This document shows, one piece after another, positions 1-64,000 of a stretch of DNA of 64,000 bases. How positions within the stretch are numbered: position 1 is the stretch's first letter; each line of letters opens with the position of its first letter. This DNA comes from Bradyrhizobium guangxiense (lineage in GTDB: Bacteria > Pseudomonadota > Alphaproteobacteria > Rhizobiales > Xanthobacteraceae): assembly GCF_004114915.1 (NCBI RefSeq), contig NZ_CP022219.1, positions 6,788,501 through 6,852,500 on the forward strand, read 5' to 3'. The position numbers were made by a program, and so were the translations under genes. Below the pieces are notes generated by a model. The model saw nothing but the letters and a program-made list of their open reading frames with translations, was not told the DNA's origin and made no database searches.

Positions 1-168
1 ACGCTGTCGGCCGCGCGTCAGGGCGGCACGCTGCAGCTTGCACTGCGAAGCATCGTCGATGCCAACGCGGTGGAGACCACGGTCGAGGACCAGGGCGCCA
101 AGCGCACCGGCGGCGTCAACGTCATCCGCTACGGCGTGCAGACGCGGCAGCTAACGTCACAGAAGTGA
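1..168 (+). CDS. cpaB: CpaB (RcpC) pilus assembly protein, C-terminal end
   Basis: Frame 1 is open from the window edge and stops with TGA at 166-168, giving the last 55 residues of a protein whose start lies outside the window. The tail contains QGGTLQLALRS, which resembles the end of the CpaB/RcpC family, periplasmic proteins thought to work with the secretin of Tad/Flp pili. It lies 10 bases upstream of cpaC in the same direction, the usual cpaB-cpaC order. The identification rests on this short tail and on position; no domain can be checked here. Confidence 0.75.
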   Translation, partial: TLSAARQGGTLQLALRSIVDANAVETTVEDQGAKRTGGVNVIRYGVQTRQLTSQK

Positions 169-178
169 TGGGGACACC

Positions 179-1696
179 ATGAACTACGGGGATGATCGGA
201 CGGCGCTGCGCATTCGGGGGAAGCGCGCGCGCTCGTTCTGGACGGGGGCGATGCTGATGCTGGGGCTGTTCGCGACGCCCGACTGCGTCAGCGCCGCGGA
301 GGCGGCGGTCGGCGATCAGGTGCCGATGCAGGTGCCGGATCTCGGCGTGTCGTCGGTCGCGACGATCGCGCCGGCGAGGACGCGTTTTCTCTCGCTTGGT
401 ATCGGCAAATCTGTCGTCATCGACCTGCCCCGAGAGGTCAAGGACGTGCTCGTCGCCGACCCCAAGATCGCCAATGCGGTGATCCGCTCGGCCCAGCGCG
501 CCTATATCATCGGTGGCCAGGTCGGCCAGACCAACGTCGTGTTCTTTGCCGCCGACGGCCAGCAGGTCGCCTCCTATGACATCGCGGTGAAGCGCGATCT
601 CAACGGCATGCGCACCGCCCTGCGCCAGTCGCTGCCGGGCGTGCAGATCGAAGGCGTCGGCGACAGCGTGATGCTGACCGGCTCGGTCTCGAGCCCGGTC
701 GAGGCGCAGCAGGCCGGCGACGTCGCCGCCAAGCTGGTCGGCGGACCGGAGAAGGTCGTCAACAACATCGTCGTGCGCGGCCGCGACCAGGTGATGCTCA
801 AGGTCGTCGTCGGCGAAGTGCGCCGCGACATCGTCAAGCAGCTCGGCGTCGATCTCAGCGCCAGCCTGAACGCCGGCACGGCGGTCGTGAACTTCAACAA
901 CTCCAACCCGTTCTCGGTCTCTGGCGGCCCGATCGTCGGCAGCAACGGGCTCGGCGTCGCCGGCCTCGCCAAGGGCGTCGCCACCGTCAGCGCCACCATG
1001 CGCGCAATGGAGAGCGCGGGCGTCATGCGCACGCTCGCCGAACCGAGCCTGACGGCGATCTCGGGCGAATCCGCCACCTTCATCGCCGGCGGCGAATTCC
1101 CGATCCCCGCAGGCTATTCCTGCGATCCGGTCACTCACGTCTGTACCACCCAGGTCACCTACAAGAAGTTCGGCATCTCCCTGAACTTCACCCCGGTGGT
1201 GCTGAGCGAGGGCCGTATCAGCCTGCGCGTGATGACCGAGGTCTCGGAGCTGTCGAATACGAATTCGATCACGTTGACGCAGGCGGTGTCCTTGAACACG
1301 AGCAACTCGATCACCATTCCCTCGATCCAGCCCCGCCGCGCCGAGACCACGCTCGAAATTCCCTCGGGCGGCTCGATGGCGATGGCCGGCCTGATCCAGC
1401 AGCAGACCAAGCAGGCCATCAACGGCCTGCCCGGCGTCGACCAGGTGCCGATCATCGGCGCGCTGTTCCGCAGCCAGGACTTCGTCAACAACGAGACCGA
1501 GCTGATGGTGATTGTGACACCCTATGTGGTGCGCGCGGTCGCGCAGAAGGAATTGTCGCGGCCCGACGACGGCTTCGCACCGGCCTCCGATTCGCAGACG
1601 GCGCTGCTTGGCCGCATGAACCGTCTCTACGGCATCGCGCGCCGCGTCGATCCGATCAACGGCGCGCCCGGCGATTTCGGCTTCATCATCGACTGA
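179..1696 (+). CDS. cpaC: CpaC (RcpA), outer-membrane secretin of the Tad pilus
   Basis: This 505-residue protein forms the outer-membrane channel through which Flp/Tad pilin fibres pass. An N-terminal signal segment (about residues 20-40, ending near SAAEA) is followed by a BON/pilus-N-type domain (IVIDLPREVKDVLVADPKIA and QAYIIGGQVGQTNVVFF-like text, about 75-210). The secretin core runs from about 210 to 460, with GGEFPIP near 305 and ELMVIVTPYVV near 440, the latter a secretin signature. Length and domain order match CpaC. The ATG at 179 follows a GGGGACACC sequence. It is flanked by cpaB and cpaD and is probably co-transcribed with them. Confidence 0.95.
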   Translation: MNYGDDRTALRIRGKRARSFWTGAMLMLGLFATPDCVSAAEAAVGDQVPMQVPDLGVSSVATIAPARTRFLSLGIGKSVVIDLPREVKDVLVADPKIANAVIRSAQRAYIIGGQVGQTNVVFFAADGQQVASYDIAVKRDLNGMRTALRQSLPGVQIEGVGDSVMLTGSVSSPVEAQQAGDVAAKLVGGPEKVVNNIVVRGRDQVMLKVVVGEVRRDIVKQLGVDLSASLNAGTAVVNFNNSNPFSVSGGPIVGSNGLGVAGLAKGVATVSATMRAMESAGVMRTLAEPSLTAISGESATFIAGGEFPIPAGYSCDPVTHVCTTQVTYKKFGISLNFTPVVLSEGRISLRVMTEVSELSNTNSITLTQAVSLNTSNSITIPSIQPRRAETTLEIPSGGSMAMAGLIQQQTKQAINGLPGVDQVPIIGALFRSQDFVNNETELMVIVTPYVVRAVAQKELSRPDDGFAPASDSQTALLGRMNRLYGIARRVDPINGAPGDFGFIID

Positions 1697-1748
1697 GGCG
1701 TACGGTTTGGGGACCGGGGCAGGACATGGGGCAAGAGGGGACCGGGCG

Positions 1749-2483
1749 ATGACGACAACATCTGCCGATCGACGTCGCAATTTGCGGATCGCGCTGGCAT
1801 TGACGGGTCTCTCCGTCGTGCTCGGCGCCTGCAACACCACAGGCGATATCATCACCCAGACGGTGCCGACCGACTATCGCCAGCGCCATCCGATCGCGGT
1901 GCAGGAGGGCAAGAAGTCGATCGTGATCTTCGTCGGCAAGGCGCGGGGCGGTCTGTCGGCCGCGCAGCATTCGGACGTCGCCGGCATCGCGCAGGACTGG
2001 GTGCGCGAAGGCACCGGCTCCGTGGTCGTCGACGTGCCCGTCGACAGCGCCAATTCGCGCGCGGCCGCCGCAACCTATCGGGAAATCCATTCCGTGCTGG
2101 CAGCCGGCGGCGTGCCGTCGCGGGCCATCGTCCAGCATCCCTATCGTCCCGAGGATCCCGGATTGCTGCCGACCATTCGCCTCAGCTATTCGAAGATCGC
2201 GGCGGTCGCGGGCCCCTGCGGGCTGTGGCCGGAAGACGTCGGCCCCTCGATTCTCGATCCCGGCTACAACGAGAACCGGCCCTATTTCAATCTGGGCTGC
2301 GCCAGCCAGCGCAATCTCGCGGCGATGATCGACAACCCCGCCGATCTCGAGCAGCCCCGGTCCGAGACGCCGGCCTATACCGCGCGGCGCGACATCGCCT
2401 TCGAGCGCTATCGCAAAGGCATCGCGATCACGTCTCCCCATCCCGAGGCCGACAAGGCCAAACTCAGCGATACCGGCAAATGA
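1749..2483 (+). CDS. cpaD: CpaD pilus assembly lipoprotein
   Basis: A 244-residue lipoprotein of the Tad pilus machine, predicted to sit in the outer membrane with the secretin. The N-terminus has basic residues, a hydrophobic stretch and a lipobox LGAC near residue 27, so the mature protein would start at that Cys. The rest contains family-like text such as FNLGCASQRNLAAMIDNPADL near residue 180, typical of CpaD. The ATG at 1749 (MTTTSADRR) is preferred over an upstream start at 1707 because it places the signal peptide correctly. The stop codon overlaps the cpaE start in an ATGA arrangement, suggesting translational coupling. Confidence 0.93.
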   Translation: MTTTSADRRRNLRIALALTGLSVVLGACNTTGDIITQTVPTDYRQRHPIAVQEGKKSIVIFVGKARGGLSAAQHSDVAGIAQDWVREGTGSVVVDVPVDSANSRAAAATYREIHSVLAAGGVPSRAIVQHPYRPEDPGLLPTIRLSYSKIAAVAGPCGLWPEDVGPSILDPGYNENRPYFNLGCASQRNLAAMIDNPADLEQPRSETPAYTARRDIAFERYRKGIAITSPHPEADKAKLSDTGK

Positions 2484-3769
2484 CAGGGCTCCACGACGAA
2501 GACGCGGACGATCCGCAGCACCCCGAGGAACACATTGCGCCCGTTCCTCGCATCTCGGTGCAGGCGTTTTGCGAGACCGAGCAGACGCTCAAGGCGGTGA
2601 CCGCGGCCGGGCAGGACCGCCGGCTTGCCAAGGCGCATCTCACCGCCAAGGACGGCGGCCTTGCCGCGGCGATCGAAGTCTATGCATCGATGCCGACGCC
2701 GAACGTCATCGTGATCGAATCCGACGGTACGCGGGACATCCTCGAAGGGCTCGACGACCTCGCCGGTGTCTGCGACCCCGGCACGCGCGTGGTCGTGATC
2801 GGCAATCCCAACGACACTGCGCCCTATCGCGAGCTGGTGCGCCGTGGCGTCAACGACTACGTGGTCGGACCGGTCGAGACCCTCGACGTCGTCCGCTCGA
2901 TCTGCAGCCTGTTCTCGGCCTCCGAGGCCATCATCACCGGCCGCGTCATCGCAGTGGTCGGCGCCAAGGGTGGCGTCGGCGCTTCCACCGTCGCGCACAA
3001 CGTGGCCTGGACCATCGCCCGCGACCTTTTGCTGGATTCGGTCGTGATCGATCTCGACCTCGCCTTCGGCACCGCGGGGCTCGACTACAACCAGGACCCA
3101 GTGCAGGGCATTGCCAACGCGGTGCTGTCGCAGGACCGGCCGGACACGGCGCTGCTGGAGCGCCTGCTCGCCAAATGCACTGACCGCCTCAGCCTCCTCG
3201 CTGCGCCTGCCGCCCTTGACCGCGTCTACGATTTCGGCGCCGAAGCCTTCGATGCCGTGTTCGACACGCTGCGCATGACCACGCCCTGCATCGTGCTCGA
3301 CGTGCCCCACCAATGGTCGGGCTGGACCCGGCGCGCGCTGGTGAACGCCGACGACATCGTGATCGTCGCCGAGCCTGATCTCGCCAATCTGCGCAACACC
3401 AAGAACATGCTGAGCGTGCTGAAGGCGGCGCGACCGAACGACCGGCCGCCGCTGTACTGCCTCAACCAGGTCGGCATGCACAAGCGCGCGGAGATCGAGG
3501 TCAAGGCGTTCGCCAAGACCATGGAGAGCCAGCCGATCGCGGTGATACCGTTCGATTCGAAATTGTTTTCGACCGCGGCCAATAACGGCCAGATGATCGC
3601 GGAAGTCTCCAAGAGTCACCGCACCGCCGAGCTTTTTCAGAACATGGCGAACCGCCTCGCCGGCCGCGGCGAGGTGAAGAAGCCGAAGCGCTCGCTGCTC
3701 GAGCCGCTCTTGAAGAAGCTGAAGGGCCGGTCGAGCCGCGGATCAGCCCCGCATCGCAAAGCGTCGTAA
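2480..3769 (+). CDS. cpaE: CpaE, MinD/ParA-like pilus localisation ATPase
   Basis: A 429-residue protein with an N-terminal receiver-like domain (about residues 25-145, pseudo-receiver without a clear phospho-Asp site) and a C-terminal MinD/ParA-type P-loop domain. The deviant Walker A is VVGAKGGVGAST near residues 155-166, followed by VIDLDLAFGTAG and IVLDVPHQW. CpaE proteins position the Tad secretion apparatus in the cell. The C-terminal 40 residues are Lys/Arg-rich. The start overlaps the cpaD stop by 4 bases. The gene is the last of the plus-strand pilus run in this window; cpaF and the tad genes that usually follow are not present here. Confidence 0.94.
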   Translation: MTGLHDEDADDPQHPEEHIAPVPRISVQAFCETEQTLKAVTAAGQDRRLAKAHLTAKDGGLAAAIEVYASMPTPNVIVIESDGTRDILEGLDDLAGVCDPGTRVVVIGNPNDTAPYRELVRRGVNDYVVGPVETLDVVRSICSLFSASEAIITGRVIAVVGAKGGVGASTVAHNVAWTIARDLLLDSVVIDLDLAFGTAGLDYNQDPVQGIANAVLSQDRPDTALLERLLAKCTDRLSLLAAPAALDRVYDFGAEAFDAVFDTLRMTTPCIVLDVPHQWSGWTRRALVNADDIVIVAEPDLANLRNTKNMLSVLKAARPNDRPPLYCLNQVGMHKRAEIEVKAFAKTMESQPIAVIPFDSKLFSTAANNGQMIAEVSKSHRTAELFQNMANRLAGRGEVKKPKRSLLEPLLKKLKGRSSRGSAPHRKAS

Positions 3770-3782
3770 TCGCCATAGCGTT

Positions 3783-3808
3783 TTCGCGTCGCGAGAACGC
3801 GACGCGAA
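3783..3808. terminator. Hairpin between convergent cpaE and tadD
   Basis: A perfect 10-bp inverted repeat, TTCGCGTCGC (3783-3792) and GCGACGCGAA (3799-3808), with a 6-base loop. It lies in the 59-base gap between two convergent genes, which suits a bidirectional terminator. Neither side has a clear T-run, so it may be a structured end that is not a classical Rho-independent terminator. Confidence 0.5.
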
Positions 3809-3828
3809 GAATGCAGGCGGCTGGCAGG

Positions 3829-4617
3829 TTACTTCTCGGCCCGCTGCTGCTGCTTCTTGGTCAGCAGCTGCCGCAGCGCCGCGACCTTGGCCGCGGCCTG
3901 GTCCGGCGGCAAATCTGCCTTGACGAGGATTTCAGCCTCGGCCTCTCGGCCTTGCAATCCCAGCACGAGCGCGAGATTGGCACGGATCCGCACATCGTTC
4001 TGATTGCGCTGATGAGCGCGTCCGAGCACCTGTTCGGCCCGCGTCAGGTCGTTCTGAAGCATGTAGGACAGGCCGAGATTGGACAGAACCTGCGGCTCGT
4101 CAGGCACGATCTTCAGCGCGCTCGCGTAATATTGCTGCGCCTCTTCATTGCGGCCAAGCTGATCGAGCGCGGCGCCCTGCGCCGACAGGATCCGCCAGTC
4201 GGGATCCTCAGGCGAATGCGCGCGGCCCAGAACGTCGAACGCCTGCTGGAAATTGCCGTTGTCGGCGAGCGCGCGGCCGTAGCCGGCAAGCAGGGCCTTG
4301 TTGCTGGGATGGGCGAGCACGGCCTGCTCGAGCACCGCGACCGCCTGGGCTCGCTGGCCGCTGGCACGCAGCGCCTTGCCGTATTCCAGCGCAATGGCGG
4401 GATCGCTGGGCTTGGCGCGATAGCGCTCGCGCAATGCGTCCATGTCCGGCTTCATGTCCGACCTGGCGTCGGCCTTGCTGACCGGTTCCGACTTGCCGCC
4501 GAGCGCGCCGGTGACGTCCTCGAGGCTCGTCGTTTGACAGCCGCCGAGGGCAAGCACGATGAGCGCGGAAAGCAGAAATCTCGCCGGGGGGAAGGCGAGA
4601 GACGAACGCTTGGACAT
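3829..4617 (-). CDS. tadD: TadD-like TPR lipoprotein
   Basis: A 262-residue predicted lipoprotein: basic N-terminus, hydrophobic segment and lipobox ALGGC near residue 27, then tetratricopeptide repeats from about residue 70 to 240 (for example ALEYGKALRASGQRAQAVAVLEQA and VLSNLGLSYMLQNDLTRAEQVL). TadD proteins are TPR lipoproteins that help assemble the Tad pilus secretin. The ATG at 4617 (MSKRSSLAF) is chosen over a TTG six codons upstream. It faces the cpa genes, converging on the hairpin at 3783-3808. A general TPR lipoprotein is possible, but the neighbourhood favours TadD. Confidence 0.82.
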   Translation of the reverse strand: MSKRSSLAFPPARFLLSALIVLALGGCQTTSLEDVTGALGGKSEPVSKADARSDMKPDMDALRERYRAKPSDPAIALEYGKALRASGQRAQAVAVLEQAVLAHPSNKALLAGYGRALADNGNFQQAFDVLGRAHSPEDPDWRILSAQGAALDQLGRNEEAQQYYASALKIVPDEPQVLSNLGLSYMLQNDLTRAEQVLGRAHQRNQNDVRIRANLALVLGLQGREAEAEILVKADLPPDQAAAKVAALRQLLTKKQQQRAEK

Positions 4618-4697
4618 ACTCTGATCACTCGGCAACTGATCAGAGATGCTTACCGATTAACGCTAAAGTCCCGTTAAGGACGCGGCCTTGTTGAGGT

Positions 4698-4943
4698 CTA
4701 GTCGACGAATTCGGCGCCGAACTCACAGCCGATGCGCCAGCGCAGGCGGCATTGCCGGGAATAGTCCGGCGCGAAGATGATGGTGAATTGCGGCGGCACT
4801 TCCAGAAATTCCGCCACGACTTTCACCCCCCCGTCCGAGATATCCGTGATCGTGCAGTCCCTGGGCAGCGAGCCCGCGCCAAAATGAATCTTGGCGAGCC
4901 GGCTGCACACCCGACGTTCGCTTCTCCGGCGATTTACCAGCAT
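4698..4943 (-). CDS. PilZ-domain protein
   Basis: An 81-residue single-domain protein. It carries the two halves of the PilZ cyclic-di-GMP binding signature: an arginine-rich N-terminal box (RRRSERRV, residues 5-12) and DISDGGVKV near residue 34, matching the D/N-x-S-x-x-G motif. PilZ domains bind c-di-GMP and often control surface behaviours such as pilus or polysaccharide output, so the position beside Tad genes is suggestive. It is oriented like tadD, about 80 bases upstream of it. Ligand binding is inferred from the motif only. Confidence 0.88.
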   Translation of the reverse strand: MLVNRRRSERRVCSRLAKIHFGAGSLPRDCTITDISDGGVKVVAEFLEVPPQFTIIFAPDYSRQCRLRWRIGCEFGAEFVD

Positions 4944-5170
4944 TTTGCTTGTTCACTTGTTAGACCACGGCCCATCCCGCAGGCTAGGAGTAGCGGACAT
5001 TCGTTGGGATGTGCTGAGGACAGAAGCTGGCATTCGAGACGTAATGTCGGTCAGACGTTTACGACTGGTTAGGACCTGCTCTGCCCTGCGCGAATGTTCC
5101 CGTATTGTTCTTGCGAAACGGGCCGGGCTCTGCTACCCCTAATTGTGCGTGAGGGCAGGCTGGTTCGAGC

Positions 5171-5311
5171 ATGGTTCAGCGGGTTTCCACCGTCGCCTTT
5201 GAAGGGATCGAGGCCCGGGCGGTCGACGTGCAGGTGCAGGTCGCGCCCGGCCTGCCCGCCTTTGCGATGGTGACTAGAAATAACCCCGAGAGCGCTCCAG
5301 CTCAGGAATAA
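5171..5311 (+). pseudogene. comM: comM 5' fragment, interrupted by the island
   Basis: The ATG at 5171 opens a frame of 34 ComM-like residues (MVQRVSTVAFEGIEARAV through GLPAFAMV), followed by 12 residues read from the island up to a TAA at 5309-5311. ComM/YifB proteins begin in this way and continue with GLPD/ETTVKEARERVRSA, which is found 36 kb away at 41490. Joining 5271 to 41490 gives an uninterrupted 512-residue frame, so this is the displaced N-terminus of one gene. The 46-residue product alone cannot form the ATPase. Confidence 0.93.
5259..5271 (+). repeat. Left junction direct repeat (attL core candidate)
   Basis: CCTTTGCGATGGT lies at the last comM bases before the sequence departs from the comM frame. 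It matches CCTTTGCCATCGT at 41477-41489 in 11 of 13 positions. The crossover of a serine recombinase would fall in one of the shared blocks (CCTTTGC, AT or GT); the sequence does not tell which. Confidence 0.7.
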
Positions 5312-5395
5312 TGAATCTCCGGAGCTATTGCTGCGGGCGCGTCGACCACGACGTAGTAAAAGCTGGGTATGGGATGAACGGCAGAACTTTTACTA

Positions 5396-8215
5396 TCATC
5401 GCCATGATTCACTGGTAGCCCGAGTGCGATCGACGAATGGGCAAGATCGGAGAAGCGCGTCGTACAACCTGATTGCGTCCGGCGAGGGAGCGGCCAATAT
5501 CTCGAGTTCGTCGAATTCCGGAAACCGGGTCTTGAGGCTTTGCACGATTTTCCTGACAGGTTTGGTCGGGGGAGTCGAATTTCTGGTGAACGGAGCGTTG
5601 GGCTTGGCCGCATTGTTGACATCGCTGACCTTCACGGGCTCGCCTGCTGCCAGAAACCCAACTTCATTCAGCACCGCAGCAAATTCCTTGGCCGTCATGG
5701 CCTGATACGGAGCAAAGCCGGCCAGACCCCTCTTGAACGCCCGGCATATATCGCGCTTGAGCCTTCTGATGTCGCCGTTCTTGCTGCTCATGTATCGCCC
5801 CATACCTGGCGCAAGCGACGATGCTGTATCAAAGAAGTCCGCGAACTCCGCGAAATCGTTCGTCGTCTTCAGGCAGATCTTTGTCTTGCCGTAGAAATCA
5901 TTCCACACGGATCGAACCTGCTTGAATTCCGCTGCAGATTTCCACGGTTCCGTGCTGAAGACGAGGTGCGTCTTCGGGCCAGCTCCCAACGGCTTGATCC
6001 CCTCAACCTCGGTCATTCCTGCTGCATACGGCTTCCGCTTAAAATCGAATTCCATGCTGATGTGCTTCCTGGCCTTCTTCCCAACGAGGTCAGCATTGAA
6101 GAGAAGCATTTCGCGCACGCTCGTGAAATAATCCAACTCGATCTTGTGCTCCGCATTGCGTCGAAAGAATAGCTCGGTGATGTAGTCGTTCTGCTCGTGC
6201 ACTTCCGTACAATGAACGGGCGCCTTGATGCCTGCCTTGGCCAGAACGTAACGTTCGCTCTTCACGGTCTCATCACCTGGCTGGATAGTTGCTTGGCCGC
6301 GCGTGCGCCAACCGAGCACCTGACGAACGCGATGCTTTTCTGAAAGTACCTCAGGATCACCTTTGAGCGCCTCGCGGGCATCCGAAAACCTCTTAGAGAT
6401 TGGCCCGCTCTTGGCGAACTCAATCTCCTGCTCACTCGCGTTCGTGAGGAAGCCATCCGTCGTCACGCTGAAAACCATCTTGTCAGCCGGAATCCGGTTC
6501 ATGATCTCGCCGACGACAGCGCGCACGAACGATGTGATGTACGATGCATAGAATGGGTTACTAATAGCGCTCTCACCGATGCGCTCGCCCCGGCGCTTGC
6601 GGAGACTGAACACGCGCTTCTCGCGAAGACCTTGCGCCGTCTTGCCATAACAAGAATTTGTCAGCTCTTTCCAGAAGGCATTTTCAATCTTTGTCGGCGC
6701 CTCATCGCGCTTCCGTATTGTCTCTTTGATGAAGTTGAAGAAGATTTTGTCGTCTTGATCCTGCGAAACTGCGACGCCGTTCTTGAGCGTTAATTGACAA
6801 TCCAACTGTTGCGCCAACTCGATTTCTGGGCGAGCGCAATAACTGCGGCCGGACAGGGGGAAGATGATCCCGTTCTGCGTCCGCACAGGAAGTGTTGGAT
6901 ACCGTGTGTAATCTGGGAACTTGAAATCGACGCAGACGAATGCGGCATCGTTGCCACGCAAATCGTTTAGCGAAGCCAACGGTCTTATCGTACGCCAATT
7001 AAGACGGCCAATCGTGGCCATCGCGGTCGGATAAGCTCCTGTAAGGTCGTAGTCGTACCAATCGTCCTCAAAGCTCGGCCCGAACCACAACTGCTCATTC
7101 CGTCCGCCGTGATAGCATTCCGTTACGAAGTCGACGAACCAGCTGATCTCTTCGAGGTATGGGGTATGCTTCCATTTCCTGAATCCCTGCGTCTTCTCGT
7201 TCCAGACGACCTCGGTCACCTGCTCCTTACCTACCAACTCAGTCGGATCGCGCTTTGGCTCTTCCTGCTTCCATCCTTTGACGAGCAATTTCATTCCGAT
7301 GCTCGACAGGGCGTTCGGCACAAAGTCCTCGCCGGTGACCTCTTGGTACATGTGCGTCAGCTTGAGAAAGTATTTTGCACTGATTTCGGCGTCGATCAGT
7401 GCGTATTCGCGGAAAGACTCCCAGTCGGTGTTCCGGAAGACCTTCATGTTCTTTTTCCAATGAAGCTCTTCCTCGTCATCGTCAGAGAGCTTGATCTTTT
7501 CCCGCTCAATTAATTTACCAATCTCGGCCAGACTCTTACGACCAGCTGGGGCAAGCAAAATTGTGTCGCGCACATAAATGCTGATATCGACGGGCTCTTT
7601 GTCACCGTCATCAAAGCTGATCTTTAGCGGAATCGGTGCTGATGCGGAGATCAGCGAGCTTCGAACATTCTGAAGACGCCAAAGAACCTGCTTGCTGTCA
7701 TCGAAGGCTGGCAAGTCTGCTCGATTGTAGTGCGCCACCAAGATGATTGTTCGCGGAATCTGCTGCTTTTTCCTCGCTCCTAACGACAACGCATAAACAA
7801 TGAACTCCGTTAAGGAGAGACGGTCGCCGTCTCTCGGGATGGCAACACCGTTCCACTCAACACCGTTACTGTTGATTGCATGGAATTGGTACGACACGAC
7901 CTCGTACTTCGCCTTCCCTTCTTTGATCTCCTCGGTCTCAAACGTTTCTTTGGGTGATTGGTATTCCGTATCGAACCCGAGAACCAAGAATTCCGATCGC
8001 GCAACGTCCTTTATCGTCGTCCGCGGAAACGAGTACTCGAATTTGCGCCCTTTCGGGCGGTTACAAATATACGCGGTGTTGCTCGTCCCAAGGAAGGCGG
8101 CCTGAGTGTCCTTGGGCTTTTCAGAGCCCGCCTCATCTACCTTGCGCTTTTCTGGCGCTGGCTCGTCGGGTTCTGTCTCCTCCTCCTCAAGCTCGATAAA
8201 GTCTTCGTTGTCCAT
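5396..8215 (-). CDS. Family-B DNA polymerase, piPolB-like
   Basis: A 939-residue protein with a complete proofreading polymerase layout. Exonuclease motifs: ExoI FDTEY (D82, E84), ExoII HYNRADL (162-168), ExoIII YALID (Y271, D275). Polymerase motifs: A YDLTGAYP (D390, Y395), B KELTNSCYG (K516, N520, Y523), C SVTTDGF (D587). A KxY-like SERY lies near 653-656. Motif C has Thr where most B-family enzymes have the first Asp of DTD. The first 35 residues are acidic and probably disordered. Size and motif set fit the primer-independent polymerases (piPolB) of pipolins; a protein-primed or RNA-primed B-family member is the alternative. The ATG at 8215 has a GAGCGGG-like site. It is divergent from the 8303 gene across 87 bases and probably serves element replication. 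Confidence 0.85.
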   Translation of the reverse strand: MDNEDFIELEEEETEPDEPAPEKRKVDEAGSEKPKDTQAAFLGTSNTAYICNRPKGRKFEYSFPRTTIKDVARSEFLVLGFDTEYQSPKETFETEEIKEGKAKYEVVSYQFHAINSNGVEWNGVAIPRDGDRLSLTEFIVYALSLGARKKQQIPRTIILVAHYNRADLPAFDDSKQVLWRLQNVRSSLISASAPIPLKISFDDGDKEPVDISIYVRDTILLAPAGRKSLAEIGKLIEREKIKLSDDDEEELHWKKNMKVFRNTDWESFREYALIDAEISAKYFLKLTHMYQEVTGEDFVPNALSSIGMKLLVKGWKQEEPKRDPTELVGKEQVTEVVWNEKTQGFRKWKHTPYLEEISWFVDFVTECYHGGRNEQLWFGPSFEDDWYDYDLTGAYPTAMATIGRLNWRTIRPLASLNDLRGNDAAFVCVDFKFPDYTRYPTLPVRTQNGIIFPLSGRSYCARPEIELAQQLDCQLTLKNGVAVSQDQDDKIFFNFIKETIRKRDEAPTKIENAFWKELTNSCYGKTAQGLREKRVFSLRKRRGERIGESAISNPFYASYITSFVRAVVGEIMNRIPADKMVFSVTTDGFLTNASEQEIEFAKSGPISKRFSDAREALKGDPEVLSEKHRVRQVLGWRTRGQATIQPGDETVKSERYVLAKAGIKAPVHCTEVHEQNDYITELFFRRNAEHKIELDYFTSVREMLLFNADLVGKKARKHISMEFDFKRKPYAAGMTEVEGIKPLGAGPKTHLVFSTEPWKSAAEFKQVRSVWNDFYGKTKICLKTTNDFAEFADFFDTASSLAPGMGRYMSSKNGDIRRLKRDICRAFKRGLAGFAPYQAMTAKEFAAVLNEVGFLAAGEPVKVSDVNNAAKPNAPFTRNSTPPTKPVRKIVQSLKTRFPEFDELEILAAPSPDAIRLYDALLRSCPFVDRTRATSESWR

Positions 8216-8302
8216 CGCACCCGCTCACACTTTTCAGCGAGTGTAGGGATTTCGTCGTCTGCTTGCCTCTGCTAAACGACTCTACCCACAGAGGAGTTAA
8301 GC

Positions 8303-8623
8303 ATGTCATTCGAAGAGCGCTTCAAGAAGGATGTCCTGGCAAGGCTCGACCGAGCTGAAGCAGCCATTCCTGGCTATGAGTTCACCGCTATGCGCGATCT
8401 GATTGACAAGCAGGGTACTGTGATCACGGCGAAGCGGGTCCTAGACATCAATCATGTTGAGCAGATGCAATCTGGCTTGGAGAAATTGGCGCAACACGAT
8501 CTGTTGGACTGCTCGATCGAACAGGCCGCCGTCGACCATGACTCGAGCGGGGCATTCACGGTGGAAGAGATTGACGTTGCCAAGACCCGGCTCATGATCA
8601 TGCGTCGGAAGATGAGGAAATGA
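8303..8623 (+). CDS. Small hypothetical protein, first of the nuclease cluster
   Basis: A 106-residue soluble, helical-looking protein (FEERFKKDVLARLDRAEAA at the start, a basic MRRKMRK tail). I do not recognise the family. A strong ribosome site GAGGAG sits 6 bases before the ATG at 8303. It is the first plus-strand gene after the divergent polymerase and is followed closely by the HNH gene, so it may be a regulator or accessory factor for the nuclease cluster; that is inference from position alone. Confidence 0.7.
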   Translation: MSFEERFKKDVLARLDRAEAAIPGYEFTAMRDLIDKQGTVITAKRVLDINHVEQMQSGLEKLAQHDLLDCSIEQAAVDHDSSGAFTVEEIDVAKTRLMIMRRKMRK

Positions 8624-8699
8624 CGTGGCCTACACTGTCGTGTGCTCTTATTCCATTGCTCTGAAGGGACCTATCCCAGGCTCAGGAGGCGGCGCCAAC

Positions 8700-9440
8700 A
8701 TGATCATAGTAAAATGGCTTGAAGGCGACAGCCAAGGGTACAACGATCATTTGCCTGATAATTGTATGCGGGTCACCAGTGCCTTGGTCGAGCACGCGGT
8801 CGTTGGTCCTAAAGGTTGGATCCGGATTGGAAGGTGCTCAGTGACTGTCGACAGGAAGCTTGTCACCTTCGACTATTCTGGCGAACACAAGGCATGGAAC
8901 ACGGCGCAAGACTTCTACATTGGCCAAATGAGGTTTGAGTTCGCTAACGCCCGTCGAACTGGCGTGCCTCTTGTTCTCTGGAAGGACGATGGGGAACATG
9001 AGGACTTTCAGCCAGGCTTCGCTGTAGCCGAACTCTGCGAGGATCCGGTAGACGAGTTGAAATCCGCTCCCGAGGGTGATGCTCAGTTCAAGGCGCATGT
9101 TCAGCGAGAAAGAAGTGCTGCTCTTCGAGAGGAAAAACTCCTCAACGAGCTAGCTACTAAGGGGGCCGTGCGATGTGAAGCATGTTCAGCCGACCTCGTG
9201 GCGCAATATGGCAAGCATGGCTTAGCGGGTTATGAGGTTCACCATCGGAAGCCCATCGCAGATGGATCGCGAGAGACTTACCTCAAAGACTTGGCCGTCT
9301 TGTGCGCCAATTGCCACCGCGTCCTACACCGCACGAAACCAATCCAGGGCGTTCACAATTTTGCAAAGCTGATACGCCGCCACCAGGGTTCCGTCAGGGG
9401 GCTTGCTAAATCCGGTCTGGTTCGGGTCAAACGATGCTGA
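8700..9440 (+). CDS. HNH endonuclease, McrA-like C-terminus
   Basis: A 246-residue protein with a C-terminal HNH nuclease domain: paired cysteines CEACSADL, then YEVHHRKPIADG and LCANCHRVLHR, the Zn-stabilised HNH pattern of McrA-type enzymes (about residues 158-213). The N-terminal 150 residues are unrecognised and could bind DNA or sense modified bases. The frame is open from a GTG at 8625, but an AGGAGG 10 bases before the ATG at 8700 makes that the better start. It lies 76 bases after the small ORF and 56 bases before the next nuclease-like gene. A modification-dependent restriction role is plausible; no methyltransferase is nearby. Confidence 0.82.
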   Translation: MIIVKWLEGDSQGYNDHLPDNCMRVTSALVEHAVVGPKGWIRIGRCSVTVDRKLVTFDYSGEHKAWNTAQDFYIGQMRFEFANARRTGVPLVLWKDDGEHEDFQPGFAVAELCEDPVDELKSAPEGDAQFKAHVQRERSAALREEKLLNELATKGAVRCEACSADLVAQYGKHGLAGYEVHHRKPIADGSRETYLKDLAVLCANCHRVLHRTKPIQGVHNFAKLIRRHQGSVRGLAKSGLVRVKRC

Positions 9441-9496
9441 TGCATTAAGTTCGTGTAGGAAAAAACGGACTGATGTTGAGCAAAGGTTAGTTGATA

Positions 9497-10318
9497 ATGA
9501 GCGTCTTGAACGCCCAACTCGAAAAGCTTCTCGCAAATGCCGAGCGCATCAAGACTGACGAATTCACAATGGTGATCGATGATTACCGAGATCTTTTCGT
9601 CAGTCATTCACTTCGACTTAGGCCATCGGTCAACTCGATCAGTCTTGTCAGTTGCTCAATTCTGGCTCCTCAGCTCGGCTTTTCGAGTATAACGAGCGGC
9701 TCCGCCTTACGAAGCAAGCTCGCTGCTCTGAAGGAGGGCACTTTGAGCCTTAAAGCTCCAGCCCGCCCGACTCCGGAGAAGTCTGTCCAGTCGTGGCTGA
9801 TTTCTCAAGCTATGCAGAATGCTGGTCGGATCAAGTCAGTTGAGGATGCTCTCGGCGATGGCCATTCCTATTGGTACGTGTCGGACGAAATCGCACTCAA
9901 TGGGTTGGACGAAACCAACCACGAGAAAAAGCGTGAACGGATCGTTGCCGACATGCTGTTGATGCGCAAGAGCAGCAAAGGCGACTGCGAAATTGTGAAC
10001 GTCGAGCTGAAGTCTAACCGTAGCACCGAGACACACAGCCAGATCCTCAAGTTTTGGCAGTTCATGGGGCCCGATCAGTTCAACCTTTGGCGTGAGTTTG
10101 CCGAGACCATGTTGGACACGGGCCCCGATCGCTGGAAGGATGTCAACGGCAGCAGAGGGATTGTGATCTGGCCCGGAGCGTTGAGCCAATCAAGACCAAA
10201 TGAGCGCACGGCCAAGCTAGTAAGCCAGTATAGATCGAAGGGTATCGAGACGATCTGCTATTCCGGTGCGGAGTATGTTTTTCAAACCGAACCTTCGTGT
10301 GAGCGGCCTGGACCATGA
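9497..10318 (+). CDS. PD-(D/E)XK nuclease-like protein 1
   Basis: A 273-residue protein. Near residues 152-177 it shows RIVADMLLMRKSS followed by CEIVNVELKSNRS, which fits the D-x(n)-E-x-K core of the PD-(D/E)XK nuclease fold (Asp in VADML, Glu and Lys in VELKS). The N-terminal half is unrecognised. The ATG at 9497 is preferred over a TTG two codons upstream. Its stop overlaps the next start (ATGA at 10315-10318), so it is translationally coupled to the second nuclease-like gene. The nuclease call rests on the motif and predicted strand pattern. Confidence 0.72.
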   Translation: MSVLNAQLEKLLANAERIKTDEFTMVIDDYRDLFVSHSLRLRPSVNSISLVSCSILAPQLGFSSITSGSALRSKLAALKEGTLSLKAPARPTPEKSVQSWLISQAMQNAGRIKSVEDALGDGHSYWYVSDEIALNGLDETNHEKKRERIVADMLLMRKSSKGDCEIVNVELKSNRSTETHSQILKFWQFMGPDQFNLWREFAETMLDTGPDRWKDVNGSRGIVIWPGALSQSRPNERTAKLVSQYRSKGIETICYSGAEYVFQTEPSCERPGP

Positions 10319-11325
10319 CCCAAGTTCATTACTTTCCGCGATACTCCCAGCGAGAGAACTTCGAAACCAACAATACGCTTCTGCTCCTACACCGACTTTA
10401 CGATTTCAATCGCTTTCGGTTCGAGAGGCTTCTCTCAGTGCTGCTCCGTGAGGCTGCAACTGATGCGGGCAGTACAATAGGGCTGGGCCTTCAGATAAAG
10501 CAGCAGGTTGGCACGGGTTCGAGCGTAATCGACGGCTATCTTTATCAAGAACCATTCCGGATCGGGATTGAGACTAAGCGGAGTACCGCTGGCTTCTATG
10601 CCGACCAACTTCACCGCCACTTGGACGGCTTCACGCACTCGAGCGGGGGATTTCTTTTTCTACTCAGCCCCGAGCGAATCGACTTGTCTGGGGCGTCATG
10701 GGAACCTCTCAAGGCCACGGCAACTGAGCGAGGCGTTGTCCTCGTGCCTGTCACGTTTGAGGACATGATTGCGGCTGCTCGCAGCTGCCTCAACGACTAT
10801 GATGAGGAAATGCACGCGCTGGTCTCTGACTACGAGGACTTTTGCAGTGGGGAGGGTCTACTACCGATCGACAGGTGGACCTTGTTTGTACCCCCCTGCG
10901 GCCGCTCTCGCGAGATTAACATCGCTCAGCGGCTCTATTTCTGCCCCGCAGCCTGGTCACGCAGAAAGGCAAAATATATTGGCATCTACTATGACAAAGC
11001 CGTTCGTCATATTGGCTCGATTGCCAAGATTGTCGAATGCGAGATTAGAGACGGCGAGGTTCTAAACGAAACGGTTCTGCTGACCGACAGTGAGCGCGAA
11101 CGAATTGTCGAAGCAACCCGGTTGGCCCGAGATCAGCAGGATTGGGACATAAGCAAAGATAATCAGTTCTTCTTATGCGATCAGATGCACGAAACGTTAT
11201 TCACCAAGTCTGATCCTGGCGGAATCATGGGTCATCGGTACTTCGATGTTCGAGAATACCTCACTGCGCCTGTGCCAGATCAGGCTGTAGGAATCGCTCA
11301 AGGTCTGCGAGGACGCAATTGGTGA
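10315..11325 (+). CDS. PD-(D/E)XK nuclease-like protein 2
   Basis: A 336-residue protein with SSVIDGYLYQEPFRIGIETKRS near residues 68-89. The Asp followed by I-E-T-K matches a PD-(D/E)XK active site. The following region (FLFLLSPERIDL, VVLVPVTFEDMI) has the alternating strands expected of that fold. The C-terminal half (about 180-336) is unrecognised; it includes FVPPCGRSREINIAQRLYF and could be a target- or partner-binding domain. Start and stop both overlap neighbours by 4 bases, so it is the middle gene of a coupled trio. Substrate unknown. Confidence 0.72.
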   Translation: MTQVHYFPRYSQRENFETNNTLLLLHRLYDFNRFRFERLLSVLLREAATDAGSTIGLGLQIKQQVGTGSSVIDGYLYQEPFRIGIETKRSTAGFYADQLHRHLDGFTHSSGGFLFLLSPERIDLSGASWEPLKATATERGVVLVPVTFEDMIAAARSCLNDYDEEMHALVSDYEDFCSGEGLLPIDRWTLFVPPCGRSREINIAQRLYFCPAAWSRRKAKYIGIYYDKAVRHIGSIAKIVECEIRDGEVLNETVLLTDSERERIVEATRLARDQQDWDISKDNQFFLCDQMHETLFTKSDPGGIMGHRYFDVREYLTAPVPDQAVGIAQGLRGRNW

Positions 11326-12242
11326 GCGAGCACGGTGTCAGTGACGTGCTACTTCCTCGCCTCTACGAGCGAGACATCGACGTTCTGATCCAGGAGGAAC
11401 TTCTCTTTAATGAGAGCGTACGATACCTTTTCAGCAAAGCTCTTAAACTTCCCCATCCGATTCAGATAGACCGGTGCGCTCTGTCGGTATCCGACAGTAC
11501 CGGGGAGACTGATATTTACGCTCGGTTTTCATGTGGCGAGCTGCGAGGAGCGCTGCTGATCGAGAACAAGATTGACGCCGCATTTCAGCCAACCCAGCCG
11601 GAACGATACCGCAAACGTGCAGCACTCCTGTCATCACAGCTTGGGGTAAAGGTGTATTGCTGTCTCATTGCTCCGGCTGCCTATGATGTCTCACGTTCCG
11701 GCAGCAGCTTCGACGCAGTCATCACATACGAACGGATTGCCGATGCCATCGCTACTCAGGCGGATGCCAGGTCCGAGCACCGTGCGAAGCTTATCCAGCA
11801 CGCTATCAGCCTTGCACGGCGCTCTTATGTGGCGGTTCCCTCAGACGAAGTTACCCACATGTGGGGCCGGGTTTATGAGATCGCGTCTGCCTCGTACCCC
11901 GATCTCAAGATGAAGCCACCAGGGACAAAGGGAAGCGACTCGGTCTGGATATCTTTCAAAGCCAGCCTTCCGCCGAACGTCACGATAGACTGGAAGATCA
12001 CAAAATCGGTGGTGGCCCTTTCATTCTGGCCGTCCTCTTCGCAGAAGCCCGTTCCCGGGCTTGATCTAACTGAGTTAGGTGCCTTTGCCGATAAGACCGG
12101 CAACACAGTACTAATCCGCATTGGTGTCTCGAGCCCGCCAGCCAAATGGGTGGACGCAACCGATGGCCAGATACACGAAGCGCTGACGGCGGCTGCCAGC
12201 CTATTGAAATTTTATCACACTACTCCGACAGCTTTCGCTTAA
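11322..12242 (+). CDS. PD-(D/E)XK nuclease-family protein 3
   Basis: A 306-residue protein with GETDIYARF followed by GALLIENKIDAAFQPTQPERY (about residues 52-95). The Asp, the E-N-K core and the trailing Q..RY resemble the PD-(D/E)XK family often annotated near phage-defence genes. The C-terminal part (about 180-300) is unrecognised. The GTG at 11322 overlaps the previous stop in a GTGA arrangement and is chosen over a TTG one codon earlier. It is the last gene of the plus-strand nuclease run; the next gene is convergent. Confidence 0.75.
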   Translation: MSEHGVSDVLLPRLYERDIDVLIQEELLFNESVRYLFSKALKLPHPIQIDRCALSVSDSTGETDIYARFSCGELRGALLIENKIDAAFQPTQPERYRKRAALLSSQLGVKVYCCLIAPAAYDVSRSGSSFDAVITYERIADAIATQADARSEHRAKLIQHAISLARRSYVAVPSDEVTHMWGRVYEIASASYPDLKMKPPGTKGSDSVWISFKASLPPNVTIDWKITKSVVALSFWPSSSQKPVPGLDLTELGAFADKTGNTVLIRIGVSSPPAKWVDATDGQIHEALTAAASLLKFYHTTPTAFA

Positions 12243-12253
12243 GAGAGCCATCG

Positions 12254-12442
12254 TTATCGTTGGTGTCCAAGACCGATGCCGAGCGCCAAAGCCTTCTGCC
12301 TCAATGATCCTTCGCTACGCTTCATCAGCTTCGATATCTTGGTAACTGGCGTACGAGATTTTGAATGAGCTTTGAGTAATTTGATGTCGGCTGTTGAGTA
12401 AGCCTTTCGTACCCGCTTTACGGTTTTTGATTTCCTCGCCAA
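12254..12442 (-). CDS. Small basic HTH-like protein
   Basis: A 62-residue, Lys/Arg-rich protein. YSTADIKLLKAHSKSR followed by ITKLMKRSEGSLRQKALALGI-type text (residues 15-58) looks like a short SANT/Myb-like or resolvase-type helix-turn-helix. Similar small proteins are common in rhizobial accessory regions. The function is unknown; DNA binding is inferred from charge and helix pattern. It converges on the nuclease run, 11 bases from its last stop. Confidence 0.65.
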   Translation of the reverse strand: MARKSKTVKRVRKAYSTADIKLLKAHSKSRTPVTKISKLMKRSEGSLRQKALALGIGLGHQR

Positions 12443-12718
12443 TTGTCGTCTCCATTAATAGCCTGAAGGCGCTTGAATAGCAGCCGCCGACGATTGTTCA
12501 ATCTCAAAGACTCGCTTCGCTCGATTACATTCAATTGACTTGGCTTGCCGATCAGGTTTCTCTCTGCGACGGTGCCCTCGTACTCTGCGGCGCTTCCATC
12601 GGAGTGCCTATACCTATTCCATCGGAGTACAGTTAGCTATTAAAGCGTCCCGACACGGAGACGCTCTTCGCACTGTACAAGATGATCGGTTGCCTGAGAG
12701 GGGCCTTTCGCCCAGCAA

Positions 12719-13207
12719 TCACAGTTGGCAGTTGGTCCAATCTATGGAGTCAAGCAGCGACCGCTTCTGTCGCAGCTTTAGGAGGTAGTCAGTCCATCCG
12801 GAATCGGACCGGTCCTGGATATGTACCTCGTGATAGCCGAAATCTGTTTTCGGCCATTGGTCTCGGATGATCGCCCTGAAACGCTCGAATGAGCAGTGGT
12901 ATGGCCGCTCAAAGATGCAGTGGTAATGCAAACGATGGTCGGCACTCGTTTCCAACACGCAAATCATGCGCAATCGCTTGCCGTGGATCTTGGCTGCGCG
13001 ACCGAGAACCCGATTTTCTAAGCGCACCCGAAATAACCGCAGGTTTTCAGAAGCTGCTATGTCGTCGGCAGCTCTCGCTCCCGCACGCTTCTTCATAGTC
13101 AGCGTCACAGCCACTGGATTATCGAATGGCACTGCGTCGATGAGATTTGCCAGAACGTCGCGCTCTTCCCGCCGTGCCGCAGGTTTCAGTATCTGATAGG
13201 CGGCCAT
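12719..13207 (-). CDS. HUH-type Rep-like protein
   Basis: A 162-residue protein with the hallmarks of an HUH rolling-circle replication or mobilisation nuclease. A strand-rich start (PVAVTLTMKK, residues 31-40) is followed by the metal-binding LHYHCIFERP (H94, H96) and a C-terminal TDYLLKLRQ in which Y141 would be the nicking tyrosine and K144 its helper. Families of this type initiate replication of small plasmids, filamentous phages and some islands. It is the last gene of a three-gene minus-strand operon, overlapping its upstream neighbour by 22 bases. It is short for a Rep, so it may need a partner. Confidence 0.68.
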   Translation of the reverse strand: MAAYQILKPAARREERDVLANLIDAVPFDNPVAVTLTMKKRAGARAADDIAASENLRLFRVRLENRVLGRAAKIHGKRLRMICVLETSADHRLHYHCIFERPYHCSFERFRAIIRDQWPKTDFGYHEVHIQDRSDSGWTDYLLKLRQKRSLLDSIDWTNCQL

Positions 13208-13605
13208 CCACGGGCCTTCCTAAGACGGCAAAGCACACGCAATAGATAATGGCGTGACTTCTCGCTCACGATCATGACGGCGCTCTTAGGGCCGACCAGT
13301 TTGATCTTGCGCTCACCGTATTGAGTGAGTCCCAGCAGAAATACGCGATACTTTCCCTTGGATGACAGGCTGTACATGGCGCGACGCAAATCCATCAATT
13401 CAGCGAAGTCCGCCGGATCGTTCTCTCGAAGCCATGCGATCAGGTCAGTACTAATGGCGTTTTGGAGCTTCCGCTTGTATCTCGCCGAAGCTTTTGCGCC
13501 CAACGAAGGAGCCGGACGAAAACGCAACAGGAACTCAGCACGCGATACAGGGCGTTGGTCAGTTTCTGAGATCATGTTTGTGTTGTTCGCATTTAGATCG
13601 TTCAT
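13186..13605 (-). CDS. Hypothetical protein in the Rep-like operon
   Basis: A 139-residue protein of unknown family. It contains SRAEFLLRFRPAPSL near residue 21, a central acidic-helical stretch (DLIAWLRENDPADFAELMDL) and a basic C-terminus (YLLRVLCRLRKARGW). It overlaps the HUH gene downstream by 22 bases and the small upstream gene by 4 bases, so the three are likely made together and may act together in element replication or its control. Nothing in the sequence gives a specific activity. Confidence 0.65.
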   Translation of the reverse strand: MNDLNANNTNMISETDQRPVSRAEFLLRFRPAPSLGAKASARYKRKLQNAISTDLIAWLRENDPADFAELMDLRRAMYSLSSKGKYRVFLLGLTQYGERKIKLVGPKSAVMIVSEKSRHYLLRVLCRLRKARGWPPIRY

Positions 13606-13859
13606 GGCAGCTCTCCTCGCTGGCGGAGAGCTGCCTCGTAGCTCTTCCGTTGCTCTTCAGTGTAAACGCGGGCTGGCCCCGCCGGCCCGTACGTCCCACC
13701 TCTCAAACCGCGTTCATGTTGAAGGTTGTTACCGCCATAACGATTCGTTGCCATCCCGCGAAGGTGCGAGGGATAGTTGCCAATAAGGCGTTCGTCGATT
13801 CTTGTGAGGTTTGGAAGGTTAAGAGCCGGATTATTCCAGCGTGTTGGCCTTTGAGCCAT
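13602..13859 (-). CDS. Small Asn/Gly-rich hypothetical protein
   Basis: An 85-residue protein, rich in Asn, Gly, Arg and Pro in its first half (RWNNPALNLPNLTRID and RGGTYGPAGPAR) and with a charged helical end (YTEEQRKSYEAALRQR). No family recognised. It is the promoter-proximal gene of the operon leading to the HUH protein, overlapping the next start by 4 bases (ATGA). The 228-base gap upstream (13860-14087) is the likely promoter region for both this operon and the divergent 14088 gene; I see no clear sites in it. Confidence 0.6.
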   Translation of the reverse strand: MAQRPTRWNNPALNLPNLTRIDERLIGNYPSHLRGMATNRYGGNNLQHERGLRGGTYGPAGPARVYTEEQRKSYEAALRQRGELP

Positions 13860-14087
13860 GATATCTCCGTTCGTGCGAATGGGAATGCAGCTTTGGCTGC
13901 CCGATGGAGATATTTAGACCGACTGGTTGATGACCTTCCGTGTTTGGGAGCATTATCGGTTGCTAAGGCTGAGTTTGCTCCAAACTATCCCTGCACGATA
14001 GTTTTCGTTTTACCGAAATGGCACTTGCGCCGTCGGGCAAAACAGTGGTTTATGGGGTGCTGGTAGTTGCCATAGGGAGCCAGCACC

Positions 14088-14285
14088 GTGACAGACGAAA
14101 CGTCTTCAGAGCTATCGAAGATTGCTAAGCTCAATGGCGACTTCAGGAAGAATTACGGAACGCTGCTCGGTGCGTTTCTGTATCTGCGTTCGATTAGCGC
14201 CGCACGCGGACGTTCTTGGTCCTGGTCAGGTGTGATCTCTCTCGTTTGTTCCGTGGTCCTTGCTTGGCTGTCACAGCACGGATAA
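14088..14285 (+). CDS. Short membrane-type hypothetical, possibly frameshifted
   Basis: A GTG start at 14088 after an AGGGA site opens a 65-residue frame, with a polar start (MTDETSSELSKIAKLNGDF) and a hydrophobic end (GVISLVCSVVLAWL). Immediately after its stop, another frame (about 14283-14413) continues with a clear membrane helix (ISLASLAVIAATLVTCYVG). This suggests that a two-helix membrane protein was split by a frameshift. It could equally be a short one-helix protein. Family unknown. Confidence 0.4.
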   Translation: MTDETSSELSKIAKLNGDFRKNYGTLLGAFLYLRSISAARGRSWSWSGVISLVCSVVLAWLSQHG

Positions 14286-14353
14286 GTCTCGCTAGTCTTG
14301 CCGTAATCGCAGCAACCCTCGTCACCTGCTATGTCGGTCTGTCAATGAATCCC

Positions 14354-15079
14354 TCAGCTTGGGGCAGGGTCCTCCTTTTCACCAGTCGCAACGATTTGCA
14401 GCACCCCATCTGAAAGCGGCCTCTGTAGCGCTTTGGCTTCATCCCACGGTGCTCTGAGCCACACGTCGTATTCCTCGGGCTTTGTCAGGATGACTGGCAT
14501 AGCCTTGGGATGAACCCGACCAACCTCCTCGTTAGGCTCGCAGGTGAGGAAGCCGAACACATCAGTGGTAACTTCGCCTTCTTTCGCCTTCCGGACACTC
14601 GTCCAGTTCGTCCAGAGACCGGCGAAGGCTACGAGGGGCCGTTCCTCGCTGAGCGCAAACCACACCGGCACCTTCTTTCCGTCGATAGTGCCGTACTCGC
14701 TGAACGACGTGAACGGCACTAAGCATCGGTGCTCGGGAACTAACCAGCGCTTCCAGTGCGCACTACTGACGTTCCGGATATTGGTGGTGCCGCTGTCGGG
14801 CTCCATCTTCAGGAGTTCTTTGAAGTCAACCGACTTGCCCTTCGATTGGAGCTTTTCGGCTCGCTTCTTGGTGGCATCCATCAATGCCTTCTGCGAAGAC
14901 GGCATGCCCCACCGTGCCATGGCAATCTCTCGTCCATTCGAGGAGTTGCGGACGATCGGCGCGGGATAATCCGGAAAGATGCCTGGCATGCTCGGCAAGT
15001 TGCCGACGCTGCTATTGAGCGCCCCGAACAAGCGCCGAATCGCATCGACGTTTTTCGTCATCGAGTAGAGATTGCACAT
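14354..15079 (-). CDS. SRAP (HMCES/YedK) abasic-site processing protein
   Basis: A 241-residue SRAP-domain protein. These proteins cross-link through the N-terminal Cys2 to abasic sites in single-stranded DNA and shield them. The start must be the ATG at 15079, giving MCNLYS, so that Cys2 is exposed after Met removal; an in-frame start 28 codons upstream would bury it. [12 protein letters not shown] (near 115-126) carries the conserved Glu, and [10 protein letters not shown] (near 200) the conserved His. It is part of a minus-strand block with two zinc-finger proteins and a DNA ligase, which points to a DNA-repair unit. Confidence 0.92.
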
Positions 15080-15081
15080 CC

Positions 15082-15531
15082 TCAGGTATCCTGATCGATC
15101 AGACGAGGCCGCTGCCCCAGCTGCAACAACGTCGTAGTTGGCCTGCGGCCAGCTTTGGCACACTTGCTACAACGAAGACGGCTGGCAAGATCGTGGACAT
15201 GGGTTGTCGGCGGATGGCGCAAAGAGGCCAAGTCAATTTCTCGCTTCGTCTTGCAGCGAGAGCATTCGATTTCGAGCCATGCGTACCCACCATTCACCGC
15301 CTGGTCGATCGATGGCGAAGGATCGATCGGGCCACCGTCAGCCCACATGCGCTCGTTCCAGCTTTGGCAAAGAAGCTTGTCGGCGGTCTGGATTAGGGCC
15401 TCGCCTTTGGCCCGGGCTTCCGAGGATTGTGCGGCAAGGATTGTCGTCATTGCCCTCGCCTTCCCCAACTCCTTCGATAAAGCCTTCCGGTCGCCTCCTG
15501 AGAGCGGGGTCGGGTGGTGTTTGGGAGCCAT
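15082..15531 (-). CDS. Zinc-finger-like protein A
   Basis: A 149-residue protein. A helical N-terminus is followed by a C-terminal metal-binding region: [14 protein letters not shown] (two Cys), a His-rich linker with HVHD, then [15 protein letters not shown] (two Cys), roughly residues 88-132. This CxxC...CxxC pattern suggests a zinc ribbon. It lies 2 bases upstream of the SRAP start and probably shares its transcript. It resembles the next upstream protein (15551-15952), so the pair may derive from a duplication. Function unknown; a DNA-linked role is inferred from the ligase/SRAP neighbours. Confidence 0.7.
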
Positions 15532-15550
15532 GGGCCGTCCCCTGGCTCAA

Positions 15551-15952
15551 TCAGGCCACGTCAAACGACGGCCAACAGCCATCCTCCTCATGGCGTCCTG
15601 TCCTTTGCGTACAGGTGTTGTCGAGAAGGCGCTGACCAACGTTTCTCCAACTTGCGTCCGCACCATACAGCCGAACGGCGTCAGCCGTCTGAATCTCGAC
15701 AGTCCTGGCGCAGCGCCGGCAGCTCACCCTCAGAATGTGTCGAGCGATCTGGCATAGTCGCTTTGCTTCCCCTGAGACGACGGGCTCGGCCTGCGCGCGA
15801 GGGTCATTGAGGAGTGCTTGCCAGTATTCAGCAGGGAGGTCCTGATTCGGTGCCAATCCCGGCTTCGCTTCCGCTGATCTGCCTGCTGCAGCTGCTATTT
15901 TTTCCATTTGCTTGTGGGTAGGCATACGCCAGCTCGCCGGTCGATCGGACAT
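15551..15952 (-). CDS. Zinc-finger-like protein B
   Basis: A 133-residue protein (MSDRPASWRMPTHKQ start) with SCRRCARTVEIQTADAVRLYG near residues 78-98, followed by a segment ending NTCTQRTGRHEEDGCW, giving two Cys pairs spaced like those of the neighbouring 15082 protein. A start nine codons upstream (15979) is possible. It is probably a diverged paralogue of its neighbour; no specific activity can be assigned. It lies 19 bases upstream of that gene in the same direction. Confidence 0.65.
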   Translation of the reverse strand: MSDRPASWRMPTHKQMEKIAAAAGRSAEAKPGLAPNQDLPAEYWQALLNDPRAQAEPVVSGEAKRLCQIARHILRVSCRRCARTVEIQTADAVRLYGADASWRNVGQRLLDNTCTQRTGRHEEDGCWPSFDVA

Positions 15953-15997
15953 AGCCAAAATAGAACATAAAGAGAACATCAGAGTCGAGTCCCGAAG

Positions 15998-16924
15998 TTA
16001 TTTCCGGGACAATCCCTTGAAGGAACTCGCACGAAGCAATCCTTCCGCGGTGATGTCTCGGTACTCGATGTCTGCGTAGAATTTTGGCTCGACCCAGGTG
16101 GCCTTCGGCTTCCTGACGGGCTTGGTGAGCTTCTGCTTCGGGCTTACTACGGTATCCAGGGCGTCCCTGATCTTGCGCGATGTCGTCCCACTCCAGCCGG
16201 TGCCGACCTTGCCCATATAGACCAGCTCTTTCCCTTCCTCCTTGCCGAGGTAGAGAGCGGCGACGCCAGTGGGGTCCTTGATGAACCCGACGACGGGGAA
16301 TTTTCCCTTCTGGACGACTTTGACCTTTTGCCAGGCTTCCACACGTTCCGACCGATATGGGGCGTCAACTCTCTTGGAGACGATACCTTCGTAATTCAGC
16401 TTCCTTGCAGCTTCGAACAGTGCCTGCCCGTCGCCCTCGTGGTGCTCGCTGTACAAGATCGGCTCCTCGAGCTGATTGCTTTCGATCAGATCCTTCAGCA
16501 GCTCCTTTCGGGCAAGCTGCGAGAGCTTCCGCAAGTCCTGTCCGTCGAGCCACAGGAGGTCGAAGGCAAAGAACAGCAAGCGGTCCTGTTCGCCTCTCGC
16601 GAGGTCTGCCTGGAGTTCAGAGAAATTGGTCCGGCCCTCGTGGATGACCACAACCTCGCCGTCGACGATGGCTTGTCCTGGGATGTCAAAGGCGCCGGCG
16701 ATCACGGAGAACTTGTGCGTCCAGTTGAGCCCATTGCGGGTAAAGACCTTGCGGTCGTCACCGTCGATATGAAGCTGGATGCGGTAGCCGTCGTATTTGA
16801 CTTCGTGAATCCATTGAGACCCCGAAGGTGCTTTCATCTTCAAGGTCGCAAGCTGGGGGCTGATAAAGCCCGGCATAGCGGCACGCGGCTTTCTGGCCGG
16901 CGCCGTCCTGGTACGCTTCGCCAC
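15998..16924 (-). CDS. ligD: ATP-dependent DNA ligase, LigD ligase-domain type
   Basis: A 308-residue stand-alone ligase module. The catalytic lysine motif is EVKYDGYR (K43). Downstream are VDGEVVV, FFAFDLLWLDG, YEGIVSKR (motif IV) and EAWQKVKVV (motif V), then an OB-fold region with VGFIKDP and KVGTGWS. This is the ligase domain of bacterial NHEJ LigD proteins without the polymerase or phosphoesterase domains, a form common as extra copies in Bradyrhizobium. No Ku gene is nearby. The start is a GTG at 16924, just 18 bases after a terminator-like hairpin. With SRAP it forms a candidate repair unit of the island. Confidence 0.93.
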   Translation of the reverse strand: MAKRTRTAPARKPRAAMPGFISPQLATLKMKAPSGSQWIHEVKYDGYRIQLHIDGDDRKVFTRNGLNWTHKFSVIAGAFDIPGQAIVDGEVVVIHEGRTNFSELQADLARGEQDRLLFFAFDLLWLDGQDLRKLSQLARKELLKDLIESNQLEEPILYSEHHEGDGQALFEAARKLNYEGIVSKRVDAPYRSERVEAWQKVKVVQKGKFPVVGFIKDPTGVAALYLGKEEGKELVYMGKVGTGWSGTTSRKIRDALDTVVSPKQKLTKPVRKPKATWVEPKFYADIEYRDITAEGLLRASSFKGLSRK

Positions 16925-16942
16925 TTACGCAACTCACAAAAA

Positions 16943-16972
16943 GCCCGCCGTCAGGTTGGGCCAACGGCGGGC
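16943..16972 (-). terminator. Rho-independent terminator upstream of ligD
   Basis: GCCCGCCG (16943-16950) pairs perfectly with CGGCGGGC (16965-16972). Read on the minus strand, the stem is followed directly by TTTTTGTG, a classical intrinsic terminator. It lies only 18 bases before the ligD start, so it either ends an upstream minus-strand transcript or attenuates ligD. Confidence 0.75.
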
Positions 16973-17344
16973 AGTTTACCTACCTTACTCACGACGCTCC
17001 AACCGCAAGGCTGAGGGGACGTTCCGACAGTTGTTCTCATATACAACCGGCATCGCGATTCCAGGTTGTATTTTCAACGTCAACGAGAACGCCCACCGAA
17101 CGGCCCGGGGAACACCATGCCGGGAGCGTTCCCTACAGCGAAAGCGAACACCCTCTTCGCCGAAATGGGGAGTTCTCGTTCGGCAGAATGACGGGACCGG
17201 GCCGTCCTTTCATCCCGCGGGTGCGCTCGCGTCTGCGGCCCTCCAGCCAGCGCATGCCGAACCAGCTTTCCATCTGGACAGACGCGCGTGCCAAGTGATT
17301 GCAGGCGCTCTTGTTTCCCTGCCTCTAATATCTATCTCTTGAGC
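16973..17344. other. Non-coding stretch
   Basis: About 370 bases without a convincing gene; the short frames here lack start sites and codon bias. Any promoter for the plus-strand gene at 17345 must lie here. I see no repeat or hairpin beyond the adjacent terminator. Confidence 0.4.
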
Positions 17345-17602
17345 ATGAACTTAACCGACATTCAGGACTTCGCCATTCAGGCTCGCGTAGCTGCGATCCT
17401 CGGAGCGGCTGAGTTCGATCGCGTATTCGCTGGCGTTCGTTTTGCTGAGGTTGAAGGGCCTCTGCTGTACGTCTACGCCGAGGACGAAGCTACCGCCGCC
17501 ACGATCGAAGACGACTTTTCTCTACTCATCGCGGACATCGCAAGCCGCATCCTCAGGCGGGAAATCGAAGTCGTGCTCGTGCTGCCGAAGGTCTTGCAGT
17601 AA
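17345..17602 (+). CDS. Small hypothetical protein
   Basis: An 85-residue acidic protein (MNLTDIQDFAIQARVAAIL start; AEDEATAATIEDDF near the middle; EIEVVLVLPKVL end). Alternating helix and strand pattern, no family recognised. The ATG at 17345 (preceded by a weak TCTTGAGC) is preferred over an in-frame start at 17288, whose extra residues look like translated non-coding sequence. It converges with the 17604 gene with a 1-base gap. Confidence 0.55.
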   Translation: MNLTDIQDFAIQARVAAILGAAEFDRVFAGVRFAEVEGPLLYVYAEDEATAATIEDDFSLLIADIASRILRREIEVVLVLPKVLQ

Positions 17603-17603
17603 C

Positions 17604-17834
17604 TCAGTTCGTTTCGACGATCTCAGCCGCGAGTTCAGCGACGGCACGTCTGCCAGCTTCGGTCAGACCGCCGAGCGTCTGCGTGTGCTTGCTGGCGCAC
17701 TCGACGATCTTTTCCGCCACGAACTTGCGGGCTGGATGACCTTCGAAAGCCTGCGGCATCAATCTACAAGCTCGCTCCAGCGCAACGTCCATGTCGGAGA
17801 TGGTTCGCTCACTGAATTTTTCTGAAAGCAACAT
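17604..17834 (-). CDS. Small conserved rhizobial-type hypothetical protein
   Basis: A 76-residue all-helical protein (ISDMDVALERACRLMPQAF and ARKFVAEKIVECASK). Proteins of this style are frequent in Bradyrhizobium accessory DNA, but I know no function. The ATG at 17834 is followed by a consistently helical sequence to the stop. The gene is isolated: convergent with 17345-17602 and with 435 non-coding bases upstream. Confidence 0.6.
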   Translation of the reverse strand: MLLSEKFSERTISDMDVALERACRLMPQAFEGHPARKFVAEKIVECASKHTQTLGGLTEAGRRAVAELAAEIVETN

Positions 17835-18269
17835 GACTCACTCCACGAACGAAAACTGTTCACGGAGGCGACCACCTTCCCTGCATAAGGGTTCAGCAGC
17901 ACTCCCCCAACCAATTTAAAGACCCACGCAGTCCTAAACATAGTCGCGGTGGGGCGGCTCGGGATTCACAAGAGTTAATGGCCGGGTGGCGAAGTTGAAA
18001 ATGTCGGCTCTTACCTCATAACCAGACGCGCGCGGCCAGGTAGGAATTAGCCGCTAAGGGCCAATAGCTGGCATTGTAGTCGGCGCAATGCCTGGGCTTG
18101 CGATTCCGGAAGAAGCCTTCATCTCGGTAAAGCTCTGAGCGAGAGACCTGAGGCGCGCGGCGAGCTACAGCTCTCCGGGCGCAACTTCCGCTCCGGTTCA
18201 TAGGCCGGCACCCGCGGCTCCGCTTCGGAACGGCCCTTGGGCCATTCCGAATCGATGCGAAGAAGCGGA
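17835..18269. other. Non-coding stretch with a repeat remnant
   Basis: No convincing gene. At about 18057-18073 it holds AGGGCCAATAGCTGGCA, nearly identical to the end of the repeat at 19911-20026, so it looks like a remnant of that dispersed element. This probably marks an old junction between island blocks. Confidence 0.45.
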
Positions 18270-18725
18270 TCAGGCCTTGGCCTTGACCGGGAGCCGAAAG
18301 GGCGCCCCCAACCGGTTGAATGCGTTCATGGCCGCAATCGTGATCGTGAGGTCCACGAGATCCTTTGGGGCGAAAGCCGCGCTTGCGGCCGCATAGGCCT
18401 CGTCGGAGGCGTGCGTCTCGCTGACGAGCGTAACTTCCTCCGCCCACGCGAGGGCAGCCCGGTACTTGTCGGGAAACAGGTGGGGCACCTCGGCCCAGAC
18501 TGAAACGAGGGCGACTTTTTCAAATGACATCGTGGCCAAGAGGTCCCGGGTGTGCAGGTCAATGCAGTGCGCACAGCCGTTGATCTGCGAAACCCGCAGG
18601 AAGACGAGGTGGATCAGTTCGTGGGGCAGGTCGGTACCCGTGGTGATGTAGTGGTGGATGCTGAAGAGCGCCTTTGCACCGTGGGGTGCCACTTCGTTCC
18701 AGACCAGCCGCTTGTTCTCGCTCAT
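18270..18725 (-). CDS. AhpD-like carboxymuconolactone decarboxylase-family protein
   Basis: A 151-residue protein of the CMD/AhpD peroxidase-like family. NGCAHCIDLHTRDLL (near residues 52-66) holds the CxxC and following His of AhpD-type redox sites. The ATG at 18725 is chosen because GAGG lies 6 bases upstream and because the ORF before it only covers promoter sequence. It is transcribed divergently from an ECF41 sigma factor, the classical genomic partner of this family, and has its own ECF41-type promoter (18774-18800). It probably acts in redox or organic-compound detoxification; the substrate is unknown. Confidence 0.9.
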   Translation of the reverse strand: MSENKRLVWNEVAPHGAKALFSIHHYITTGTDLPHELIHLVFLRVSQINGCAHCIDLHTRDLLATMSFEKVALVSVWAEVPHLFPDKYRAALAWAEEVTLVSETHASDEAYAAASAAFAPKDLVDLTITIAAMNAFNRLGAPFRLPVKAKA

Positions 18726-18773
18726 GACGTGCCTCGTTGTTCGGAACGCCGGAGATTCGACGCTCGGAGCGAT

Positions 18774-18800
18774 GACGGGCCAAGCGGTCAGGGTGTGACA
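18774..18800 (-). promoter_or_regulatory. ECF41-type promoter of the AhpD-like gene
   Basis: On the minus strand the sequence reads TGTCACA (18800-18794), 16 bases, then CGTC (18777-18774). This is exactly the published ECF41 consensus layout. It lies about 50 bases upstream of the AhpD-like start, so the divergent sigma factor should control this gene. Confidence 0.85.
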
Positions 18801-18832
18801 TGGCACTCGGCGGTTCCATTCAAAGCGGCCGA

Positions 18833-18859
18833 TGTCACATCCACGCAGGTCCGATCGTC
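18833..18859 (+). promoter_or_regulatory. ECF41-type promoter of the sigma factor gene (autoregulation)
   Basis: TGTCACA (18833-18839), 16 bases, then CGTC (18856-18859), the ECF41 consensus with the same spacing as the divergent site. It lies about 65 bases before the chosen sigma start, pointing to positive autoregulation. Confidence 0.85.
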
Positions 18860-18926
18860 TTATTCTCGGGTTCGGGATGCGCGAGCGACGGTGACAGCGG
18901 ATATGATCTGCGAGGAAACTGGGCGG

Positions 18927-19838
18927 ATGGAGGCGATGGACGATCAGCGGACCACCGAGTTCGAAGCGGAGCGCAGGCGCCTGACACGCTTGGCCTATCG
19001 GATGATGGGCTCGCTCACCGAGGCGGAGGACGTCGTTCAGGACGCATGGCTACGGTGGGTCGGGGTGGAGCGTGGCGTCGATTCGCCTCCCGGCTATCTG
19101 ACCCGCATTGTCACACGCCTGTGCCTCGACCGACGCCGCTCCGCGCGGGCGCGCCGGGAAACCTACGTCGGACCCTGGCTGCCAGATCCTCTCGTCGGTT
19201 CCGTGGAGCCGAACGAGACGGTCGCCGACGACGTCACGGTCACGTTGATGCTGGCCCTTGAGCGCCTGTCGCCTCTTGAGCGGGCCGCTTTCCTTCTCCA
19301 CGACGTCTTTGACGTGCCGCTGACCGAAGTGGCCATCACGCTCGGCCGCCAGCCGGCAGCTGTTCGTCAGCTCGCGGCGCGCGCCCGCAAGCACGTGCAG
19401 ACCGCACGTCCCCGCTTTGATGTCGAACCCGCGGATGCGGATCGGATCACCCGTGCTTTCTTCGCCGCAGCACGCGACGGGGACGTGGCGGCGCTTTCGG
19501 CGCTGCTGGCAAGGAATGTCGAGATCCATACCGATGGCGGCGGCAAAGTCCTTGCTTTCCGCAATGTCATTCGGGGGGTCGAGCGGGCCCTGCGCCTATT
19601 TGCTAGGCAGCGACGCAAATACGTCGTACCGCCGAAGCTGCTTCGTGTCGTCACCATCGACGGCCTGCCAGGCTACGTTTGCCTCGATGGACGCGGCGTT
19701 CTGCAGACGACTGCGCTCGACATCCGCGAGGACGGGATCACCGCGATCTACATCGTCAAAAACCCGGACAAGCTGTCGCACTTAGCAACAGAAATGGACT
19801 TTCCAGCTCGCATCTCGCCGATACCGCCAGCTTCATGA
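18927..19838 (+). CDS. ECF41-family RNA polymerase sigma factor (SigJ-like)
   Basis: A 303-residue sigma factor. Region 2 (LTRLAYRMMGSLTEAEDVVQDAWLRW, about 15-45) and region 4 (LSPLERAAFLLHDVFDVPLTEVA, about 112-145) are followed by a SnoaL-like C-terminal extension with HTDGGGKV, the DGGGK motif that defines ECF41. In this group the extension controls sigma activity, replacing an anti-sigma factor. Starts at 18903, 18927 and 18936 are all possible; 18927 (MEAMDDQ) is a compromise. It is divergent from the AhpD-like gene, with a matching ECF41 promoter on each side of the 200-base gap. Confidence 0.93.
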   Translation: MEAMDDQRTTEFEAERRRLTRLAYRMMGSLTEAEDVVQDAWLRWVGVERGVDSPPGYLTRIVTRLCLDRRRSARARRETYVGPWLPDPLVGSVEPNETVADDVTVTLMLALERLSPLERAAFLLHDVFDVPLTEVAITLGRQPAAVRQLAARARKHVQTARPRFDVEPADADRITRAFFAAARDGDVAALSALLARNVEIHTDGGGKVLAFRNVIRGVERALRLFARQRRKYVVPPKLLRVVTIDGLPGYVCLDGRGVLQTTALDIREDGITAIYIVKNPDKLSHLATEMDFPARISPIPPAS

Positions 19839-19910
19839 ACTGCCCGAGTGACTGCGGCAACGTGGAGAATCGTTCGATGGGCTGCATATGAGGCTCGCCC
19901 ACGGTCGACG

Positions 19911-20026
19911 TCCGCTCCGGGTCAACAGCGCCGTTTTGAGCAGCGGTAAGGAGCTTCCGCTTTACCCCCGACCTCTGACATCTCGCCGCAACGCCATAAC
20001 GGAAGCGAAGGGCCAATAGCTGTCAT
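19911..20026 (+). repeat. Dispersed repeat, copy A
   Basis: Shares GGGTCAACAGCGCCGTTTTGA, the ACCCCCGAC core and CATCTCGCCGCAACGCC with copies at 21811-21913 and 22901-23012, ending in GAAGCGAAGGGCCAA. It overlaps the last few bases of the minus-strand regulator gene. All three copies point the same way. The type is unknown; it looks like a Bradyrhizobium-style intergenic repeat. Confidence 0.7.
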
Positions 20027-21615
20027 TCAGGCAATCCAGCTTTCCGAAGGCCCTCAATCAAGAGCTTCGCATTTGATTGTCCGCCCCGAGCTATCCACGC
20101 AGAAATCGTAAACGCGGGATCGGTCTCAAGCAGACGCGCCGCCGTGTCATGTGCCTCAATGTCGCGTCCGAGATGGGCGAAGGCGGATGCGAGACAGCGG
20201 TAAGCTGGCGAATAGGAGGGGCTCTGACGTTGGGCTTTCTTCCCGGCGACGATGGCCTCGTCAAACCGACTAAGCTCAATAAAGGCCATCCCCATCCCAG
20301 CAAGCGTTGTGTGTAGTTGCGGGTCTACCGGGCTCAGGCGCATCGCACGCTCAAAGCTGCGTAGCGCTTCCTCCGGCACCCCCGCAATCCTATACACATG
20401 GCCTCTGCAACTCCATGCGATATATGAGTTTGGGTTGAGCGCGACCGCCCGATCAGTCATTTCGATCTCACTTTCACTATCGCCGACCATGAACGCCGAG
20501 ATTATGGCGGCAATTGCTAACGTGTCCGGATCACTATCGTCGATACTCAATGCCAGGCGAGAAAGCCGAACTGCTTCGCTACGGTCGAATTGAGGATCGA
20601 TAGCATAGCCAAAAATGACGTTGTGCACGTGACGGATACCTGCCAAAACAGCGGCCACACCAAATCGAGGGTCCAGTTCCAAGGCGCGATGAGCCAGCCG
20701 GAGCCCCTCGGCCACTCCTTCGCGGGTGAACAGATAGTACTGCTGCCTAGCTCGAATAAAGAAATCATATGCGGTGAGGTTCTCCGGTCGCCGTCGCGTC
20801 GCCATCTCAGTTGCTGCTTGAAACAATTTTGGCTGAATAGCTGAGACAACAGCGACCGTCACTTCATCCTGCAGATCGAAAATGTCGGTCAGGTCACGCT
20901 CGAACCTATCCGCCCAGATGTGCGCGCCGGTCACTGCGTCAATCAACTGCCCTGCGATGCGAACTTTCCCGGATGCCTTGCGCACAGACCCCTCAAGGAC
21001 GTAGCGCACGCCAAGTCTGCGTCCGACCTCCTTCACATCGACGGCTTTGCCTTTGAACGTAAAGCTCGAATTGCGAGCGATGACAAACAGCGATTTGAAC
21101 CGCGAAAGCGCCGTGATGATCTCCTCAACCATTCCATCCGCAAAATACTCCTGTTCGGGGTCACCGCTCATGTTTTCGAATGGCAGCACGGCAATGGAAG
21201 GTTTGTCGGGGAGCGCAAGAGAGCTCTCGGACGCACCGCGCGGATTTGGGTTCGCAACTTCTGGCGTCTCCCGCATCTGTCCGACGAAACGGAAGCCCCT
21301 ACGCGGAAGCGTCTTGATGAGGCGCTGCTCCTCACCGGTATCGCCGATGGCAGCGCGGGCAGCGTTTAGCCGAGTCGTCAGCGCCGAGTCGGATACGATC
21401 CGTCCTTTCCAGATCGCGGTTATGAGGTCATCCTTGCTAACGACGCGATCCCTGTTGCGGATCAGGTAGTCGAGCAGGTCAAAAACCTGCGGTGTGACCG
21501 ACACTGCATCAGTCCCCCGATGCAGCTCGCGCCGGTCAGTATCGAATACGTACTCCTCGAATAGATAGCGCAAGCTGCCATCCTCGGGTTGTCCATCCTG
21601 GGGCTTAGGCTGCAC
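20023..21615 (-). CDS. wHTH regulator with TolB-like and TPR domains
   Basis: A 530-residue protein. Residues 20-112 are an OmpR/CadC-type winged helix (LFEEYVFDTDRRELHRG, VTPQVFDLLDYLIRN, LPRRGFRFVGQ). A FlgO/TolB-N-like domain follows (SIAVLPFENMSGDPEQEYFADGM, about 138-270), then TPR repeats (about 280-510). This architecture is common in rhizobia, often annotated as adenylate-cyclase-like or CadC-family regulators, although no cyclase domain is present. The wHTH probably binds DNA; the TPR part may sense or bind a partner. No membrane helix is visible. The target genes are unknown. Confidence 0.85.
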   Translation of the reverse strand: MQPKPQDGQPEDGSLRYLFEEYVFDTDRRELHRGTDAVSVTPQVFDLLDYLIRNRDRVVSKDDLITAIWKGRIVSDSALTTRLNAARAAIGDTGEEQRLIKTLPRRGFRFVGQMRETPEVANPNPRGASESSLALPDKPSIAVLPFENMSGDPEQEYFADGMVEEIITALSRFKSLFVIARNSSFTFKGKAVDVKEVGRRLGVRYVLEGSVRKASGKVRIAGQLIDAVTGAHIWADRFERDLTDIFDLQDEVTVAVVSAIQPKLFQAATEMATRRRPENLTAYDFFIRARQQYYLFTREGVAEGLRLAHRALELDPRFGVAAVLAGIRHVHNVIFGYAIDPQFDRSEAVRLSRLALSIDDSDPDTLAIAAIISAFMVGDSESEIEMTDRAVALNPNSYIAWSCRGHVYRIAGVPEEALRSFERAMRLSPVDPQLHTTLAGMGMAFIELSRFDEAIVAGKKAQRQSPSYSPAYRCLASAFAHLGRDIEAHDTAARLLETDPAFTISAWIARGGQSNAKLLIEGLRKAGLPE

Positions 21616-22095
21616 AAAGATGCCCTTCCGCCACTCGGATCTGAAAGGATAAGCCGCCGATAAGGAAAATGTAAGCCGCTTGTACAGCGCATCGGATCGG
21701 GATTGTCATAGCCAAAATCAATAACACATGGTCGTCGGACTTGGCCGCCCAAGCGATCTTCATAAGCGGGACGCTAATCCCGGAACGCTTTCAGGGCCCA
21801 ATGTCCGAGATGGGTCAACAGCGCCACCTTGAGCAGCAGTTGGGGGGCTTCCGGTTTACCCCGACCCCGGACATCTCGCAGCATCGCCCTAACTGAAGCG
21901 ATGGGCCAACAGCAGAAGTCAGCGTGGCTGCACAAAGCGCGTAGTTCAGGACGCTGAGCTGGCAACGTCATCATCACTGATCATTGTCCTATGTTAATTT
22001 TCCTGCAGCTGCGCTTTATAATTTAGTATTTGAACACAAGGGCTTGGAACGTTGCGCCGCTCTGTCGATTGGCTGACCAGCATCCCGAGGAGCCA
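21616..22095. other. Intergenic stretch between divergent regulators
   Basis: No convincing gene. It holds repeat copy B (21811-21913) and the promoter regions of the minus-strand wHTH gene and the plus-strand receiver gene. An AT-richer patch at about 21985-22030 is a candidate promoter area for the receiver. Confidence 0.4.
21811..21913 (+). repeat. Dispersed repeat, copy B
   Basis: Contains TGGGTCAACAGCGCCACCTT, TTACCCCGACCCCGGACATC and AAGCGATGGGCCAACAGC, matching copies A and C with scattered differences. It is the most diverged of the three and has the same orientation. Confidence 0.65.
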
Positions 22096-22488
22096 ATGAT
22101 GGTCCCCCAAGAGCAGCTAGACGGCAACCGAGTCAGGGTTCTGCTCGTGGAGGACGAATGGTTCATTCGATTTGACGTAGCTGAGCAGCTTCGAGGCGCA
22201 GGCTTCGAGGTTGTTGAGGCGAGCACCGCCGACGATGCCATGGACTACATCTCATCAGGCGAGCGAATTGACGCGCTTATTACCGACATACGCATGCCCG
22301 GAACTTTTGATGGTCTAGAGTTGGCTGGGAAAATGCGCGTTATGCAACCGATGCTCCTTATCCTCGTTGCCTCTGGAAGCATCGAATTGGAGAGCGCAGC
22401 GAGCCGCGTAGGTAGGTTCATCCGCAAGCCCTACGATCCAAAGCAGATCGCAATGCTGATCGCGGAGATGCTCGGCCCGGCGCTGTAG
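22096..22488 (+). CDS. Single-domain response regulator
   Basis: A 130-residue receiver with the acidic pair in LLVEDEWF (residues 17-24), the phospho-acceptor Asp in LITDIRMPG (D64), a Ser in VASGS and a Lys in FIRKPY (about 111). No output domain. The ATG at 22096 has GAGGAG 4 bases upstream and is preferred over a TTG at 22030. Such stand-alone receivers relay phosphate from HWE or other histidine kinases; an HWE kinase follows at 23199. The next gene, also a receiver, begins 5 bases after the stop. Confidence 0.88.
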   Translation: MMVPQEQLDGNRVRVLLVEDEWFIRFDVAEQLRGAGFEVVEASTADDAMDYISSGERIDALITDIRMPGTFDGLELAGKMRVMQPMLLILVASGSIELESAASRVGRFIRKPYDPKQIAMLIAEMLGPAL

Positions 22489-22493
22489 CACGC

Positions 22494-22874
22494 ATGCAAA
22501 CAGCAACTGTCTTGATCGTCGAGCGAGATGTGCTCGTGCGCCATCCGCTGGCGGAGTACCTTCGCGAGTGCGGCTATCGAGTGGTGGAAGCAACTCACTA
22601 CGATGAAGCCCGTGAATGCCTCGAAGGCGAGAAACATAACATCGATGTCGCTTTAATCGACGTCGGCGGCCCCACCGGTTCCGGGTTTGCTCTTTCCGCG
22701 TGGATACGGAGCACGTACCCAACCGTAAAGACAATGCTGGGCGCGACGGTTGGCAAGGTCCTTGCCCTCGCGGGTGACCTCTGCGAAGAAGGTCCGCAAG
22801 CAGCGAAGAAGCTAAACTACCGCCCCGTGCTCGATCACATTCGTCAACTGCTTGCGACCCGGAAGGGGCATTAG
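22494..22874 (+). CDS. Second receiver protein, degenerate
   Basis: A 126-residue receiver-like protein. LIVERDVLVR (residues 7-16) gives an acidic pair and ALIDVGGPTGSG holds the expected acceptor D56. The later signature Thr/Ser and KP motif are replaced by LGATVGKVL and a basic AAKKLNYRP segment, so phosphorylation switching may be altered. It starts 5 bases after the previous receiver and is surely co-transcribed. Together they may form a two-step relay with the downstream HWE kinase; that link is inferred. Confidence 0.8.
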   Translation: MQTATVLIVERDVLVRHPLAEYLRECGYRVVEATHYDEARECLEGEKHNIDVALIDVGGPTGSGFALSAWIRSTYPTVKTMLGATVGKVLALAGDLCEEGPQAAKKLNYRPVLDHIRQLLATRKGH

Positions 22875-22900
22875 CTTTCCGAGGGTTTCAGCGTCAAGTC

Positions 22901-23012
22901 CGCTTCGGGTCAACAGCGCCGTTTTGACCAGCGGTCGGGCGCTTCCGCTTCACCCCCGACCCCGGACATCTCGCCGCAACGCCCTAACGGAAGCGAAGGG
23001 CCAACAGCGGAA
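22901..23012 (+). repeat. Dispersed repeat, copy C
   Basis: Very close to copy A: CTTCGGGTCAACAGCGCC, GTTTTGACCAGCGGTC, CCCCCGACCCCGGACATC and GGAAGCGAAGGGCCAA. It lies in the 324-base gap between the receiver pair and the HWE kinase, a gap in which no gene is visible. Confidence 0.7.
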
Positions 23013-23198
23013 ATCCAACTTGGTTTGAAATGAAGAGGGCCGCCAACCCCGGGGGCGGTCTAGATCGAGAGAGATCAGCAAATATTCTGGACGGGACAGA
23101 GCCGACCCATCAGTTCGCTCTGTAAGGACATGCCAGGGGGTATCCGTCCGCCGAAATGCTGGATAAGTTTGCTCCCGGAGGGCTGAGACGGGCATTCA

Positions 23199-25058
23199 AT
23201 GCGTGACGAGATGCTGACATTCCTGAACGGGGGAGGACGGATGGGCGAGCGCATCCGCCTGTTCGACTGGAGGTCAAATTCACTCGGGCCTCCGGATTCG
23301 TGGCCGCAATCGCTTCGTTCGGCACTGTCCATTTGCCTGTATTCGAGCTTTCCAACGGCGATCTACTGGGGGCCGGACTTCAGGCTCCTTTATAATGACG
23401 CGTGGTCTGTCATCCCGGGCGAGCGCCATCCCTGGGCTCTCGGCCGCCCCGCCAAGGAAGTCTGGTCCGACATCTGGCACGTCGTCGGCCCCCAGTTCGA
23501 GAACGTGATGGCCACGGGCGAGGGCTTTTCTACCTATGACGAAATGCTGCCAATGGTGCGTGGCGGCGTCCAGCAGGAGACCTACTGGAACTACAGCATC
23601 AGCCCGATCCGCGGCGAAGACGGCGAGGTTGCGGGCATCTTCAATCAAGGCAACGAGACAACTCAAATTGTCCTGGCGCGGCGTAGCGCCCAGCAGGAGA
23701 TTGCGCGTCTGTCCCTGATGTTCGAACAGGCGCCAGGCGCGACGGCCATTCTGCGGGGGCCCCGCCATGTCTTTGAAATCGCAAACCCCGCTTACTTGCA
23801 GTTGGTGGGCCGTAACGACATCCTCGGCAAGTCGGTCGACCAGGCCCTGCCCGAGGTGGCATCGCAAGGTTTCATCGAGCTACTCGACACCGTCTACAAG
23901 AGCGGAGAGCCTTACGCCGGGCGCGCCATTCCGGTCGTCCTGGATCGAAGTGGAATTCGCGAGCAGCGGCATCTCGATTTCGTCTATCAGCCGATAAGCG
24001 ACGGCGCGGGCGACCGGTACGGCATTTTCGTGCAAGCGACCGATGTGACGGACACGATCCGGGCGGTGGCTGCTCTTCGCGAAAGCGAGGAACGTTACCA
24101 GGCCATCGTTAACTCCATCGACCAGATGATCTGGTCGACGCTGCCCGACGGCTATCACGATTATTACAACGACCGCTGGTACGAATATACGGGGATGCCC
24201 AAAGGTTCAACCGATGGTGAGGCCTGGAACGGAATGTTTCACCCCGACGACCAGGAGCGAGCCTGGAAATTGTGGCGCCACAGCTTGGCTACGGGCGCCC
24301 CCTATCACATCGAGTATCGGCTGCGGCACCGCTCGGGCGAATATCGCTGGGTGATCGGACGTGCACAGTGCGTCCGCAACGAGGCGGGCGAGATCATCCG
24401 CTGGTACGGCACGTGCACCGACCTGCATGATTTGAAAATGGCCGAGGAGGCTCGCCAGCTGCTGATGCAAGAGCTGAATCATCGGGTGAAGAACCTGTTC
24501 CAGCTCTTCGAGGCCATGGTGTACATGACGGGCCGATCGACCAATACGACGGCTGAAATGAGCGCCGCGCTTAAAGAACGTTTGCAGGCGCTATCGCGGG
24601 CGCATGACCTCGTCCGGATCGGAGCAGCGGATTCGATGCCGGCGCATTCGGTGTTGCTCATCCATCTTGCTGAACAGATATTGGCACCGCATTTGAGTGA
24701 CGCGCAACATGGCAAAGTGAGCTTGACCGGACCGGAAATCCTGCTGGGCGAGAAATCAGCCTCCGCTATGGCGCTCATCCTGCATGAGCTTGCCACGAAC
24801 GCTATCAAGTATGGCGCACTGGGTCATGCAGACGGGAAGGTGATGATCGGCTGGGCATTTGCTGGAGAGAGTCTGGTGCTGACGTGGAACGAGCGCAATT
24901 CCTCTGCTGCAATTGCCAAGCCGACATCGACCGGTTTCGGCAGCAGGCTCATTAAGTCGGCAGTCGAAGGGCAGCTCGGCGGAAAAGTCGATATTGTTTG
25001 GAAGCCTTCTGGCGTACAACTCCGCCTGGAATTAAGCCAGGCACGGCTGCGCGACTGA
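23199..25058 (+). CDS. PAS-domain HWE-family sensor histidine kinase
   Basis: A 619-residue soluble kinase. An N-terminal PAS/GAF-like region (about 1-150, with IYWGPDFRLLYNDAW) and two PAS domains (about 165-290 and 295-415, the latter with WYEYTGMPKGSTDG and WVIGRAQCVRNEAGEI) precede the kinase core. ELNHRVKNLFQL carries the phospho-acceptor His (about H428), and TWNERN (about 566) is the W-x-E motif that defines HWE kinases. No membrane segment, so it senses a cytoplasmic signal such as redox state, light or a ligand. Two upstream receivers are likely partners. Confidence 0.92.
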   Translation: MRDEMLTFLNGGGRMGERIRLFDWRSNSLGPPDSWPQSLRSALSICLYSSFPTAIYWGPDFRLLYNDAWSVIPGERHPWALGRPAKEVWSDIWHVVGPQFENVMATGEGFSTYDEMLPMVRGGVQQETYWNYSISPIRGEDGEVAGIFNQGNETTQIVLARRSAQQEIARLSLMFEQAPGATAILRGPRHVFEIANPAYLQLVGRNDILGKSVDQALPEVASQGFIELLDTVYKSGEPYAGRAIPVVLDRSGIREQRHLDFVYQPISDGAGDRYGIFVQATDVTDTIRAVAALRESEERYQAIVNSIDQMIWSTLPDGYHDYYNDRWYEYTGMPKGSTDGEAWNGMFHPDDQERAWKLWRHSLATGAPYHIEYRLRHRSGEYRWVIGRAQCVRNEAGEIIRWYGTCTDLHDLKMAEEARQLLMQELNHRVKNLFQLFEAMVYMTGRSTNTTAEMSAALKERLQALSRAHDLVRIGAADSMPAHSVLLIHLAEQILAPHLSDAQHGKVSLTGPEILLGEKSASAMALILHELATNAIKYGALGHADGKVMIGWAFAGESLVLTWNERNSSAAIAKPTSTGFGSRLIKSAVEGQLGGKVDIVWKPSGVQLRLELSQARLRD

Positions 25059-25430
25059 TCGGAGCACTTCGCTCAACGCAGCATTGATCACAACGGTACG
25101 CGATTTAGCTCGAAGTTCGATGTACTCCAGTCGCGTCCATAGAGCCTGATGTCTGAAAGGGTCAAGGGCCGTCCATGGCAGCCGGATGTCCTTCATGGTC
25201 ATTCTTTGGGCAGCTCTGTGGGCGGAGGTCAGCAACGGGTCAAAAGCTGCTGTAAGGACCGCATCGTAACAGCTTCCGGTTTCCCGCCAAAAGCGGACTC
25301 ATATCCAGCATTCCGCAAAAAAGCGCGCACCGACCAGCGGGTTAGACAACTTGGGTACCGGCTACCAGGTTGCCGTTGCCCAAGTGGCGAATTCAGAAGA
25401 CGGGGCTCCACCAACAACGAGGAGCCCACC
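25059..25430. other. Non-coding stretch
   Basis: Nothing convincing is encoded. The segment 25236-25310 (around ACGGGTCAAAAGCTGC and CTTCCGGTTTCCCGCC) resembles repeat-type sequences found elsewhere in this block but does not align cleanly with copies A-C. The last 40 bases before 25431 supply a ribosome site. Confidence 0.35.
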
Positions 25431-25838
25431 ATGGCACGAGCCACGATCAGTCTTGTCAATGTCACCAAGCCCACTGCGAACACGCCTGCCTTGCAGCGAC
25501 GGGCTAAATTCGCCTCCAGCATCGATCAGCAAATTGCAAAGATCGGAAGCTTCAGAGAGGGAAAGAGAATCAGCAGGGAGAACTTCTGGGTAGATGCCGG
25601 CGGCACCATCTACTGCTCACTTCGATATGGAAAGCAGCCTTTGGAGCTTGAGCGTGGGAAATCGACTCTCAAAGCTGTCGGAACCGGAAATGCTGCATGG
25701 GACGACCTCGTCGAACAGTTGGAGCAAATCAAAGTTTTGGCCGTGGCCGGTGGCCTGGATGAAGCGCTACAGGCCTGCGCAAGTGCTGTTAAAGCGAACT
25801 TCAAGGCGGCGAAGGACAAGAAGACCGGGAAGGGCTAA
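25431..25838 (+). CDS. DUF6641-like small protein
   Basis: A 135-residue protein. It starts with KPTANTPALQRRAKFASSI, then FWVDAGGTIYCSLRYGKQPLEL and a helical C-terminus ending in a Lys-rich tail. The pattern of a short lead, an aromatic strand region with a RYG turn and a C-terminal alpha region recalls the DUF6641 family of plasmids and islands; the assignment is from memory of the family. The ATG at 25431 has GAGGAG 6 bases upstream. An in-frame extension to 25149 lacks protein-like sequence. Function unknown. Confidence 0.65.
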   Translation: MARATISLVNVTKPTANTPALQRRAKFASSIDQQIAKIGSFREGKRISRENFWVDAGGTIYCSLRYGKQPLELERGKSTLKAVGTGNAAWDDLVEQLEQIKVLAVAGGLDEALQACASAVKANFKAAKDKKTGKG

Positions 25839-25870
25839 GCTCGCCGTTGCCTATCATCGAGTTTGGTCAG

Positions 25871-25900
25871 ACCCTCTGTTGGCTTGATGCCTCGGAGGGT
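25871..25900 (+). promoter_or_regulatory. Hairpin that could sequester a ribosome site
   Basis: ACCCTC (25871-25876) pairs with GAGGGT (25895-25900). The second arm is the likely Shine-Dalgarno sequence, 6 bases before the ATG at 25907, and a TTT follows. The structure could act as a translational control or a weak terminator. The stem is only 6 bp. Confidence 0.35.
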
Positions 25901-25906
25901 TTTCCC

Positions 25907-26098
25907 ATGGATGACGAACTTGTTGCGCACGCTCTTTCACTCGTCCTCGACGACCCGCGCATAGGCGATTGGGTGACGGTAGAAGCCGATAAACGCCTAG
26001 GCCGCAAAGGTCCTGAGGACGTTGAATTCTGGCGGACATACACCGCCGTCACCAACGAGCTGCTCGATGCGGTGCGAGCGAAGAACAATGCTGACTGA
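25907..26098 (+). CDS. Small acidic hypothetical protein
   Basis: A 63-residue protein (MDDELVAHALSLVLDDPRIG start; EFWRTYTAVTNELLDAV end), predicted helical. No family recognised. GGAGGGT precedes the ATG at 25907 and may be hidden in a hairpin. It follows the 25431 gene by 68 bases in the same direction and converges on the XRE repressor gene. Confidence 0.6.
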   Translation: MDDELVAHALSLVLDDPRIGDWVTVEADKRLGRKGPEDVEFWRTYTAVTNELLDAVRAKNNAD

Positions 26099-26108
26099 AC
26101 TAGGCCGC

Positions 26109-26342
26109 TCAGGCCTTCTTGGGCGGCTTCCGGGCCGGACGCTGAAGGAAGTCAGCTGGCTCAGCCTGGAGCACCTTTGAGATTTTGACGAGCACCTCCA
26201 GGCCGACCCATGTCGAGCCCTTCTCCAACTTACTGATGTAGGTGCGATTCACGCCGGCGTCCGTCGCGAGGGTCTCCTGCGAGAACCCTCGTTCTCGCCG
26301 AATCCTTCGCAAATTGTTCGCGACCACTTGGCGCCAATCCAT
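26109..26342 (-). CDS. XRE-family HTH repressor
   Basis: A 77-residue helix-turn-helix protein. The Cro/C1-type domain covers residues 5-65 (VVANNLRRIRRERGFSQETLA, then GVNRTYISKLEKGSTWVGLE) and the tail is basic (PARKPPKKA). The ATG at 26342 gives the canonical domain start; a TTG farther upstream would fall inside an operator palindrome. Two palindromes at 26361-26393, just upstream, fit autoregulation and control of the divergent membrane-protein genes at 26425-27657. Confidence 0.88.
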   Translation of the reverse strand: MDWRQVVANNLRRIRRERGFSQETLATDAGVNRTYISKLEKGSTWVGLEVLVKISKVLQAEPADFLQRPARKPPKKA

Positions 26343-26360
26343 AGGCCAAGTGATTGCGCT

Positions 26361-26393
26361 GTTGCTTATAAGCAACCACCGCTTTAAAGCAAC
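26361..26393. promoter_or_regulatory. Two operator-like palindromes for the XRE repressor
   Basis: GTTGCTTATAAGCAAC (26361-26376) is a perfect 16-bp palindrome. GCTTTAAAGC (26381-26390), continuing into AAC, is a second, shorter version of the same GTTGCTT..AAGCAAC theme. They occupy the gap between the repressor gene and the divergent 26425 gene. Confidence 0.75.
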
Positions 26394-26424
26394 AAACTGG
26401 AACCTTTAAACGAGGAATCGTCAG

Positions 26425-26679
26425 ATGGCTCAAGGGGTCTGGAGGCGCGAGAACAAGCCGGGTGTTGAGTTTGACCGGGCTTGGAAATGGCTTTTGCTTC
26501 CAGGCGTGGTCGCTCAGTGGTTTCTTTATACGTTTCCAACCGGCAGCTTTGCCAAAGTAGTCACTGATACCCGGGTGGCTCGAAGTCCCATAATGACCTA
26601 CGTGATCAGCGGGATCTTTTATATCCTGGTTTTGCCGCTAATCGGGTTGGCCCTGCTCTCGCTGATCTCTGCTCGGTGA
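26425..26679 (+). CDS. Small two-helix membrane protein
   Basis: An 84-residue protein with hydrophobic segments at about residues 20-40 (KWLLLPGVVAQWFLYTF) and 58-80 (YVISGIFYILVLPLIGLAL). No family recognised. It lies 3 bases upstream of the membrane J-domain gene and is divergent from the XRE repressor, whose operators lie in its promoter region. It probably works with the J-domain protein at the inner membrane; this is inferred from coupling only. Confidence 0.7.
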   Translation: MAQGVWRRENKPGVEFDRAWKWLLLPGVVAQWFLYTFPTGSFAKVVTDTRVARSPIMTYVISGIFYILVLPLIGLALLSLISAR

Positions 26680-26682
26680 TGC

Positions 26683-27657
26683 ATGGCTAAAAAGCCACCG
26701 CAAGAGCCGCTCGGCTGCACGATCGCAACCTTGGTTATCATCGGGCTTGCCTATTCGCTCCCCTATCTTTTCACCTTTACCGTCTACGCGTTTCCATTAT
26801 TCCTCATCTTTCTTTTGGTGTTCGCTAGCTGGACTAGACGGCCGGAGCCAGAGCTCATCGACGAGTCGCAGATTAGTGCTGCCTTGCACGACCTTGAAAC
26901 AACCAAGAGGTCGCTGCTTGACGAGATTGCTGGTTTAAGAGACCAAGGCGCGAGAGAAGGCGTGCGGTATCTCACAGTAGAAGATCGCTTCGAGATGCGT
27001 TCTCGCAGGGGGCAGGATTTGAACGAAGCCCTCGCGAATGCGAGATCGGCTTTGGCCGATGTCGTTACTCGCATTGAGATGGCGCAGCATCCTCAACATC
27101 GCAGAGATCATGCTTGGCGGCTGTCTATGCGATCTTGGAGACGAGGAAGGGCCTATCGTCTCGCGTTCATCGCCGCGCTGTTTAGCTTTGCTGCCTCCGC
27201 TGCTCTCCTCAAAGCATACATATATGAAGGCGCTGATCTACTTGTGTGGAATGCCTTTCCGAATCTTATCGGTCGTCACGTCGAAGTGGCGACCGTTTTT
27301 GGATGGGTGCTTGGCTTGGCGACGTTCTTGGCCATTCGACGTAGCAATCGACTGGCCGCTGAGCGTGAAAACGGCGCTTCGGAACGTCACGCTGACGTGT
27401 TGGATTATATCGGACCACAATCAGGCGATGGCGGCTATCAGGGCAATATAGAGATCGACGATCCCTATTTGATCTTGAACGTCTCGCCGCAAGCGACAAT
27501 ACCTGAAATTAAAGCGGCCTATCGGCTCGCAATCGTCAAGTGCCATCCCGACACGGTGGCCGACCGCAGTAAATCAATCCGCGAGGCCGCTGAAGCCGAG
27601 GCTCAGCGCGTCAATGCAGCATACGACGCCATTCGGAACGAGCAGGGTTTCAACTAG
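26683..27657 (+). CDS. Membrane-anchored J-domain (DnaJ-like) protein
   Basis: A 324-residue protein. Hydrophobic segments lie near residues 12-45 and about 165-215 (AFIAALFSFAASAALLKAY; VFGWVLGLATFLAI), with a charged, coiled-coil-like stretch between (about 60-130). The C-terminal 65 residues are a J domain: DPYLILNVSPQATIPEIKAAY with an intact HPD (H288-D290). J domains stimulate Hsp70 ATPases, so this protein may recruit DnaK to the membrane. It is coupled to the small membrane protein upstream and probably under XRE control. The substrate is unknown. Confidence 0.88.
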   Translation: MAKKPPQEPLGCTIATLVIIGLAYSLPYLFTFTVYAFPLFLIFLLVFASWTRRPEPELIDESQISAALHDLETTKRSLLDEIAGLRDQGAREGVRYLTVEDRFEMRSRRGQDLNEALANARSALADVVTRIEMAQHPQHRRDHAWRLSMRSWRRGRAYRLAFIAALFSFAASAALLKAYIYEGADLLVWNAFPNLIGRHVEVATVFGWVLGLATFLAIRRSNRLAAERENGASERHADVLDYIGPQSGDGGYQGNIEIDDPYLILNVSPQATIPEIKAAYRLAIVKCHPDTVADRSKSIREAAEAEAQRVNAAYDAIRNEQGFN

Positions 27658-27952
27658 CGCGCATAGCTAAGCGGCGGACTCGGCGAGCACTTTGATCCAT
27701 GGCGGCTCTCGTCGCTCGAGTCGCCCGACCTAATCTCTTGCATCTTCACCAGCTCCGACCACCCAGGACCTCGGCTACTCGCCTAGCCATGCCGATTATT
27801 GAGAGAAGGTCGCAGAGGGCGGCATCCCTGCTCAAATGTCATTGCTGCGGCACGAAAATATCCGCCCTTCTCTGCCAATCGCTTGAACCTGCGAGGGATA
27901 TTCGCGTAACGTGCCACCTAAGTTTGTATGGGAAGGCAATCTGGGGGCAAGC

Positions 27953-29671
27953 GTGAGAAAATTAAAGGTAACGGTAAGCGGTGGGGGACCCGTAGGCTTG
28001 GCTTTTGCGCTGAAGCTACAGGAGCTAATGGGCGATACGGCTATCATTGAGGTTTTTGACAGCCGATGGATGAAGACAGATCAGGGAATCGAATGGAGGG
28101 GGAAAGGTGAAGGTAACGCCCGGAGGCAGCAAGTCGTTACAATCCAGAGTCGCCAGTACACTCAACTTCCGAAGGCCGCTCAAGATGAACTGTTTCAAGA
28201 GGGACAATTTACGGAGATGTGGCCCATAGGGCCGGATTCACCTCCGGAGCTTGGGCCACCTCGCAATATGCGGATTGCACAAATCGAGGACACGCTGCTT
28301 CAGCTGGCCGTAAGTGATCCTAGAATACAAATGCGCGTCGAGCGTTTTTCGCCTAAAACACACAATATCAGCGACCAACACGTGCTAGTCATTTGCGAAG
28401 GCGCGAGCTCTTCGACAAGAGAATTCTTCCTGGACAAATTTGGCGAGCCTGACGCGAAGTCTTATTCCTTGATAGACCAGGATGATGATGACGATGATGA
28501 GGAAAGTCCGCTGGAGGATGTTGTTCTTGGACTTTTAGTCAAATCAAAACTCCCAGATGCGACCGCCGTCGCACTCACGATTGGCCAGAATCGTTTTCTA
28601 CTTAATTCCCTCAATGGCGAGGGATTTTTGAACATGCGACTGCATCCCGAAGAGGTGAAGGAAGTTTTAGGCGTGAACCTCGCAGAAGAAAGGTTCGAAG
28701 AATGTATCCAGTCTAATCCGTGTATGATGCAACGAGACGCAAAGGATGGTGGCAAGTACTACTGCCCTACCCACAACACGTATTTCAAGCCCGCACTTGA
28801 GCCTCGTGCTTCGCTCCTTTGGCCACGCATCTTGGATGGATTACGCTTATTTGGCGTAGCGGAATCTGATTTGAAGGGCATCACGGCTTTCCGACTTGCA
28901 ATGGTACAGCGGCCTCGTTTTTGCGCCGAAGTTTTGCCTCCCACAAGAAATTCGCCTGGCACTTACGGTTGCCTATTGGGAGATGCTGCAAATGCTATAC
29001 ATTTCTGGCCCGGTCGAGGCTTGAACAGCGGACTTGCATCCGCGTTTTCGCTCGCTCATTGCCTACGTGATGAGTGGAACGATAACGGATTGCGTGACGC
29101 CAGCTTCATGCGGCACGAGGCCTTCATGGCAATGTTGCAGTATCGACATAAGACGCGTGCTTGGCGAGCGATGACAAGCGTCGATGGCGCAGGCAATATA
29201 CAGGCGATCAAGAATCTGATTGCTAAGTCGTATGCATCTGCACCCGACCCCAATAAAGACTACCGCGGTTTGCTGGTGGATAGATTCGCTGGAGTTACGA
29301 AGCGACTCGAAGGGCGATTGACTAATCTGCCCGACGCGAAGGATTTCAATGCGTTGTTAGGCAAGCTAAAAGGTAGAAACGCACTGCGCGTTCTTTATGA
29401 ATGTGGAGCCTGGGATACACGACGTATGGGAGGCGACGAAGTCGATCTGAGGCTCCTCTTTGATCGTACGATAGTGCCAATGCAAACCATGCCTGCACGA
29501 CCTCCCGTGCAGATACTGAAGAAGAGTTCTTCTCTGCCACGTGCACCGTATTTCCTTTTGGGCGTTATCTTAGCCCTCGGGTCACTCGTCGCACTTGAAT
29601 TAAGCTTCCCCGGAAGCTTCACCTTTTGGGTAAATATGGTCGGAAGCTACATCAAGCAATTGATAAACTAA
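27953..29671 (+). CDS. MICAL-like FAD-dependent monooxygenase with membrane tail
   Basis: A 572-residue flavoprotein. It begins with a beta-strand and SGGGPVGLAFALKLQ (glycines at 10-15), the ADP-binding fold for FAD. A second FAD contact, LLGDAANAIHFWPGRGLNSG, lies near residue 342. This pair is typical of PHBH/MICAL-type monooxygenases. Between them is an acidic DDDDDDEES run (about 180). The C-terminus has one membrane helix (APYFLLGVILALGSLVALEL, about 530-550). The GTG at 27953 places the glycine loop correctly; a GTG 14 codons upstream is possible. It stands alone, before the STAND genes. Substrate unknown; a defence role is speculative. Confidence 0.8.
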   Translation: MRKLKVTVSGGGPVGLAFALKLQELMGDTAIIEVFDSRWMKTDQGIEWRGKGEGNARRQQVVTIQSRQYTQLPKAAQDELFQEGQFTEMWPIGPDSPPELGPPRNMRIAQIEDTLLQLAVSDPRIQMRVERFSPKTHNISDQHVLVICEGASSSTREFFLDKFGEPDAKSYSLIDQDDDDDDEESPLEDVVLGLLVKSKLPDATAVALTIGQNRFLLNSLNGEGFLNMRLHPEEVKEVLGVNLAEERFEECIQSNPCMMQRDAKDGGKYYCPTHNTYFKPALEPRASLLWPRILDGLRLFGVAESDLKGITAFRLAMVQRPRFCAEVLPPTRNSPGTYGCLLGDAANAIHFWPGRGLNSGLASAFSLAHCLRDEWNDNGLRDASFMRHEAFMAMLQYRHKTRAWRAMTSVDGAGNIQAIKNLIAKSYASAPDPNKDYRGLLVDRFAGVTKRLEGRLTNLPDAKDFNALLGKLKGRNALRVLYECGAWDTRRMGGDEVDLRLLFDRTIVPMQTMPARPPVQILKKSSSLPRAPYFLLGVILALGSLVALELSFPGSFTFWVNMVGSYIKQLIN

Positions 29672-29997
29672 GGTCTTCCCAACACATTAAAAAATCGAAC
29701 GATAGTATCGTATTGCCTCCTGCGATTCTCTGCGAGAAGAGCTTGATAACGTCAAACGTAAACGCTGGTCTACCGTTTAAGGAGTGCTCTGGTAATCCCA
29801 CAGTTTAGGCAGATTGTGGCCGCGATTTCATCTTCAGTCGCCACTTCTAGGATTCGCAAGCGCGTCCTGTAAGAGGAGAAACCGACACAAGAACCATCAC
29901 CTGCGACTGCGTTTCCACGAACCGGCAGGGGACGTCCGTGCTTGGCTTTTGCTAAATCACGAGCTGCAACTCTAGTGCAAGGCGATCTATGCTGTTG
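29672..29997. other. Non-coding stretch
   Basis: About 325 bases between the flavoprotein gene and the convergent NACHT remnant. Only a 60-codon frame without a clear start site occurs here. Nothing else was recognised. Confidence 0.4.
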
Positions 29998-32369
29998 TCA
30001 CTTGATGGCGTCTTTCTCATGTCTTTGAAGGAAGACCTTGTCGGCTGGTATAAGCCACCGAGATGGTGACTTCACAAATAACGACGTGTTTCGATGAACC
30101 CACGATCTTGCAAATTGCACGAGAGCGCTGTCCATATCGTCCCGGCCGATCACGACTTCTAGGAGGGAGACGGTCGATATCGATTCATCACTATCATCAG
30201 CACCATCAGCATCATCCAAGGATAGTTCGGCGAGGCCCATCAGCGCGACGCCGAATGCAGAGGCGTGCTCCGCGGAGCATGACGCGAGTGATGATCTCGT
30301 CTCTTCGATAATACCATAGTCGAACCAAGGAAGTACCGTAGCGCTGCCACCTGAGACCTGAAAGGGTGCTTGTTCGATCGCCCGATGCGAAATTGCTTTG
30401 AACAGCTTAAAATAGGGCGCATCTTCCTCATTCCTCCTACCGAGCAAGACTTCGGCGCTTTCAAAGGTACCTAAACTGAAATCAACATACCGCCAATCAA
30501 GTCGCCTATCGGGCACCACCGAAGCTGACCACATTGCCAAGCCAGACTCTGTCGCGAAGCTTGTTGTCGCTTGAGACAGATCAAAGACTATCTTAGGAAA
30601 CGACGCCTGGCGTATTTCGGCATCCACGGCTCGGCTAATGAAGGAGCTGTCGAATTTCCGCTGCACGCCGCGGAATCGCTGGACAATGGGGGAGAACTCC
30701 ACTGGATAACTATCACGCGATGATAGATAGCACGCGTATAGCCAATCGATGACGAAGCCAATCTTATGTCCCTCGCGCCGCTCTATTCGATCTGCAAGAG
30801 ACTGGTAGACACCCTCCACTATAGCGCTGCTGAACTTAGTCGAATGTTCGATCAGATTGCCGATTGAGCTGCTCCATTGCTCTTTCGATTCGACGGAGTT
30901 GGTAAGCTCGCGAACAATGCGAATGAGCGATTGCTCATTCGGCTGCAAATATCCAACGCTTTCGATAACGAACTGCACTGAGCGCGCAAGCATATCCATG
31001 CTTGACGCGTCTCGTTTTCCCCTCTTCGCGACAGCACTGGCACGAGCCTTCGCCAGAACGTCTATCAATTGGTTAGTGAGCTGCTGAGCCGATTTTAGTT
31101 TGCTGGCGGTCTTCAACTGAAGCGCTAAGTGTAGGGGTACAGTTTGCTCGCCTGCCAAAATGTAGGGCGTCGCGTGTACGAGCAGCGCGTCTATACTGTC
31201 GAATGCGTCATCAAGCCACCTTGCATAAAAATACTCCATGAATGTGCGGTGGCTGAACTCAAATATTCCCGCACTTCTCTCTGAAGTATCCAAGATCGGC
31301 CAATCAAGTGTGAAACAAACCTGTCCGCTGCCGCCTGGGCACGGTGTTCAGTATCAATCTCATAAACGTTTCTGAAAAATTCGAGCACGCGAGACCGCAA
31401 CCATTCCTGATTGGGTTGTTCGACTTCCGGAGATATCAAGTAGAGGTGTCGAGCGAGCTCCGTAACGAGTTGAAAAAGCCAGTGCGGATCCGGTATCTCC
31501 GGATCGATTGCTTTCAAGCTATCCCATCTCCGAAAAAGCAGATCGGAACATTCCGCGTAAAGTTCAATTCGATTGTCGGGAATTCGCTGCCCTACGCTGT
31601 AAATCCAGACTATTAGTGCGAGAAGCAGAGGATTCCGAACAAACTCTTCAGCGTGACGTTGCGCCTGCTGAATAAACTGATCCTGCTCTCGGTCGATGTC
31701 TTCGTCTGTCTTTTCGAAGACCCAGCGGCTTGCTGAACGAAAATACGCCCTCGTCTCAGCTGACGAGAATTGTCGAAGGTGGAATATTTCAACGCCTAAA
31801 ATCGGAGTAACGATAAAGTCGGTACGCCGGCAGGTGAAAATGAAGGTGTTTTGCAGGAAACGATTTGCAAACTGCTTCATAGACGATATTGCATCGCGCC
31901 GCTTGGCAGCGCTAACAATTTCGTCGACGCCGTCAAAAACGATCACCATTCTACCGAAGAATAGGAGATGTTGGACGATTTCGAGCCATTCTGACTCGTG
32001 GAAATGCAGGTTGCATTGCCTCGCAATTTCTTTCGCGACGAAACGCAGCAAGTTGCCGAAGGCATCTCCCGACAATTCTAATGACAGACGCCGCACTTCA
32101 ACCTTCACATAGAGTCGAGCGTTGGAGTTTTGTTCGCGTATTCTGAGTCCGTCGAGACAGAAGCGCTGAGCCAGCGTCGACTTCCCTCCGCCAGGATCAC
32201 CAAGAATAACGCATTGCTGAATTTCGGAGAGCGCCACCCCGTAGGGCTGAGCCGCATACTCACGATGCGCTGCCACACTTTGCGCTGATGCGGTAAGGCC
32301 GCGTCTAACCGAGAAATCTTGGCGTTGCAAAACTGCCGGCACGTAGAGCTTATCAAGCTCGCAATCCAC
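29998..32369 (-). pseudogene. NACHT-type STAND NTPase, frameshifted
   Basis: Two frames together encode one NACHT protein. The first (32369 to about 31280) has Walker A GDPGGGKST (57-65), Walker B VIVFDGVDEI and the NACHT-style stretch ending SHLIGRS. The matching continuation, LDTSERSAGIFEFSHRTFMEYFYARW, lies in another frame that runs to 29998. The slip is near 31280, within CGATCTTGGATAC on the minus strand; no slippery heptamer is visible, so this looks like a mutation and not programmed frameshifting. The C-terminal 400 residues would be the sensor. Upstream, an in-frame TAG separates it from 32400-33083, so the original protein was probably longer. A sequencing error is the alternative. 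Confidence 0.8.
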
Positions 32370-32399
32370 AGAGCGCTGTGCAGGTCCATCGATTCTTAC

Positions 32400-33083
32400 C
32401 TACTCGTATGCATTGATCAGCGATGAGGTAATTTGCTGCAATCGTTCCGTGACAAGGTCCGGAGAAAGAGAAGCCCATGCTGGTAATTGCACTCGCTCAC
32501 TCGCCCTCTTTGGTGAACCGGGCGATACGAGTGATCGAGCTGCCAGCGACACCGCCTTAGCAATATCGGGGCGCACATCGCTTACGATCGAACGTACTTT
32601 TCCTAAGTCGTCTTCCGCGTACTTGGTACGCTGGCTGTCGAAGACAAATAAAATGTCCTTTTGGGTCTGGAGACGAAGACTTTCGCGGAGCACAAAGGTA
32701 ATAGTCTTGAATAGCTCTCGGTTAGCATCGGCTTGTTCATGAGCCGTAAGCACCTTTGTGTGCCTTTCGAGCATCGCATCAAACTGAAGCCGTACGCCTG
32801 CATCCTCCAGGTCGTAGAATGCATCTCTCGCTACAAGATGTAGAAGGCCAGTGTCTTTCAGCTCTGCGAGAAAGTTACCGATAGCCTCGTTAACCTGGCC
32901 GCGCTTGCCAAGAATGACATCGAGGTCACCGATCGCTTTAACAAGAGTGGGCGAATGCTTTGACGGCTCGCCCAACGCAAATGATCGCTCGATTTTGTAT
33001 CTACGGTAGATATCGCCAGCAACGGCAGATGCCGCCGGCCGAACTAGCGCGAATATAGGAGACAGAAGCCAAGATAGGGTCAT
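32400..33083 (-). CDS. N-terminal part of the NACHT protein, or separate small protein
   Basis: A 227-residue frame starting with a hydrophobic MTLSWLLSPIFALVRPAAS, then a helical region (TLVKAIGDLDVILGKRGQVNEAI and KTITFVLRESLRLQTQKDIL). Its TAG stop (32402-32400) is followed in the same frame by VRIDGPAQRSVDCELDKLYVP, the lead-in to the NACHT domain. A CAG-to-TAG change would explain a single original protein of about 1030 residues, with this as the effector or localisation domain. It could instead be a separate, coupled gene. I do not recognise the domain. Confidence 0.65.
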   Translation of the reverse strand: MTLSWLLSPIFALVRPAASAVAGDIYRRYKIERSFALGEPSKHSPTLVKAIGDLDVILGKRGQVNEAIGNFLAELKDTGLLHLVARDAFYDLEDAGVRLQFDAMLERHTKVLTAHEQADANRELFKTITFVLRESLRLQTQKDILFVFDSQRTKYAEDDLGKVRSIVSDVRPDIAKAVSLAARSLVSPGSPKRASERVQLPAWASLSPDLVTERLQQITSSLINAYE

Positions 33084-33112
33084 TGAAGATCTGCTTCGGG
33101 TACCAGCGTCGT

Positions 33113-33346
33113 CTAATTACGCCATGTCTGCTTCGTGATCGTATCGAACCACATTTCCATAACGTAGCGAGCGTCCGGTACCGCGCGAAACTGTGTATAG
33201 GAATAGTGCTGACCATTTTGCAGCCATGTCCAGAATGAACCAAAACCGTAGTGGTAGCAGCTATCAGGCGGCCACGGCTCTTTAGCTTCCTTTGCCCACT
33301 TCTCCACCAGCGAGGGCATGGCCGCTTCAGCTTCACACTTCTTCAC
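33113..33346 (-). CDS. Small Trp-rich hypothetical protein
   Basis: A 77-residue protein with many aromatic residues (PPDSCYHYGFGSFWTWLQNG and VMEMWFDTITKQTW). A GTG at 33346 has AGGAG 7 bases upstream and is preferred over the ATG at 33379. It lies 29 bases upstream of the 32400-33083 frame on the same strand, so it may have been transcribed with the NACHT gene. Family and function unknown. Confidence 0.55.
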   Translation of the reverse strand: MKKCEAEAAMPSLVEKWAKEAKEPWPPDSCYHYGFGSFWTWLQNGQHYSYTQFRAVPDARYVMEMWFDTITKQTWRN

Positions 33347-33514
33347 GGCTAATCTCCTGCCGAGACAATCGGATGCCATTTCAAGTCGCGGCTCCCGTTA
33401 AGGATTGATCCTAAAGTCGCAATCAACAGACCCTCGTATTCGGAAGGTGGCAGACTAGCGTGCTAGATACAACCTGCGATATGTTCTTCCTGGAATCATG
33501 TTCGCGAGAGGCGC

Positions 33515-36352
33515 ATGGCTTACACGATCCAACGGCTAACGATTTACGGTCTAATTTCCGCGTTAGAGAGCGACCTGAGGGATTTCCTGACACTTCATGT
33601 GTCTCCGTTAGTCGACCCAAACAAGCTCTTGCCCAAGCAAATGATGGACAAGGCGACAGAACGGTTTGCCAAAGAGAACGCAGACACCGTTCCGGATTTT
33701 GAAGACTTGTTGGATTATTTGGACCTTGGAGACGAACTTCAGGCAATACGGACACACGATCGTTTACTAGACGATGTTACGCGCACCTATATAAAGAAGT
33801 ACTATCTCGGTCTTGAGGGACTGATTCCGATTCGGAATCGGGTCATGCACACGCGCCCGCTAGAATACGACGATCTGCCTCGCGTATCTGACTTAGCGAG
33901 CGAGCTTGTCAAGTCGCACCGCGCGCTCTGGGCGAATCTGCGAACGACGCGTCGGGAATTGGAACGCGATCCGGATTTTGCAGCCACATTCACTATCCCC
34001 GACACACCGGACGAAAGCACCAAACTACTTCACAATCTGCCGCAAGTTGAGTTTGACGATACGGGCTTCGTCGGCCGCGAGAAGGAGCTTGGAGAACTCA
34101 AGCGCGCACTTATGGGCAACTATCCGGTTGTTACGGTGGTTGGCGAAGGAGGCCTCGGCAAGACGGCAATCGCACTCAAGGCCTGCTATGACTTGCTCGA
34201 CGACGACGAAGCGAAGTTAGACGCGATAGTTTGGACGACTGCAAAAGCAACTAAGCTAACGCTCAATGAAATGCAGGTGATTGAAGGAGCAATTTCATCG
34301 TCCCTCGGTATCATTGAGAACGCAACTGCGCTCCTCGGACGTCAGACTGAAACATCGGCGATGGATGACTTGCTGACGCATTTGCGTAACAACAGAATAC
34401 TTTTGGTCATTGATAATCTGGAAACCGTCATAGATCAAAACATCCGAAACTTAGTCCGCCAGGTGCCTCCCGGTAGTCGGATTCTTTTCACAACGCGTAT
34501 CGGACTTGGCGCGTTTGACTTTCCAATCCCGCTCTCGCCACTGGAAAGCAAAGAAGCCGCATTCTATTTCCGGCGGACAGCACGAGTTTGGGGCGTCAAC
34601 GACCTTGCTTCAGCTCCGCCAAATGTTGTCTCCGGTTACTGCTTAAAGCTGCAACACAATCCTCTCTTCATAAAATGGTTCATTCAAAGTGTCCGCGCGG
34701 GCAAACGGCCAACGGTTCTTACGAGCGATCCGACCGTTCTTCTACAATTCTGCCTTCAAAACGTATTCAATTCACTGTCTGTAGATTCACGGACAGTAGC
34801 AAGCACGCTCGCAAGCGTTAATGGCTCCCAGAGTGTTGCTAGTTTGGCGTTCTACACCGATTTGGACAGTTTATCGATACAGAGCGCTCTTTCTGTCCTG
34901 GTCACTTCGAACTTGCTGTCAGTTGAGCGCGGAAGAAGTTCCGAAGATGAAGATCGTTATACGCTCAGCGCGCTTGCCCGCATGTATATTCAGAAGTTCA
35001 TTCGTCCACCAATCGAAGAGCAGAAGAAGCTTATATCAAAGCAAAACGCTCTGAGATCCGCGCAAGAGGAATTCTCATCCCAGGCTGGGGCTGACATATT
35101 TGACATGAAGAATGTTTTCGTACGAGACAAGGATGATTACATCGTTGCAAAGATTCTGACTCGAGCGCTGGAATGCTTGTTCAGAAAGGATTGTGAGGAG
35201 GCGGAACTTCAAGTCCAACGAGCGAACGATCTCTCGCCGAACTACTTCGAAGTCCACAGAGTCAAAGCTCGACTTCATATCGAGCTGGAGGATTATTTCT
35301 CAGCAGAGAATGAGTATGAGACAGCAATCTCGCTAGCACCCCAGAGAGCGCCGCTACGGCTGTGGTACGCTGGGTTTTTGTCGTGGCAGCTAGGCGATCA
35401 AGATCGAGCCCTGGCTCAACTTCTAAAAGCTGAGGAACTTGCTCCTAACTCCGCATACGTAAAGATCGAATGCGCTCGCGTACTTCAATATCAAAGAAAG
35501 TTCCTTGAAGCTGCCAATCGTCTCGCTGCCGTCGAAGATATTGAGAAGCTCCCAGCGCGGATGCGGAGAGCGCACCTTGACTTAAGTCTTCAGAACGATC
35601 TGCGAAAGGCTGAGCAGCTCATTACGCAGCAGAACTTTGTTGATGCATTAGATTGTTTGGAGGCGGCGAGGAGGACTTTCGAAGCAGCGCCGCAAGCATT
35701 GATTGACCAACGAACAACGCGGCACGTCGGCCACGCCATGCGCCACCTACTGCCGCTCAAGCGCGCATTGACTGGACTAAAGGAAGAAAAGCGCGTCGCT
35801 GCTATCGAGAAGTGGATTTCTGATCCGGCAACGCGTTCAGCGCAACCAGAACTGCGCAGGGCCGCATCATTCATTTCCCCAGATGAACTCGGCCCCACCG
35901 AGGCAAGCGAAGCACCGCCCAATCGTGGGCGGCTCTCCCAGTTGCACACTAACTATGCTTTCGTTGATACCGGCGGGTCGCGCTTCTTCTTTCATCGAGG
36001 TAGCTGGTTGGGCAAATTGGACTTCACAGCCCTGGGCGCGGGCGCCATTGTTGAATTTGAGATTGGCCGAAGTGAAAAAGGCCCCTGTGCCATCAACGTC
36101 CGGCCAATCGGCGAAGAGACGCCAGCTCAAAAGAATGACTTCGTCCTTCTGGGAGCTATTAAGTCCCTTACAGCAACGTACGGCTTCATCAAACTAGATT
36201 CAGGAGGAGACTTATTCTTCCATCGTGACGACTGCACACTTGCTACAAGATTTAACAAGCTGGCTCCAGGCGATCGAGTGAGATGCAAGCTGAACGTTGG
36301 GATAGACGGCCGGAAGCGAGGGGTAAACGTCGAGCTGTATTCCGGGCTTTAA
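33515..36352 (+). CDS. HEPN-NB-ARC-TPR STAND protein with two cold-shock-like domains
   Basis: A 945-residue multi-domain protein. N-terminal helical domain (1-150) with IPIRNRVMHTRP, whose R107-x4-H112 fits the HEPN RNase motif of Swt1-type domains. NB-ARC NTPase from about 180: TGFVGREKELGEL, Walker A GEGGLGKTA (210-218), Walker B RILLVIDNLET. TPR repeats run from about 560 to 680. The end holds two cold-shock-like beta-barrels (about 804-870 and 878-945), each with an FFFH/LFFH strand as in RNA-binding cold-shock proteins. It probably senses a nucleic-acid or phage signal and triggers RNA cleavage. The ATG at 33515 follows GAGAGG. Defence role inferred from architecture. Confidence 0.85.
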   Translation: MAYTIQRLTIYGLISALESDLRDFLTLHVSPLVDPNKLLPKQMMDKATERFAKENADTVPDFEDLLDYLDLGDELQAIRTHDRLLDDVTRTYIKKYYLGLEGLIPIRNRVMHTRPLEYDDLPRVSDLASELVKSHRALWANLRTTRRELERDPDFAATFTIPDTPDESTKLLHNLPQVEFDDTGFVGREKELGELKRALMGNYPVVTVVGEGGLGKTAIALKACYDLLDDDEAKLDAIVWTTAKATKLTLNEMQVIEGAISSSLGIIENATALLGRQTETSAMDDLLTHLRNNRILLVIDNLETVIDQNIRNLVRQVPPGSRILFTTRIGLGAFDFPIPLSPLESKEAAFYFRRTARVWGVNDLASAPPNVVSGYCLKLQHNPLFIKWFIQSVRAGKRPTVLTSDPTVLLQFCLQNVFNSLSVDSRTVASTLASVNGSQSVASLAFYTDLDSLSIQSALSVLVTSNLLSVERGRSSEDEDRYTLSALARMYIQKFIRPPIEEQKKLISKQNALRSAQEEFSSQAGADIFDMKNVFVRDKDDYIVAKILTRALECLFRKDCEEAELQVQRANDLSPNYFEVHRVKARLHIELEDYFSAENEYETAISLAPQRAPLRLWYAGFLSWQLGDQDRALAQLLKAEELAPNSAYVKIECARVLQYQRKFLEAANRLAAVEDIEKLPARMRRAHLDLSLQNDLRKAEQLITQQNFVDALDCLEAARRTFEAAPQALIDQRTTRHVGHAMRHLLPLKRALTGLKEEKRVAAIEKWISDPATRSAQPELRRAASFISPDELGPTEASEAPPNRGRLSQLHTNYAFVDTGGSRFFFHRGSWLGKLDFTALGAGAIVEFEIGRSEKGPCAINVRPIGEETPAQKNDFVLLGAIKSLTATYGFIKLDSGGDLFFHRDDCTLATRFNKLAPGDRVRCKLNVGIDGRKRGVNVELYSGL

Positions 36353-36651
36353 GCGGCAAAACGAATTTCGCTATTCACCTCGCCAATATTCATTTCCCGT
36401 CGACGATCGCCACTCCGATGGCGGCGATCGGCATATGTCAAAATCGAGAATCGACTAGTCACTGGAGCGACGCATCATGACTCCTCATGCTGAGAACAAA
36501 CCGGCAAAAATCCAGCTGCGCCTTCAAAGTCAATCGAGCATGGTCTTTGATACCCGGGCAAAGAATGGGGTCGTCTAGCTTTTAGAAACTTTGTCGTTGT
36601 CCGCTTACGGACCTTGATCGATAGCGTCCCATTATTGAGGTGGGACAACAA

Positions 36652-37296
36652 ATGTCTAAGTTCATCGCATATTTCCGCGTATCAACCGAACGTCAGGGGA
36701 AATCTGGCCTCGGCTTAGCCGCTCAGCGTCGCAAGATCACTGATTTCGTTGCAGGCGCCGGCAGGCTCATTGCTGAATTCTGCGATATCCAATCCGGGAA
36801 GGACGATTCCCGCACAGAATTACAGCGAGCGATTCAGCTGGCCAAACGCGAGAACGCGAAGATCGTTATCGCTCGCCTCGACCGTTTTTCCCGCCGGGTC
36901 AGCTTTATCGCCAGCATCCTTGAACAGGGCATCGGTCTCGTCTGTGCTGAGATGCCCAATGCAACGGACTTCCAACTCCATATCTTCGCTGCGCTCGCTC
37001 AGGAGGAACGCAGGCTGATCTCCGAACGGACGAAGGCAGCATTGGCCGAAGCAAAACGTCGAGGCAAAATTCTCGGATCAAATGGAAGGAATTTGGCCGC
37101 GAAGAATCGCAAGGCCGCTGACGACTTTGCATCCGAACTCAGAGAAAAGCTGGGCGCTAATGTATTGCGGCGTTCTTACAGCGAAATTGCACGACATCTG
37201 AATGATGCGGGGATCACGACTGTAACAGGACGAAAATTCTACCCGCAGACGGTCAAGAACTACTTGGCACGGGCAACTTCAGATTTCTCATCGTGA
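36652..37296 (+). CDS. Small serine recombinase (resolvase/invertase type)
   Basis: A 214-residue serine recombinase. FIAYFRVSTERQGKSGLGL holds the catalytic Ser near residue 11, and VIARLDRFSRRV the active-site arginines (about 69-75). The last 45 residues form a resolvase-type helix-turn-helix (RRSYSEIARHLNDAGITT, then YPQTVKNYLARA). The size fits a resolvase or invertase, not the large integrase at the right end of the island. The ATG at 36652 is preferred over a GTG four codons before. It may be a trace of a smaller element nested in the island; no obvious target repeats were seen beside it. Confidence 0.9.
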   Translation: MSKFIAYFRVSTERQGKSGLGLAAQRRKITDFVAGAGRLIAEFCDIQSGKDDSRTELQRAIQLAKRENAKIVIARLDRFSRRVSFIASILEQGIGLVCAEMPNATDFQLHIFAALAQEERRLISERTKAALAEAKRRGKILGSNGRNLAAKNRKAADDFASELREKLGANVLRRSYSEIARHLNDAGITTVTGRKFYPQTVKNYLARATSDFSS

Positions 37297-37780
37297 AATG
37301 TACCCTACACTTTGGAATAACTCCGTCCAAAACCCCAGAGCGCGATCGAATACCCGGTCAATCAGGATAGTCTCACCTTGGTCGATCACGAGTAAGGTCG
37401 AAGCGTTTAGCGTGAGACGTACGGTGAAACGGCATTAAAGAGGCAGGTACGGGAGAAGGCAGCGCAGTGGGGCCAAGAGGAATTTCTGGCCGATACCCAG
37501 GGGCGAGCTAGTTGCTTTCGAAAATGTCGTGACCAACGAACCCGCTCCGCCTGACGGTGAAAGCAGCGATCCGACTTAAGAATAAGAAAGAGCCGCCCTG
37601 GTTGCCCCCCCGGAGCGGCTCTCAGTCGTCCCCCAGGCACGTTGGCCTCGGCGTTGCGTACCGCCGTTACCTTGTTTGCGGCCACGCACAGTCTGCCTAT
37701 CGAAGTCGACTTGATTCGCCTGTACCGCAAATGACACAATGCACTCTATCATTTGCGTTGCGATGCAAGGTTGATTGCAC
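37297..37780. other. Non-coding stretch
   Basis: About 480 bases with no convincing gene. It contains one minus-strand terminator-like hairpin (37589-37622) and the upstream region of the 37781 gene. Confidence 0.45.
37589..37622 (-). terminator. Terminator-like hairpin
   Basis: AGAGCCGC (37589-37596) pairs perfectly with GCGGCTCT (37615-37622). On the minus strand the stem is followed by TTCTTATTC, a fairly T-rich tail. No minus-strand gene ends here, so it may be a leftover from a lost gene. Confidence 0.5.
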
Positions 37781-38632
37781 ATGGCACCAAAACTAGACAA
37801 GCAGTCGTTTCTGAACCTGGCGCCAGAGTATTACCTGCTGGCTCTCTATGTTCATTCCCAATACTCTCAGCAGCAATTTCATACCGATATCGCTTGGCAA
37901 CGGGAATTCACTGTCGAAGACCACGATGCGGATGAGGAATACTGCTACGTCGAGAACGCTGCATTAAGAGCGGAAGCCGTCCGCATCATGTTGAGCCAGG
38001 GAGCGATCGAACTGATCGACGATCATTTCGGACCGATAATTTGGCGCAAGACCGCCGAAATGCAGCGACTCGCAACCTCGTTGGAGAAAACGCCGGGCAA
38101 TGTGTTTTACAAGGCAAAGGCCTCCGGAGACGTTAGGGGATGGCTGTATGCGGCGCTCCAGAAGGTGAACACCCGCGCTTCTGAACTAGGAATAACTGAC
38201 ACCGATTTTGAACCTTATAAGGATGGGGGATTTGCTCTAGACGCGGCGGCGGAAGTCAAGGATGCGGATCCAGTAGGTGAGTGGGCGCCTGTTAAGCTGG
38301 ACTCGGCCGATCCGGTGGTGGCTGAGGCAATCTCCAAATTGAGCGCTGCCACGCAGGCAATTGAGCAGGACAACGGCTATGCTTCCGAGCGTAAGCAAGA
38401 ACGAGACGCAGTCGTTGCCGATCTCAAGGGGGGACTCGAAAAACTCAAAGAAGGTGAGGTGAGTGTCGGCTGGATCAGGCGGACCATCAATGCGCTTAGG
38501 CTCGCAAGCATCACGTTCGCAAATAACGTGAAGGCCCAAACGATCGACGGCGCTATGCAAGGTCTCAAAGAAGTAGTGAAGACGCACATGAAAGACGCAA
38601 TCGAGCTACTGCTTCGCCACTGGCCGTTCTAG
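37781..38632 (+). CDS. Hypothetical helical protein
   Basis: A 283-residue protein. N-terminal text PEYYLLALYVHSQYSQ and a central DADEEYCYVENAALR suggest a helical fold; the C-terminal third (about 215-280) is helical and includes IRRTINALRLASITFANNVK, possibly amphipathic or membrane-active. No family recognised. The ATG at 37781 follows AAGG with suitable spacing. It is 85 bases upstream of another unknown gene (38717) in the same direction, near the integrase end where island cargo often sits. Confidence 0.6.
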   Translation: MAPKLDKQSFLNLAPEYYLLALYVHSQYSQQQFHTDIAWQREFTVEDHDADEEYCYVENAALRAEAVRIMLSQGAIELIDDHFGPIIWRKTAEMQRLATSLEKTPGNVFYKAKASGDVRGWLYAALQKVNTRASELGITDTDFEPYKDGGFALDAAAEVKDADPVGEWAPVKLDSADPVVAEAISKLSAATQAIEQDNGYASERKQERDAVVADLKGGLEKLKEGEVSVGWIRRTINALRLASITFANNVKAQTIDGAMQGLKEVVKTHMKDAIELLLRHWPF

Positions 38633-38716
38633 TGCAAGACAATGTGTACGGGGAAGGCGTCTTGATTGCGTTGGCCAATTGAAACAATGTAGCCTCATTG
38701 CCCGAGGGAGGCTGAG

Positions 38717-39253
38717 TTGCTTCATAACATCCACCTGTACTTTGATGTTTTGGAATGGCGCCAAAGCGTTCGAGAGGAAAGGAAAAAGAAATACAGAGGT
38801 CGCGGGTTAAATCTGGTCGCCCGTGCCACTAACGTTCGTGACATTCGGCTCATCAACATGCCGGAGAAACTCCGCGATCTGGAGTTTCATTTGACCGTGG
38901 TTGAAGGCACTCCAGTCTTAGTGAGCGGCGAACCGTTCGAGGATGGCATCGGCATCATAATCCTGCACCAATGCGAGCCTGCCAGGGATGATCTTCCCGA
39001 GATAGAGGCGATGGTCACTGGCTGGTTCTATGTCGAGTCCGACCTCTACCAGGAGCTTTGGCAGCAAGTCCTGACCGACAACTATTCGAGCAGCCGTATG
39101 GAGCTTGAAGCAGGTCCGTTCGGGTTCGATATGATGGAATGGACTTGGGACCCAGCAACGCAGGCTCAGTTGAACGTACAGTACGCCGCGTTTGATTTTG
39201 TACGCAGCAAGCGCAAGGAGCCGCCCCCGTTGAAGAAGGGTTTGTTCAGCTAG
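38717..39253 (+). CDS. Hypothetical protein
   Basis: A 178-residue protein starting at a TTG with GGGAGG 6 bases upstream (MLHNIHLYFDVLEWRQS). It is rich in Glu and Trp, with strand-like text in its middle (GIGIIILHQCEP, GWFYVESDLYQELWQ) and a Pro/Lys end. No family recognised. It follows 37781-38632 in the same orientation. The two may act as a pair; neither shows a motif that allows a function to be named. Confidence 0.55.
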   Translation: MLHNIHLYFDVLEWRQSVREERKKKYRGRGLNLVARATNVRDIRLINMPEKLRDLEFHLTVVEGTPVLVSGEPFEDGIGIIILHQCEPARDDLPEIEAMVTGWFYVESDLYQELWQQVLTDNYSSSRMELEAGPFGFDMMEWTWDPATQAQLNVQYAAFDFVRSKRKEPPPLKKGLFS

Positions 39254-39378
39254 GCCAAGCCCTTGGACTTGCGTGAGACCGTAAGATTCCCGGTGAACGG
39301 GAACGACCTACCTGACCCGACACCGAAATTTTCCCGACGGGGGAATATAAGATCTCTGAGTGACCTGTTTGGAAGTCT

Positions 39379-39663
39379 TTATTTCTCGTCCAAAGCTGCT
39401 TCATCCGCCGGCGACTTCATCGTCTTCCCATCAGCGGAAATCATCTCGAAATCTGGTGCGGTGCCCATAACCTTCTGGATGAACTTCGTCGGGTGTTCAG
39501 GATCGACGAACAGAATCATGCCTTGGCCGTCTCTGAACACCACCTCAAAGCTCTGAGCGTCAGGGTCGACCGTCAGGCGCAGCTCGCTGATCAGCAGTCT
39601 CGAGCGATCGAGCGCAAAACCTGCGTGCATATCTCCGAGCCAAACGTTCCTGGCTTCACGCAT
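39379..39663 (-). CDS. Small acidic protein coupled to the integrase
   Basis: A 94-residue acidic protein (RLTVDPDAQSFEVVFRDGQG; VDPEHPTKFIQKVMG; SPADEAALDEK). Its ATG at 39663 overlaps the end of the large serine recombinase by 8 bases, so the two are translated together. Family unknown. Partners of large serine integrases are often directionality factors that promote excision, and this is the only gene so placed, but nothing in the sequence proves that role. Confidence 0.65.
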   Translation of the reverse strand: MREARNVWLGDMHAGFALDRSRLLISELRLTVDPDAQSFEVVFRDGQGMILFVDPEHPTKFIQKVMGTAPDFEMISADGKTMKSPADEAALDEK

Positions 39664-41409
39664 TTGCCTCGTGAGGCCAATCGTACGCTGGATCGCTCGA
39701 TCTGGACGCGACTATTTGTTGCTCGTACCTGAGCGGGTCCTTTGCATCCGGGAACACGATCCTCACACGCCCATCCCGAAGGCCTACAGAAAAGTATCGA
39801 AGGGCTTGCTCCGGTGTAACAGCACGACGTGCGATATGAGCCGCCACATCCGCTGCATCAGCGCCGAACGCCTCTCGCGTATTCTGAGCGATCTTTGTCA
39901 GTCGTGGCTGTCCTCCTTGCGGGGCCACGGTCAAGGTGTGGATCATCGATTTGAGATGAGACGAGAGTTTCGACCGCAGCTCGAAAAGATCCGGTTGGTT
40001 TGCGTTCTGAAGACGCTGAAGGAGGCCAGCGATTTCGTCCCTGCTCTGCGACAGCATCTGCCTTTCGGACTCCAGTTTCTCAAATGCTTTGCGCGATTCC
40101 GCGATCTGTGCCGCCAACTCATCCTTGCGCGCTTGCAATTCCCGCAATTTCGACAGGATGAACTCTTCGGGAGCGCCAGACTCCAAGAGATTATAGGTCT
40201 TATCCATGAGGGCATTTACGCTGCCAATCTCGCCCTCCAGCGATGTGACTTTCTGAGCGGCGTTTTTTTGTTCTTTCTGACGATCGTCTGGATCAACCAA
40301 AGTCGCCAGATCAATCTCGCTGACGAAGGCAAGAAATGAAGTTTCAAAATCACGGTACCGCCATCGCTTGCCATGGCACCCAAATCGCCGGGCGGATTTT
40401 GAGCAAACGAGATAACGATTGCCCTTTGGGCCACTACCCTTGTTGTCGTACTTCATCGAGGCGCCGCAATACGCGCAAGTGGCAAGGCCCGAGAATAGAT
40501 TGCTGAAGCCCGCACCTTTCCGGCCGACGCCCTTGCCGTTGAATTGCCGATGCGATTTGGCATGGCGAGCTCGATAGAACAGCTCCTCGTCGATCACTGC
40601 AGGAAAGTAATTTTTGACGACTTCGCCTGTGAGCACACGCCTGCTGTCCTGCCGAAAACCCGGCTGGAATTCACCCAAGACAGCGCGATTTTCGAGGATC
40701 TTTGCAATATATGATGGATGCCAACCATCGGATTCGTTGAACGTCGGTGTGCCAGCCTTGTTCAAACGATCCGCGATTTTGTAATTGCCGATCCCATCCG
40801 CACTATCGGTGAAAATCTGCCGGACCACGTCGGCACGAGCGGGGATTGGGACGTAGGTGCTGCGATCGGGAGCGAGTTCAAGCCAACGAGGGCACCACTT
40901 CGTCATCGGCCTTAACGACAGCGCGGCTCCTCTCTTGTTCTTCCATGCGGCGGAAAGTCGCAGGCTCTTCGTCTGAGATTCCTCATGCGCCCGGCTCATG
41001 ATGACCAGAGATTGGACCAACTCAACTAGGCCGGTGTGCCCGGTACGATAGAGCTGATTGTCGGTCAGAGTGACGACGTTAATGCCTGCCTGGATTATGC
41101 TCAAAAACAGCGTGTGCGCAGTCGAGACTTCCTCGCGACTGAGTCGGTCAAGCGATTCCACAATTAGGAACGAGCCGGGCTTGATCCGGCCAGCCCTGAC
41201 GGCTTCAAGAAACCCGCCGAGCGCTCCGTCGCGAACATTAGCTCCCTTGAACGCCGAGATACCAATGTCCTCGATCTCGCGGTCTTCCGCGAGTTCAAGC
41301 CCGTTAGATTCAGCATAAGCTCGCGAGGCTTCGAGTTGTCGTTCTCGCCCATGCCCCTTTTGCTGCACGTCGGTCGAAATTCTAAGGTAAGAATAAGCTA
41401 AAGGTTTCA

Positions 41410-41410
<1 letters not shown>
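39656..41410 (-). CDS. Large serine recombinase (island integrase)
   Basis: A 584-residue recombinase. The catalytic domain starts at the N-terminus: SYLRISTD with catalytic S12, then LIVESLDRLSREE and the long helix region to about 150. A recombinase domain follows, then a zinc-ribbon-like domain (CAYCGASMKYD and LVCSKSARRFGCHG, about 318-350) and a coiled coil (about 385-475), the standard layout of large serine integrases. It starts at a TTG at 41410, only 66 bases from the right junction repeat, reading inward. No promoter is obvious between the junction and the start. It is the likely agent of comM integration. Confidence 0.93.
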
Positions 41411-42927
<1,517 letters not shown>

Positions 42928-43037
42928 TCATCTAAGCGCATCAACCCGGCGGTAACGACTTTCCTTTACGCTCTGCAAACCATAAGGGCCCGCTGATATC
43001 GGTTCCGAGTTCCCGAGGGCCCGGCGAGTAGAGTGTC

Positions 43038-43505
43038 ATGTTGCGTTTCAGAATCTTCGCCTCGGTTGTTCCCCTGTTGGCGGCCGCGGTGTTTGCCCGC
43101 GCCGAGATCGGATCGGTCTCGCATCCCTGCATCGCGGTGGGCGAAACCTCGGTCGAGCTCACCTCGCTGTTCTGGACCGCCGGCGTGCATGTCGCCTTCA
43201 CCGAAAATCCTGTTCGCGCCACGGTGCGTGTTCAGATCACCGACGATGCCGACGCTGCGGACTTCGCCGTGGTCGACGACGGCCTTGGTTCCGAGCCGGA
43301 TTCCTGCCAGGCCAACCCCTCGACGCGCCTGGTCTCGATCGCCGCCGAGCCGGTCGATGGCGGCGAGGTGATCTACCTCTCTACCGAAGGTCCGGCCGAT
43401 TATCGCATCTATGTGCGCTCGAAGTCCGTCTCGCAACGCGAGGCGGCGGCGCTGATCGTCGGCGCCCGCGGCAGCCATCGTCACCTCCAGGCTGCTTCGC
43501 TCTGA
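43038..43505 (+). CDS. Secreted hypothetical protein
   Basis: A 155-residue protein with a signal peptide (MLRFRIFASVVPLLAAAVFARA, cleavage likely after ARA near 22). The mature part holds two Cys (about 31 and 90) and beta-rich acidic sequence (VRVQITDDADAADFAVVDD, AEPVDGGEVIYLS). No family named. It is downstream of comM and upstream of a hybrid kinase, in chromosomal-style sequence. The ATG at 43038 gives the signal peptide directly. Confidence 0.7.
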   Translation: MLRFRIFASVVPLLAAAVFARAEIGSVSHPCIAVGETSVELTSLFWTAGVHVAFTENPVRATVRVQITDDADAADFAVVDDGLGSEPDSCQANPSTRLVSIAAEPVDGGEVIYLSTEGPADYRIYVRSKSVSQREAAALIVGARGSHRHLQAASL

Positions 43506-43623
43506 ACATTAACGCCTCGTCAACCCTGTTTGGAGGCAGAACCCAGGCCTCAAACTGTTCGCAAGGTCGGCGGGCCATCGTCGCACGCGGCAGTGGGGTC
43601 TAAAAGAGTCAGGGTCGGTGGCG

Positions 43624-45849
43624 ATGGGTCAGACGTTCCGGATCAAGGTGCGCATGCGCCGCTTCAGGCGGCAGCACCCCCGCATCGCCTTTGCGATCCG
43701 CTCCTTCATGATCTTCTTGGCGACCTTCGGCGGCGCCTATGGTTTCGTGTCCGGCAGCCGGTCCGATACCTCCGGCTACGATCCGCACACCTTTGCGATC
43801 GGCGCCAGCTTCCTGTTCGCGCTCGCCTGCCTCGGCCTTGCGACGCTGAGCATGCGCCTGCGTTTCGTGGCCAAGCGGCTGCGCACGCTCGCCGCCCACA
43901 ACGAGACGCTGATCGACCGCAATTGGGAGCTGAAGGAAGCGGAGGAACGGGCCCGCAGCCTGTTCGAGCAGCAGGGCGATCTCATCGTGCTGCGCGCTAC
44001 CGATGGCCGCATCATCTTCGCCAACGAGGCCTATTGCGCGCTCGCGGGACAGCCGCGCAGCGCGCTGCTCGGCACGCGCTTCGATTTCGACGTGCTGGAG
44101 CAGGGCGAGAGCGCGCGCGAGAGCAACGGCACGCGCATCCACGATCAGAAGATCGCAACCCCGCTCGGCGCGCGCTGGATCGCCTGGCGCGAAGGCTATG
44201 TCCGCCTCGATGCCGGCCAGCCCGCCGAACTGCAGAGCGTGGGACGCGACGTCACCGACCGCACCGAGACTGAACGCGCCTTGGCGGACGCCCGCGACCA
44301 GGCCGACGCCGCCAACCGCGCCAAATCGCGCTTCCTGGCGATGGCCTCGCACGAGATCCGCACGCCGCTGAACGGCATCATCGGCATGGGCGGCCTGCTG
44401 CTCGACACGTCGCTGACGCCGGAGCAGGCGACCTATGCGAGGGCCGTCAAGACCTCGGGCGAAGCCTTGATGGCGCTGATCGAGGAATTGCTCGACTATT
44501 CCAAGATCGAGGCCGGCAAGCTCGATCTCGAGCAGCGTCCCTTCGCGCTCTCGACCCTGGTCGAGGAGATCACCGAGCTGCTCGCGCCGCGCGCGCAGGC
44601 AAAGACGCTCGAGATCGCCGCTTATGTCGACGAGCCCCTGCCGCTGGAAGTGGTCGGCGACGCTGCGCGGCTGCGCCAGGTGCTGCTCAACCTCGCTGGC
44701 AACGCCATCAAGTTCACCGCGAATGGCGGCGTCGCGCTGATCGTCGAGCCCGGCATCTGGCCGAACGAGATCAGCTTCCTGGTCCGCGACACCGGCATCG
44801 GCATCGCGCCGGAGGCGCAGCAACGCATCTTCCGTGAATTCGAGCAGGCCGACGAGCGCGTCGCCCGCACCTATGGCGGCACCGGGCTCGGACTTTCCAT
44901 CAGCGAGCGCATCGTCAAGCGCATGGGCGGCCGGATCACGCTCACGAGCGAGCCGGGCAAAGGCTCGACCTTCGAGATCGCGGTGCCGCTTCCGCCGTCG
45001 CCAGCGAGCGCAGGACAGACGGCCTTTCCAAGCCCCGACCTCGCCGGCAAGTCAATTCTCCTCGTCGCCGACGGCATCGAGGCCTCGCTGATCGCGCGGC
45101 GGCTGGAACGCTGGGGCGGCCAGACCTGCCTGGTCGCGGATGCGGCGGTCGCCGAAGCGCTGCTGCCGGAACGCGCATGGCACGCGGTGCTGATCGATCG
45201 TGCGATTGGTGCTGCCACAGCCGACCATCTCGGCGAAGTGTCCCGCGCGCATGCGCAGCAGCGCCTCGTGCTGCTGACGTCGAGCTCACGCCATGAAAAG
45301 CTGTCGCCGGCCTTCACTGGCTTTCTGGTGAAGCCGCTGCGCGCGGCCTCGCTCGCCGCGCGCCTTGCGCTGACGCCGGAGATCGCCTCGCCGGACCTCG
45401 CGCCGGAGCCACCACCTGCAGCCGCCGGCGCGACGCCCGCAAGGGGCCTCTCGATCCTCGTTGCCGAGGACAACGAGATCAACGCGCTGTTGATGCGCTC
45501 GCTACTGACGAAGCTCGGCCACCGCGTCGTCATCGCCGTCCACGGCGAGGCCGCGCTGGAGTCCTGGCTCGCCGCGTCATCGGCCGGCACGCCCTATGAT
45601 CTCGTGCTGATGGATATCCAGATGCCGCAGCTCGACGGCATCGAGGCGACCAAGCGCATCCGCGCGCATGAGGCCGCCACGAGCGGCCACCACACGCCGA
45701 TCCTTGCGCTCACCGCCAACACGCTGGTCGAGGATCGCTATGCCTGCTTCGAAGCGGGCATGACCGGGTTTCTGATCAAGCCGCTCGACCGCGACAAGCT
45801 GGACGAAGCGCTGGCAGGGCTCGCGGCGGCGCAGCGGCTCGCTGTGTAA
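43624..45849 (+). CDS. Hybrid sensor histidine kinase with two receiver domains
   Basis: A 741-residue membrane kinase. Two membrane helices (about 27-45 and 60-78), a PAS-like domain (about 105-220), dimerisation domain with MASHEIRTPLNGII (His near 241), an ATPase domain (NLAGNAIKFT, DTGIGI, GGTGLGLSI), then two receivers. The first (ILLVADGIEAS, VLIDRAIG, FLVKPL) has lost part of its acidic pocket; the second (ILVAEDNEIN, VLMDIQMPQ, LIKPLD) is complete. The ATG at 43624 has AGGG at proper spacing; a GTG two codons earlier is possible. The partner and signal are unknown. Confidence 0.92.
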   Translation: MGQTFRIKVRMRRFRRQHPRIAFAIRSFMIFLATFGGAYGFVSGSRSDTSGYDPHTFAIGASFLFALACLGLATLSMRLRFVAKRLRTLAAHNETLIDRNWELKEAEERARSLFEQQGDLIVLRATDGRIIFANEAYCALAGQPRSALLGTRFDFDVLEQGESARESNGTRIHDQKIATPLGARWIAWREGYVRLDAGQPAELQSVGRDVTDRTETERALADARDQADAANRAKSRFLAMASHEIRTPLNGIIGMGGLLLDTSLTPEQATYARAVKTSGEALMALIEELLDYSKIEAGKLDLEQRPFALSTLVEEITELLAPRAQAKTLEIAAYVDEPLPLEVVGDAARLRQVLLNLAGNAIKFTANGGVALIVEPGIWPNEISFLVRDTGIGIAPEAQQRIFREFEQADERVARTYGGTGLGLSISERIVKRMGGRITLTSEPGKGSTFEIAVPLPPSPASAGQTAFPSPDLAGKSILLVADGIEASLIARRLERWGGQTCLVADAAVAEALLPERAWHAVLIDRAIGAATADHLGEVSRAHAQQRLVLLTSSSRHEKLSPAFTGFLVKPLRAASLAARLALTPEIASPDLAPEPPPAAAGATPARGLSILVAEDNEINALLMRSLLTKLGHRVVIAVHGEAALESWLAASSAGTPYDLVLMDIQMPQLDGIEATKRIRAHEAATSGHHTPILALTANTLVEDRYACFEAGMTGFLIKPLDRDKLDEALAGLAAAQRLAV

Positions 45850-45952
45850 TCGGGAACCTCGCGGGAATCTGAACCCGTTCGGCAATCAGCAATTGAATTC
45901 GGCGGCCCTGCGCGTCACCATCCTGGGGGGCATTCGCAAGGGGATCTCGCGC

Positions 45953-46582
45953 ATGAATGTGCTCTGCCGCCTCGCAATCGTTGTCCTCCTCGCCGGAATT
46001 TCCCACCACGCCGCGGCCGATACGCCGGAGCTCATCTCATCGCTCAAGCAGGGCGGCTATGTCTTGATCTTTCGGCACACCGCGACCGACGACAGCCAAA
46101 AGGACGTCTACCCGTTCAAGTTCGACGACATGAGCGCCCAGCGTCAGCTCAGTGAAAAGGGTAGGGACATGGCGCGTCAGATCGGGGCGGCGATCAAGGA
46201 CCTCGCGATCCCGATCGGCGACGTCTACACCAGCCGGCTGAACCGCGCGATCGAGGCCGGCAAGCTGATCTCCGGCCGCGAGGTCAAGCCGGTCGACACG
46301 TTGACGGACAGCAGCAGCGCCAGCGCATCGGGAATGGCAAACCCGACCGGCGCCAATGCAAGGGCCGGACAGGCCGTGCGTCAGCTCGTCGATGCGCCGC
46401 CGAGGGCGGGCACGAACACGTTCCTGATCACCCACAAGACCAACATCGCCGATGCCTTCGGCAAGGACGCCGGCGACGTGCAGGAGGGCGAGGCTTTCGT
46501 CTACAAGGCCAGCGGCTCCGGTCCCGCCACCTTTGCGGGACGCATCAAGATCGCCGATTGGAGTGCGAAGGCCGGCAAGTGA
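45953..46582 (+). CDS. Periplasmic histidine phosphatase-family protein
   Basis: A 209-residue protein with a signal peptide (LCRLAIVVLLAGISHHAAA) and a histidine-phosphatase superfamily fold: VLIFRHTATDDS carries the catalytic RH, followed by LSEKGRDMARQIG, VYTSRLNRAIEAGKLI, and FLITHKTNI with the second His. The ATG at 45953 places the signal peptide at the very N-terminus; an upstream in-frame start at 45893 is less likely. Substrate unknown; many members are acid phosphatase-like or regulatory. Confidence 0.85.
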   Translation: MNVLCRLAIVVLLAGISHHAAADTPELISSLKQGGYVLIFRHTATDDSQKDVYPFKFDDMSAQRQLSEKGRDMARQIGAAIKDLAIPIGDVYTSRLNRAIEAGKLISGREVKPVDTLTDSSSASASGMANPTGANARAGQAVRQLVDAPPRAGTNTFLITHKTNIADAFGKDAGDVQEGEAFVYKASGSGPATFAGRIKIADWSAKAGK

Positions 46583-46695
46583 CCGACCGCAACTGGTTCG
46601 GCTGCCGGTGCGACGAAGGCGGGCCGTGACTTGCCGCGCCGTCACGGTCCTGTGCTACCAACGTGCGGTGAGGTGCGACTGGAGGCCGGCAACAC

Positions 46696-47754
46696 GTGAG
46701 AACATCGGAAGACCGCTCATTCCTCGTCTGGCTTGGCGTGATCTCCCTCGCGTTCGGCTGGCTGCTTTGGCCTTTCTCCGGCGCCTTGTTGTGGGCCACG
46801 CTGCTGGCGATCATCTTCGCGCCCTTCTATCGAGCTTGCCTGGAAAGATTTCCGGAATGGCGCAATCTCGCGGCACTTTCCACCGTCATCGTCGTGGTCG
46901 TCATGGTCCTGATTCCCGTCGGGGTCGTGATCGCTTCACTCATCGACCAGGGAGGCGAGCTGGTTCAGCGCGTTCAGAGTGGCGAGATCAACCTGGCTCA
47001 TCCTCTGCAGCAACTGAAAGCCGCGCTGCCGGACTGGGCTACGTCCATGTCAGATCGCCTGGCGGGCATCGACCTGTCGGCTTTGAAAGAACGCTTGTCG
47101 AGCCTGGTGGTCCCGGCCGGGCAGCAGCTGGCGGGGCACGCGATCAACATCGGCCAGTTGACGGTGGAGTTCGTCGCGAGCCTGCTCGTGATGCTCTACT
47201 TGCTGTTCTTCTTCCTGCGCGACGGCGACGAGCTGAACCTGCGCATCCGCAGCGCGCTGCCGCTGCGGGGGAGCCATACCGCCGAGATCCTGGATGCGTT
47301 CACCCTGGCCGTTCGCGGGACGATCAAGGGCATCATTCTGGTTGCGCTGATCCAGGGCGCGCTTGGCGGTCTGATCTTCTGGCTGCTCGGCCTGACTGCG
47401 CCGCTGCTGGCGGGCGCCATCATGGCGCTGTTTTCGCTTCTTCCGGTGCTCGGCTCCGCCCTGGTCTGGGTTCCGGCCGGCCTCTATTTGCTCGTGACGG
47501 GCGCCGTCACGAAGGGGATCATCCTGCTCGCTTTCGGGACCTTCGTGATCGGCCTTGCCGACAACTTCCTCCGCCCCATCCTGGTCGGACAGTCGATCCG
47601 GATGCCGAGCTATGTCGTGTTGCTCGCGACCCTGGGTGGCCTGGCAACCTTCGGAGCGAACGGCTTCGTCATCGGGCCGCTCGTCGCCGCCATGTTTCTG
47701 ACGGCGTGGCACATCTTCGTCAGCGCGGAACAGCGACAAGAGGTTCGCGACTGA
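46696..47754 (+). CDS. AI-2E family (PerM/YdiK-like) transporter
   Basis: A 352-residue integral membrane protein with seven to eight hydrophobic segments, including WPFSGALLWATLLAIIFAPF near the start, VIVVVVMVLIPVGVVIASL and a C-terminal cluster (LLAGAIMALFSLLPVLGSAL, GTFVIGLADNFLRPILVG, FGANGFVIGPLVAAM). The GLADNFLRP motif is typical of the AI-2E transporter family, whose members are thought to export small molecules; actual substrates are mostly unproven. It starts with GTG at 46696 after GGAGGCCGG. Confidence 0.92.
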   Translation: MRTSEDRSFLVWLGVISLAFGWLLWPFSGALLWATLLAIIFAPFYRACLERFPEWRNLAALSTVIVVVVMVLIPVGVVIASLIDQGGELVQRVQSGEINLAHPLQQLKAALPDWATSMSDRLAGIDLSALKERLSSLVVPAGQQLAGHAINIGQLTVEFVASLLVMLYLLFFFLRDGDELNLRIRSALPLRGSHTAEILDAFTLAVRGTIKGIILVALIQGALGGLIFWLLGLTAPLLAGAIMALFSLLPVLGSALVWVPAGLYLLVTGAVTKGIILLAFGTFVIGLADNFLRPILVGQSIRMPSYVVLLATLGGLATFGANGFVIGPLVAAMFLTAWHIFVSAEQRQEVRD

Positions 47755-47758
47755 CCTG

Positions 47759-47998
47759 TTACGCGGCGTGCGCCACAAAACGCAGCGCGGAGAGCTTGTC
47801 AGGCGGGCCGAGAGTTCCCTTGAAGATGGTGTCGGTCTGCGCGGCGCGCTTGCAGTGCGGGCAAACGAAGAGATGCGCAATGACCGGAACCGGCTCATCC
47901 GCGAGCAGCTCCGAGCGGTACCACCGCATCTCGATGTGACAATCGGGGCAGGTCGGTGCTTCGAGCTGCTCCGCGGCGCTTCTCAGTCGATCAACCAT
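47759..47998 (-). CDS. Small zinc-ribbon protein
   Basis: A 79-residue protein with two Cys pairs, CPDCHIEM (17-24) and VCPHCKRA (45-52), a typical zinc ribbon, and no other recognisable domain. It converges on the AI-2E gene with a 4-base gap. Rhizobial genomes have several such proteins of unknown function. Confidence 0.7.
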   Translation of the reverse strand: MVDRLRSAAEQLEAPTCPDCHIEMRWYRSELLADEPVPVIAHLFVCPHCKRAAQTDTIFKGTLGPPDKLSALRFVAHAA

Positions 47999-48097
47999 GG
48001 AGCCCTCGCGATTCGAAGGTCATAGCTGAATACCTCTTGCCGGTCTGCAACAAAAGACACTCTGTCCAAACCGACCAGGGCCATCTCACCGTTGCGC

Positions 48098-49054
48098 TTA
48101 CAGGCGCCTGAGCGCCACGCTCTCCACCGCGTGGTCGGCGCCCTTCTTCAGGATCAGCGTCGCGCGCGGACGGGTCGGCAGAATGTTGTCCTCGAGATTG
48201 GCGAGGTTGGTGCGCTCCCAGATCGCGGTGGCGGTGGCCGTGGCCTCCTCGTCCGAGAGCAGCGCATAACGGTTGAAGTAGGACTTCGGATTGGTGAATG
48301 CGGTATCGCGCAGCGCCAGGAAGCGCTTGATGTACCATTGCCGCAGCGCCGCCTCGTCGGCGTCAATATAGACCGAGAAATCGAAGAAGTCGGAAACCAC
48401 CGGCACCGCCTTGCCGTCGCGCGGCAGCTTGCCGGTCTGCAGGACGTTGACGCCCTCGACGATCAGGATGTCGGGCTGGTCGATCTCGGCCCATTCGTTC
48501 GGCACGATGTCATAGGTCAGATGCGAATAGACCGGCGAGCGCACATGGCGGCGGCCGGACTTGATATCGGAGAGGAAGCTCAGCAGCAGCGGCAGATCGT
48601 AGCTCTCGGGAAACCCCTTCTTCTGCAGAATGCCCTGCTGCTCGAGCAGCGCCTTCGGATAAAGAAATCCGTCGGTGGTGATCAGCTCGACCTTCGGGCG
48701 CGGCGACCAGCGCGCCAGCAATGCCTGAAGCACGCGGGCCGTGGTGGATTTCCCGACCGCGACCGATCCGGCAACGCCGATGATGTAGGGCACCTTGCGG
48801 TCGCGGATGTTGAGGAATTGGCGCTCGGCGTAGTACAGGCGCTGCATCGCGTCGACATAGATCGAGAGCAGGCGCGACAGCGGCAGGTAGATGTCCTCGA
48901 CCTCCTTGAGATCGAGGCGATCGTGCAACGAGCGCAGCCGGTCGAACTCGCCCGGCTCCAGCGTCATCGGGGTGTCGTCGCGCAGACGCGCCCACTCCTC
49001 GCGCGTATAGATGCGGTACGGATTATACTGCTGCTCGGGTGCGCGGATATCCAT
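48098..49054 (-). CDS. coaA: Pantothenate kinase type I
   Basis: A 318-residue cytosolic kinase that phosphorylates pantothenate, the first step of CoA synthesis. The P-loop [12 protein letters not shown] lies near residue 93, followed by [11 protein letters not shown], family text [24 protein letters not shown], and a C-terminal [14 protein letters not shown] region. Length and motifs match E. coli-type CoaA. The start is the ATG at 49054. It follows hisE in the same direction with a 24-base gap, which is a common Bradyrhizobium arrangement. Confidence 0.96.
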
Positions 49055-49078
49055 GACGCCGCCTTTCCGTTGCTTCGA

Positions 49079-49402
49079 TCAATCGCTCTTGCGCGACGCC
49101 TTTTCTTCCAACCCTGACATCGACGTGCGCTTGCCCAGCGCAGCCTCGACCTCTTCTAGCTTTATGCCGCGTGCCTTCAAAAGCACAAGGAAATGATAGA
49201 GCAGGTCCGCGCCCTCGGCGATCAGATGCGCGCGGTCGTTTTCGACTGCTGCGATTACGGTTTCGACTGCTTCCTCGCCGAACTTCTTGGCGCAATGCTC
49301 GGCGCCCTTGTCGAGCAGCTTGCGGGTATACGACACCTCGCCGCCGGCCGCGGCGCGGGCGTCGATGGTCTCGACCAGATCATGGATCGTGAAACGCGGC
49401 AT
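49079..49402 (-). CDS. hisE: Phosphoribosyl-ATP pyrophosphatase
   Basis: A 107-residue MazG-fold enzyme that hydrolyses phosphoribosyl-ATP in the second step of histidine synthesis. FGEEAVETVIAA and LIAEGADLLYHFLVLL carry the conserved acidic residues. The ATG at 49402 (MPRFTIHDLV) is chosen; six extra upstream codons are possible. It lies between hisF and coaA in a minus-strand run. Confidence 0.95.
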   Translation of the reverse strand: MPRFTIHDLVETIDARAAAGGEVSYTRKLLDKGAEHCAKKFGEEAVETVIAAVENDRAHLIAEGADLLYHFLVLLKARGIKLEEVEAALGKRTSMSGLEEKASRKSD

Positions 49403-49479
49403 CGGATTACTCGGAAACACATGAGGCCACGGAAGCCGTTCCCCACCGGCTTATGTAGCATTTTTGCAGGTCGGAGTCG

Positions 49480-50253
49480 TCAGGCATCGAGGCGCATCGG
49501 CAGCCCGCGGCGGGCCATGTGCTCCTTGGCTTCACGGATGGTGAATTCCCCGAAATGGAAGATCGAGGCCGCCAGCACGGCTGTGGCGTGTCCGTCGCGG
49601 ATGCCGTCGACCAGATGATCGAGATTGCCGACGCCGCCCGAGGCGATCACCGGGACGGGCACACTGTCGGCGATCGCCCGGGTCAGCGGGATGTCGAAGC
49701 CTTGCCTGGTGCCGTCGCGATCCATCGAGGTGAGCAGGATTTCACCGGCGCCGAGCGCGACCACTTCCTGGGCATATTCGATGGCGTCGATGCCGGTCGA
49801 GTTGCGGCCGCCATGGGTGAAGATCTCCCAGCGATCGCCGCCCGGACGCTTGACCCGCTTGGCGTCGATCGCGACCACCACGCACTGCTCGCCGAATTTT
49901 TCGGCAGCTTCCTTGACGAACTCGCGGCGGGATACCGCCGCGCTGTTGATCGAGACCTTGTCGGCGCCGGCGCGCAGCAGCGTCTTGATGTCGTTGACCT
50001 CGCGCACGCCGCCGCCGACGGTCACGGGCATGAAGCAGGCTTCCGCCGTGCGGCGGACCACGTCCAGCATGATGCCGCGGTTCTCGTGGGTGGCGGTGAT
50101 GTCGAGGAAAGTGAGCTCGTCGGCGCCGGCGGCGTCATAGGCGATCGCGGCTTCGACGGGATCGCCGGCATCGCGCAGATCGACGAAGTTGACGCCCTTG
50201 ACGACGCGGCCGTCCTTGACGTCGAGGCAGGGGATCACGCGGACCTTGAACAT
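49480..50253 (-). CDS. hisF: Imidazole glycerol phosphate synthase, cyclase subunit
   Basis: A 257-residue TIM-barrel enzyme that, with HisH, converts PRFAR to imidazole glycerol phosphate and AICAR. Conserved text: [15 protein letters not shown] with catalytic Asp near 11, [24 protein letters not shown] with the second Asp near 130, and PVIASGGVG. It lies 3 bases after hisA. The ATG is at 50253. Confidence 0.97.
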
Positions 50254-50256
50254 GTG

Positions 50257-51000
50257 TCAGCTCCCGGGCGCGCGCGCGTTGCGGATCAGGGTGAGGGCTG
50301 CGGCGGGATCGAGCCGGCCGTCGTAAAGCGCGCGGCCCGCGATCGCGCCGGCGAGCCTCGATGCGCGCGGCGTCAGCATCGCCTTGACATCCGCGATCGA
50401 GGCGAGGCCGCCGGAGGCGATCACGGGGATCGAGATGGCATCGGCCAGCGCGATGGTCGCATCCAGGTTCAGGCCCTTGAGCAGGCCGTCGCGCGCGATG
50501 TCGGTGAAGATGATGGCGGCAACGCCGGCATCCTCGAACCGCTTGGCGATCTCCAGCGCCGTGACTTGCGAGGTCTCGGCCCAGCCTTCGACCGCGACCT
50601 TGCCGTCGCGCGCGTCCAGCCCGACCGCGACGCGGCCGGGGAATTTCTTCGCCGCAGCCTTCACCAGCTCGGGATCGCGCACCGCAGCGGTGCCGATGAT
50701 GACGCGGGTGATGCCCTTGTCGAGCCAGGCTTCGACGGTCTTGAGATCGCGAATGCCGCCGCCGAGCTGCACCGGAATCTTGATCGTCTTCAGCATCGCC
50801 TCGACGGCCTCGGCGTTCACCGGCTTGCCGGCAAAGGCACCGTCGAGGTCGACGACGTGGAGATACTCAAAACCCTGCTCGACGAAGCTCTGCGCCTGCG
50901 CGGCGGGATTGAGGTTGAACACCGTCGCGCGCGCCATGTCGCCTTGCTCGAGGCGCACGCACTGGCCGTTCTTGAGATCGATCGCGGGAAAGAGGATCAT
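50257..51000 (-). CDS. hisA: ProFAR isomerase
   Basis: A 247-residue TIM-barrel isomerase of histidine synthesis, converting ProFAR to [22 protein letters not shown] gives the catalytic Asp8, VQLGGGIRD and IFTDIARDG the second Asp, and VIASGGLAS the phosphate-binding strand. The ATG is at 51000. It is followed 3 bases later by hisF and is separated from hisH by a repeat-bearing gap (51001-51172). Confidence 0.97.
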
Positions 51001-51032
51001 GATTGAGCCAAGTTTTTTCTGCGCAAACAGTG

Positions 51033-51151
51033 CGCTCCCTCCCCCCTTGTGGGGGAGGGTTGGGGAGAGGGGTAGGCCACGAACACCGCCGTTGCGGCTA
51101 CCCCCCTCCCGAACGCTGCGCGTTCGACCTCCCCCACAAGGGGGGAGGTCA
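51033..51151. repeat. GC-rich inverted repeat between hisH and hisA
   Basis: CTCCCCCCTTGTGGGGGAG at 51036-51054 and a matching ACCTCCCCCACAAGGGGGGA at 51130-51149 are inverted copies around a GC-rich centre. Each arm is also partly self-complementary. The layout is that of a REP/BIME-like intergenic element, placed inside the his operon. Confidence 0.7.
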
Positions 51152-51172
51152 CAAGGGAGCGCGGAGCAACCA

Positions 51173-51823
51173 TCACGGTTTCCATCGCAAGAAATTCGAG
51201 ATCAGAGCGAGGCCGAAGCGCTGGCTCTTCTCGGGGTGAAACTGCGTGCCGATGGCGGTGTCCTTCGCGACGATCGCGGTGACGGCCCCGCCGTAATCTG
51301 CGCGCGCCAGCACGTCCGCCTCGCTGGCGGGATTGAGGTGGTAGGAATGCACGAAATAGGCGTGCTGGCCCTTGGGGCCGAGCGGCAGCTTGTTCAGCAC
51401 CGGATGCTCCCTGAGCACCTCGAGCGTGTTCCAGCCCATGTGCGGGATCTTCAGGCTCTCGTCGCGCGGCGTGATCTTCTCGACGTCGCCGCCGATCCAG
51501 TTCAGGCCTTCGGTGATGACATGCTCCTTGCCGCGGCTTTCCATCAACTGCATGCCGACGCAGATGCCGAAGAACGGCCGCGCCTTGACGCGCACGGCTT
51601 CGGTGATCGCCTCGACCATGCCGTTGACGGCGTCTAACCCGCGCCGGCAATCGGCAAAGGCGCCGACGCCGGGCAGCACCAGGCGGTCAGCCTCGTAAGC
51701 CCGATCGGGATCGCTGGTGACGAAGACCTTCTGCGGATTTTCCAGGCCGCGCGCGGCGCGCTCGAAGGCTTTCGCGGCGGAATGCAGGTTTCCGGAACCG
51801 TAATCGATGATGGCGACGCTCAT
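51173..51823 (-). CDS. hisH: Imidazole glycerol phosphate synthase, amidotransferase subunit
   Basis: A 216-residue class I glutamine amidotransferase that supplies ammonia to His[12 protein letters not shown] start, [24 protein letters not shown] with the nucleophile Cys, and [10 protein letters not shown] with the catalytic His and Glu. The ATG at 51823 overlaps the upstream DUF2628 gene by 4 bases. A much longer in-frame ORF reaching 52225 is an artefact through that gene. Confidence 0.96.
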
Positions 51824-52350
51824 CTTGACCCTCCCGGTTCTGGAAACAACCCGATGATGCCGCCGGCCGGAATGGGCGGCGGGTTCGAGAATTGCTGGCC
51901 CGGCACGCCGCGGGTCGGCGGCGGGCCGCCGCGATCGACGGCCCATTGATCGTTCACGATGCCGTGCTGCTTCTGGCTCCAGCGCTCGAAGAAGCGGCGT
52001 TCGGCGGTGTCCTCGTCGTCGGCAATCACCACGTCCAGCTGGCGCCATCTGCCGCGCGACAGCGTCCAGCGGCGCAGGCTCGAAGCCTCGAGACCCATCA
52101 GCAGGGCAACGATGAGATCGGCGAGGAAAATCGACGAACGTCCGACACCGAGGCTCGACAGCCCCGCGTTGAACGCCGCCACGAAGATCAGATAGCCGAT
52201 CAGGGCCAGCCACAGCCGATTCCACAGCAGCCAGAACGGTCCGAAGATCATCGCCCAGAAATGAAAGCCGTCGCGCACGAACACGAACTTGTCGGTCGCA
52301 CGCAGATCGGCTCCGGCGGGGGAGGGAGCATGAACCGTGTAGACAGGCAT
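51820..52350 (-). CDS. DUF2628 membrane protein
   Basis: A 176-residue protein. [28 protein letters not shown] (about 26-55) is the DUF2628 signature; further hydrophobic stretches run to about residue 88, and the C-terminal half is soluble and Pro/Gly-rich. Function unknown. It sits between hisB and hisH, overlapping hisH by 4 bases, and is conserved at this place in Bradyrhizobium relatives as far as I recall. Confidence 0.88.
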
Positions 52351-52414
52351 GGTGATGCCCCGTTCCTAGAAATTCAGTGATACCGCAAGCGGCGCGCGCC
52401 GCCGGCCGAAAAGG

Positions 52415-53008
52415 TCAGCCGCCGAGCGAGCCCTTGGTGGACGGGATCTCGCCCACGGCCTTCGGATCGATCGCGACCGCCGTGCGCAGCGCCCGCGCCA
52501 GACCCTTGAAGCAGGACTCGGCGATATGGTGGCTGTTATCGCCATATAGGGTCTCGACGTGGAGAGTCACGCCGGCGTTGATGGCGAAGGCCTGGAACCA
52601 CTCGCGCACCAGCTCGGTGTCGAACTCACCGATCTTGTCGCGGGGGAAGTCGGCCTTGAACACCAGGAACGGGCGACCCGAGATGTCGATGACCACGCGC
52701 GTCAGCGTCTCGTCCATGGGCATGTGCACGCCGGCATAGCGGGTGATGCCCGCCATGTTACCGAGCGCCTGCTTGACCGCCTGGCCGAGCGCGATGCCGG
52801 TGTCTTCGGTGGTATGGTGGTAATCAATGTGCAGATCGCCCGCCGCTTTGACCGTGAGATCGATGCGGGAATGGCGGGCGAGGAGATCGAGCATATGGTC
52901 GAAAAAGCCGATGCCGGTCGCGATATTGGCCACGCCGGTGCCATCGAGGTTCACGGAGACCTCGATGTCGGTTTCCTTGGTCTTGCGCTTGATCGTCGCG
53001 GTGCGCAT
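52415..53008 (-). CDS. hisB: Imidazoleglycerol-phosphate dehydratase
   Basis: A 197-residue manganese-dependent dehydratase for the sixth step of histidine synthesis. [16 protein letters not shown] and [18 protein letters not shown] hold metal-binding His clusters; [18 protein letters not shown] near the end holds the second set. The ATG is at 53008. It is divergent from hslV across about 190 bases, which should contain both promoters. Confidence 0.97.
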
Positions 53009-53200
53009 TGAAATGCGGTTTCCATTCTAGCTTGGGAGCCGAAAACGCCAGTCTCTTAACAGCCAAATGACGCCTTCGCTACTGCGGGAACGGCTGGCCG
53101 GGCCTCTACTTCTGCCTATGGTGAGCGAAATTTGGTCCGGAACGGCCCGTTGTGCCCTGCTCCCCGACCGCCTAAATCAGGCCGACAACGAGGGTCATCC

Positions 53201-53761
53201 ATGCAAGATTCCCAGAACCGCTCGCCGGGCTGGCACGGCACCACGATTTTGACGGTCCGCAAGGGCGGCAAGGTGGTGGTCGGCGGCGACGGCCAGGTCT
53301 CGATCGGCCAGACCGTGATCAAGTCCAACGCCAAGAAGGTCCGCAAGCTGGGCAAGGGCGACGTTATCGGCGGCTTTGCCGGCGCGACCGCCGACGCCTT
53401 CACCCTGTTCGAGCGGCTCGAAGCCAAGCTCGACCAATATCCTGGGCAGCTGACCCGGGCCGCCGTGGAGCTGGCCAAGGACTGGCGCACCGACCGCTAT
53501 TTGCGGCGGCTGGAGGCCATGATGATCGTGGCCGACAAGGACGTCTCCCTCGTGCTCACAGGCACCGGCGACGTGCTGGAGCCCGAGGCCGGCGTGATGG
53601 CGATCGGCTCTGGCGGCAACTATGCCTTGGCGGCGGCCCGGGCCCTGCTCGACACCGACAAGGACGCCGAGACCATCGTCCGCCGTTCCCTCGACATCGC
53701 GGCCGACATCTGCGTCTACACCAACCGCAATTTGACCATTGAGAGCTTGGCGACTGGCTAG
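53201..53761 (+). CDS. hslV: HslV peptidase subunit of the HslUV protease
   Basis: A 186-residue proteasome-like peptidase. After a short lead ([13 protein letters not shown]) the mature enzyme begins at [19 protein letters not shown] with the N-terminal Thr nucleophile, then [16 protein letters not shown] and [17 protein letters not shown]. The ATG at 53201 follows GAGGG; the frame extends upstream to 53132 without support. It forms the protease with HslU (54929) and is followed 3 bases later by a GNAT gene. Confidence 0.96.
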
Positions 53762-53764
53762 GCG

Positions 53765-54250
53765 ATGCCGACCGCCCATGCCTTCCGCCCGATGACCAGG
53801 GCCGACCTGCCGCTGATCCGGCGATGGCTGGGCGAGGCGCATGTGAGGCAATGGTGGGGTGATCCGGACGAGCAGTTTGCGCTCGTCAGCGGCGATCTCG
53901 ACGAGCCGGCCATGGACCAATTCATCGTGTTGGCCGGCCGGCAGCCCCTCGGCTATCTTCAGTGCTACCGCCTGACCGCCTGGAATACGGGCTTCGGGCC
54001 GCAACCGGAGGGTACGCGTGGGATCGACCAGTTCATCGGTGAAAGCGACATGATCGAACGCGGTCACGGTTCGGCGTTCATCCGCCAGTTCGTCGATGAG
54101 CAGTTTCGCAGCGGCCTGCCTCGCATGGTCACCGATCCCGATCCGCTCAACGCACGCGCCTTGCGCGCCTATGAGAAAGCCGGCTTCATCCGCGACCGCA
54201 TCGTTGAGACGCCGGACGGGCCGGCGCTGCTGATGGTGCGTGAACCATGA
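53765..54250 (+). CDS. GNAT acetyltransferase, AAC(6')-like
   Basis: A 161-residue GNAT protein. [16 protein letters not shown] start, [35 protein letters not shown] in the acetyl-CoA region, and [13 protein letters not shown] near the end, the layout of AAC(6')-type acetyltransferases. Antibiotic activity cannot be inferred; chromosomal members in this location between hslV and hslU are common in rhizobia. Its stop overlaps the DUF2585 start by 4 bases. Confidence 0.88.
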
Positions 54251-54879
54251 CGCTGGTCCACGCGCGCGAGAGCAAGGTCGCGTTTCCGCCGCTCGCCTGG
54301 GTCGGCATCGCGCTGCTGCTGTTGGCGCTGCAGGCCGCGATCCTGTTCGCGATGGGCCGCGTGCCGATCTGCACCTGCGGCTATGTCAAGCTGTGGCACG
54401 GCGTGGTGAACAGCTCGGAGAATTCCCAACACATCGCCGACTGGTACAGCTTCTCGCACATCCTGCACGGCTTCCTGTTCTACGGCCTGACCTGGCTGCT
54501 GTTCGTGCCCCTGCCGTTCCTGCCTCTCCCTCTTCCAAGTTTATCTTGGCCGGCAAGATTGATCGTCGCGATGCTGATCGAAGGCGCCTGGGAGATCGTC
54601 GAGAACTCGCCGTTCATCATCGAGCGCTACCGCGCCGGCACGATCTCGCTGGATTATTTCGGCGACAGCATCGTCAATTCGGTTTCCGACAATCTGGCCA
54701 TGGTGCTCGGGTTCCTCGTCGCGCGCGTGCTGCCGGTGTCGGCGACGATCCTGATCGGCCTCGCCTTCGAGATCATGCTGGCGCTCCACATTCGCGACAA
54801 TCTGACGCTCAATATCCTGATGCTGATCCATCCGATCGAAGCCGTTAAACAATGGCAATCCGGCCCGCCCATCATCTGA
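54247..54879 (+). CDS. DUF2585 membrane protein
   Basis: A 210-residue membrane protein with four or more hydrophobic segments. [19 protein letters not shown] and [14 protein letters not shown], then [16 protein letters not shown] and [10 protein letters not shown], are typical of DUF2585, an alphaproteobacterial family with unknown function. It overlaps the GNAT gene by 4 bases and precedes hslU by 49 bases. Confidence 0.9.
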
Positions 54880-54928
54880 CCACAAAAGCGACTTGTCCTT
54901 GGCCGCCTCCCGCCCTAGCTAGACAGAC

Positions 54929-56233
54929 ATGACAGACTTCTCTCCCCGCGAAATCGTTTCCGAACTCGACCGCTTCATCGTCGGTCAAGCCGACGCCAAG
55001 CGCGCCGTCTCGATCGCGCTGCGCAACCGCTGGCGCCGCCAGCAGCTCGAAGGCTCCTTGCGCGAAGAGGTGCTGCCGAAGAACATTCTGATGATCGGCC
55101 CCACCGGCGTCGGTAAGACCGAGATCGCGCGGCGGCTCGCCAAGCTCGCGAATGCGCCGTTCCTGAAGGTGGAGGCAACGAAATTCACCGAGGTCGGCTA
55201 TGTCGGCCGCGACGTCGAGCAGATCGTACGCGATCTCGTCGAGGTCGCGATCGCCCAGGTGCGAGAGAGGAAGCGCAAGGACGTGCAGGCCCGCGCCCAG
55301 CTCGCCGCCGAGGAGCGCGTGCTCGATGCTCTCGTCGGCGCCAATGCCTCTTCGACGACGCGGGAATCCTTCCGCAAGAAGCTGCGCGCCGGCGAGCTCA
55401 ACGACAAGGAAATCGAGATCGAGACGCAATCGTCCGGCGGCGGCCTGCCGATGTTCGAGATCCCGGGCATGCCGGGCGCACAGATGGGCGCGATCTCGAT
55501 CGGCGACATCTTCGGCAAGCTCGGCGGCCGCAGCAAGACGCGACGGCTCACGGTCGAGGGCTCGCACGAGATCCTCGTCAACGAGGAATCCGACAAGCTG
55601 CTGGACACCGATCAGCTGACGCTCGAGGCGATCAGCGCGGTCGAGAACAACGGCATCGTGTTCCTCGACGAGATCGACAAGATCTGCGCGCGCGAAGGCC
55701 GCGCCGCCGGCGATGTCTCGCGCGAGGGCGTGCAGCGCGATCTGCTGCCGCTGATCGAGGGCACCACGGTTTCGACCAAGCACGGCGCGGTGAAGACCGA
55801 CCACATCCTGTTCATCGCCTCCGGCGCCTTCCACGTCGCCAAGCCGTCGGACCTGCTGCCGGAATTGCAGGGCCGCCTGCCGATCCGCGTCGAATTGCAG
55901 GCGCTGACCCGCGACGACATGCGCCGCATCCTGACCGAGCCCGAGGCCTCGCTGATCAAGCAATATGTCGCCCTGATGCGGACCGAGGGCGTGACGCTCG
56001 ACATCACCGATAGCGCCATCGACGCGCTCGCCGACGTCGCGGTCGCCGTCAATTCCACCGTCGAGAACATCGGCGCGCGGCGGCTGCAGACCGTGATGGA
56101 GCGGGTGCTGGACGAGATCTCCTTCACCGCCCCCGACCGCAGCGGCGAGACCGTCAAGGTCGACGCGGATTTCGTGCAGAAGCACGTCGGCGACCTCGCC
56201 AAGAACGCCGATCTGAGCCGGTTCATTTTGTAA
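54929..56233 (+). CDS. hslU: HslU ATPase subunit of the HslUV protease
   Basis: A 434-residue AAA+ unfoldase that feeds HslV. Walker [12 protein letters not shown] (about 55-65), [14 protein letters not shown], insertion domain (about 110-230), Walker [11 protein letters not shown], sensor text [12 protein letters not shown], and the C-terminal ending LSRFIL that docks into HslV. ATG at 54929. Gene order hslV-GNAT-DUF2585-hslU suggests one operon. Confidence 0.97.
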
Positions 56234-56261
56234 TTTCGGGCGGTCACGCTATTGATGCGGC

Positions 56262-57386
56262 GTGACCGTGCGCATCCTGCAAAATCCCTGGCGTCTCCTG
56301 CTCGCGATCAACGCGGCGGTCATCGTTGGCGTGTTCGTTCACAAGATTCAGCTGCCGCCTTACGTCCCCTATATCCATCTCCTGGTCGACTACCATTTCG
56401 GCTTCATCAAGCGCGCGCTGATCGGGGCAATTGTCGCGCTGTTCACTGACAAGGTGTCGGTCTGGCTGGTGTTCGCACTCGGCGGCGCGACGTGGCTGGT
56501 GACGCTGGGTCTCTATGCGAGGCTGTTTCAGAAAACGTTCGGCTTCTCCGCCAAGACGCTGCCGCTGTTCGTGTTCATGGCGGGCTCGCCGTTCTTCCTG
56601 AAGAACTTCATGCACACGCTCGGCCATTTCGACATCTATGGCTGCTCGCTGGCGATCATCCTGCTGCTGATGCCGGCCGGCTCGTTGCTGTTCGTGGCAA
56701 CGGCCGCGCTGTTTGCGATCGTGCTGGTGCTGATCCACCACATTCATCTGCTGATGTACGTGCCGACGATCATCACCATCGTCGTGGTCAGGCACTATCT
56801 GGCCCATGGCTGCAATCGCACGAACATCGCCTTCGGCGTCATCGCGCTCGCGCTCGTCGCCGCACTGTTCTTCGCCGCGCAGTTCCTGGGAACGATGCCG
56901 ATCCCGCAAGCGGATTTCATCGCCTATCTGCAGACGCGAATGGCCGATCCGTCCCGTACCGACCTCTTGCAGTTCGCCTATATCTGGTCCCAGCCGCTGG
57001 CGAAGGAGGTCGCGGACACCTGGGGCCGCCTGCCGCACAACATCCTCGGCGTGCCGGTTTTCGCGCTGCTGATCTGGCTGCACACGCCACTGTGGCGCTA
57101 TCTTGCGAAGCTGATCGGCGCACTCGCATGCGAGGCGCACCGCCGCCTCGTGATCGCGGCGCTGATCGGCGTCAGCCTCGGCTATGTCGTGATGTTCGCG
57201 ATGGTGTTCGACTATTCGCGCTGGATCTCGAACTGGGCGGTCTGCATGTTCCTGATCCTGCATGCGGTGAAGATGCTGCCGGCCGCTCGGGAGACGGCGC
57301 TGATCCCGGCGGAGGATCGGAGCACCAATATCTTTGGCGTGATCCTGACGCTGATCCCGCGCGTCGGAATCATCCGGCCGTTTTAG
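56262..57386 (+). CDS. Multi-spanning membrane protein
   Basis: A 374-residue membrane protein with about eight hydrophobic segments, for example LLLAINAAVIVGVFVH, VSVWLVFALGGATWLVTLGL, MYVPTIITIVVV and GVIALALVAALFFAAQF. A conserved-looking HFGFIKRALIGAIV occurs after the first helix. The family is not recognised with confidence; it resembles poorly studied rhizobial membrane proteins. GTG start at 56262, 28 bases after hslU. Confidence 0.75.
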   Translation: MTVRILQNPWRLLLAINAAVIVGVFVHKIQLPPYVPYIHLLVDYHFGFIKRALIGAIVALFTDKVSVWLVFALGGATWLVTLGLYARLFQKTFGFSAKTLPLFVFMAGSPFFLKNFMHTLGHFDIYGCSLAIILLLMPAGSLLFVATAALFAIVLVLIHHIHLLMYVPTIITIVVVRHYLAHGCNRTNIAFGVIALALVAALFFAAQFLGTMPIPQADFIAYLQTRMADPSRTDLLQFAYIWSQPLAKEVADTWGRLPHNILGVPVFALLIWLHTPLWRYLAKLIGALACEAHRRLVIAALIGVSLGYVVMFAMVFDYSRWISNWAVCMFLILHAVKMLPAARETALIPAEDRSTNIFGVILTLIPRVGIIRPF

Positions 57387-57431
57387 GCGGTCCGCTCGCT
57401 CCCCCGCGCGCGGATTATTAGGGAGAGACCG

Positions 57432-58022
57432 CTAACCTCTCGCCCGCCTGATCCGCACATACAGCGCGCCTTCGCCGCCATGGCCGATGGCGGCTTCCTC
57501 AAAGCCGACGACGAAGGCGCGGAATTCCGGCAGGCTCAGCCATTCCGGCACCTGGCGCCGCAGCACCCCGCTTTCGCCGCCGCTGCGGCCCTTGCCGGTG
57601 ATGACGAGCACGAAGGTCAGGCCATCGTGATGGGCGCGGTGCAGGAATCCGGTCAAGGCGCGATGCGCGCGCATCTGGGTCATGCCGTGCAGATCGAGCC
57701 GCGCCTCGATCTCGCTGCGGCCGCGCGACAGCTTTGTGCGCTCGCGCTTGCCGAGCGGCGCGAGGGGCGGGATCTGGGGTTTCGCAGCCCCCCGCGCCGG
57801 CGCAGCGGTCATCGGCCTTGCCGGCGGTGAAGGCCGGGTCACGGGAGCCACGCGTGAAGGCCCGGCAGGCGGCGCCGGATGCGCCTTGGCCACGCGATGC
57901 TTCCGCAGCGGCTTCACCTGTTTGGCGACAGTATCCCATAGCTCGCGTTCCTCCTCGCTCAGCGCGCGGCGGCGCGGCGAGGGGCGAGGCTCCAGCACGG
58001 GCGGACGGGACGATCGCTTCAT
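57432..58022 (-). CDS. Smr-domain (MutS2 C-terminal type) protein
   Basis: A 196-residue protein. A basic, Pro/Ala-rich first half is followed by an Smr domain: ARLDLHGMTQMRAHRAL (the LDxHG motif near 109) and FVLVITGKGRSG, then LRRQVPEWLS. Smr domains have nicking or RNA-cleaving activity in some proteins. It overlaps the mltA stop by 4 bases and belongs to the same operon. Confidence 0.9.
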   Translation of the reverse strand: MKRSSRPPVLEPRPSPRRRALSEEERELWDTVAKQVKPLRKHRVAKAHPAPPAGPSRVAPVTRPSPPARPMTAAPARGAAKPQIPPLAPLGKRERTKLSRGRSEIEARLDLHGMTQMRAHRALTGFLHRAHHDGLTFVLVITGKGRSGGESGVLRRQVPEWLSLPEFRAFVVGFEEAAIGHGGEGALYVRIRRARG

Positions 58023-59560
58023 TGCTGCCGATGGGGCCGTTTCTTCACCGGCCGCTGCGGTTCAGGAGCGGGCTCGATCACGGGCCGCGGCGCCGGCAGC
58101 GGGACCGGACCGGCGATCGCAACCGTGTCGGTCTTGGTTTCCGCAGCACCGGCGGCAGCAGCCGGCTTCGCCGCCCCCTTTCCCGGATCGGTCTGCGGAA
58201 ACAGTTTTGCGATCTTCTCCGACGGGCGCGGATCAGGCACCGGTAGCCGCGCCGCCCGCATCGAGGGGTCGAGACCCTTCGGCACCAGCATCACGAAGCG
58301 CATGGGATGGCGCAGCCGGCCGGAGACGCGGCCAGCCTCCTGGCCTGCACCGAAAAACAGATCGGCGCGCGCGGGTCCGATGATGGCCGAGCCGGTGTCC
58401 TGCGCGATCATCAGCCGATGGAACGGCGTTTTCGAACGCTCCGACTCGATCGGCAGCTCGCCCTCGATGAAGAACGGCGTGCCGTAGACATGCAGCGTCT
58501 TGTCGACCGCGATCGAGCGGCCCGCCGTCAGCGGAATGCCCTGCGCGCCCACCGCCTCGTCCTTGTCGGAGAGGTTGACCTCGCGGAAGAAGATGTAGGC
58601 GCGGTTCTGGCGGCGCAGCTCCTTGGCACCATCGGGGTTCTGCGTCATCCATTCCCGGATCTTCTGCATCGACATCTCTTCCTTCGGAATGATGCCGCGC
58701 TCGATCAGGATGCGCCCGACGGCGGTGTAGGGATAGCCGTTATAGGCGTCGTAATTCAGCCGAACCGAGCTGCCGTCCTCGAATTTGATCCGCGCCGAGC
58801 CCTGGATCTGTGCGAACAAGAGATCGGTCGAATCCTTCAGCCAGGCGATCTCCAGCCCGCGGCCGGCGATCTTGCCGTCCTCGATCTCGCCGCGGTCATA
58901 ATAGGGCACCAGCTTGCGGCGGCCGATCTTGCGATAGACCGGCCCCTTGTTAGGCAAGCTCACCGAATCCTGCTTGTAGCCACGCACGAACAGATTCGAG
59001 GGACGGCGATAGACCGGAACATTGTAGATTTCGGTCTGCGTGCGCGATCCCTCCAGCACCGGCTCGTAATATCCGGTGACGAAGCCATCGGGCTCGCCGA
59101 GCCGCGAGATGCGCAGCGGCGAAAAATTCTCCTCGAAGAAGGTTTTTGCTTTGGCGTCGTCGCTCAACTCGAGCGTCTTGGCGGCCTTGCAAGGCTCACT
59201 CAGCGAGCCTGCCAGCGCCTTCGGTTCAGTCACACCGGTTTGGCCATTGATCGGCTTGCAGCTGGCGCGGAACGTCTTGTACGCCGCGAGATGATCGTCG
59301 TCGCTCCAGCCCTTCACGTCGGCCCAGACCAGCGGCAGATATTGCGCGCCGGGAATTTCGAGCGGCAGGGGGAGCTGCGGATAGGGCAAGGCCCGCGGCG
59401 GGGCGGCGGGCAATTGCGACGGATGATGATGGTGATGGCTGCGATAGTGGCGCCGCGATGCCTCGGCGCCGAGCGAAAACGACGACAGCACGACGGCGCC
59501 TGCGCAGAGCGCCGTCGCGCCGTTCTTGAGAAAGAGCTTAATTCGCGCTTCCGGTGCCAA
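58019..59560 (-). CDS. mltA: Membrane-bound lytic murein transglycosylase A
   Basis: A 513-residue MltA-family enzyme that cuts peptidoglycan to leave 1,6-anhydro ends. N-terminal signal segment (FLKNGATALCAGAVVLSSFSLG), His-rich patch, MltA domain (VTGYYEPVLEGSRTQT, about 185 onward) and a 3D-type C-terminus (DTGSAIIGPARADLFFG) with catalytic Asp. The C-terminal 90 residues are Pro/Ala-rich. A TTG at 59560, inside the end of the Tim44-like gene, is the likely start; the exact start is uncertain. Confidence 0.92.
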   Translation of the reverse strand: MAPEARIKLFLKNGATALCAGAVVLSSFSLGAEASRRHYRSHHHHHPSQLPAAPPRALPYPQLPLPLEIPGAQYLPLVWADVKGWSDDDHLAAYKTFRASCKPINGQTGVTEPKALAGSLSEPCKAAKTLELSDDAKAKTFFEENFSPLRISRLGEPDGFVTGYYEPVLEGSRTQTEIYNVPVYRRPSNLFVRGYKQDSVSLPNKGPVYRKIGRRKLVPYYDRGEIEDGKIAGRGLEIAWLKDSTDLLFAQIQGSARIKFEDGSSVRLNYDAYNGYPYTAVGRILIERGIIPKEEMSMQKIREWMTQNPDGAKELRRQNRAYIFFREVNLSDKDEAVGAQGIPLTAGRSIAVDKTLHVYGTPFFIEGELPIESERSKTPFHRLMIAQDTGSAIIGPARADLFFGAGQEAGRVSGRLRHPMRFVMLVPKGLDPSMRAARLPVPDPRPSEKIAKLFPQTDPGKGAAKPAAAAGAAETKTDTVAIAGPVPLPAPRPVIEPAPEPQRPVKKRPHRQQ

Positions 59561-60245
59561 CCAGCTTCCAGTTCGGATCGCGAGAGGTGACGTCGCGGGC
59601 GAAAGTCCAGATGTCGGTGATGTCGGCGACCGTGTCGGCACTCCCGTCGACGATGTTGCCGGCCTTGTCGCGGGTGGCCGAGATCATCTGCGAGACGAAA
59701 CGCACGGTAAGCTGGGCGGTGCGGTCGCGCAGCTCGGCGCCGACGAGCTCGGCCTTGTCGATCGAGACGAAGCGGGTCTCGGTCTTCTGCTCGTTCCTCT
59801 CGCGCTCCTTGATCGCGGCGTCGAAGCTGTCATAGACGTCCGACGACAACAGGTCGCGCAGCGCGCGGCGGTCGCCATTGGCAAAGGCCAGCACGATCAT
59901 CTCGTAGGCGCCGCGGGCGCCCGAGATGAAATGACGCGGGTCGAAGGTCGAATCCTTGTCGACAATGGTATCCAGGCCCTGCGCCAGTGCCGTGCCCGGC
60001 TCGGCCAGGCCCTTCCAGCGATCGGAAGGCGAGGCCGGCTCGGCCGTCGGCGCCTGGGGCGCCTGGTCGATGACCTTGCCCGGCATGGTCACGACGTTGT
60101 TGTCCTGGCCACTTCCCAGCGCATTGCGAGCGGCGGTGCGATCGAACGGTGGCCGCTCGTTGCCGGTCCGCTGCCCGAGCACGCTGCGCAGCCGCAGAAA
60201 GATGAAGACCGCCAGCGCCAGGAAGATGATGGTGTAGATATCCAC
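59538..60245 (-). CDS. Tim44/TimA-like lipid-associated protein
   Basis: A 235-residue protein of the Tim44-like family. An N-terminal membrane helix (IYTIIFLALAVFIFLRLRSVLG) is followed by a low-complexity linker and the Tim44-like domain (HFISGARGAYEMIVLAFANGD onward, ending FARDVTSRDPNWKLVG). Bacterial relatives (TimA) are thought to act at the inner membrane. The GTG at 60245 gives a short lead before the helix; the frame extends to 60308. Its end overlaps the mltA start. Confidence 0.9.
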   Translation of the reverse strand: MDIYTIIFLALAVFIFLRLRSVLGQRTGNERPPFDRTAARNALGSGQDNNVVTMPGKVIDQAPQAPTAEPASPSDRWKGLAEPGTALAQGLDTIVDKDSTFDPRHFISGARGAYEMIVLAFANGDRRALRDLLSSDVYDSFDAAIKERERNEQKTETRFVSIDKAELVGAELRDRTAQLTVRFVSQMISATRDKAGNIVDGSADTVADITDIWTFARDVTSRDPNWKLVGTGSAN

Positions 60246-60657
60246 GTCGTATTCGCTTTCTGGTCTTTGCTCTGGGTCTTGGCTTCGGGTCGTCGCCGGG
60301 AAAATCAATCCGGCCAGTAGACCGTTCCCTACGGAAACGGCAAGTCTACATCGCCCTTTTTAGGTCCACGTCAGGTCCGTGGGATGTAGGCACGAAATCT
60401 TGCCCGGCCAATGGCGCCTTTTGGCACAGTGTCAAGTGTAGCGCGTTTTATCCTTAAGGGGAAACCCGATCCTGCGCGGAAATCGCGCATCTTCAATCGT
60501 TTAAGGCGCTATTTAGCGGAAATGGCAGGATGAACGTCACAGTCGTTGGCGTAGGCCGAATTCCCGATCCGGGGCCGTTCGTCCTTGTGGAACGAGGCGA
60601 CCCTATGTTAGCCAACCGCCGCGAAATTCAGCCCAAATCGGGTAAGGAGACATCCCC
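60246..60657. other. Intergenic stretch
   Basis: About 410 bases between the divergent Tim44-like and secB genes, holding both promoters. I see no gene or clear repeat; AAGGAG at 60643-60648 is the secB ribosome site. Confidence 0.5.
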
Positions 60658-61146
60658 ATGACCAACGGTAACGGCACCCCTCCCGAGGCGGCCCAGGCTC
60701 CCCAGCTCAACGTGCTGGCGCAATATACCAAGGACCTCTCGTTCGAAAATCCCAACGCGCCGAGCTCGCTCCAGCAGCAGAGCCAGCCGCCACAGATCAA
60801 CATCCAGATCAATGTCAGCGCCAACAACCTCAGCGAACAGGAGTTCGAGGTGACGTTGTCGGTCGAAGGCAAGGCCGAGGCCGCTGGCAAAGTGATGTTC
60901 TCGTTCGAGCTCGCCTATGCCGGTGTGTTCCGCATCGCCAACGTGCCGAAGGAAAATCTGCATCCGCTGGTGATGATCGAGTGCCCGCGCCTCTTGTTCC
61001 CGTTCGCCCGCGAGATCATCGCGACCGCGGTGCGCGACGGCGGGTTCCCGCCGCTGATGCTGGATCCGGTCGACTTCGTCGGTCTCTATCGCCAGAACAT
61101 GGAGCGGCAAATGGCGGCTCAGTCCGGTCAGACCGGCCAGGCCTGA
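60658..61146 (+). CDS. secB: SecB export chaperone
   Basis: A 162-residue cytosolic chaperone that delivers unfolded precursors to SecA. Typical core: [63 protein letters not shown]. Alphaproteobacterial-type N-terminus. AAGGAG precedes the ATG at 60658. It converges on dnaQ with a 10-base gap. Confidence 0.97.
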
Positions 61147-61156
61147 CTTAGCGGCC

Positions 61157-61873
61157 TTAACCAGCCGGAGGGGCGACTGGAGCGGCGAGATACTCGTTCC
61201 AGATCGCCTTTTCGCCCATCGTTGCGATGAAGGCCCGATGGGCCTCCCGCTCGGCATCCGAAACCCGCGGCGCGAGCGGCACCAGGCGCTGCCGCCGCGG
61301 CGCATCGCCGGCGGAACTGACCCTGATCTCTTCGTTCTCCGAAGCCAGCAGCAGCTGCGACTGCCGTGCGCCCACCAGATCGACATAGACTTCCGCGAGC
61401 AATTCTGCGTCGAGCAGCGCGCCGTGCTTGGTGCGGTGCGAATTGTCGATCGAATAACGCGAGCAGAGATCATCGAGCCGGTTCGACACGCCGGGATGCT
61501 TGCGGCGCGCGAGCAGCAACGTGTCGACCAGCCGCTCGCGCGGGATCGCGGCGCGCTTGATGCGGTCGAGCTCGGCATTGATGAAGCTGATGTCGAACGA
61601 GGCGTTGTGGATCACCAGCGGCGCATCGCCGATGAACTCCAGAAACGCGTCGGCGACCTCATGGAACAGCGGCTTGGTCGACAGGAACTCGGCCGACAGC
61701 CCGTGCACGGCGAACGCTTCCGCCGGCATGTCCCGTTCGGGGTTGATATAGACGTGGTACGTCTGCCCGGTCGGCATGCGGTTGAGAATCTCGACGCAGC
61801 CGATTTCGACCAGGCGATCACCGCGGAGCGGATCGAGGCCTGTGGTTTCGGTGTCGAGAACGATTTCGCGCAT
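61157..61873 (-). CDS. dnaQ: DNA polymerase III epsilon subunit (proofreading exonuclease)
   Basis: A 238-residue DEDDh exonuclease. ExoI IVLDTETTGLD (D7, E9), ExoII HNASFDISF, ExoIII HGALLDAELLAEVY. It is the proofreading subunit of the replicative polymerase. ATG at 61873. The gene precedes no obvious partner; coaE follows on the same strand upstream at 61927. Confidence 0.96.
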   Translation of the reverse strand: MREIVLDTETTGLDPLRGDRLVEIGCVEILNRMPTGQTYHVYINPERDMPAEAFAVHGLSAEFLSTKPLFHEVADAFLEFIGDAPLVIHNASFDISFINAELDRIKRAAIPRERLVDTLLLARRKHPGVSNRLDDLCSRYSIDNSHRTKHGALLDAELLAEVYVDLVGARQSQLLLASENEEIRVSSAGDAPRRQRLVPLAPRVSDAEREAHRAFIATMGEKAIWNEYLAAPVAPPAG

Positions 61874-61926
61874 GTCTTGAAACTGGCGTCTTGAGATCAG
61901 CGTCGTGAGAGCTGTGAGGCGGCGAA

Positions 61927-62526
61927 TCAGGCTCGCCGCTGCGGCATCTTAACGACCTCGGCCAGGATGTGCTTGATTTGGGCGCGCACCGGCTCAAGTC
62001 CGTGTGACGTATCCACTACGAAATCGGCCCGCTTGCGCTTCTCGGCGTCGGGCGTCTGCTTGGCGATGATGGCATCGAGCTTGGCTTCGTCCATCGTCCC
62101 GCGCGCCAGCACCCGCTCGCGCTGGAGTTCCGGCGAGGTCGAGACCACGACCACGGCGTCGACCCGCGTCTCGCCACCGGTCTCGAACAGCAGCGGAATG
62201 TCCAGCACCACGACCGGCGCCTTGGCGGCCTCGGCCGCGGCGAAGAATTTTTGCCGGGACGCGCCGAGCATGGGATGAACGATCTGCTCGAGCTGCTTGA
62301 TGGCGGCGGGATCGTGCACGACGCGCGCAGACAGCTTTGGCCGGTCCACCTTGCCGTCCACGGTGGTGCCGGGAAAGGCCGCTTCGATCGCCGGCGCAGC
62401 TTCCCCCTCGTAGAGCTGATGCACGGCGGCATCCGCGTCGTAGACGGGCACGCCGGCCTCCGCGAACAGTTTCGCGGTGGTGGATTTTCCCATCCCGATC
62501 GAGCCGGTCAGTCCCAGGATCCGCAT
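61927..62526 (-). CDS. coaE: Dephospho-CoA kinase
   Basis: A 199-residue P-loop kinase for the last step of CoA synthesis. [16 protein letters not shown] (Walker A near 8-15), [38 protein letters not shown] at 62526 (MRILGLTGS); an upstream in-frame start at 62547 adds seven residues. It follows maf in the same direction with a 21-base gap. Confidence 0.96.
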
Positions 62527-62547
62527 CAGCGCGCAGCCATTTCTCAT

Positions 62548-63156
62548 CTACACCGCAACTAGCCGTTCACGGCGCAGGAACGCAAGCAGCGGCAGCAGCG
62601 GCAGGCCGAGAACAGTGAAATGATCGCCCTCGATCCGCTCGAACAGATGGATGCCCAACCCCTCGAGCTGATAGGCGCCGACGCTGGTCGTGACGGCGTC
62701 GCCGACAACATCCAGATAGGCTGAAAGCTCGCCCTCGGTCATCTCTCGCATGGTCATGCGGGCGATCGAGACGTCGTCGAAAATGATCTTGCCGTCATGC
62801 GCAACCGCCACTGCCGAATTCAGCTCGTGGCTGTTGCCGGCGAGGTCGCGCAATTGCGCCAAGGCCTGCGGACGGCCTGCGGGCTTGTTGAAGAGCCGGT
62901 CGCCAAGCGCCAGGGTCTGATCGGCGCCGATCACGTAGCTTGCGGGATGATTGACCGAGACCGCCTTGGCCTTTTCGCGCGCCAGCAGCGAAGCGATCTC
63001 GCGCGGGTTGGAAAGTTTCGAGGTGGCTTGAATACCGCGTTCGTCGATATCGGCTGTGATCGCCTTGAACTCCAGCCCGGCATTGGCCAGCAGCATCTTT
63101 CGCGCGCTGCTCTGCGAGGCCAGAATCAACGGAGATTTGCCGAGCCACAGACCCAT
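62548..63156 (-). CDS. maf: Maf-like nucleotide pyrophosphatase
   Basis: A 202-residue Maf/Ham1-fold protein. LILASQSSARKMLLANAG start, IGADQTLALGDRLFNKP and DVVGDAVTTSVGAYQLEG are the family signatures. Members hydrolyse non-canonical or methylated nucleotides and influence septum formation. ATG at 63156. It lies 8 bases after the PPSR gene and is probably co-transcribed with it and coaE. Confidence 0.94.
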   Translation of the reverse strand: MGLWLGKSPLILASQSSARKMLLANAGLEFKAITADIDERGIQATSKLSNPREIASLLAREKAKAVSVNHPASYVIGADQTLALGDRLFNKPAGRPQALAQLRDLAGNSHELNSAVAVAHDGKIIFDDVSIARMTMREMTEGELSAYLDVVGDAVTTSVGAYQLEGLGIHLFERIEGDHFTVLGLPLLPLLAFLRRERLVAV

Positions 63157-63164
63157 CGTGAAAA

Positions 63165-64000
63165 CTATTCGGAAGGCCGGTTGCGCTGACGATCGCTGTA
63201 CAGCTTCATGATCGCCGCCGCGGTCTCCTCGATGGAGCGACGCGTGACGTCCAGCAGCGGCCAATCATGCTTGGCACTCAGCTTGCGCGCGAACGCGACC
63301 TCCTCGGTGACGGACTGCTTGTCGGTATAGCTGTCGCTGCCGCTACCGGATTCGGCTCCCATGGAGAGCAGGCGATTCTGCCGGATCTGGATCAGGCGTT
63401 CCGGCGTCGCGTGCAGGCTGACGACCAGTGGCCGCGTCAGCGTCTCCAATTGCGAGGGCACCGCGATGCCGGGAACCAGCGGGACGTTGGCGGTACGGAT
63501 GCCGCGATTGGCGAGATAGATCGACGTCGGCGTCTTCGAGGTGCGGGACACGCCGACCAGCACGACATCGGCCTCGTCGAGACCTTCGACATGCTGGCCG
63601 TCGTCATGGATCATCGTGTAGTTCAGCGCGTCGATGCGCTTGAAATATTCCGCGTTGAGGACGTGCTGAGCGCCGACGCGGCCCGTGGTCGCAGCCCCGA
63701 GATAGGCTTCGAACAGCTGCATCACCGGGCCGATGATCGACAGGCTCGGAACATTGATCTCCTTGCACTTGTCCTCGAGCCTGGAGACCAGATCCTTCTC
63801 CAGCAGCGTGAACAGCACGATCCCCGGCGCCTCCTCGATCTCGTCGAGCACGCGATCGAGCTGCTTCTGGCTGCGCACCAGCGGATAGACATGCTCGACC
63901 GGCGTCACATTGGCGTACTGGGCTGCGACCGCGCGCGCCACGGTGATCAGCGTCTCGCCGGTGGAGTCGGAGACCAGGTGCAGATGGAAATAATTGTTCG
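63165..64000 (-). CDS. ppsR: PEP synthetase regulatory protein / DUF299 (5' end beyond window)
   Basis: The frame runs to the window edge; the sequence reads back through [21 protein letters not shown] at 63990-63929, so only the first few codons are missing. The visible part is about 278 residues. Family features: P-loop [18 protein letters not shown] and [15 protein letters not shown]. These bifunctional kinase/phosphorylases control phosphoenolpyruvate synthase or pyruvate phosphate dikinase through an ADP-dependent threonine phosphorylation. It heads the maf-coaE run. Confidence 0.93.

Follow-up and report, generated by a model that had tools for sequence, protein, structure and literature searches.

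Probable pipolin variant with a large serine integrase in the comM gene of Bradyrhizobium guangxiense

The 64,000-nt stretch of Bradyrhizobium guangxiense DNA analysed here (the window) contains a precise insertion of ~36.2 kb in comM that carries a piPolB-type family-B DNA polymerase. Since the polymerase and the boundaries are those of a pipolin, the element is, as judged from its sequence, a pipolin variant with another integration module and not a new class. It is probably an integrated alphaproteobacterial pipolin whose large serine integrase (LSR) is specific for comM, with a cycle that would combine nicking by a HUH protein with copying by piPolB. The preliminary description had suggested an undescribed class of self-replicating element. 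This went too far, because pipolins with this group of polymerases, including alphaproteobacterial and plasmid-borne ones, have already been published (PMC9710591, PMC7385651).

When the window was aligned with comM loci of the same genus, the left flank ended at 5256-5272 and the right flank started at 41477-41485. Both flanks were contiguous in 28 of 29 fetched loci, drawn from 39 other genomes with a match; the exception (L019) differed on the left side. The left host flank is a 5' comM fragment comprising the first ~34 codons (5171..5271, plus strand; 93% to same-genus comM over 5157-5262), and it ends in the attL core CCTTTGCGATGGT (5259..5271). This core shares 11 of 13 bases with the attR core CCTTTGCCATCGT (41477..41489), and both were placed with the aid of the aligned empty sites. 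The remaining part of comM forms a 505-aa ORF (41410..42927, plus strand), whose new start and ~23 foreign codons come from the island end. The polymerase and LSR genes lie inside opposite junctions, the polymerase stop codon ~125 bp from the attL core and the LSR start codon ~66 bp from the attR core. Thus, the features of an LSR element, i.e. an LSR gene by the junction, a short core and an empty site in relatives, were all present, and the att-like boundaries enclose a piPolB-carrying element that is presumably mobile. Neither a match to the tyrosine-recombinase profile nor a tRNA gene was found in the window. The GC content of the island is higher in a stretch at ~18-20 kb.

The polymerase ORF (5396..8215, 939 aa) is on the minus strand, and the plus-strand frame from 5396 is interrupted by stops. 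It matched Pfam DNA_pol_B_2 (E 1.8e-8), and the only NCBIfam match, HpnE, was far below its cut-off. The exonuclease motifs (D82/E84, D167, Y271/D275) were intact, as described previously from the sequence, and so were the polymerase motifs (D390, K516, D587, D724-K726). Motif C of the window polymerase reads TTDG, and the first Asp of this motif was missing in 79/79 aligned piPolB-like rows. By contrast, phi29, PRD1, Cp-1, Av-1 and E. coli Pol II retained the residue. The alignment of T4 gp43 was wrong at motif C, and a Microbacterium tectivirus polymerase also lacked the Asp and had Glu instead. According to the available part of PMC7544198, motif C without the first Asp is a property of active piPolBs. 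The polymerase is of the piPolB type, and primer-independent synthesis is predicted from its clade and motif C.

The stretch from motif C to DxK was 130-166 aa long in 79/79 rows, and in four protein-primed PolBs 35-40 aa separated motif C from the next KxY. This length sets the group apart only from phi29-like enzymes, because the corresponding values for the nucleic-acid-primed references and one tectivirus enzyme were 134, 163 and 122 in the alignment. Inter-motif lengths, used as a measure of TPR1/TPR2, did not discriminate between PolB groups, and a search of solved structures for a piPolB with which to compare TPR1/TPR2 returned none. The structure model of the polymerase (pLDDT 90.3, pTM 0.87) was closest to the solved fold of phi29 DNA polymerase (E 1.1e-16, TM 0.65 by target length).

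Other genomes contributed 76 distinct loci with relatives of the polymerase, some of them incomplete or truncated at a contig end; the ORF is therefore not a chance reading frame. In a careful tree (21 piPolB-like, 4 pPolB and 2 rPolB rows) the piPolB-like clade including the window was separated from the protein-primed and nucleic-acid-primed references with a support of 100/99. Placement in either of the latter clades was thus not found, and together with motif C the tree bears out the earlier assignment as piPolB-like. Within the clade, the window polymerase grouped with that of the plasmid pSE-12228-03 and with Lachnospiraceae and actinobacterial relatives. This tree is linked to the published family through pSE-12228-03 of S. 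epidermidis and through motif C rather than through a biochemically tested piPolB; a distant DNA search started from Psychromonas did not find the E. coli piPolB reference. The Microbacterium tectivirus polymerase, which stood beside the piPolB-like rows in a first tree on a long branch (8.74), was excluded from the careful one. PolB ORFs shorter than 600 aa (L086, L097, L105, L106), the IS-broken L007 and second copies were dropped before tree building, and L090 was represented by the longer of its two ORFs alone. Since L052 is the same gene as L003, and L055/L056 and L074/L075 are near-identical, counts refer to rows and not to independent events. The best tblastn matches on plasmids were from Fusobacterium (6e-30) and S. 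epidermidis pSE-12228-03 (9e-26), and the best one among phages reached only 3e-5. The scan of viral_contigs returned no relatives with the single protein and one with the alignment.

The LSR (39656..41410, minus strand, 584 aa) has Pfam Resolvase, Recombinase and Zn_ribbon_recom domains, in agreement with the preliminary description of a large serine recombinase island in comM. All 11 of the 11 fetched homologues were beside comM, and members of this comM-flanking LSR family also occur where PolB was undetected. A dedicated LSR-PolB partnership was therefore ruled out, the underlying comparison taking two draws of 397 genomes as one set. A piPolB island abuts comM in seven genomes, window included, and on a quick tree this association requires at least five changes. 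In genome G725 the islands at comM are in tandem. Genome G255 has LSR and PolB at opposite ends of an island in another gene, called thermonuclease-like by eye from DGDTF and RLRGVDAPE; Pfam gave no domain on either half, and the halves were contiguous in 6/6 relatives examined. In the window, G255 and G725 alike, PolB lies ~100-125 bp from the junction. Brucella-Mesorhizobium islands showed a different layout, and the locus of G262, a candidate LSR case cut short by contig ends, is near a tRNA-Ser. A small serine recombinase of the resolvase type (36640..37296, plus strand, 218 aa; Pfam Resolvase 1.5e-25) is common to other piPolB islands, the window protein matching that of G255 at 73%, that of TNE-4 at 65% and that of Roseobacter MED193 at 48%.

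A small HUH Rep-like protein is encoded at 12719..13207 on the minus strand. It contains TLT, H94-x-H96 and GWxxY141xxK144, and the HUH and YxxK motif columns were invariant across 14 aligned rows. The match to Pfam REP_ORF2-G2P (1.1e-7; 32.5 bits) was above the cut-off of 27.8, NCBIfam gave nothing, and the model had a pLDDT of 91.3. The gene was present in the fetched stretch of 14/76 scan loci vs 3/396 other whole genomes of the order. It is not a universal partner of piPolB, which was ruled out by its absence from 14 of 22 piPolB genomes, a hand-picked rather than random set. Loci lacking the HUH gene do not commonly have a relaxase instead (15/88 stretches). The adjoining gene for a 139-aa protein (13186..13605, minus strand) was kept together with the HUH gene in four stretches, window included, and also occurs in a PolB-less island of G196.

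Like the window element, pipolins of E. coli, Alphaproteobacteria and plasmids combine the piPolB hallmark with att-bounded integration and variable cargo, and the plasmid forms also carry resolvases (PMC9710591, PMC7385651). Integrated pipolins have been described with a tyrosine recombinase and often a tRNA target (PMC7385651), whereas the window element has an LSR and comM and carries in addition the small HUH Rep-like gene. Plasmid pipolins often lack an integrase (PMC9710591); therefore, the integrase type was treated as variable and the element filed as a variant. Among the hosts of plasmid pipolins PMC9710591 lists S. epidermidis, and pSE-12228-03 (NC_005006) from this species shares with the window a small serine recombinase and a PolB of the same group, ~26% identical, but it is an 8-kb plasmid with a MOBP relaxase and no LSR was seen on it. 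In a Pseudosulfitobacter plasmid region (NZ_CP087043), an alphaproteobacterial piPolB-type gene likewise occurs, there next to an integrase and MobC/relaxase; unlike in the window, PolB is broken by IS66 genes and the integrase is of the tyrosine type, its annotated site-specific integrase being one seed of our tyrosine-recombinase profile. SCC-type and other islands with polymerase-SSB primases also bring their own priming polymerase, some with a large serine recombinase, but this is an A-family polymerase plus SSB, and the target is rlmH or ssrA, as far as the accessible text of PMC10061031 goes. AbaR and other Acinetobacter islands interrupt comM and bear defence cargo, but are Tn7-like or other elements, and piPolB is not mentioned in the portion of PMC11472951 at hand.

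In the probable cycle of an integrated pipolin, the LSR would excise a circle, bringing PolB, attP and integrase together. The HUH Rep-like protein may nick this circle and start rolling-circle or transfer synthesis, and piPolB would then start de novo on the single strand, making it double-stranded without host primase. The small serine recombinase could resolve multimers before the circle re-enters comM. Interruption or re-start of comM may also shield the island from removal by natural transformation; comM loss reduces transformation with heterologous DNA in Acinetobacter, as stated in the part of PMC11472951 consulted. In a more far-reaching and less probable version, lineage-crossing serine-integrase pipolins would parasitise comM; piPolB alone would prime and copy HUH-made strands, so replication would proceed without host primase, and the lowered transformation would thereby protect the element. 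The biological role of piPolB is called still unclear (PMC9710591), and piPolB islands in a DNA-uptake gene of several bacteria offer a new route to testing the purpose of the polymerase. In particular, the pairing of piPolB with a HUH nickase-like gene permits a direct test of whether, on a nicked circle, the complementary strand is made by piPolB. Altogether, the element shows that pipolins can exchange their integration module, and comM joins their recurrent targets. Through this transformation gene, pipolins are linked to the conflict of natural transformation with mobile elements.

It is unlikely that PolB is a passenger, acquired by a generic comM-LSR island and serving host damage tolerance or defence instead of island replication. 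The LSR relatives beside comM without detected PolB would fit this, as would SRAP and DNA ligase genes in the window island and Ku in G255, which point to repair, and a putative role of piPolB in host damage tolerance has been mentioned (PMC9710591); the short distance of PolB from the junction in three genomes and the recurrence nearby of resolvase, HUH and 25422-family small proteins argue against it. A decayed remnant that is no longer mobile has a similarly small probability: positives are rare (own genome plus one other, 2/397 of the order), and PolB is split into two ORFs in G725 and interrupted by IS66 genes on the Pseudosulfitobacter plasmid, but the window has clean junctions and uninterrupted ORFs for PolB, LSR, resolvase and the HUH protein, with lengths close to those of relatives.

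Accretion of two or more elements at comM, with PolB and LSR of separate origin, seems still less probable. The higher-GC stretch and the tandem comM islands of G725 are compatible with it; however, PolB and LSR are at opposite ends also in G255, in a different target, and when the interior of the island was screened for pieces of comM and for copies of the island ends, only the two terminal comM fragments turned up, which speaks against separate accreted elements. That the enzyme is protein-primed and belongs to a linear phage or plasmid integrated here is hardly credible. The phi29-like fold and the match of one island protein (33515-36352) to a PHROGs family could be cited in its favour, but the TTDG motif C in place of DTDS, the length of the stretch from motif C to DxK and the separation from phi29, PRD1, Cp-1 and Av-1 in the tree speak against it, the tree and motifs ruling it out. 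Moreover, phage structural genes were not recognised among the island proteins scanned, a part of the ORFs (8 against PHROGs; 29 window proteins besides PolB against Pfam).

In the rest of the island, a 106-aa protein (8303..8623, plus strand; no Pfam match) occurs mostly beside PolB of the window's own clade; its profile matched in 7 stretches including the window, two being the same gene (L011, L052) and one from Rhodocyclaceae, and a small protein at 25422..25838 (plus strand; no Pfam family above cut-off) belongs to a family near piPolB in 23 stretches including the window, all such counts being approximate because the neighbour-gene profiles are iterative and may have drifted, above all that of mobC. 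HNH endonuclease-like cargo follows at 8625..9440 (plus strand; Pfam HNH 9.8e-6, PADLOC mREase_IV 2.5e-6), the PADLOC matches on window cargo being weak. The SRAP protein of the SOS-associated peptidase family (14354..15163; Pfam SRAP 4.2e-23) and the ATP-dependent DNA ligase (15998..16924; Pfam DNA_ligase_A_M 6e-28, A_C 4e-17) are both encoded on the minus strand. Candidate defence cargo and its neighbours occupy 29998..36352, with a NACHT protein (31191-32369, minus strand; Pfam NACHT 5.3e-9) and a NB-ARC/TPR/cold-shock protein (33515-36352, plus strand; Pfam NB-ARC 4.5e-9), the latter matching phrog_24039, a family of unknown function, at 6e-197.

The polymerase gene occupies positions 5396-8215 on the minus strand of the window, within a 7.2-Mb contig of the 8.2-Mb genome, and encodes a product of 939 aa that matches DNA_pol_B_2 (Pfam, 1.8e-8). 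The exonuclease residues D82, E84, D167, Y271 and D275 and the polymerase residues D390, K516, D587 and D724/K726 are all kept across its PolB relatives, so that the intact motifs reported in the preliminary description were confirmed. A careful tree comprised 27 rows (21 piPolB-like, 4 protein-primed and 2 nucleic-acid-primed PolBs; a Microbacterium tectivirus polymerase was left out). Each of the three groups formed one side of a branch in it, and the piPolB-like enzymes were set apart at 100/99. This places the enzyme in the piPolB clade, as had been proposed. In a first tree, built from 79 piPolB-like rows plus 7 references, the window PolB paired at 99 with that of G255, a genome whose piPolB island lies in a thermonuclease-like gene, within a mostly proteobacterial set, and the tectivirus polymerase adjoined the piPolB-like rows on a very long branch. 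The latter protein (L047, 2113-4203) is annotated as ‘DNA primase/polymerase’ and, judged by its sequence, may be another self-priming PolB.

Motif C of the window PolB reads TTDG. In the alignment the first Asp of this motif was absent from all 79 piPolB-like rows (the residue there is T in 77, V in 1 and I in 1). The enzymes of phi29, PRD1, Cp-1 and Av-1 have it, as does E. coli Pol II; Glu takes its place in the tectivirus polymerase, and T4 gp43 was misaligned at motif C. The passages on piPolBs covered in Kazlauskas et al. 2020 (PMC7544198) describe them as lacking this Asp and yet being highly active. From motif C to DxK the span is 139 aa in the window and 130-166 aa over the 79 rows, the aligned spans being 134 in Pol II, 163 in T4 gp43 and 122 in the tectivirus enzyme; in the four protein-primed enzymes KxY lies 35-40 aa past motif C and is probably the equivalent of this DxK. 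An xTRG motif lies inside the same stretch, as RTRG in 50 of 79 rows; a KTRG motif is important for priming in piPolB. The predicted structure is of high confidence (pLDDT 90.3, pTM 0.87) and had phi29 DNA polymerase as closest solved fold, and a search by sequence for a solved piPolB structure found none.

Whole-genome search detected PolB in 4 genomes out of 296 from the family (own included, one a fragment) and in 2 out of 397 from the order (own included). Another genome of the family, G262, and an Afipia MAG have identical PolBs; NCBI assigns Afipia to Nitrobacteraceae, Hyphomicrobiales. When genome_contigs was scanned with an alignment of six rows, there were 132 pattern matches and 96 relatives. 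The best 80 of these came from 76 distinct loci, many in MAGs, spread over Alpha-, Beta- and Gammaproteobacteria, Verrucomicrobia, Actinomycetota, Lachnospiraceae and a few further taxa; the viral_contigs scan gave one relative. By tblastn, 72,556 plasmid records yielded 47 matches (top Fusobacterium, 6e-30; S. epidermidis pSE-12228-03, 9e-26) and 50,697 phage records yielded 6, all in Microbacterium phages (top 3e-5). Thirty Pseudosulfitobacter plasmid records matched in the plasmid search, and on one such plasmid the piPolB-type gene is broken up by IS66 genes (L007, 11608-17152). A 22-kb piPolB contig with a tyrosine recombinase (L127) is filed as viral in IMG/VR.

The island in comM is precisely bounded. 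Its flanks are directly joined in 28 of 29 fetched same-genus comM loci (L014-L042), the exception, L019, deviating on the left side as after another insertion; the description of a serine-integrase island in comM with PolB at one end is thereby supported. The left core (attL, 5259-5271) is CCTTTGCGATGGT and the right core (attR, 41477-41489) is CCTTTGCCATCGT, which gives an island of ~36.2 kb. PolB ends ~125 bp inside the left core and the large serine integrase (LSR, 39656-41410, minus strand) starts ~66 bp inside the right core, which would make the two genes neighbours in an excised circle. The right island end supplies a new start codon to the rest of comM (505-aa ORF). GC is 0.50-0.60 over most of the island, with a patch of 0.62-0.64 at ~18-20 kb, against 0.62-0.69 in the flanks. 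As inverted repeats, the island ends match at 14 of 22 positions, the best 19-mer being equalled by 40 of 1000 random pairs. A 120-nt dispersed repeat stands in three copies (19910-20029, 21803-21922 and 22898-23017; the later two are 72 and 88% identical to the first) around the CadC-like and two-component genes of the island.

Insertion into comM recurs. Of the 397 genomes of the order, 20 besides the window's own had a match to the LSR (E<=1e-30), and PolB was detected in none of these 20; in all 11 fetched loci the LSR homologue lay beside comM, with one end of the comM match near residue 196-216. With the window, piPolB islands adjoin comM in seven genomes. Both sides were seen in the window, in Brucella grignonensis (L075/G720, 640-14855; a compact 14.2 kb encoding a tyrosine recombinase, PolB and an LSR, its ends being imperfect inverted repeats, 18/22) and in Mesorhizobium erdmanii (L103/G728, ~32 kb). 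One side was seen in L074/G719, with a PolB nearly the same as that of L075, in Paenochrobactrum (L089/G724, second comM site), in Bradyrhizobium retamae (L064/G716) and in Bradyrhizobium sp. URHD0069 (L090/G725), whose piPolB island occupies the second site and whose first site holds another LSR island. Unlike in the window, the LSR separates PolB from the junction in L074, L075, L089 and L103; in G716 and G725 no LSR belonging to the PolB island itself was seen. Among 47 piPolB genomes searched for comM, 34 had a single near-full-length match, 6 were the adjoining cases just named, 5 were otherwise split or partial and 2 had none. A quick PolB tree with 43 labelled rows, of which 7 are comM, requires at least five changes of the comM state, which suggests that occupation was repeatedly gained or lost. 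At least two comM sites, at ~residue 31-36 and ~residue 212, are used by several LSR islands (L142-L145; G725, G690, G024 and G693); both are filled at once in G725, and in G693 the break in comM lies elsewhere again, near nt 740, with no LSR match. In G255, PolB and a 574-aa LSR stand at opposite ends of a ~47-kb island, and the halves of the target gene were directly joined in all 6 relatives that were examined out of 9 fetched.

Companion genes were surveyed with iterative profiles over 87 stretches and the window, some stretches being parts of one genome and several short or ended by contig ends. Tyrosine recombinases were found in 40 of the 88, serine recombinases, large or small, in 37, the family of the small protein at 25422-25838 (plus strand) in 23, the small HUH Rep-like protein (12719-13207, minus strand) in 16 and the 106-aa protein (8303-8623, plus strand) in 7. 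MobC/relaxase relatives occurred in 15 other stretches with no overlap with the 16, so that 31 carry a presumed nickase gene and 57 neither. The HUH protein matches REP_ORF2-G2P (Pfam), and its TLT, HxH and GWxxYxxK positions do not vary over the 14 aligned rows. It is associated with piPolB, occurring in 14 of 76 scan loci, one of the 14 being partial and two near-identical, versus 3 of 396 other genomes of the order (one weak), samples of unlike make-up, namely stretches of <=23 kb and whole genomes. Eight of 22 chosen piPolB genomes had it, in one copy each, and 14 did not. In G196 and G587 it was found with an LSR or tyrosine recombinase nearby and no PolB was detected. The G196 island (L135, 9915-15964) holds the HUH Rep, its neighbour protein, a relative of the 25422-25838 family and a 641-aa LSR; with PolB detected nowhere in that genome, it is possibly a piPolB-less sister element. 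A protein of 106-121 aa directly adjoins the piPolB gene in the window, in L010 (2322-2648) and in L011 (18218-18583); in two genomes its gene lies upstream on the same strand, overlapping the piPolB start. The window protein has no Pfam match; this family is possibly a polymerase accessory protein.

According to the sections covered of PMC9710591 and PMC7385651, integrated pipolins use tyrosine recombinases, often at tRNA genes, plasmid pipolins carry relaxases and resolvases, and Alphaproteobacteria are among the examples; ‘serine recombinase’ and ‘rolling’ did not occur in those sections. The window island, in contrast, has an LSR and lies in comM. By polymerase and boundaries the element is nevertheless a pipolin with a different integration module and target, and the suggestion of an undescribed class was not supported. 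A 2024 NAR paper reportedly regards pipolins as defence islands and mentions Pseudosulfitobacter plasmids, and serine integrases may figure there; it is therefore not claimed that pipolins with an LSR are new to the literature. The island would be excised as a circle and nicked by the HUH protein or a relaxase, the single strand could then be copied de novo by piPolB, the small serine recombinase (36640-37296, plus strand) would resolve the product and the circle would reintegrate. For Acinetobacter, part of PMC11472951 argues that comM inactivation, which lowers transformation with heterologous DNA, may prevent element removal; by analogy, interruption of comM might protect the window island.

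The cargo of the island includes SRAP, an ATP-dependent ligase, an HNH nuclease, a DnaJ-domain protein and NACHT and NB-ARC proteins, with weak PADLOC matches. Sister islands gave strong PADLOC matches, namely the candidate defence gene PDC-S46 (1.2e-235) in the Brucella grignonensis island (L075) and PDC-S21 (3e-121) on the PolB side in G725.
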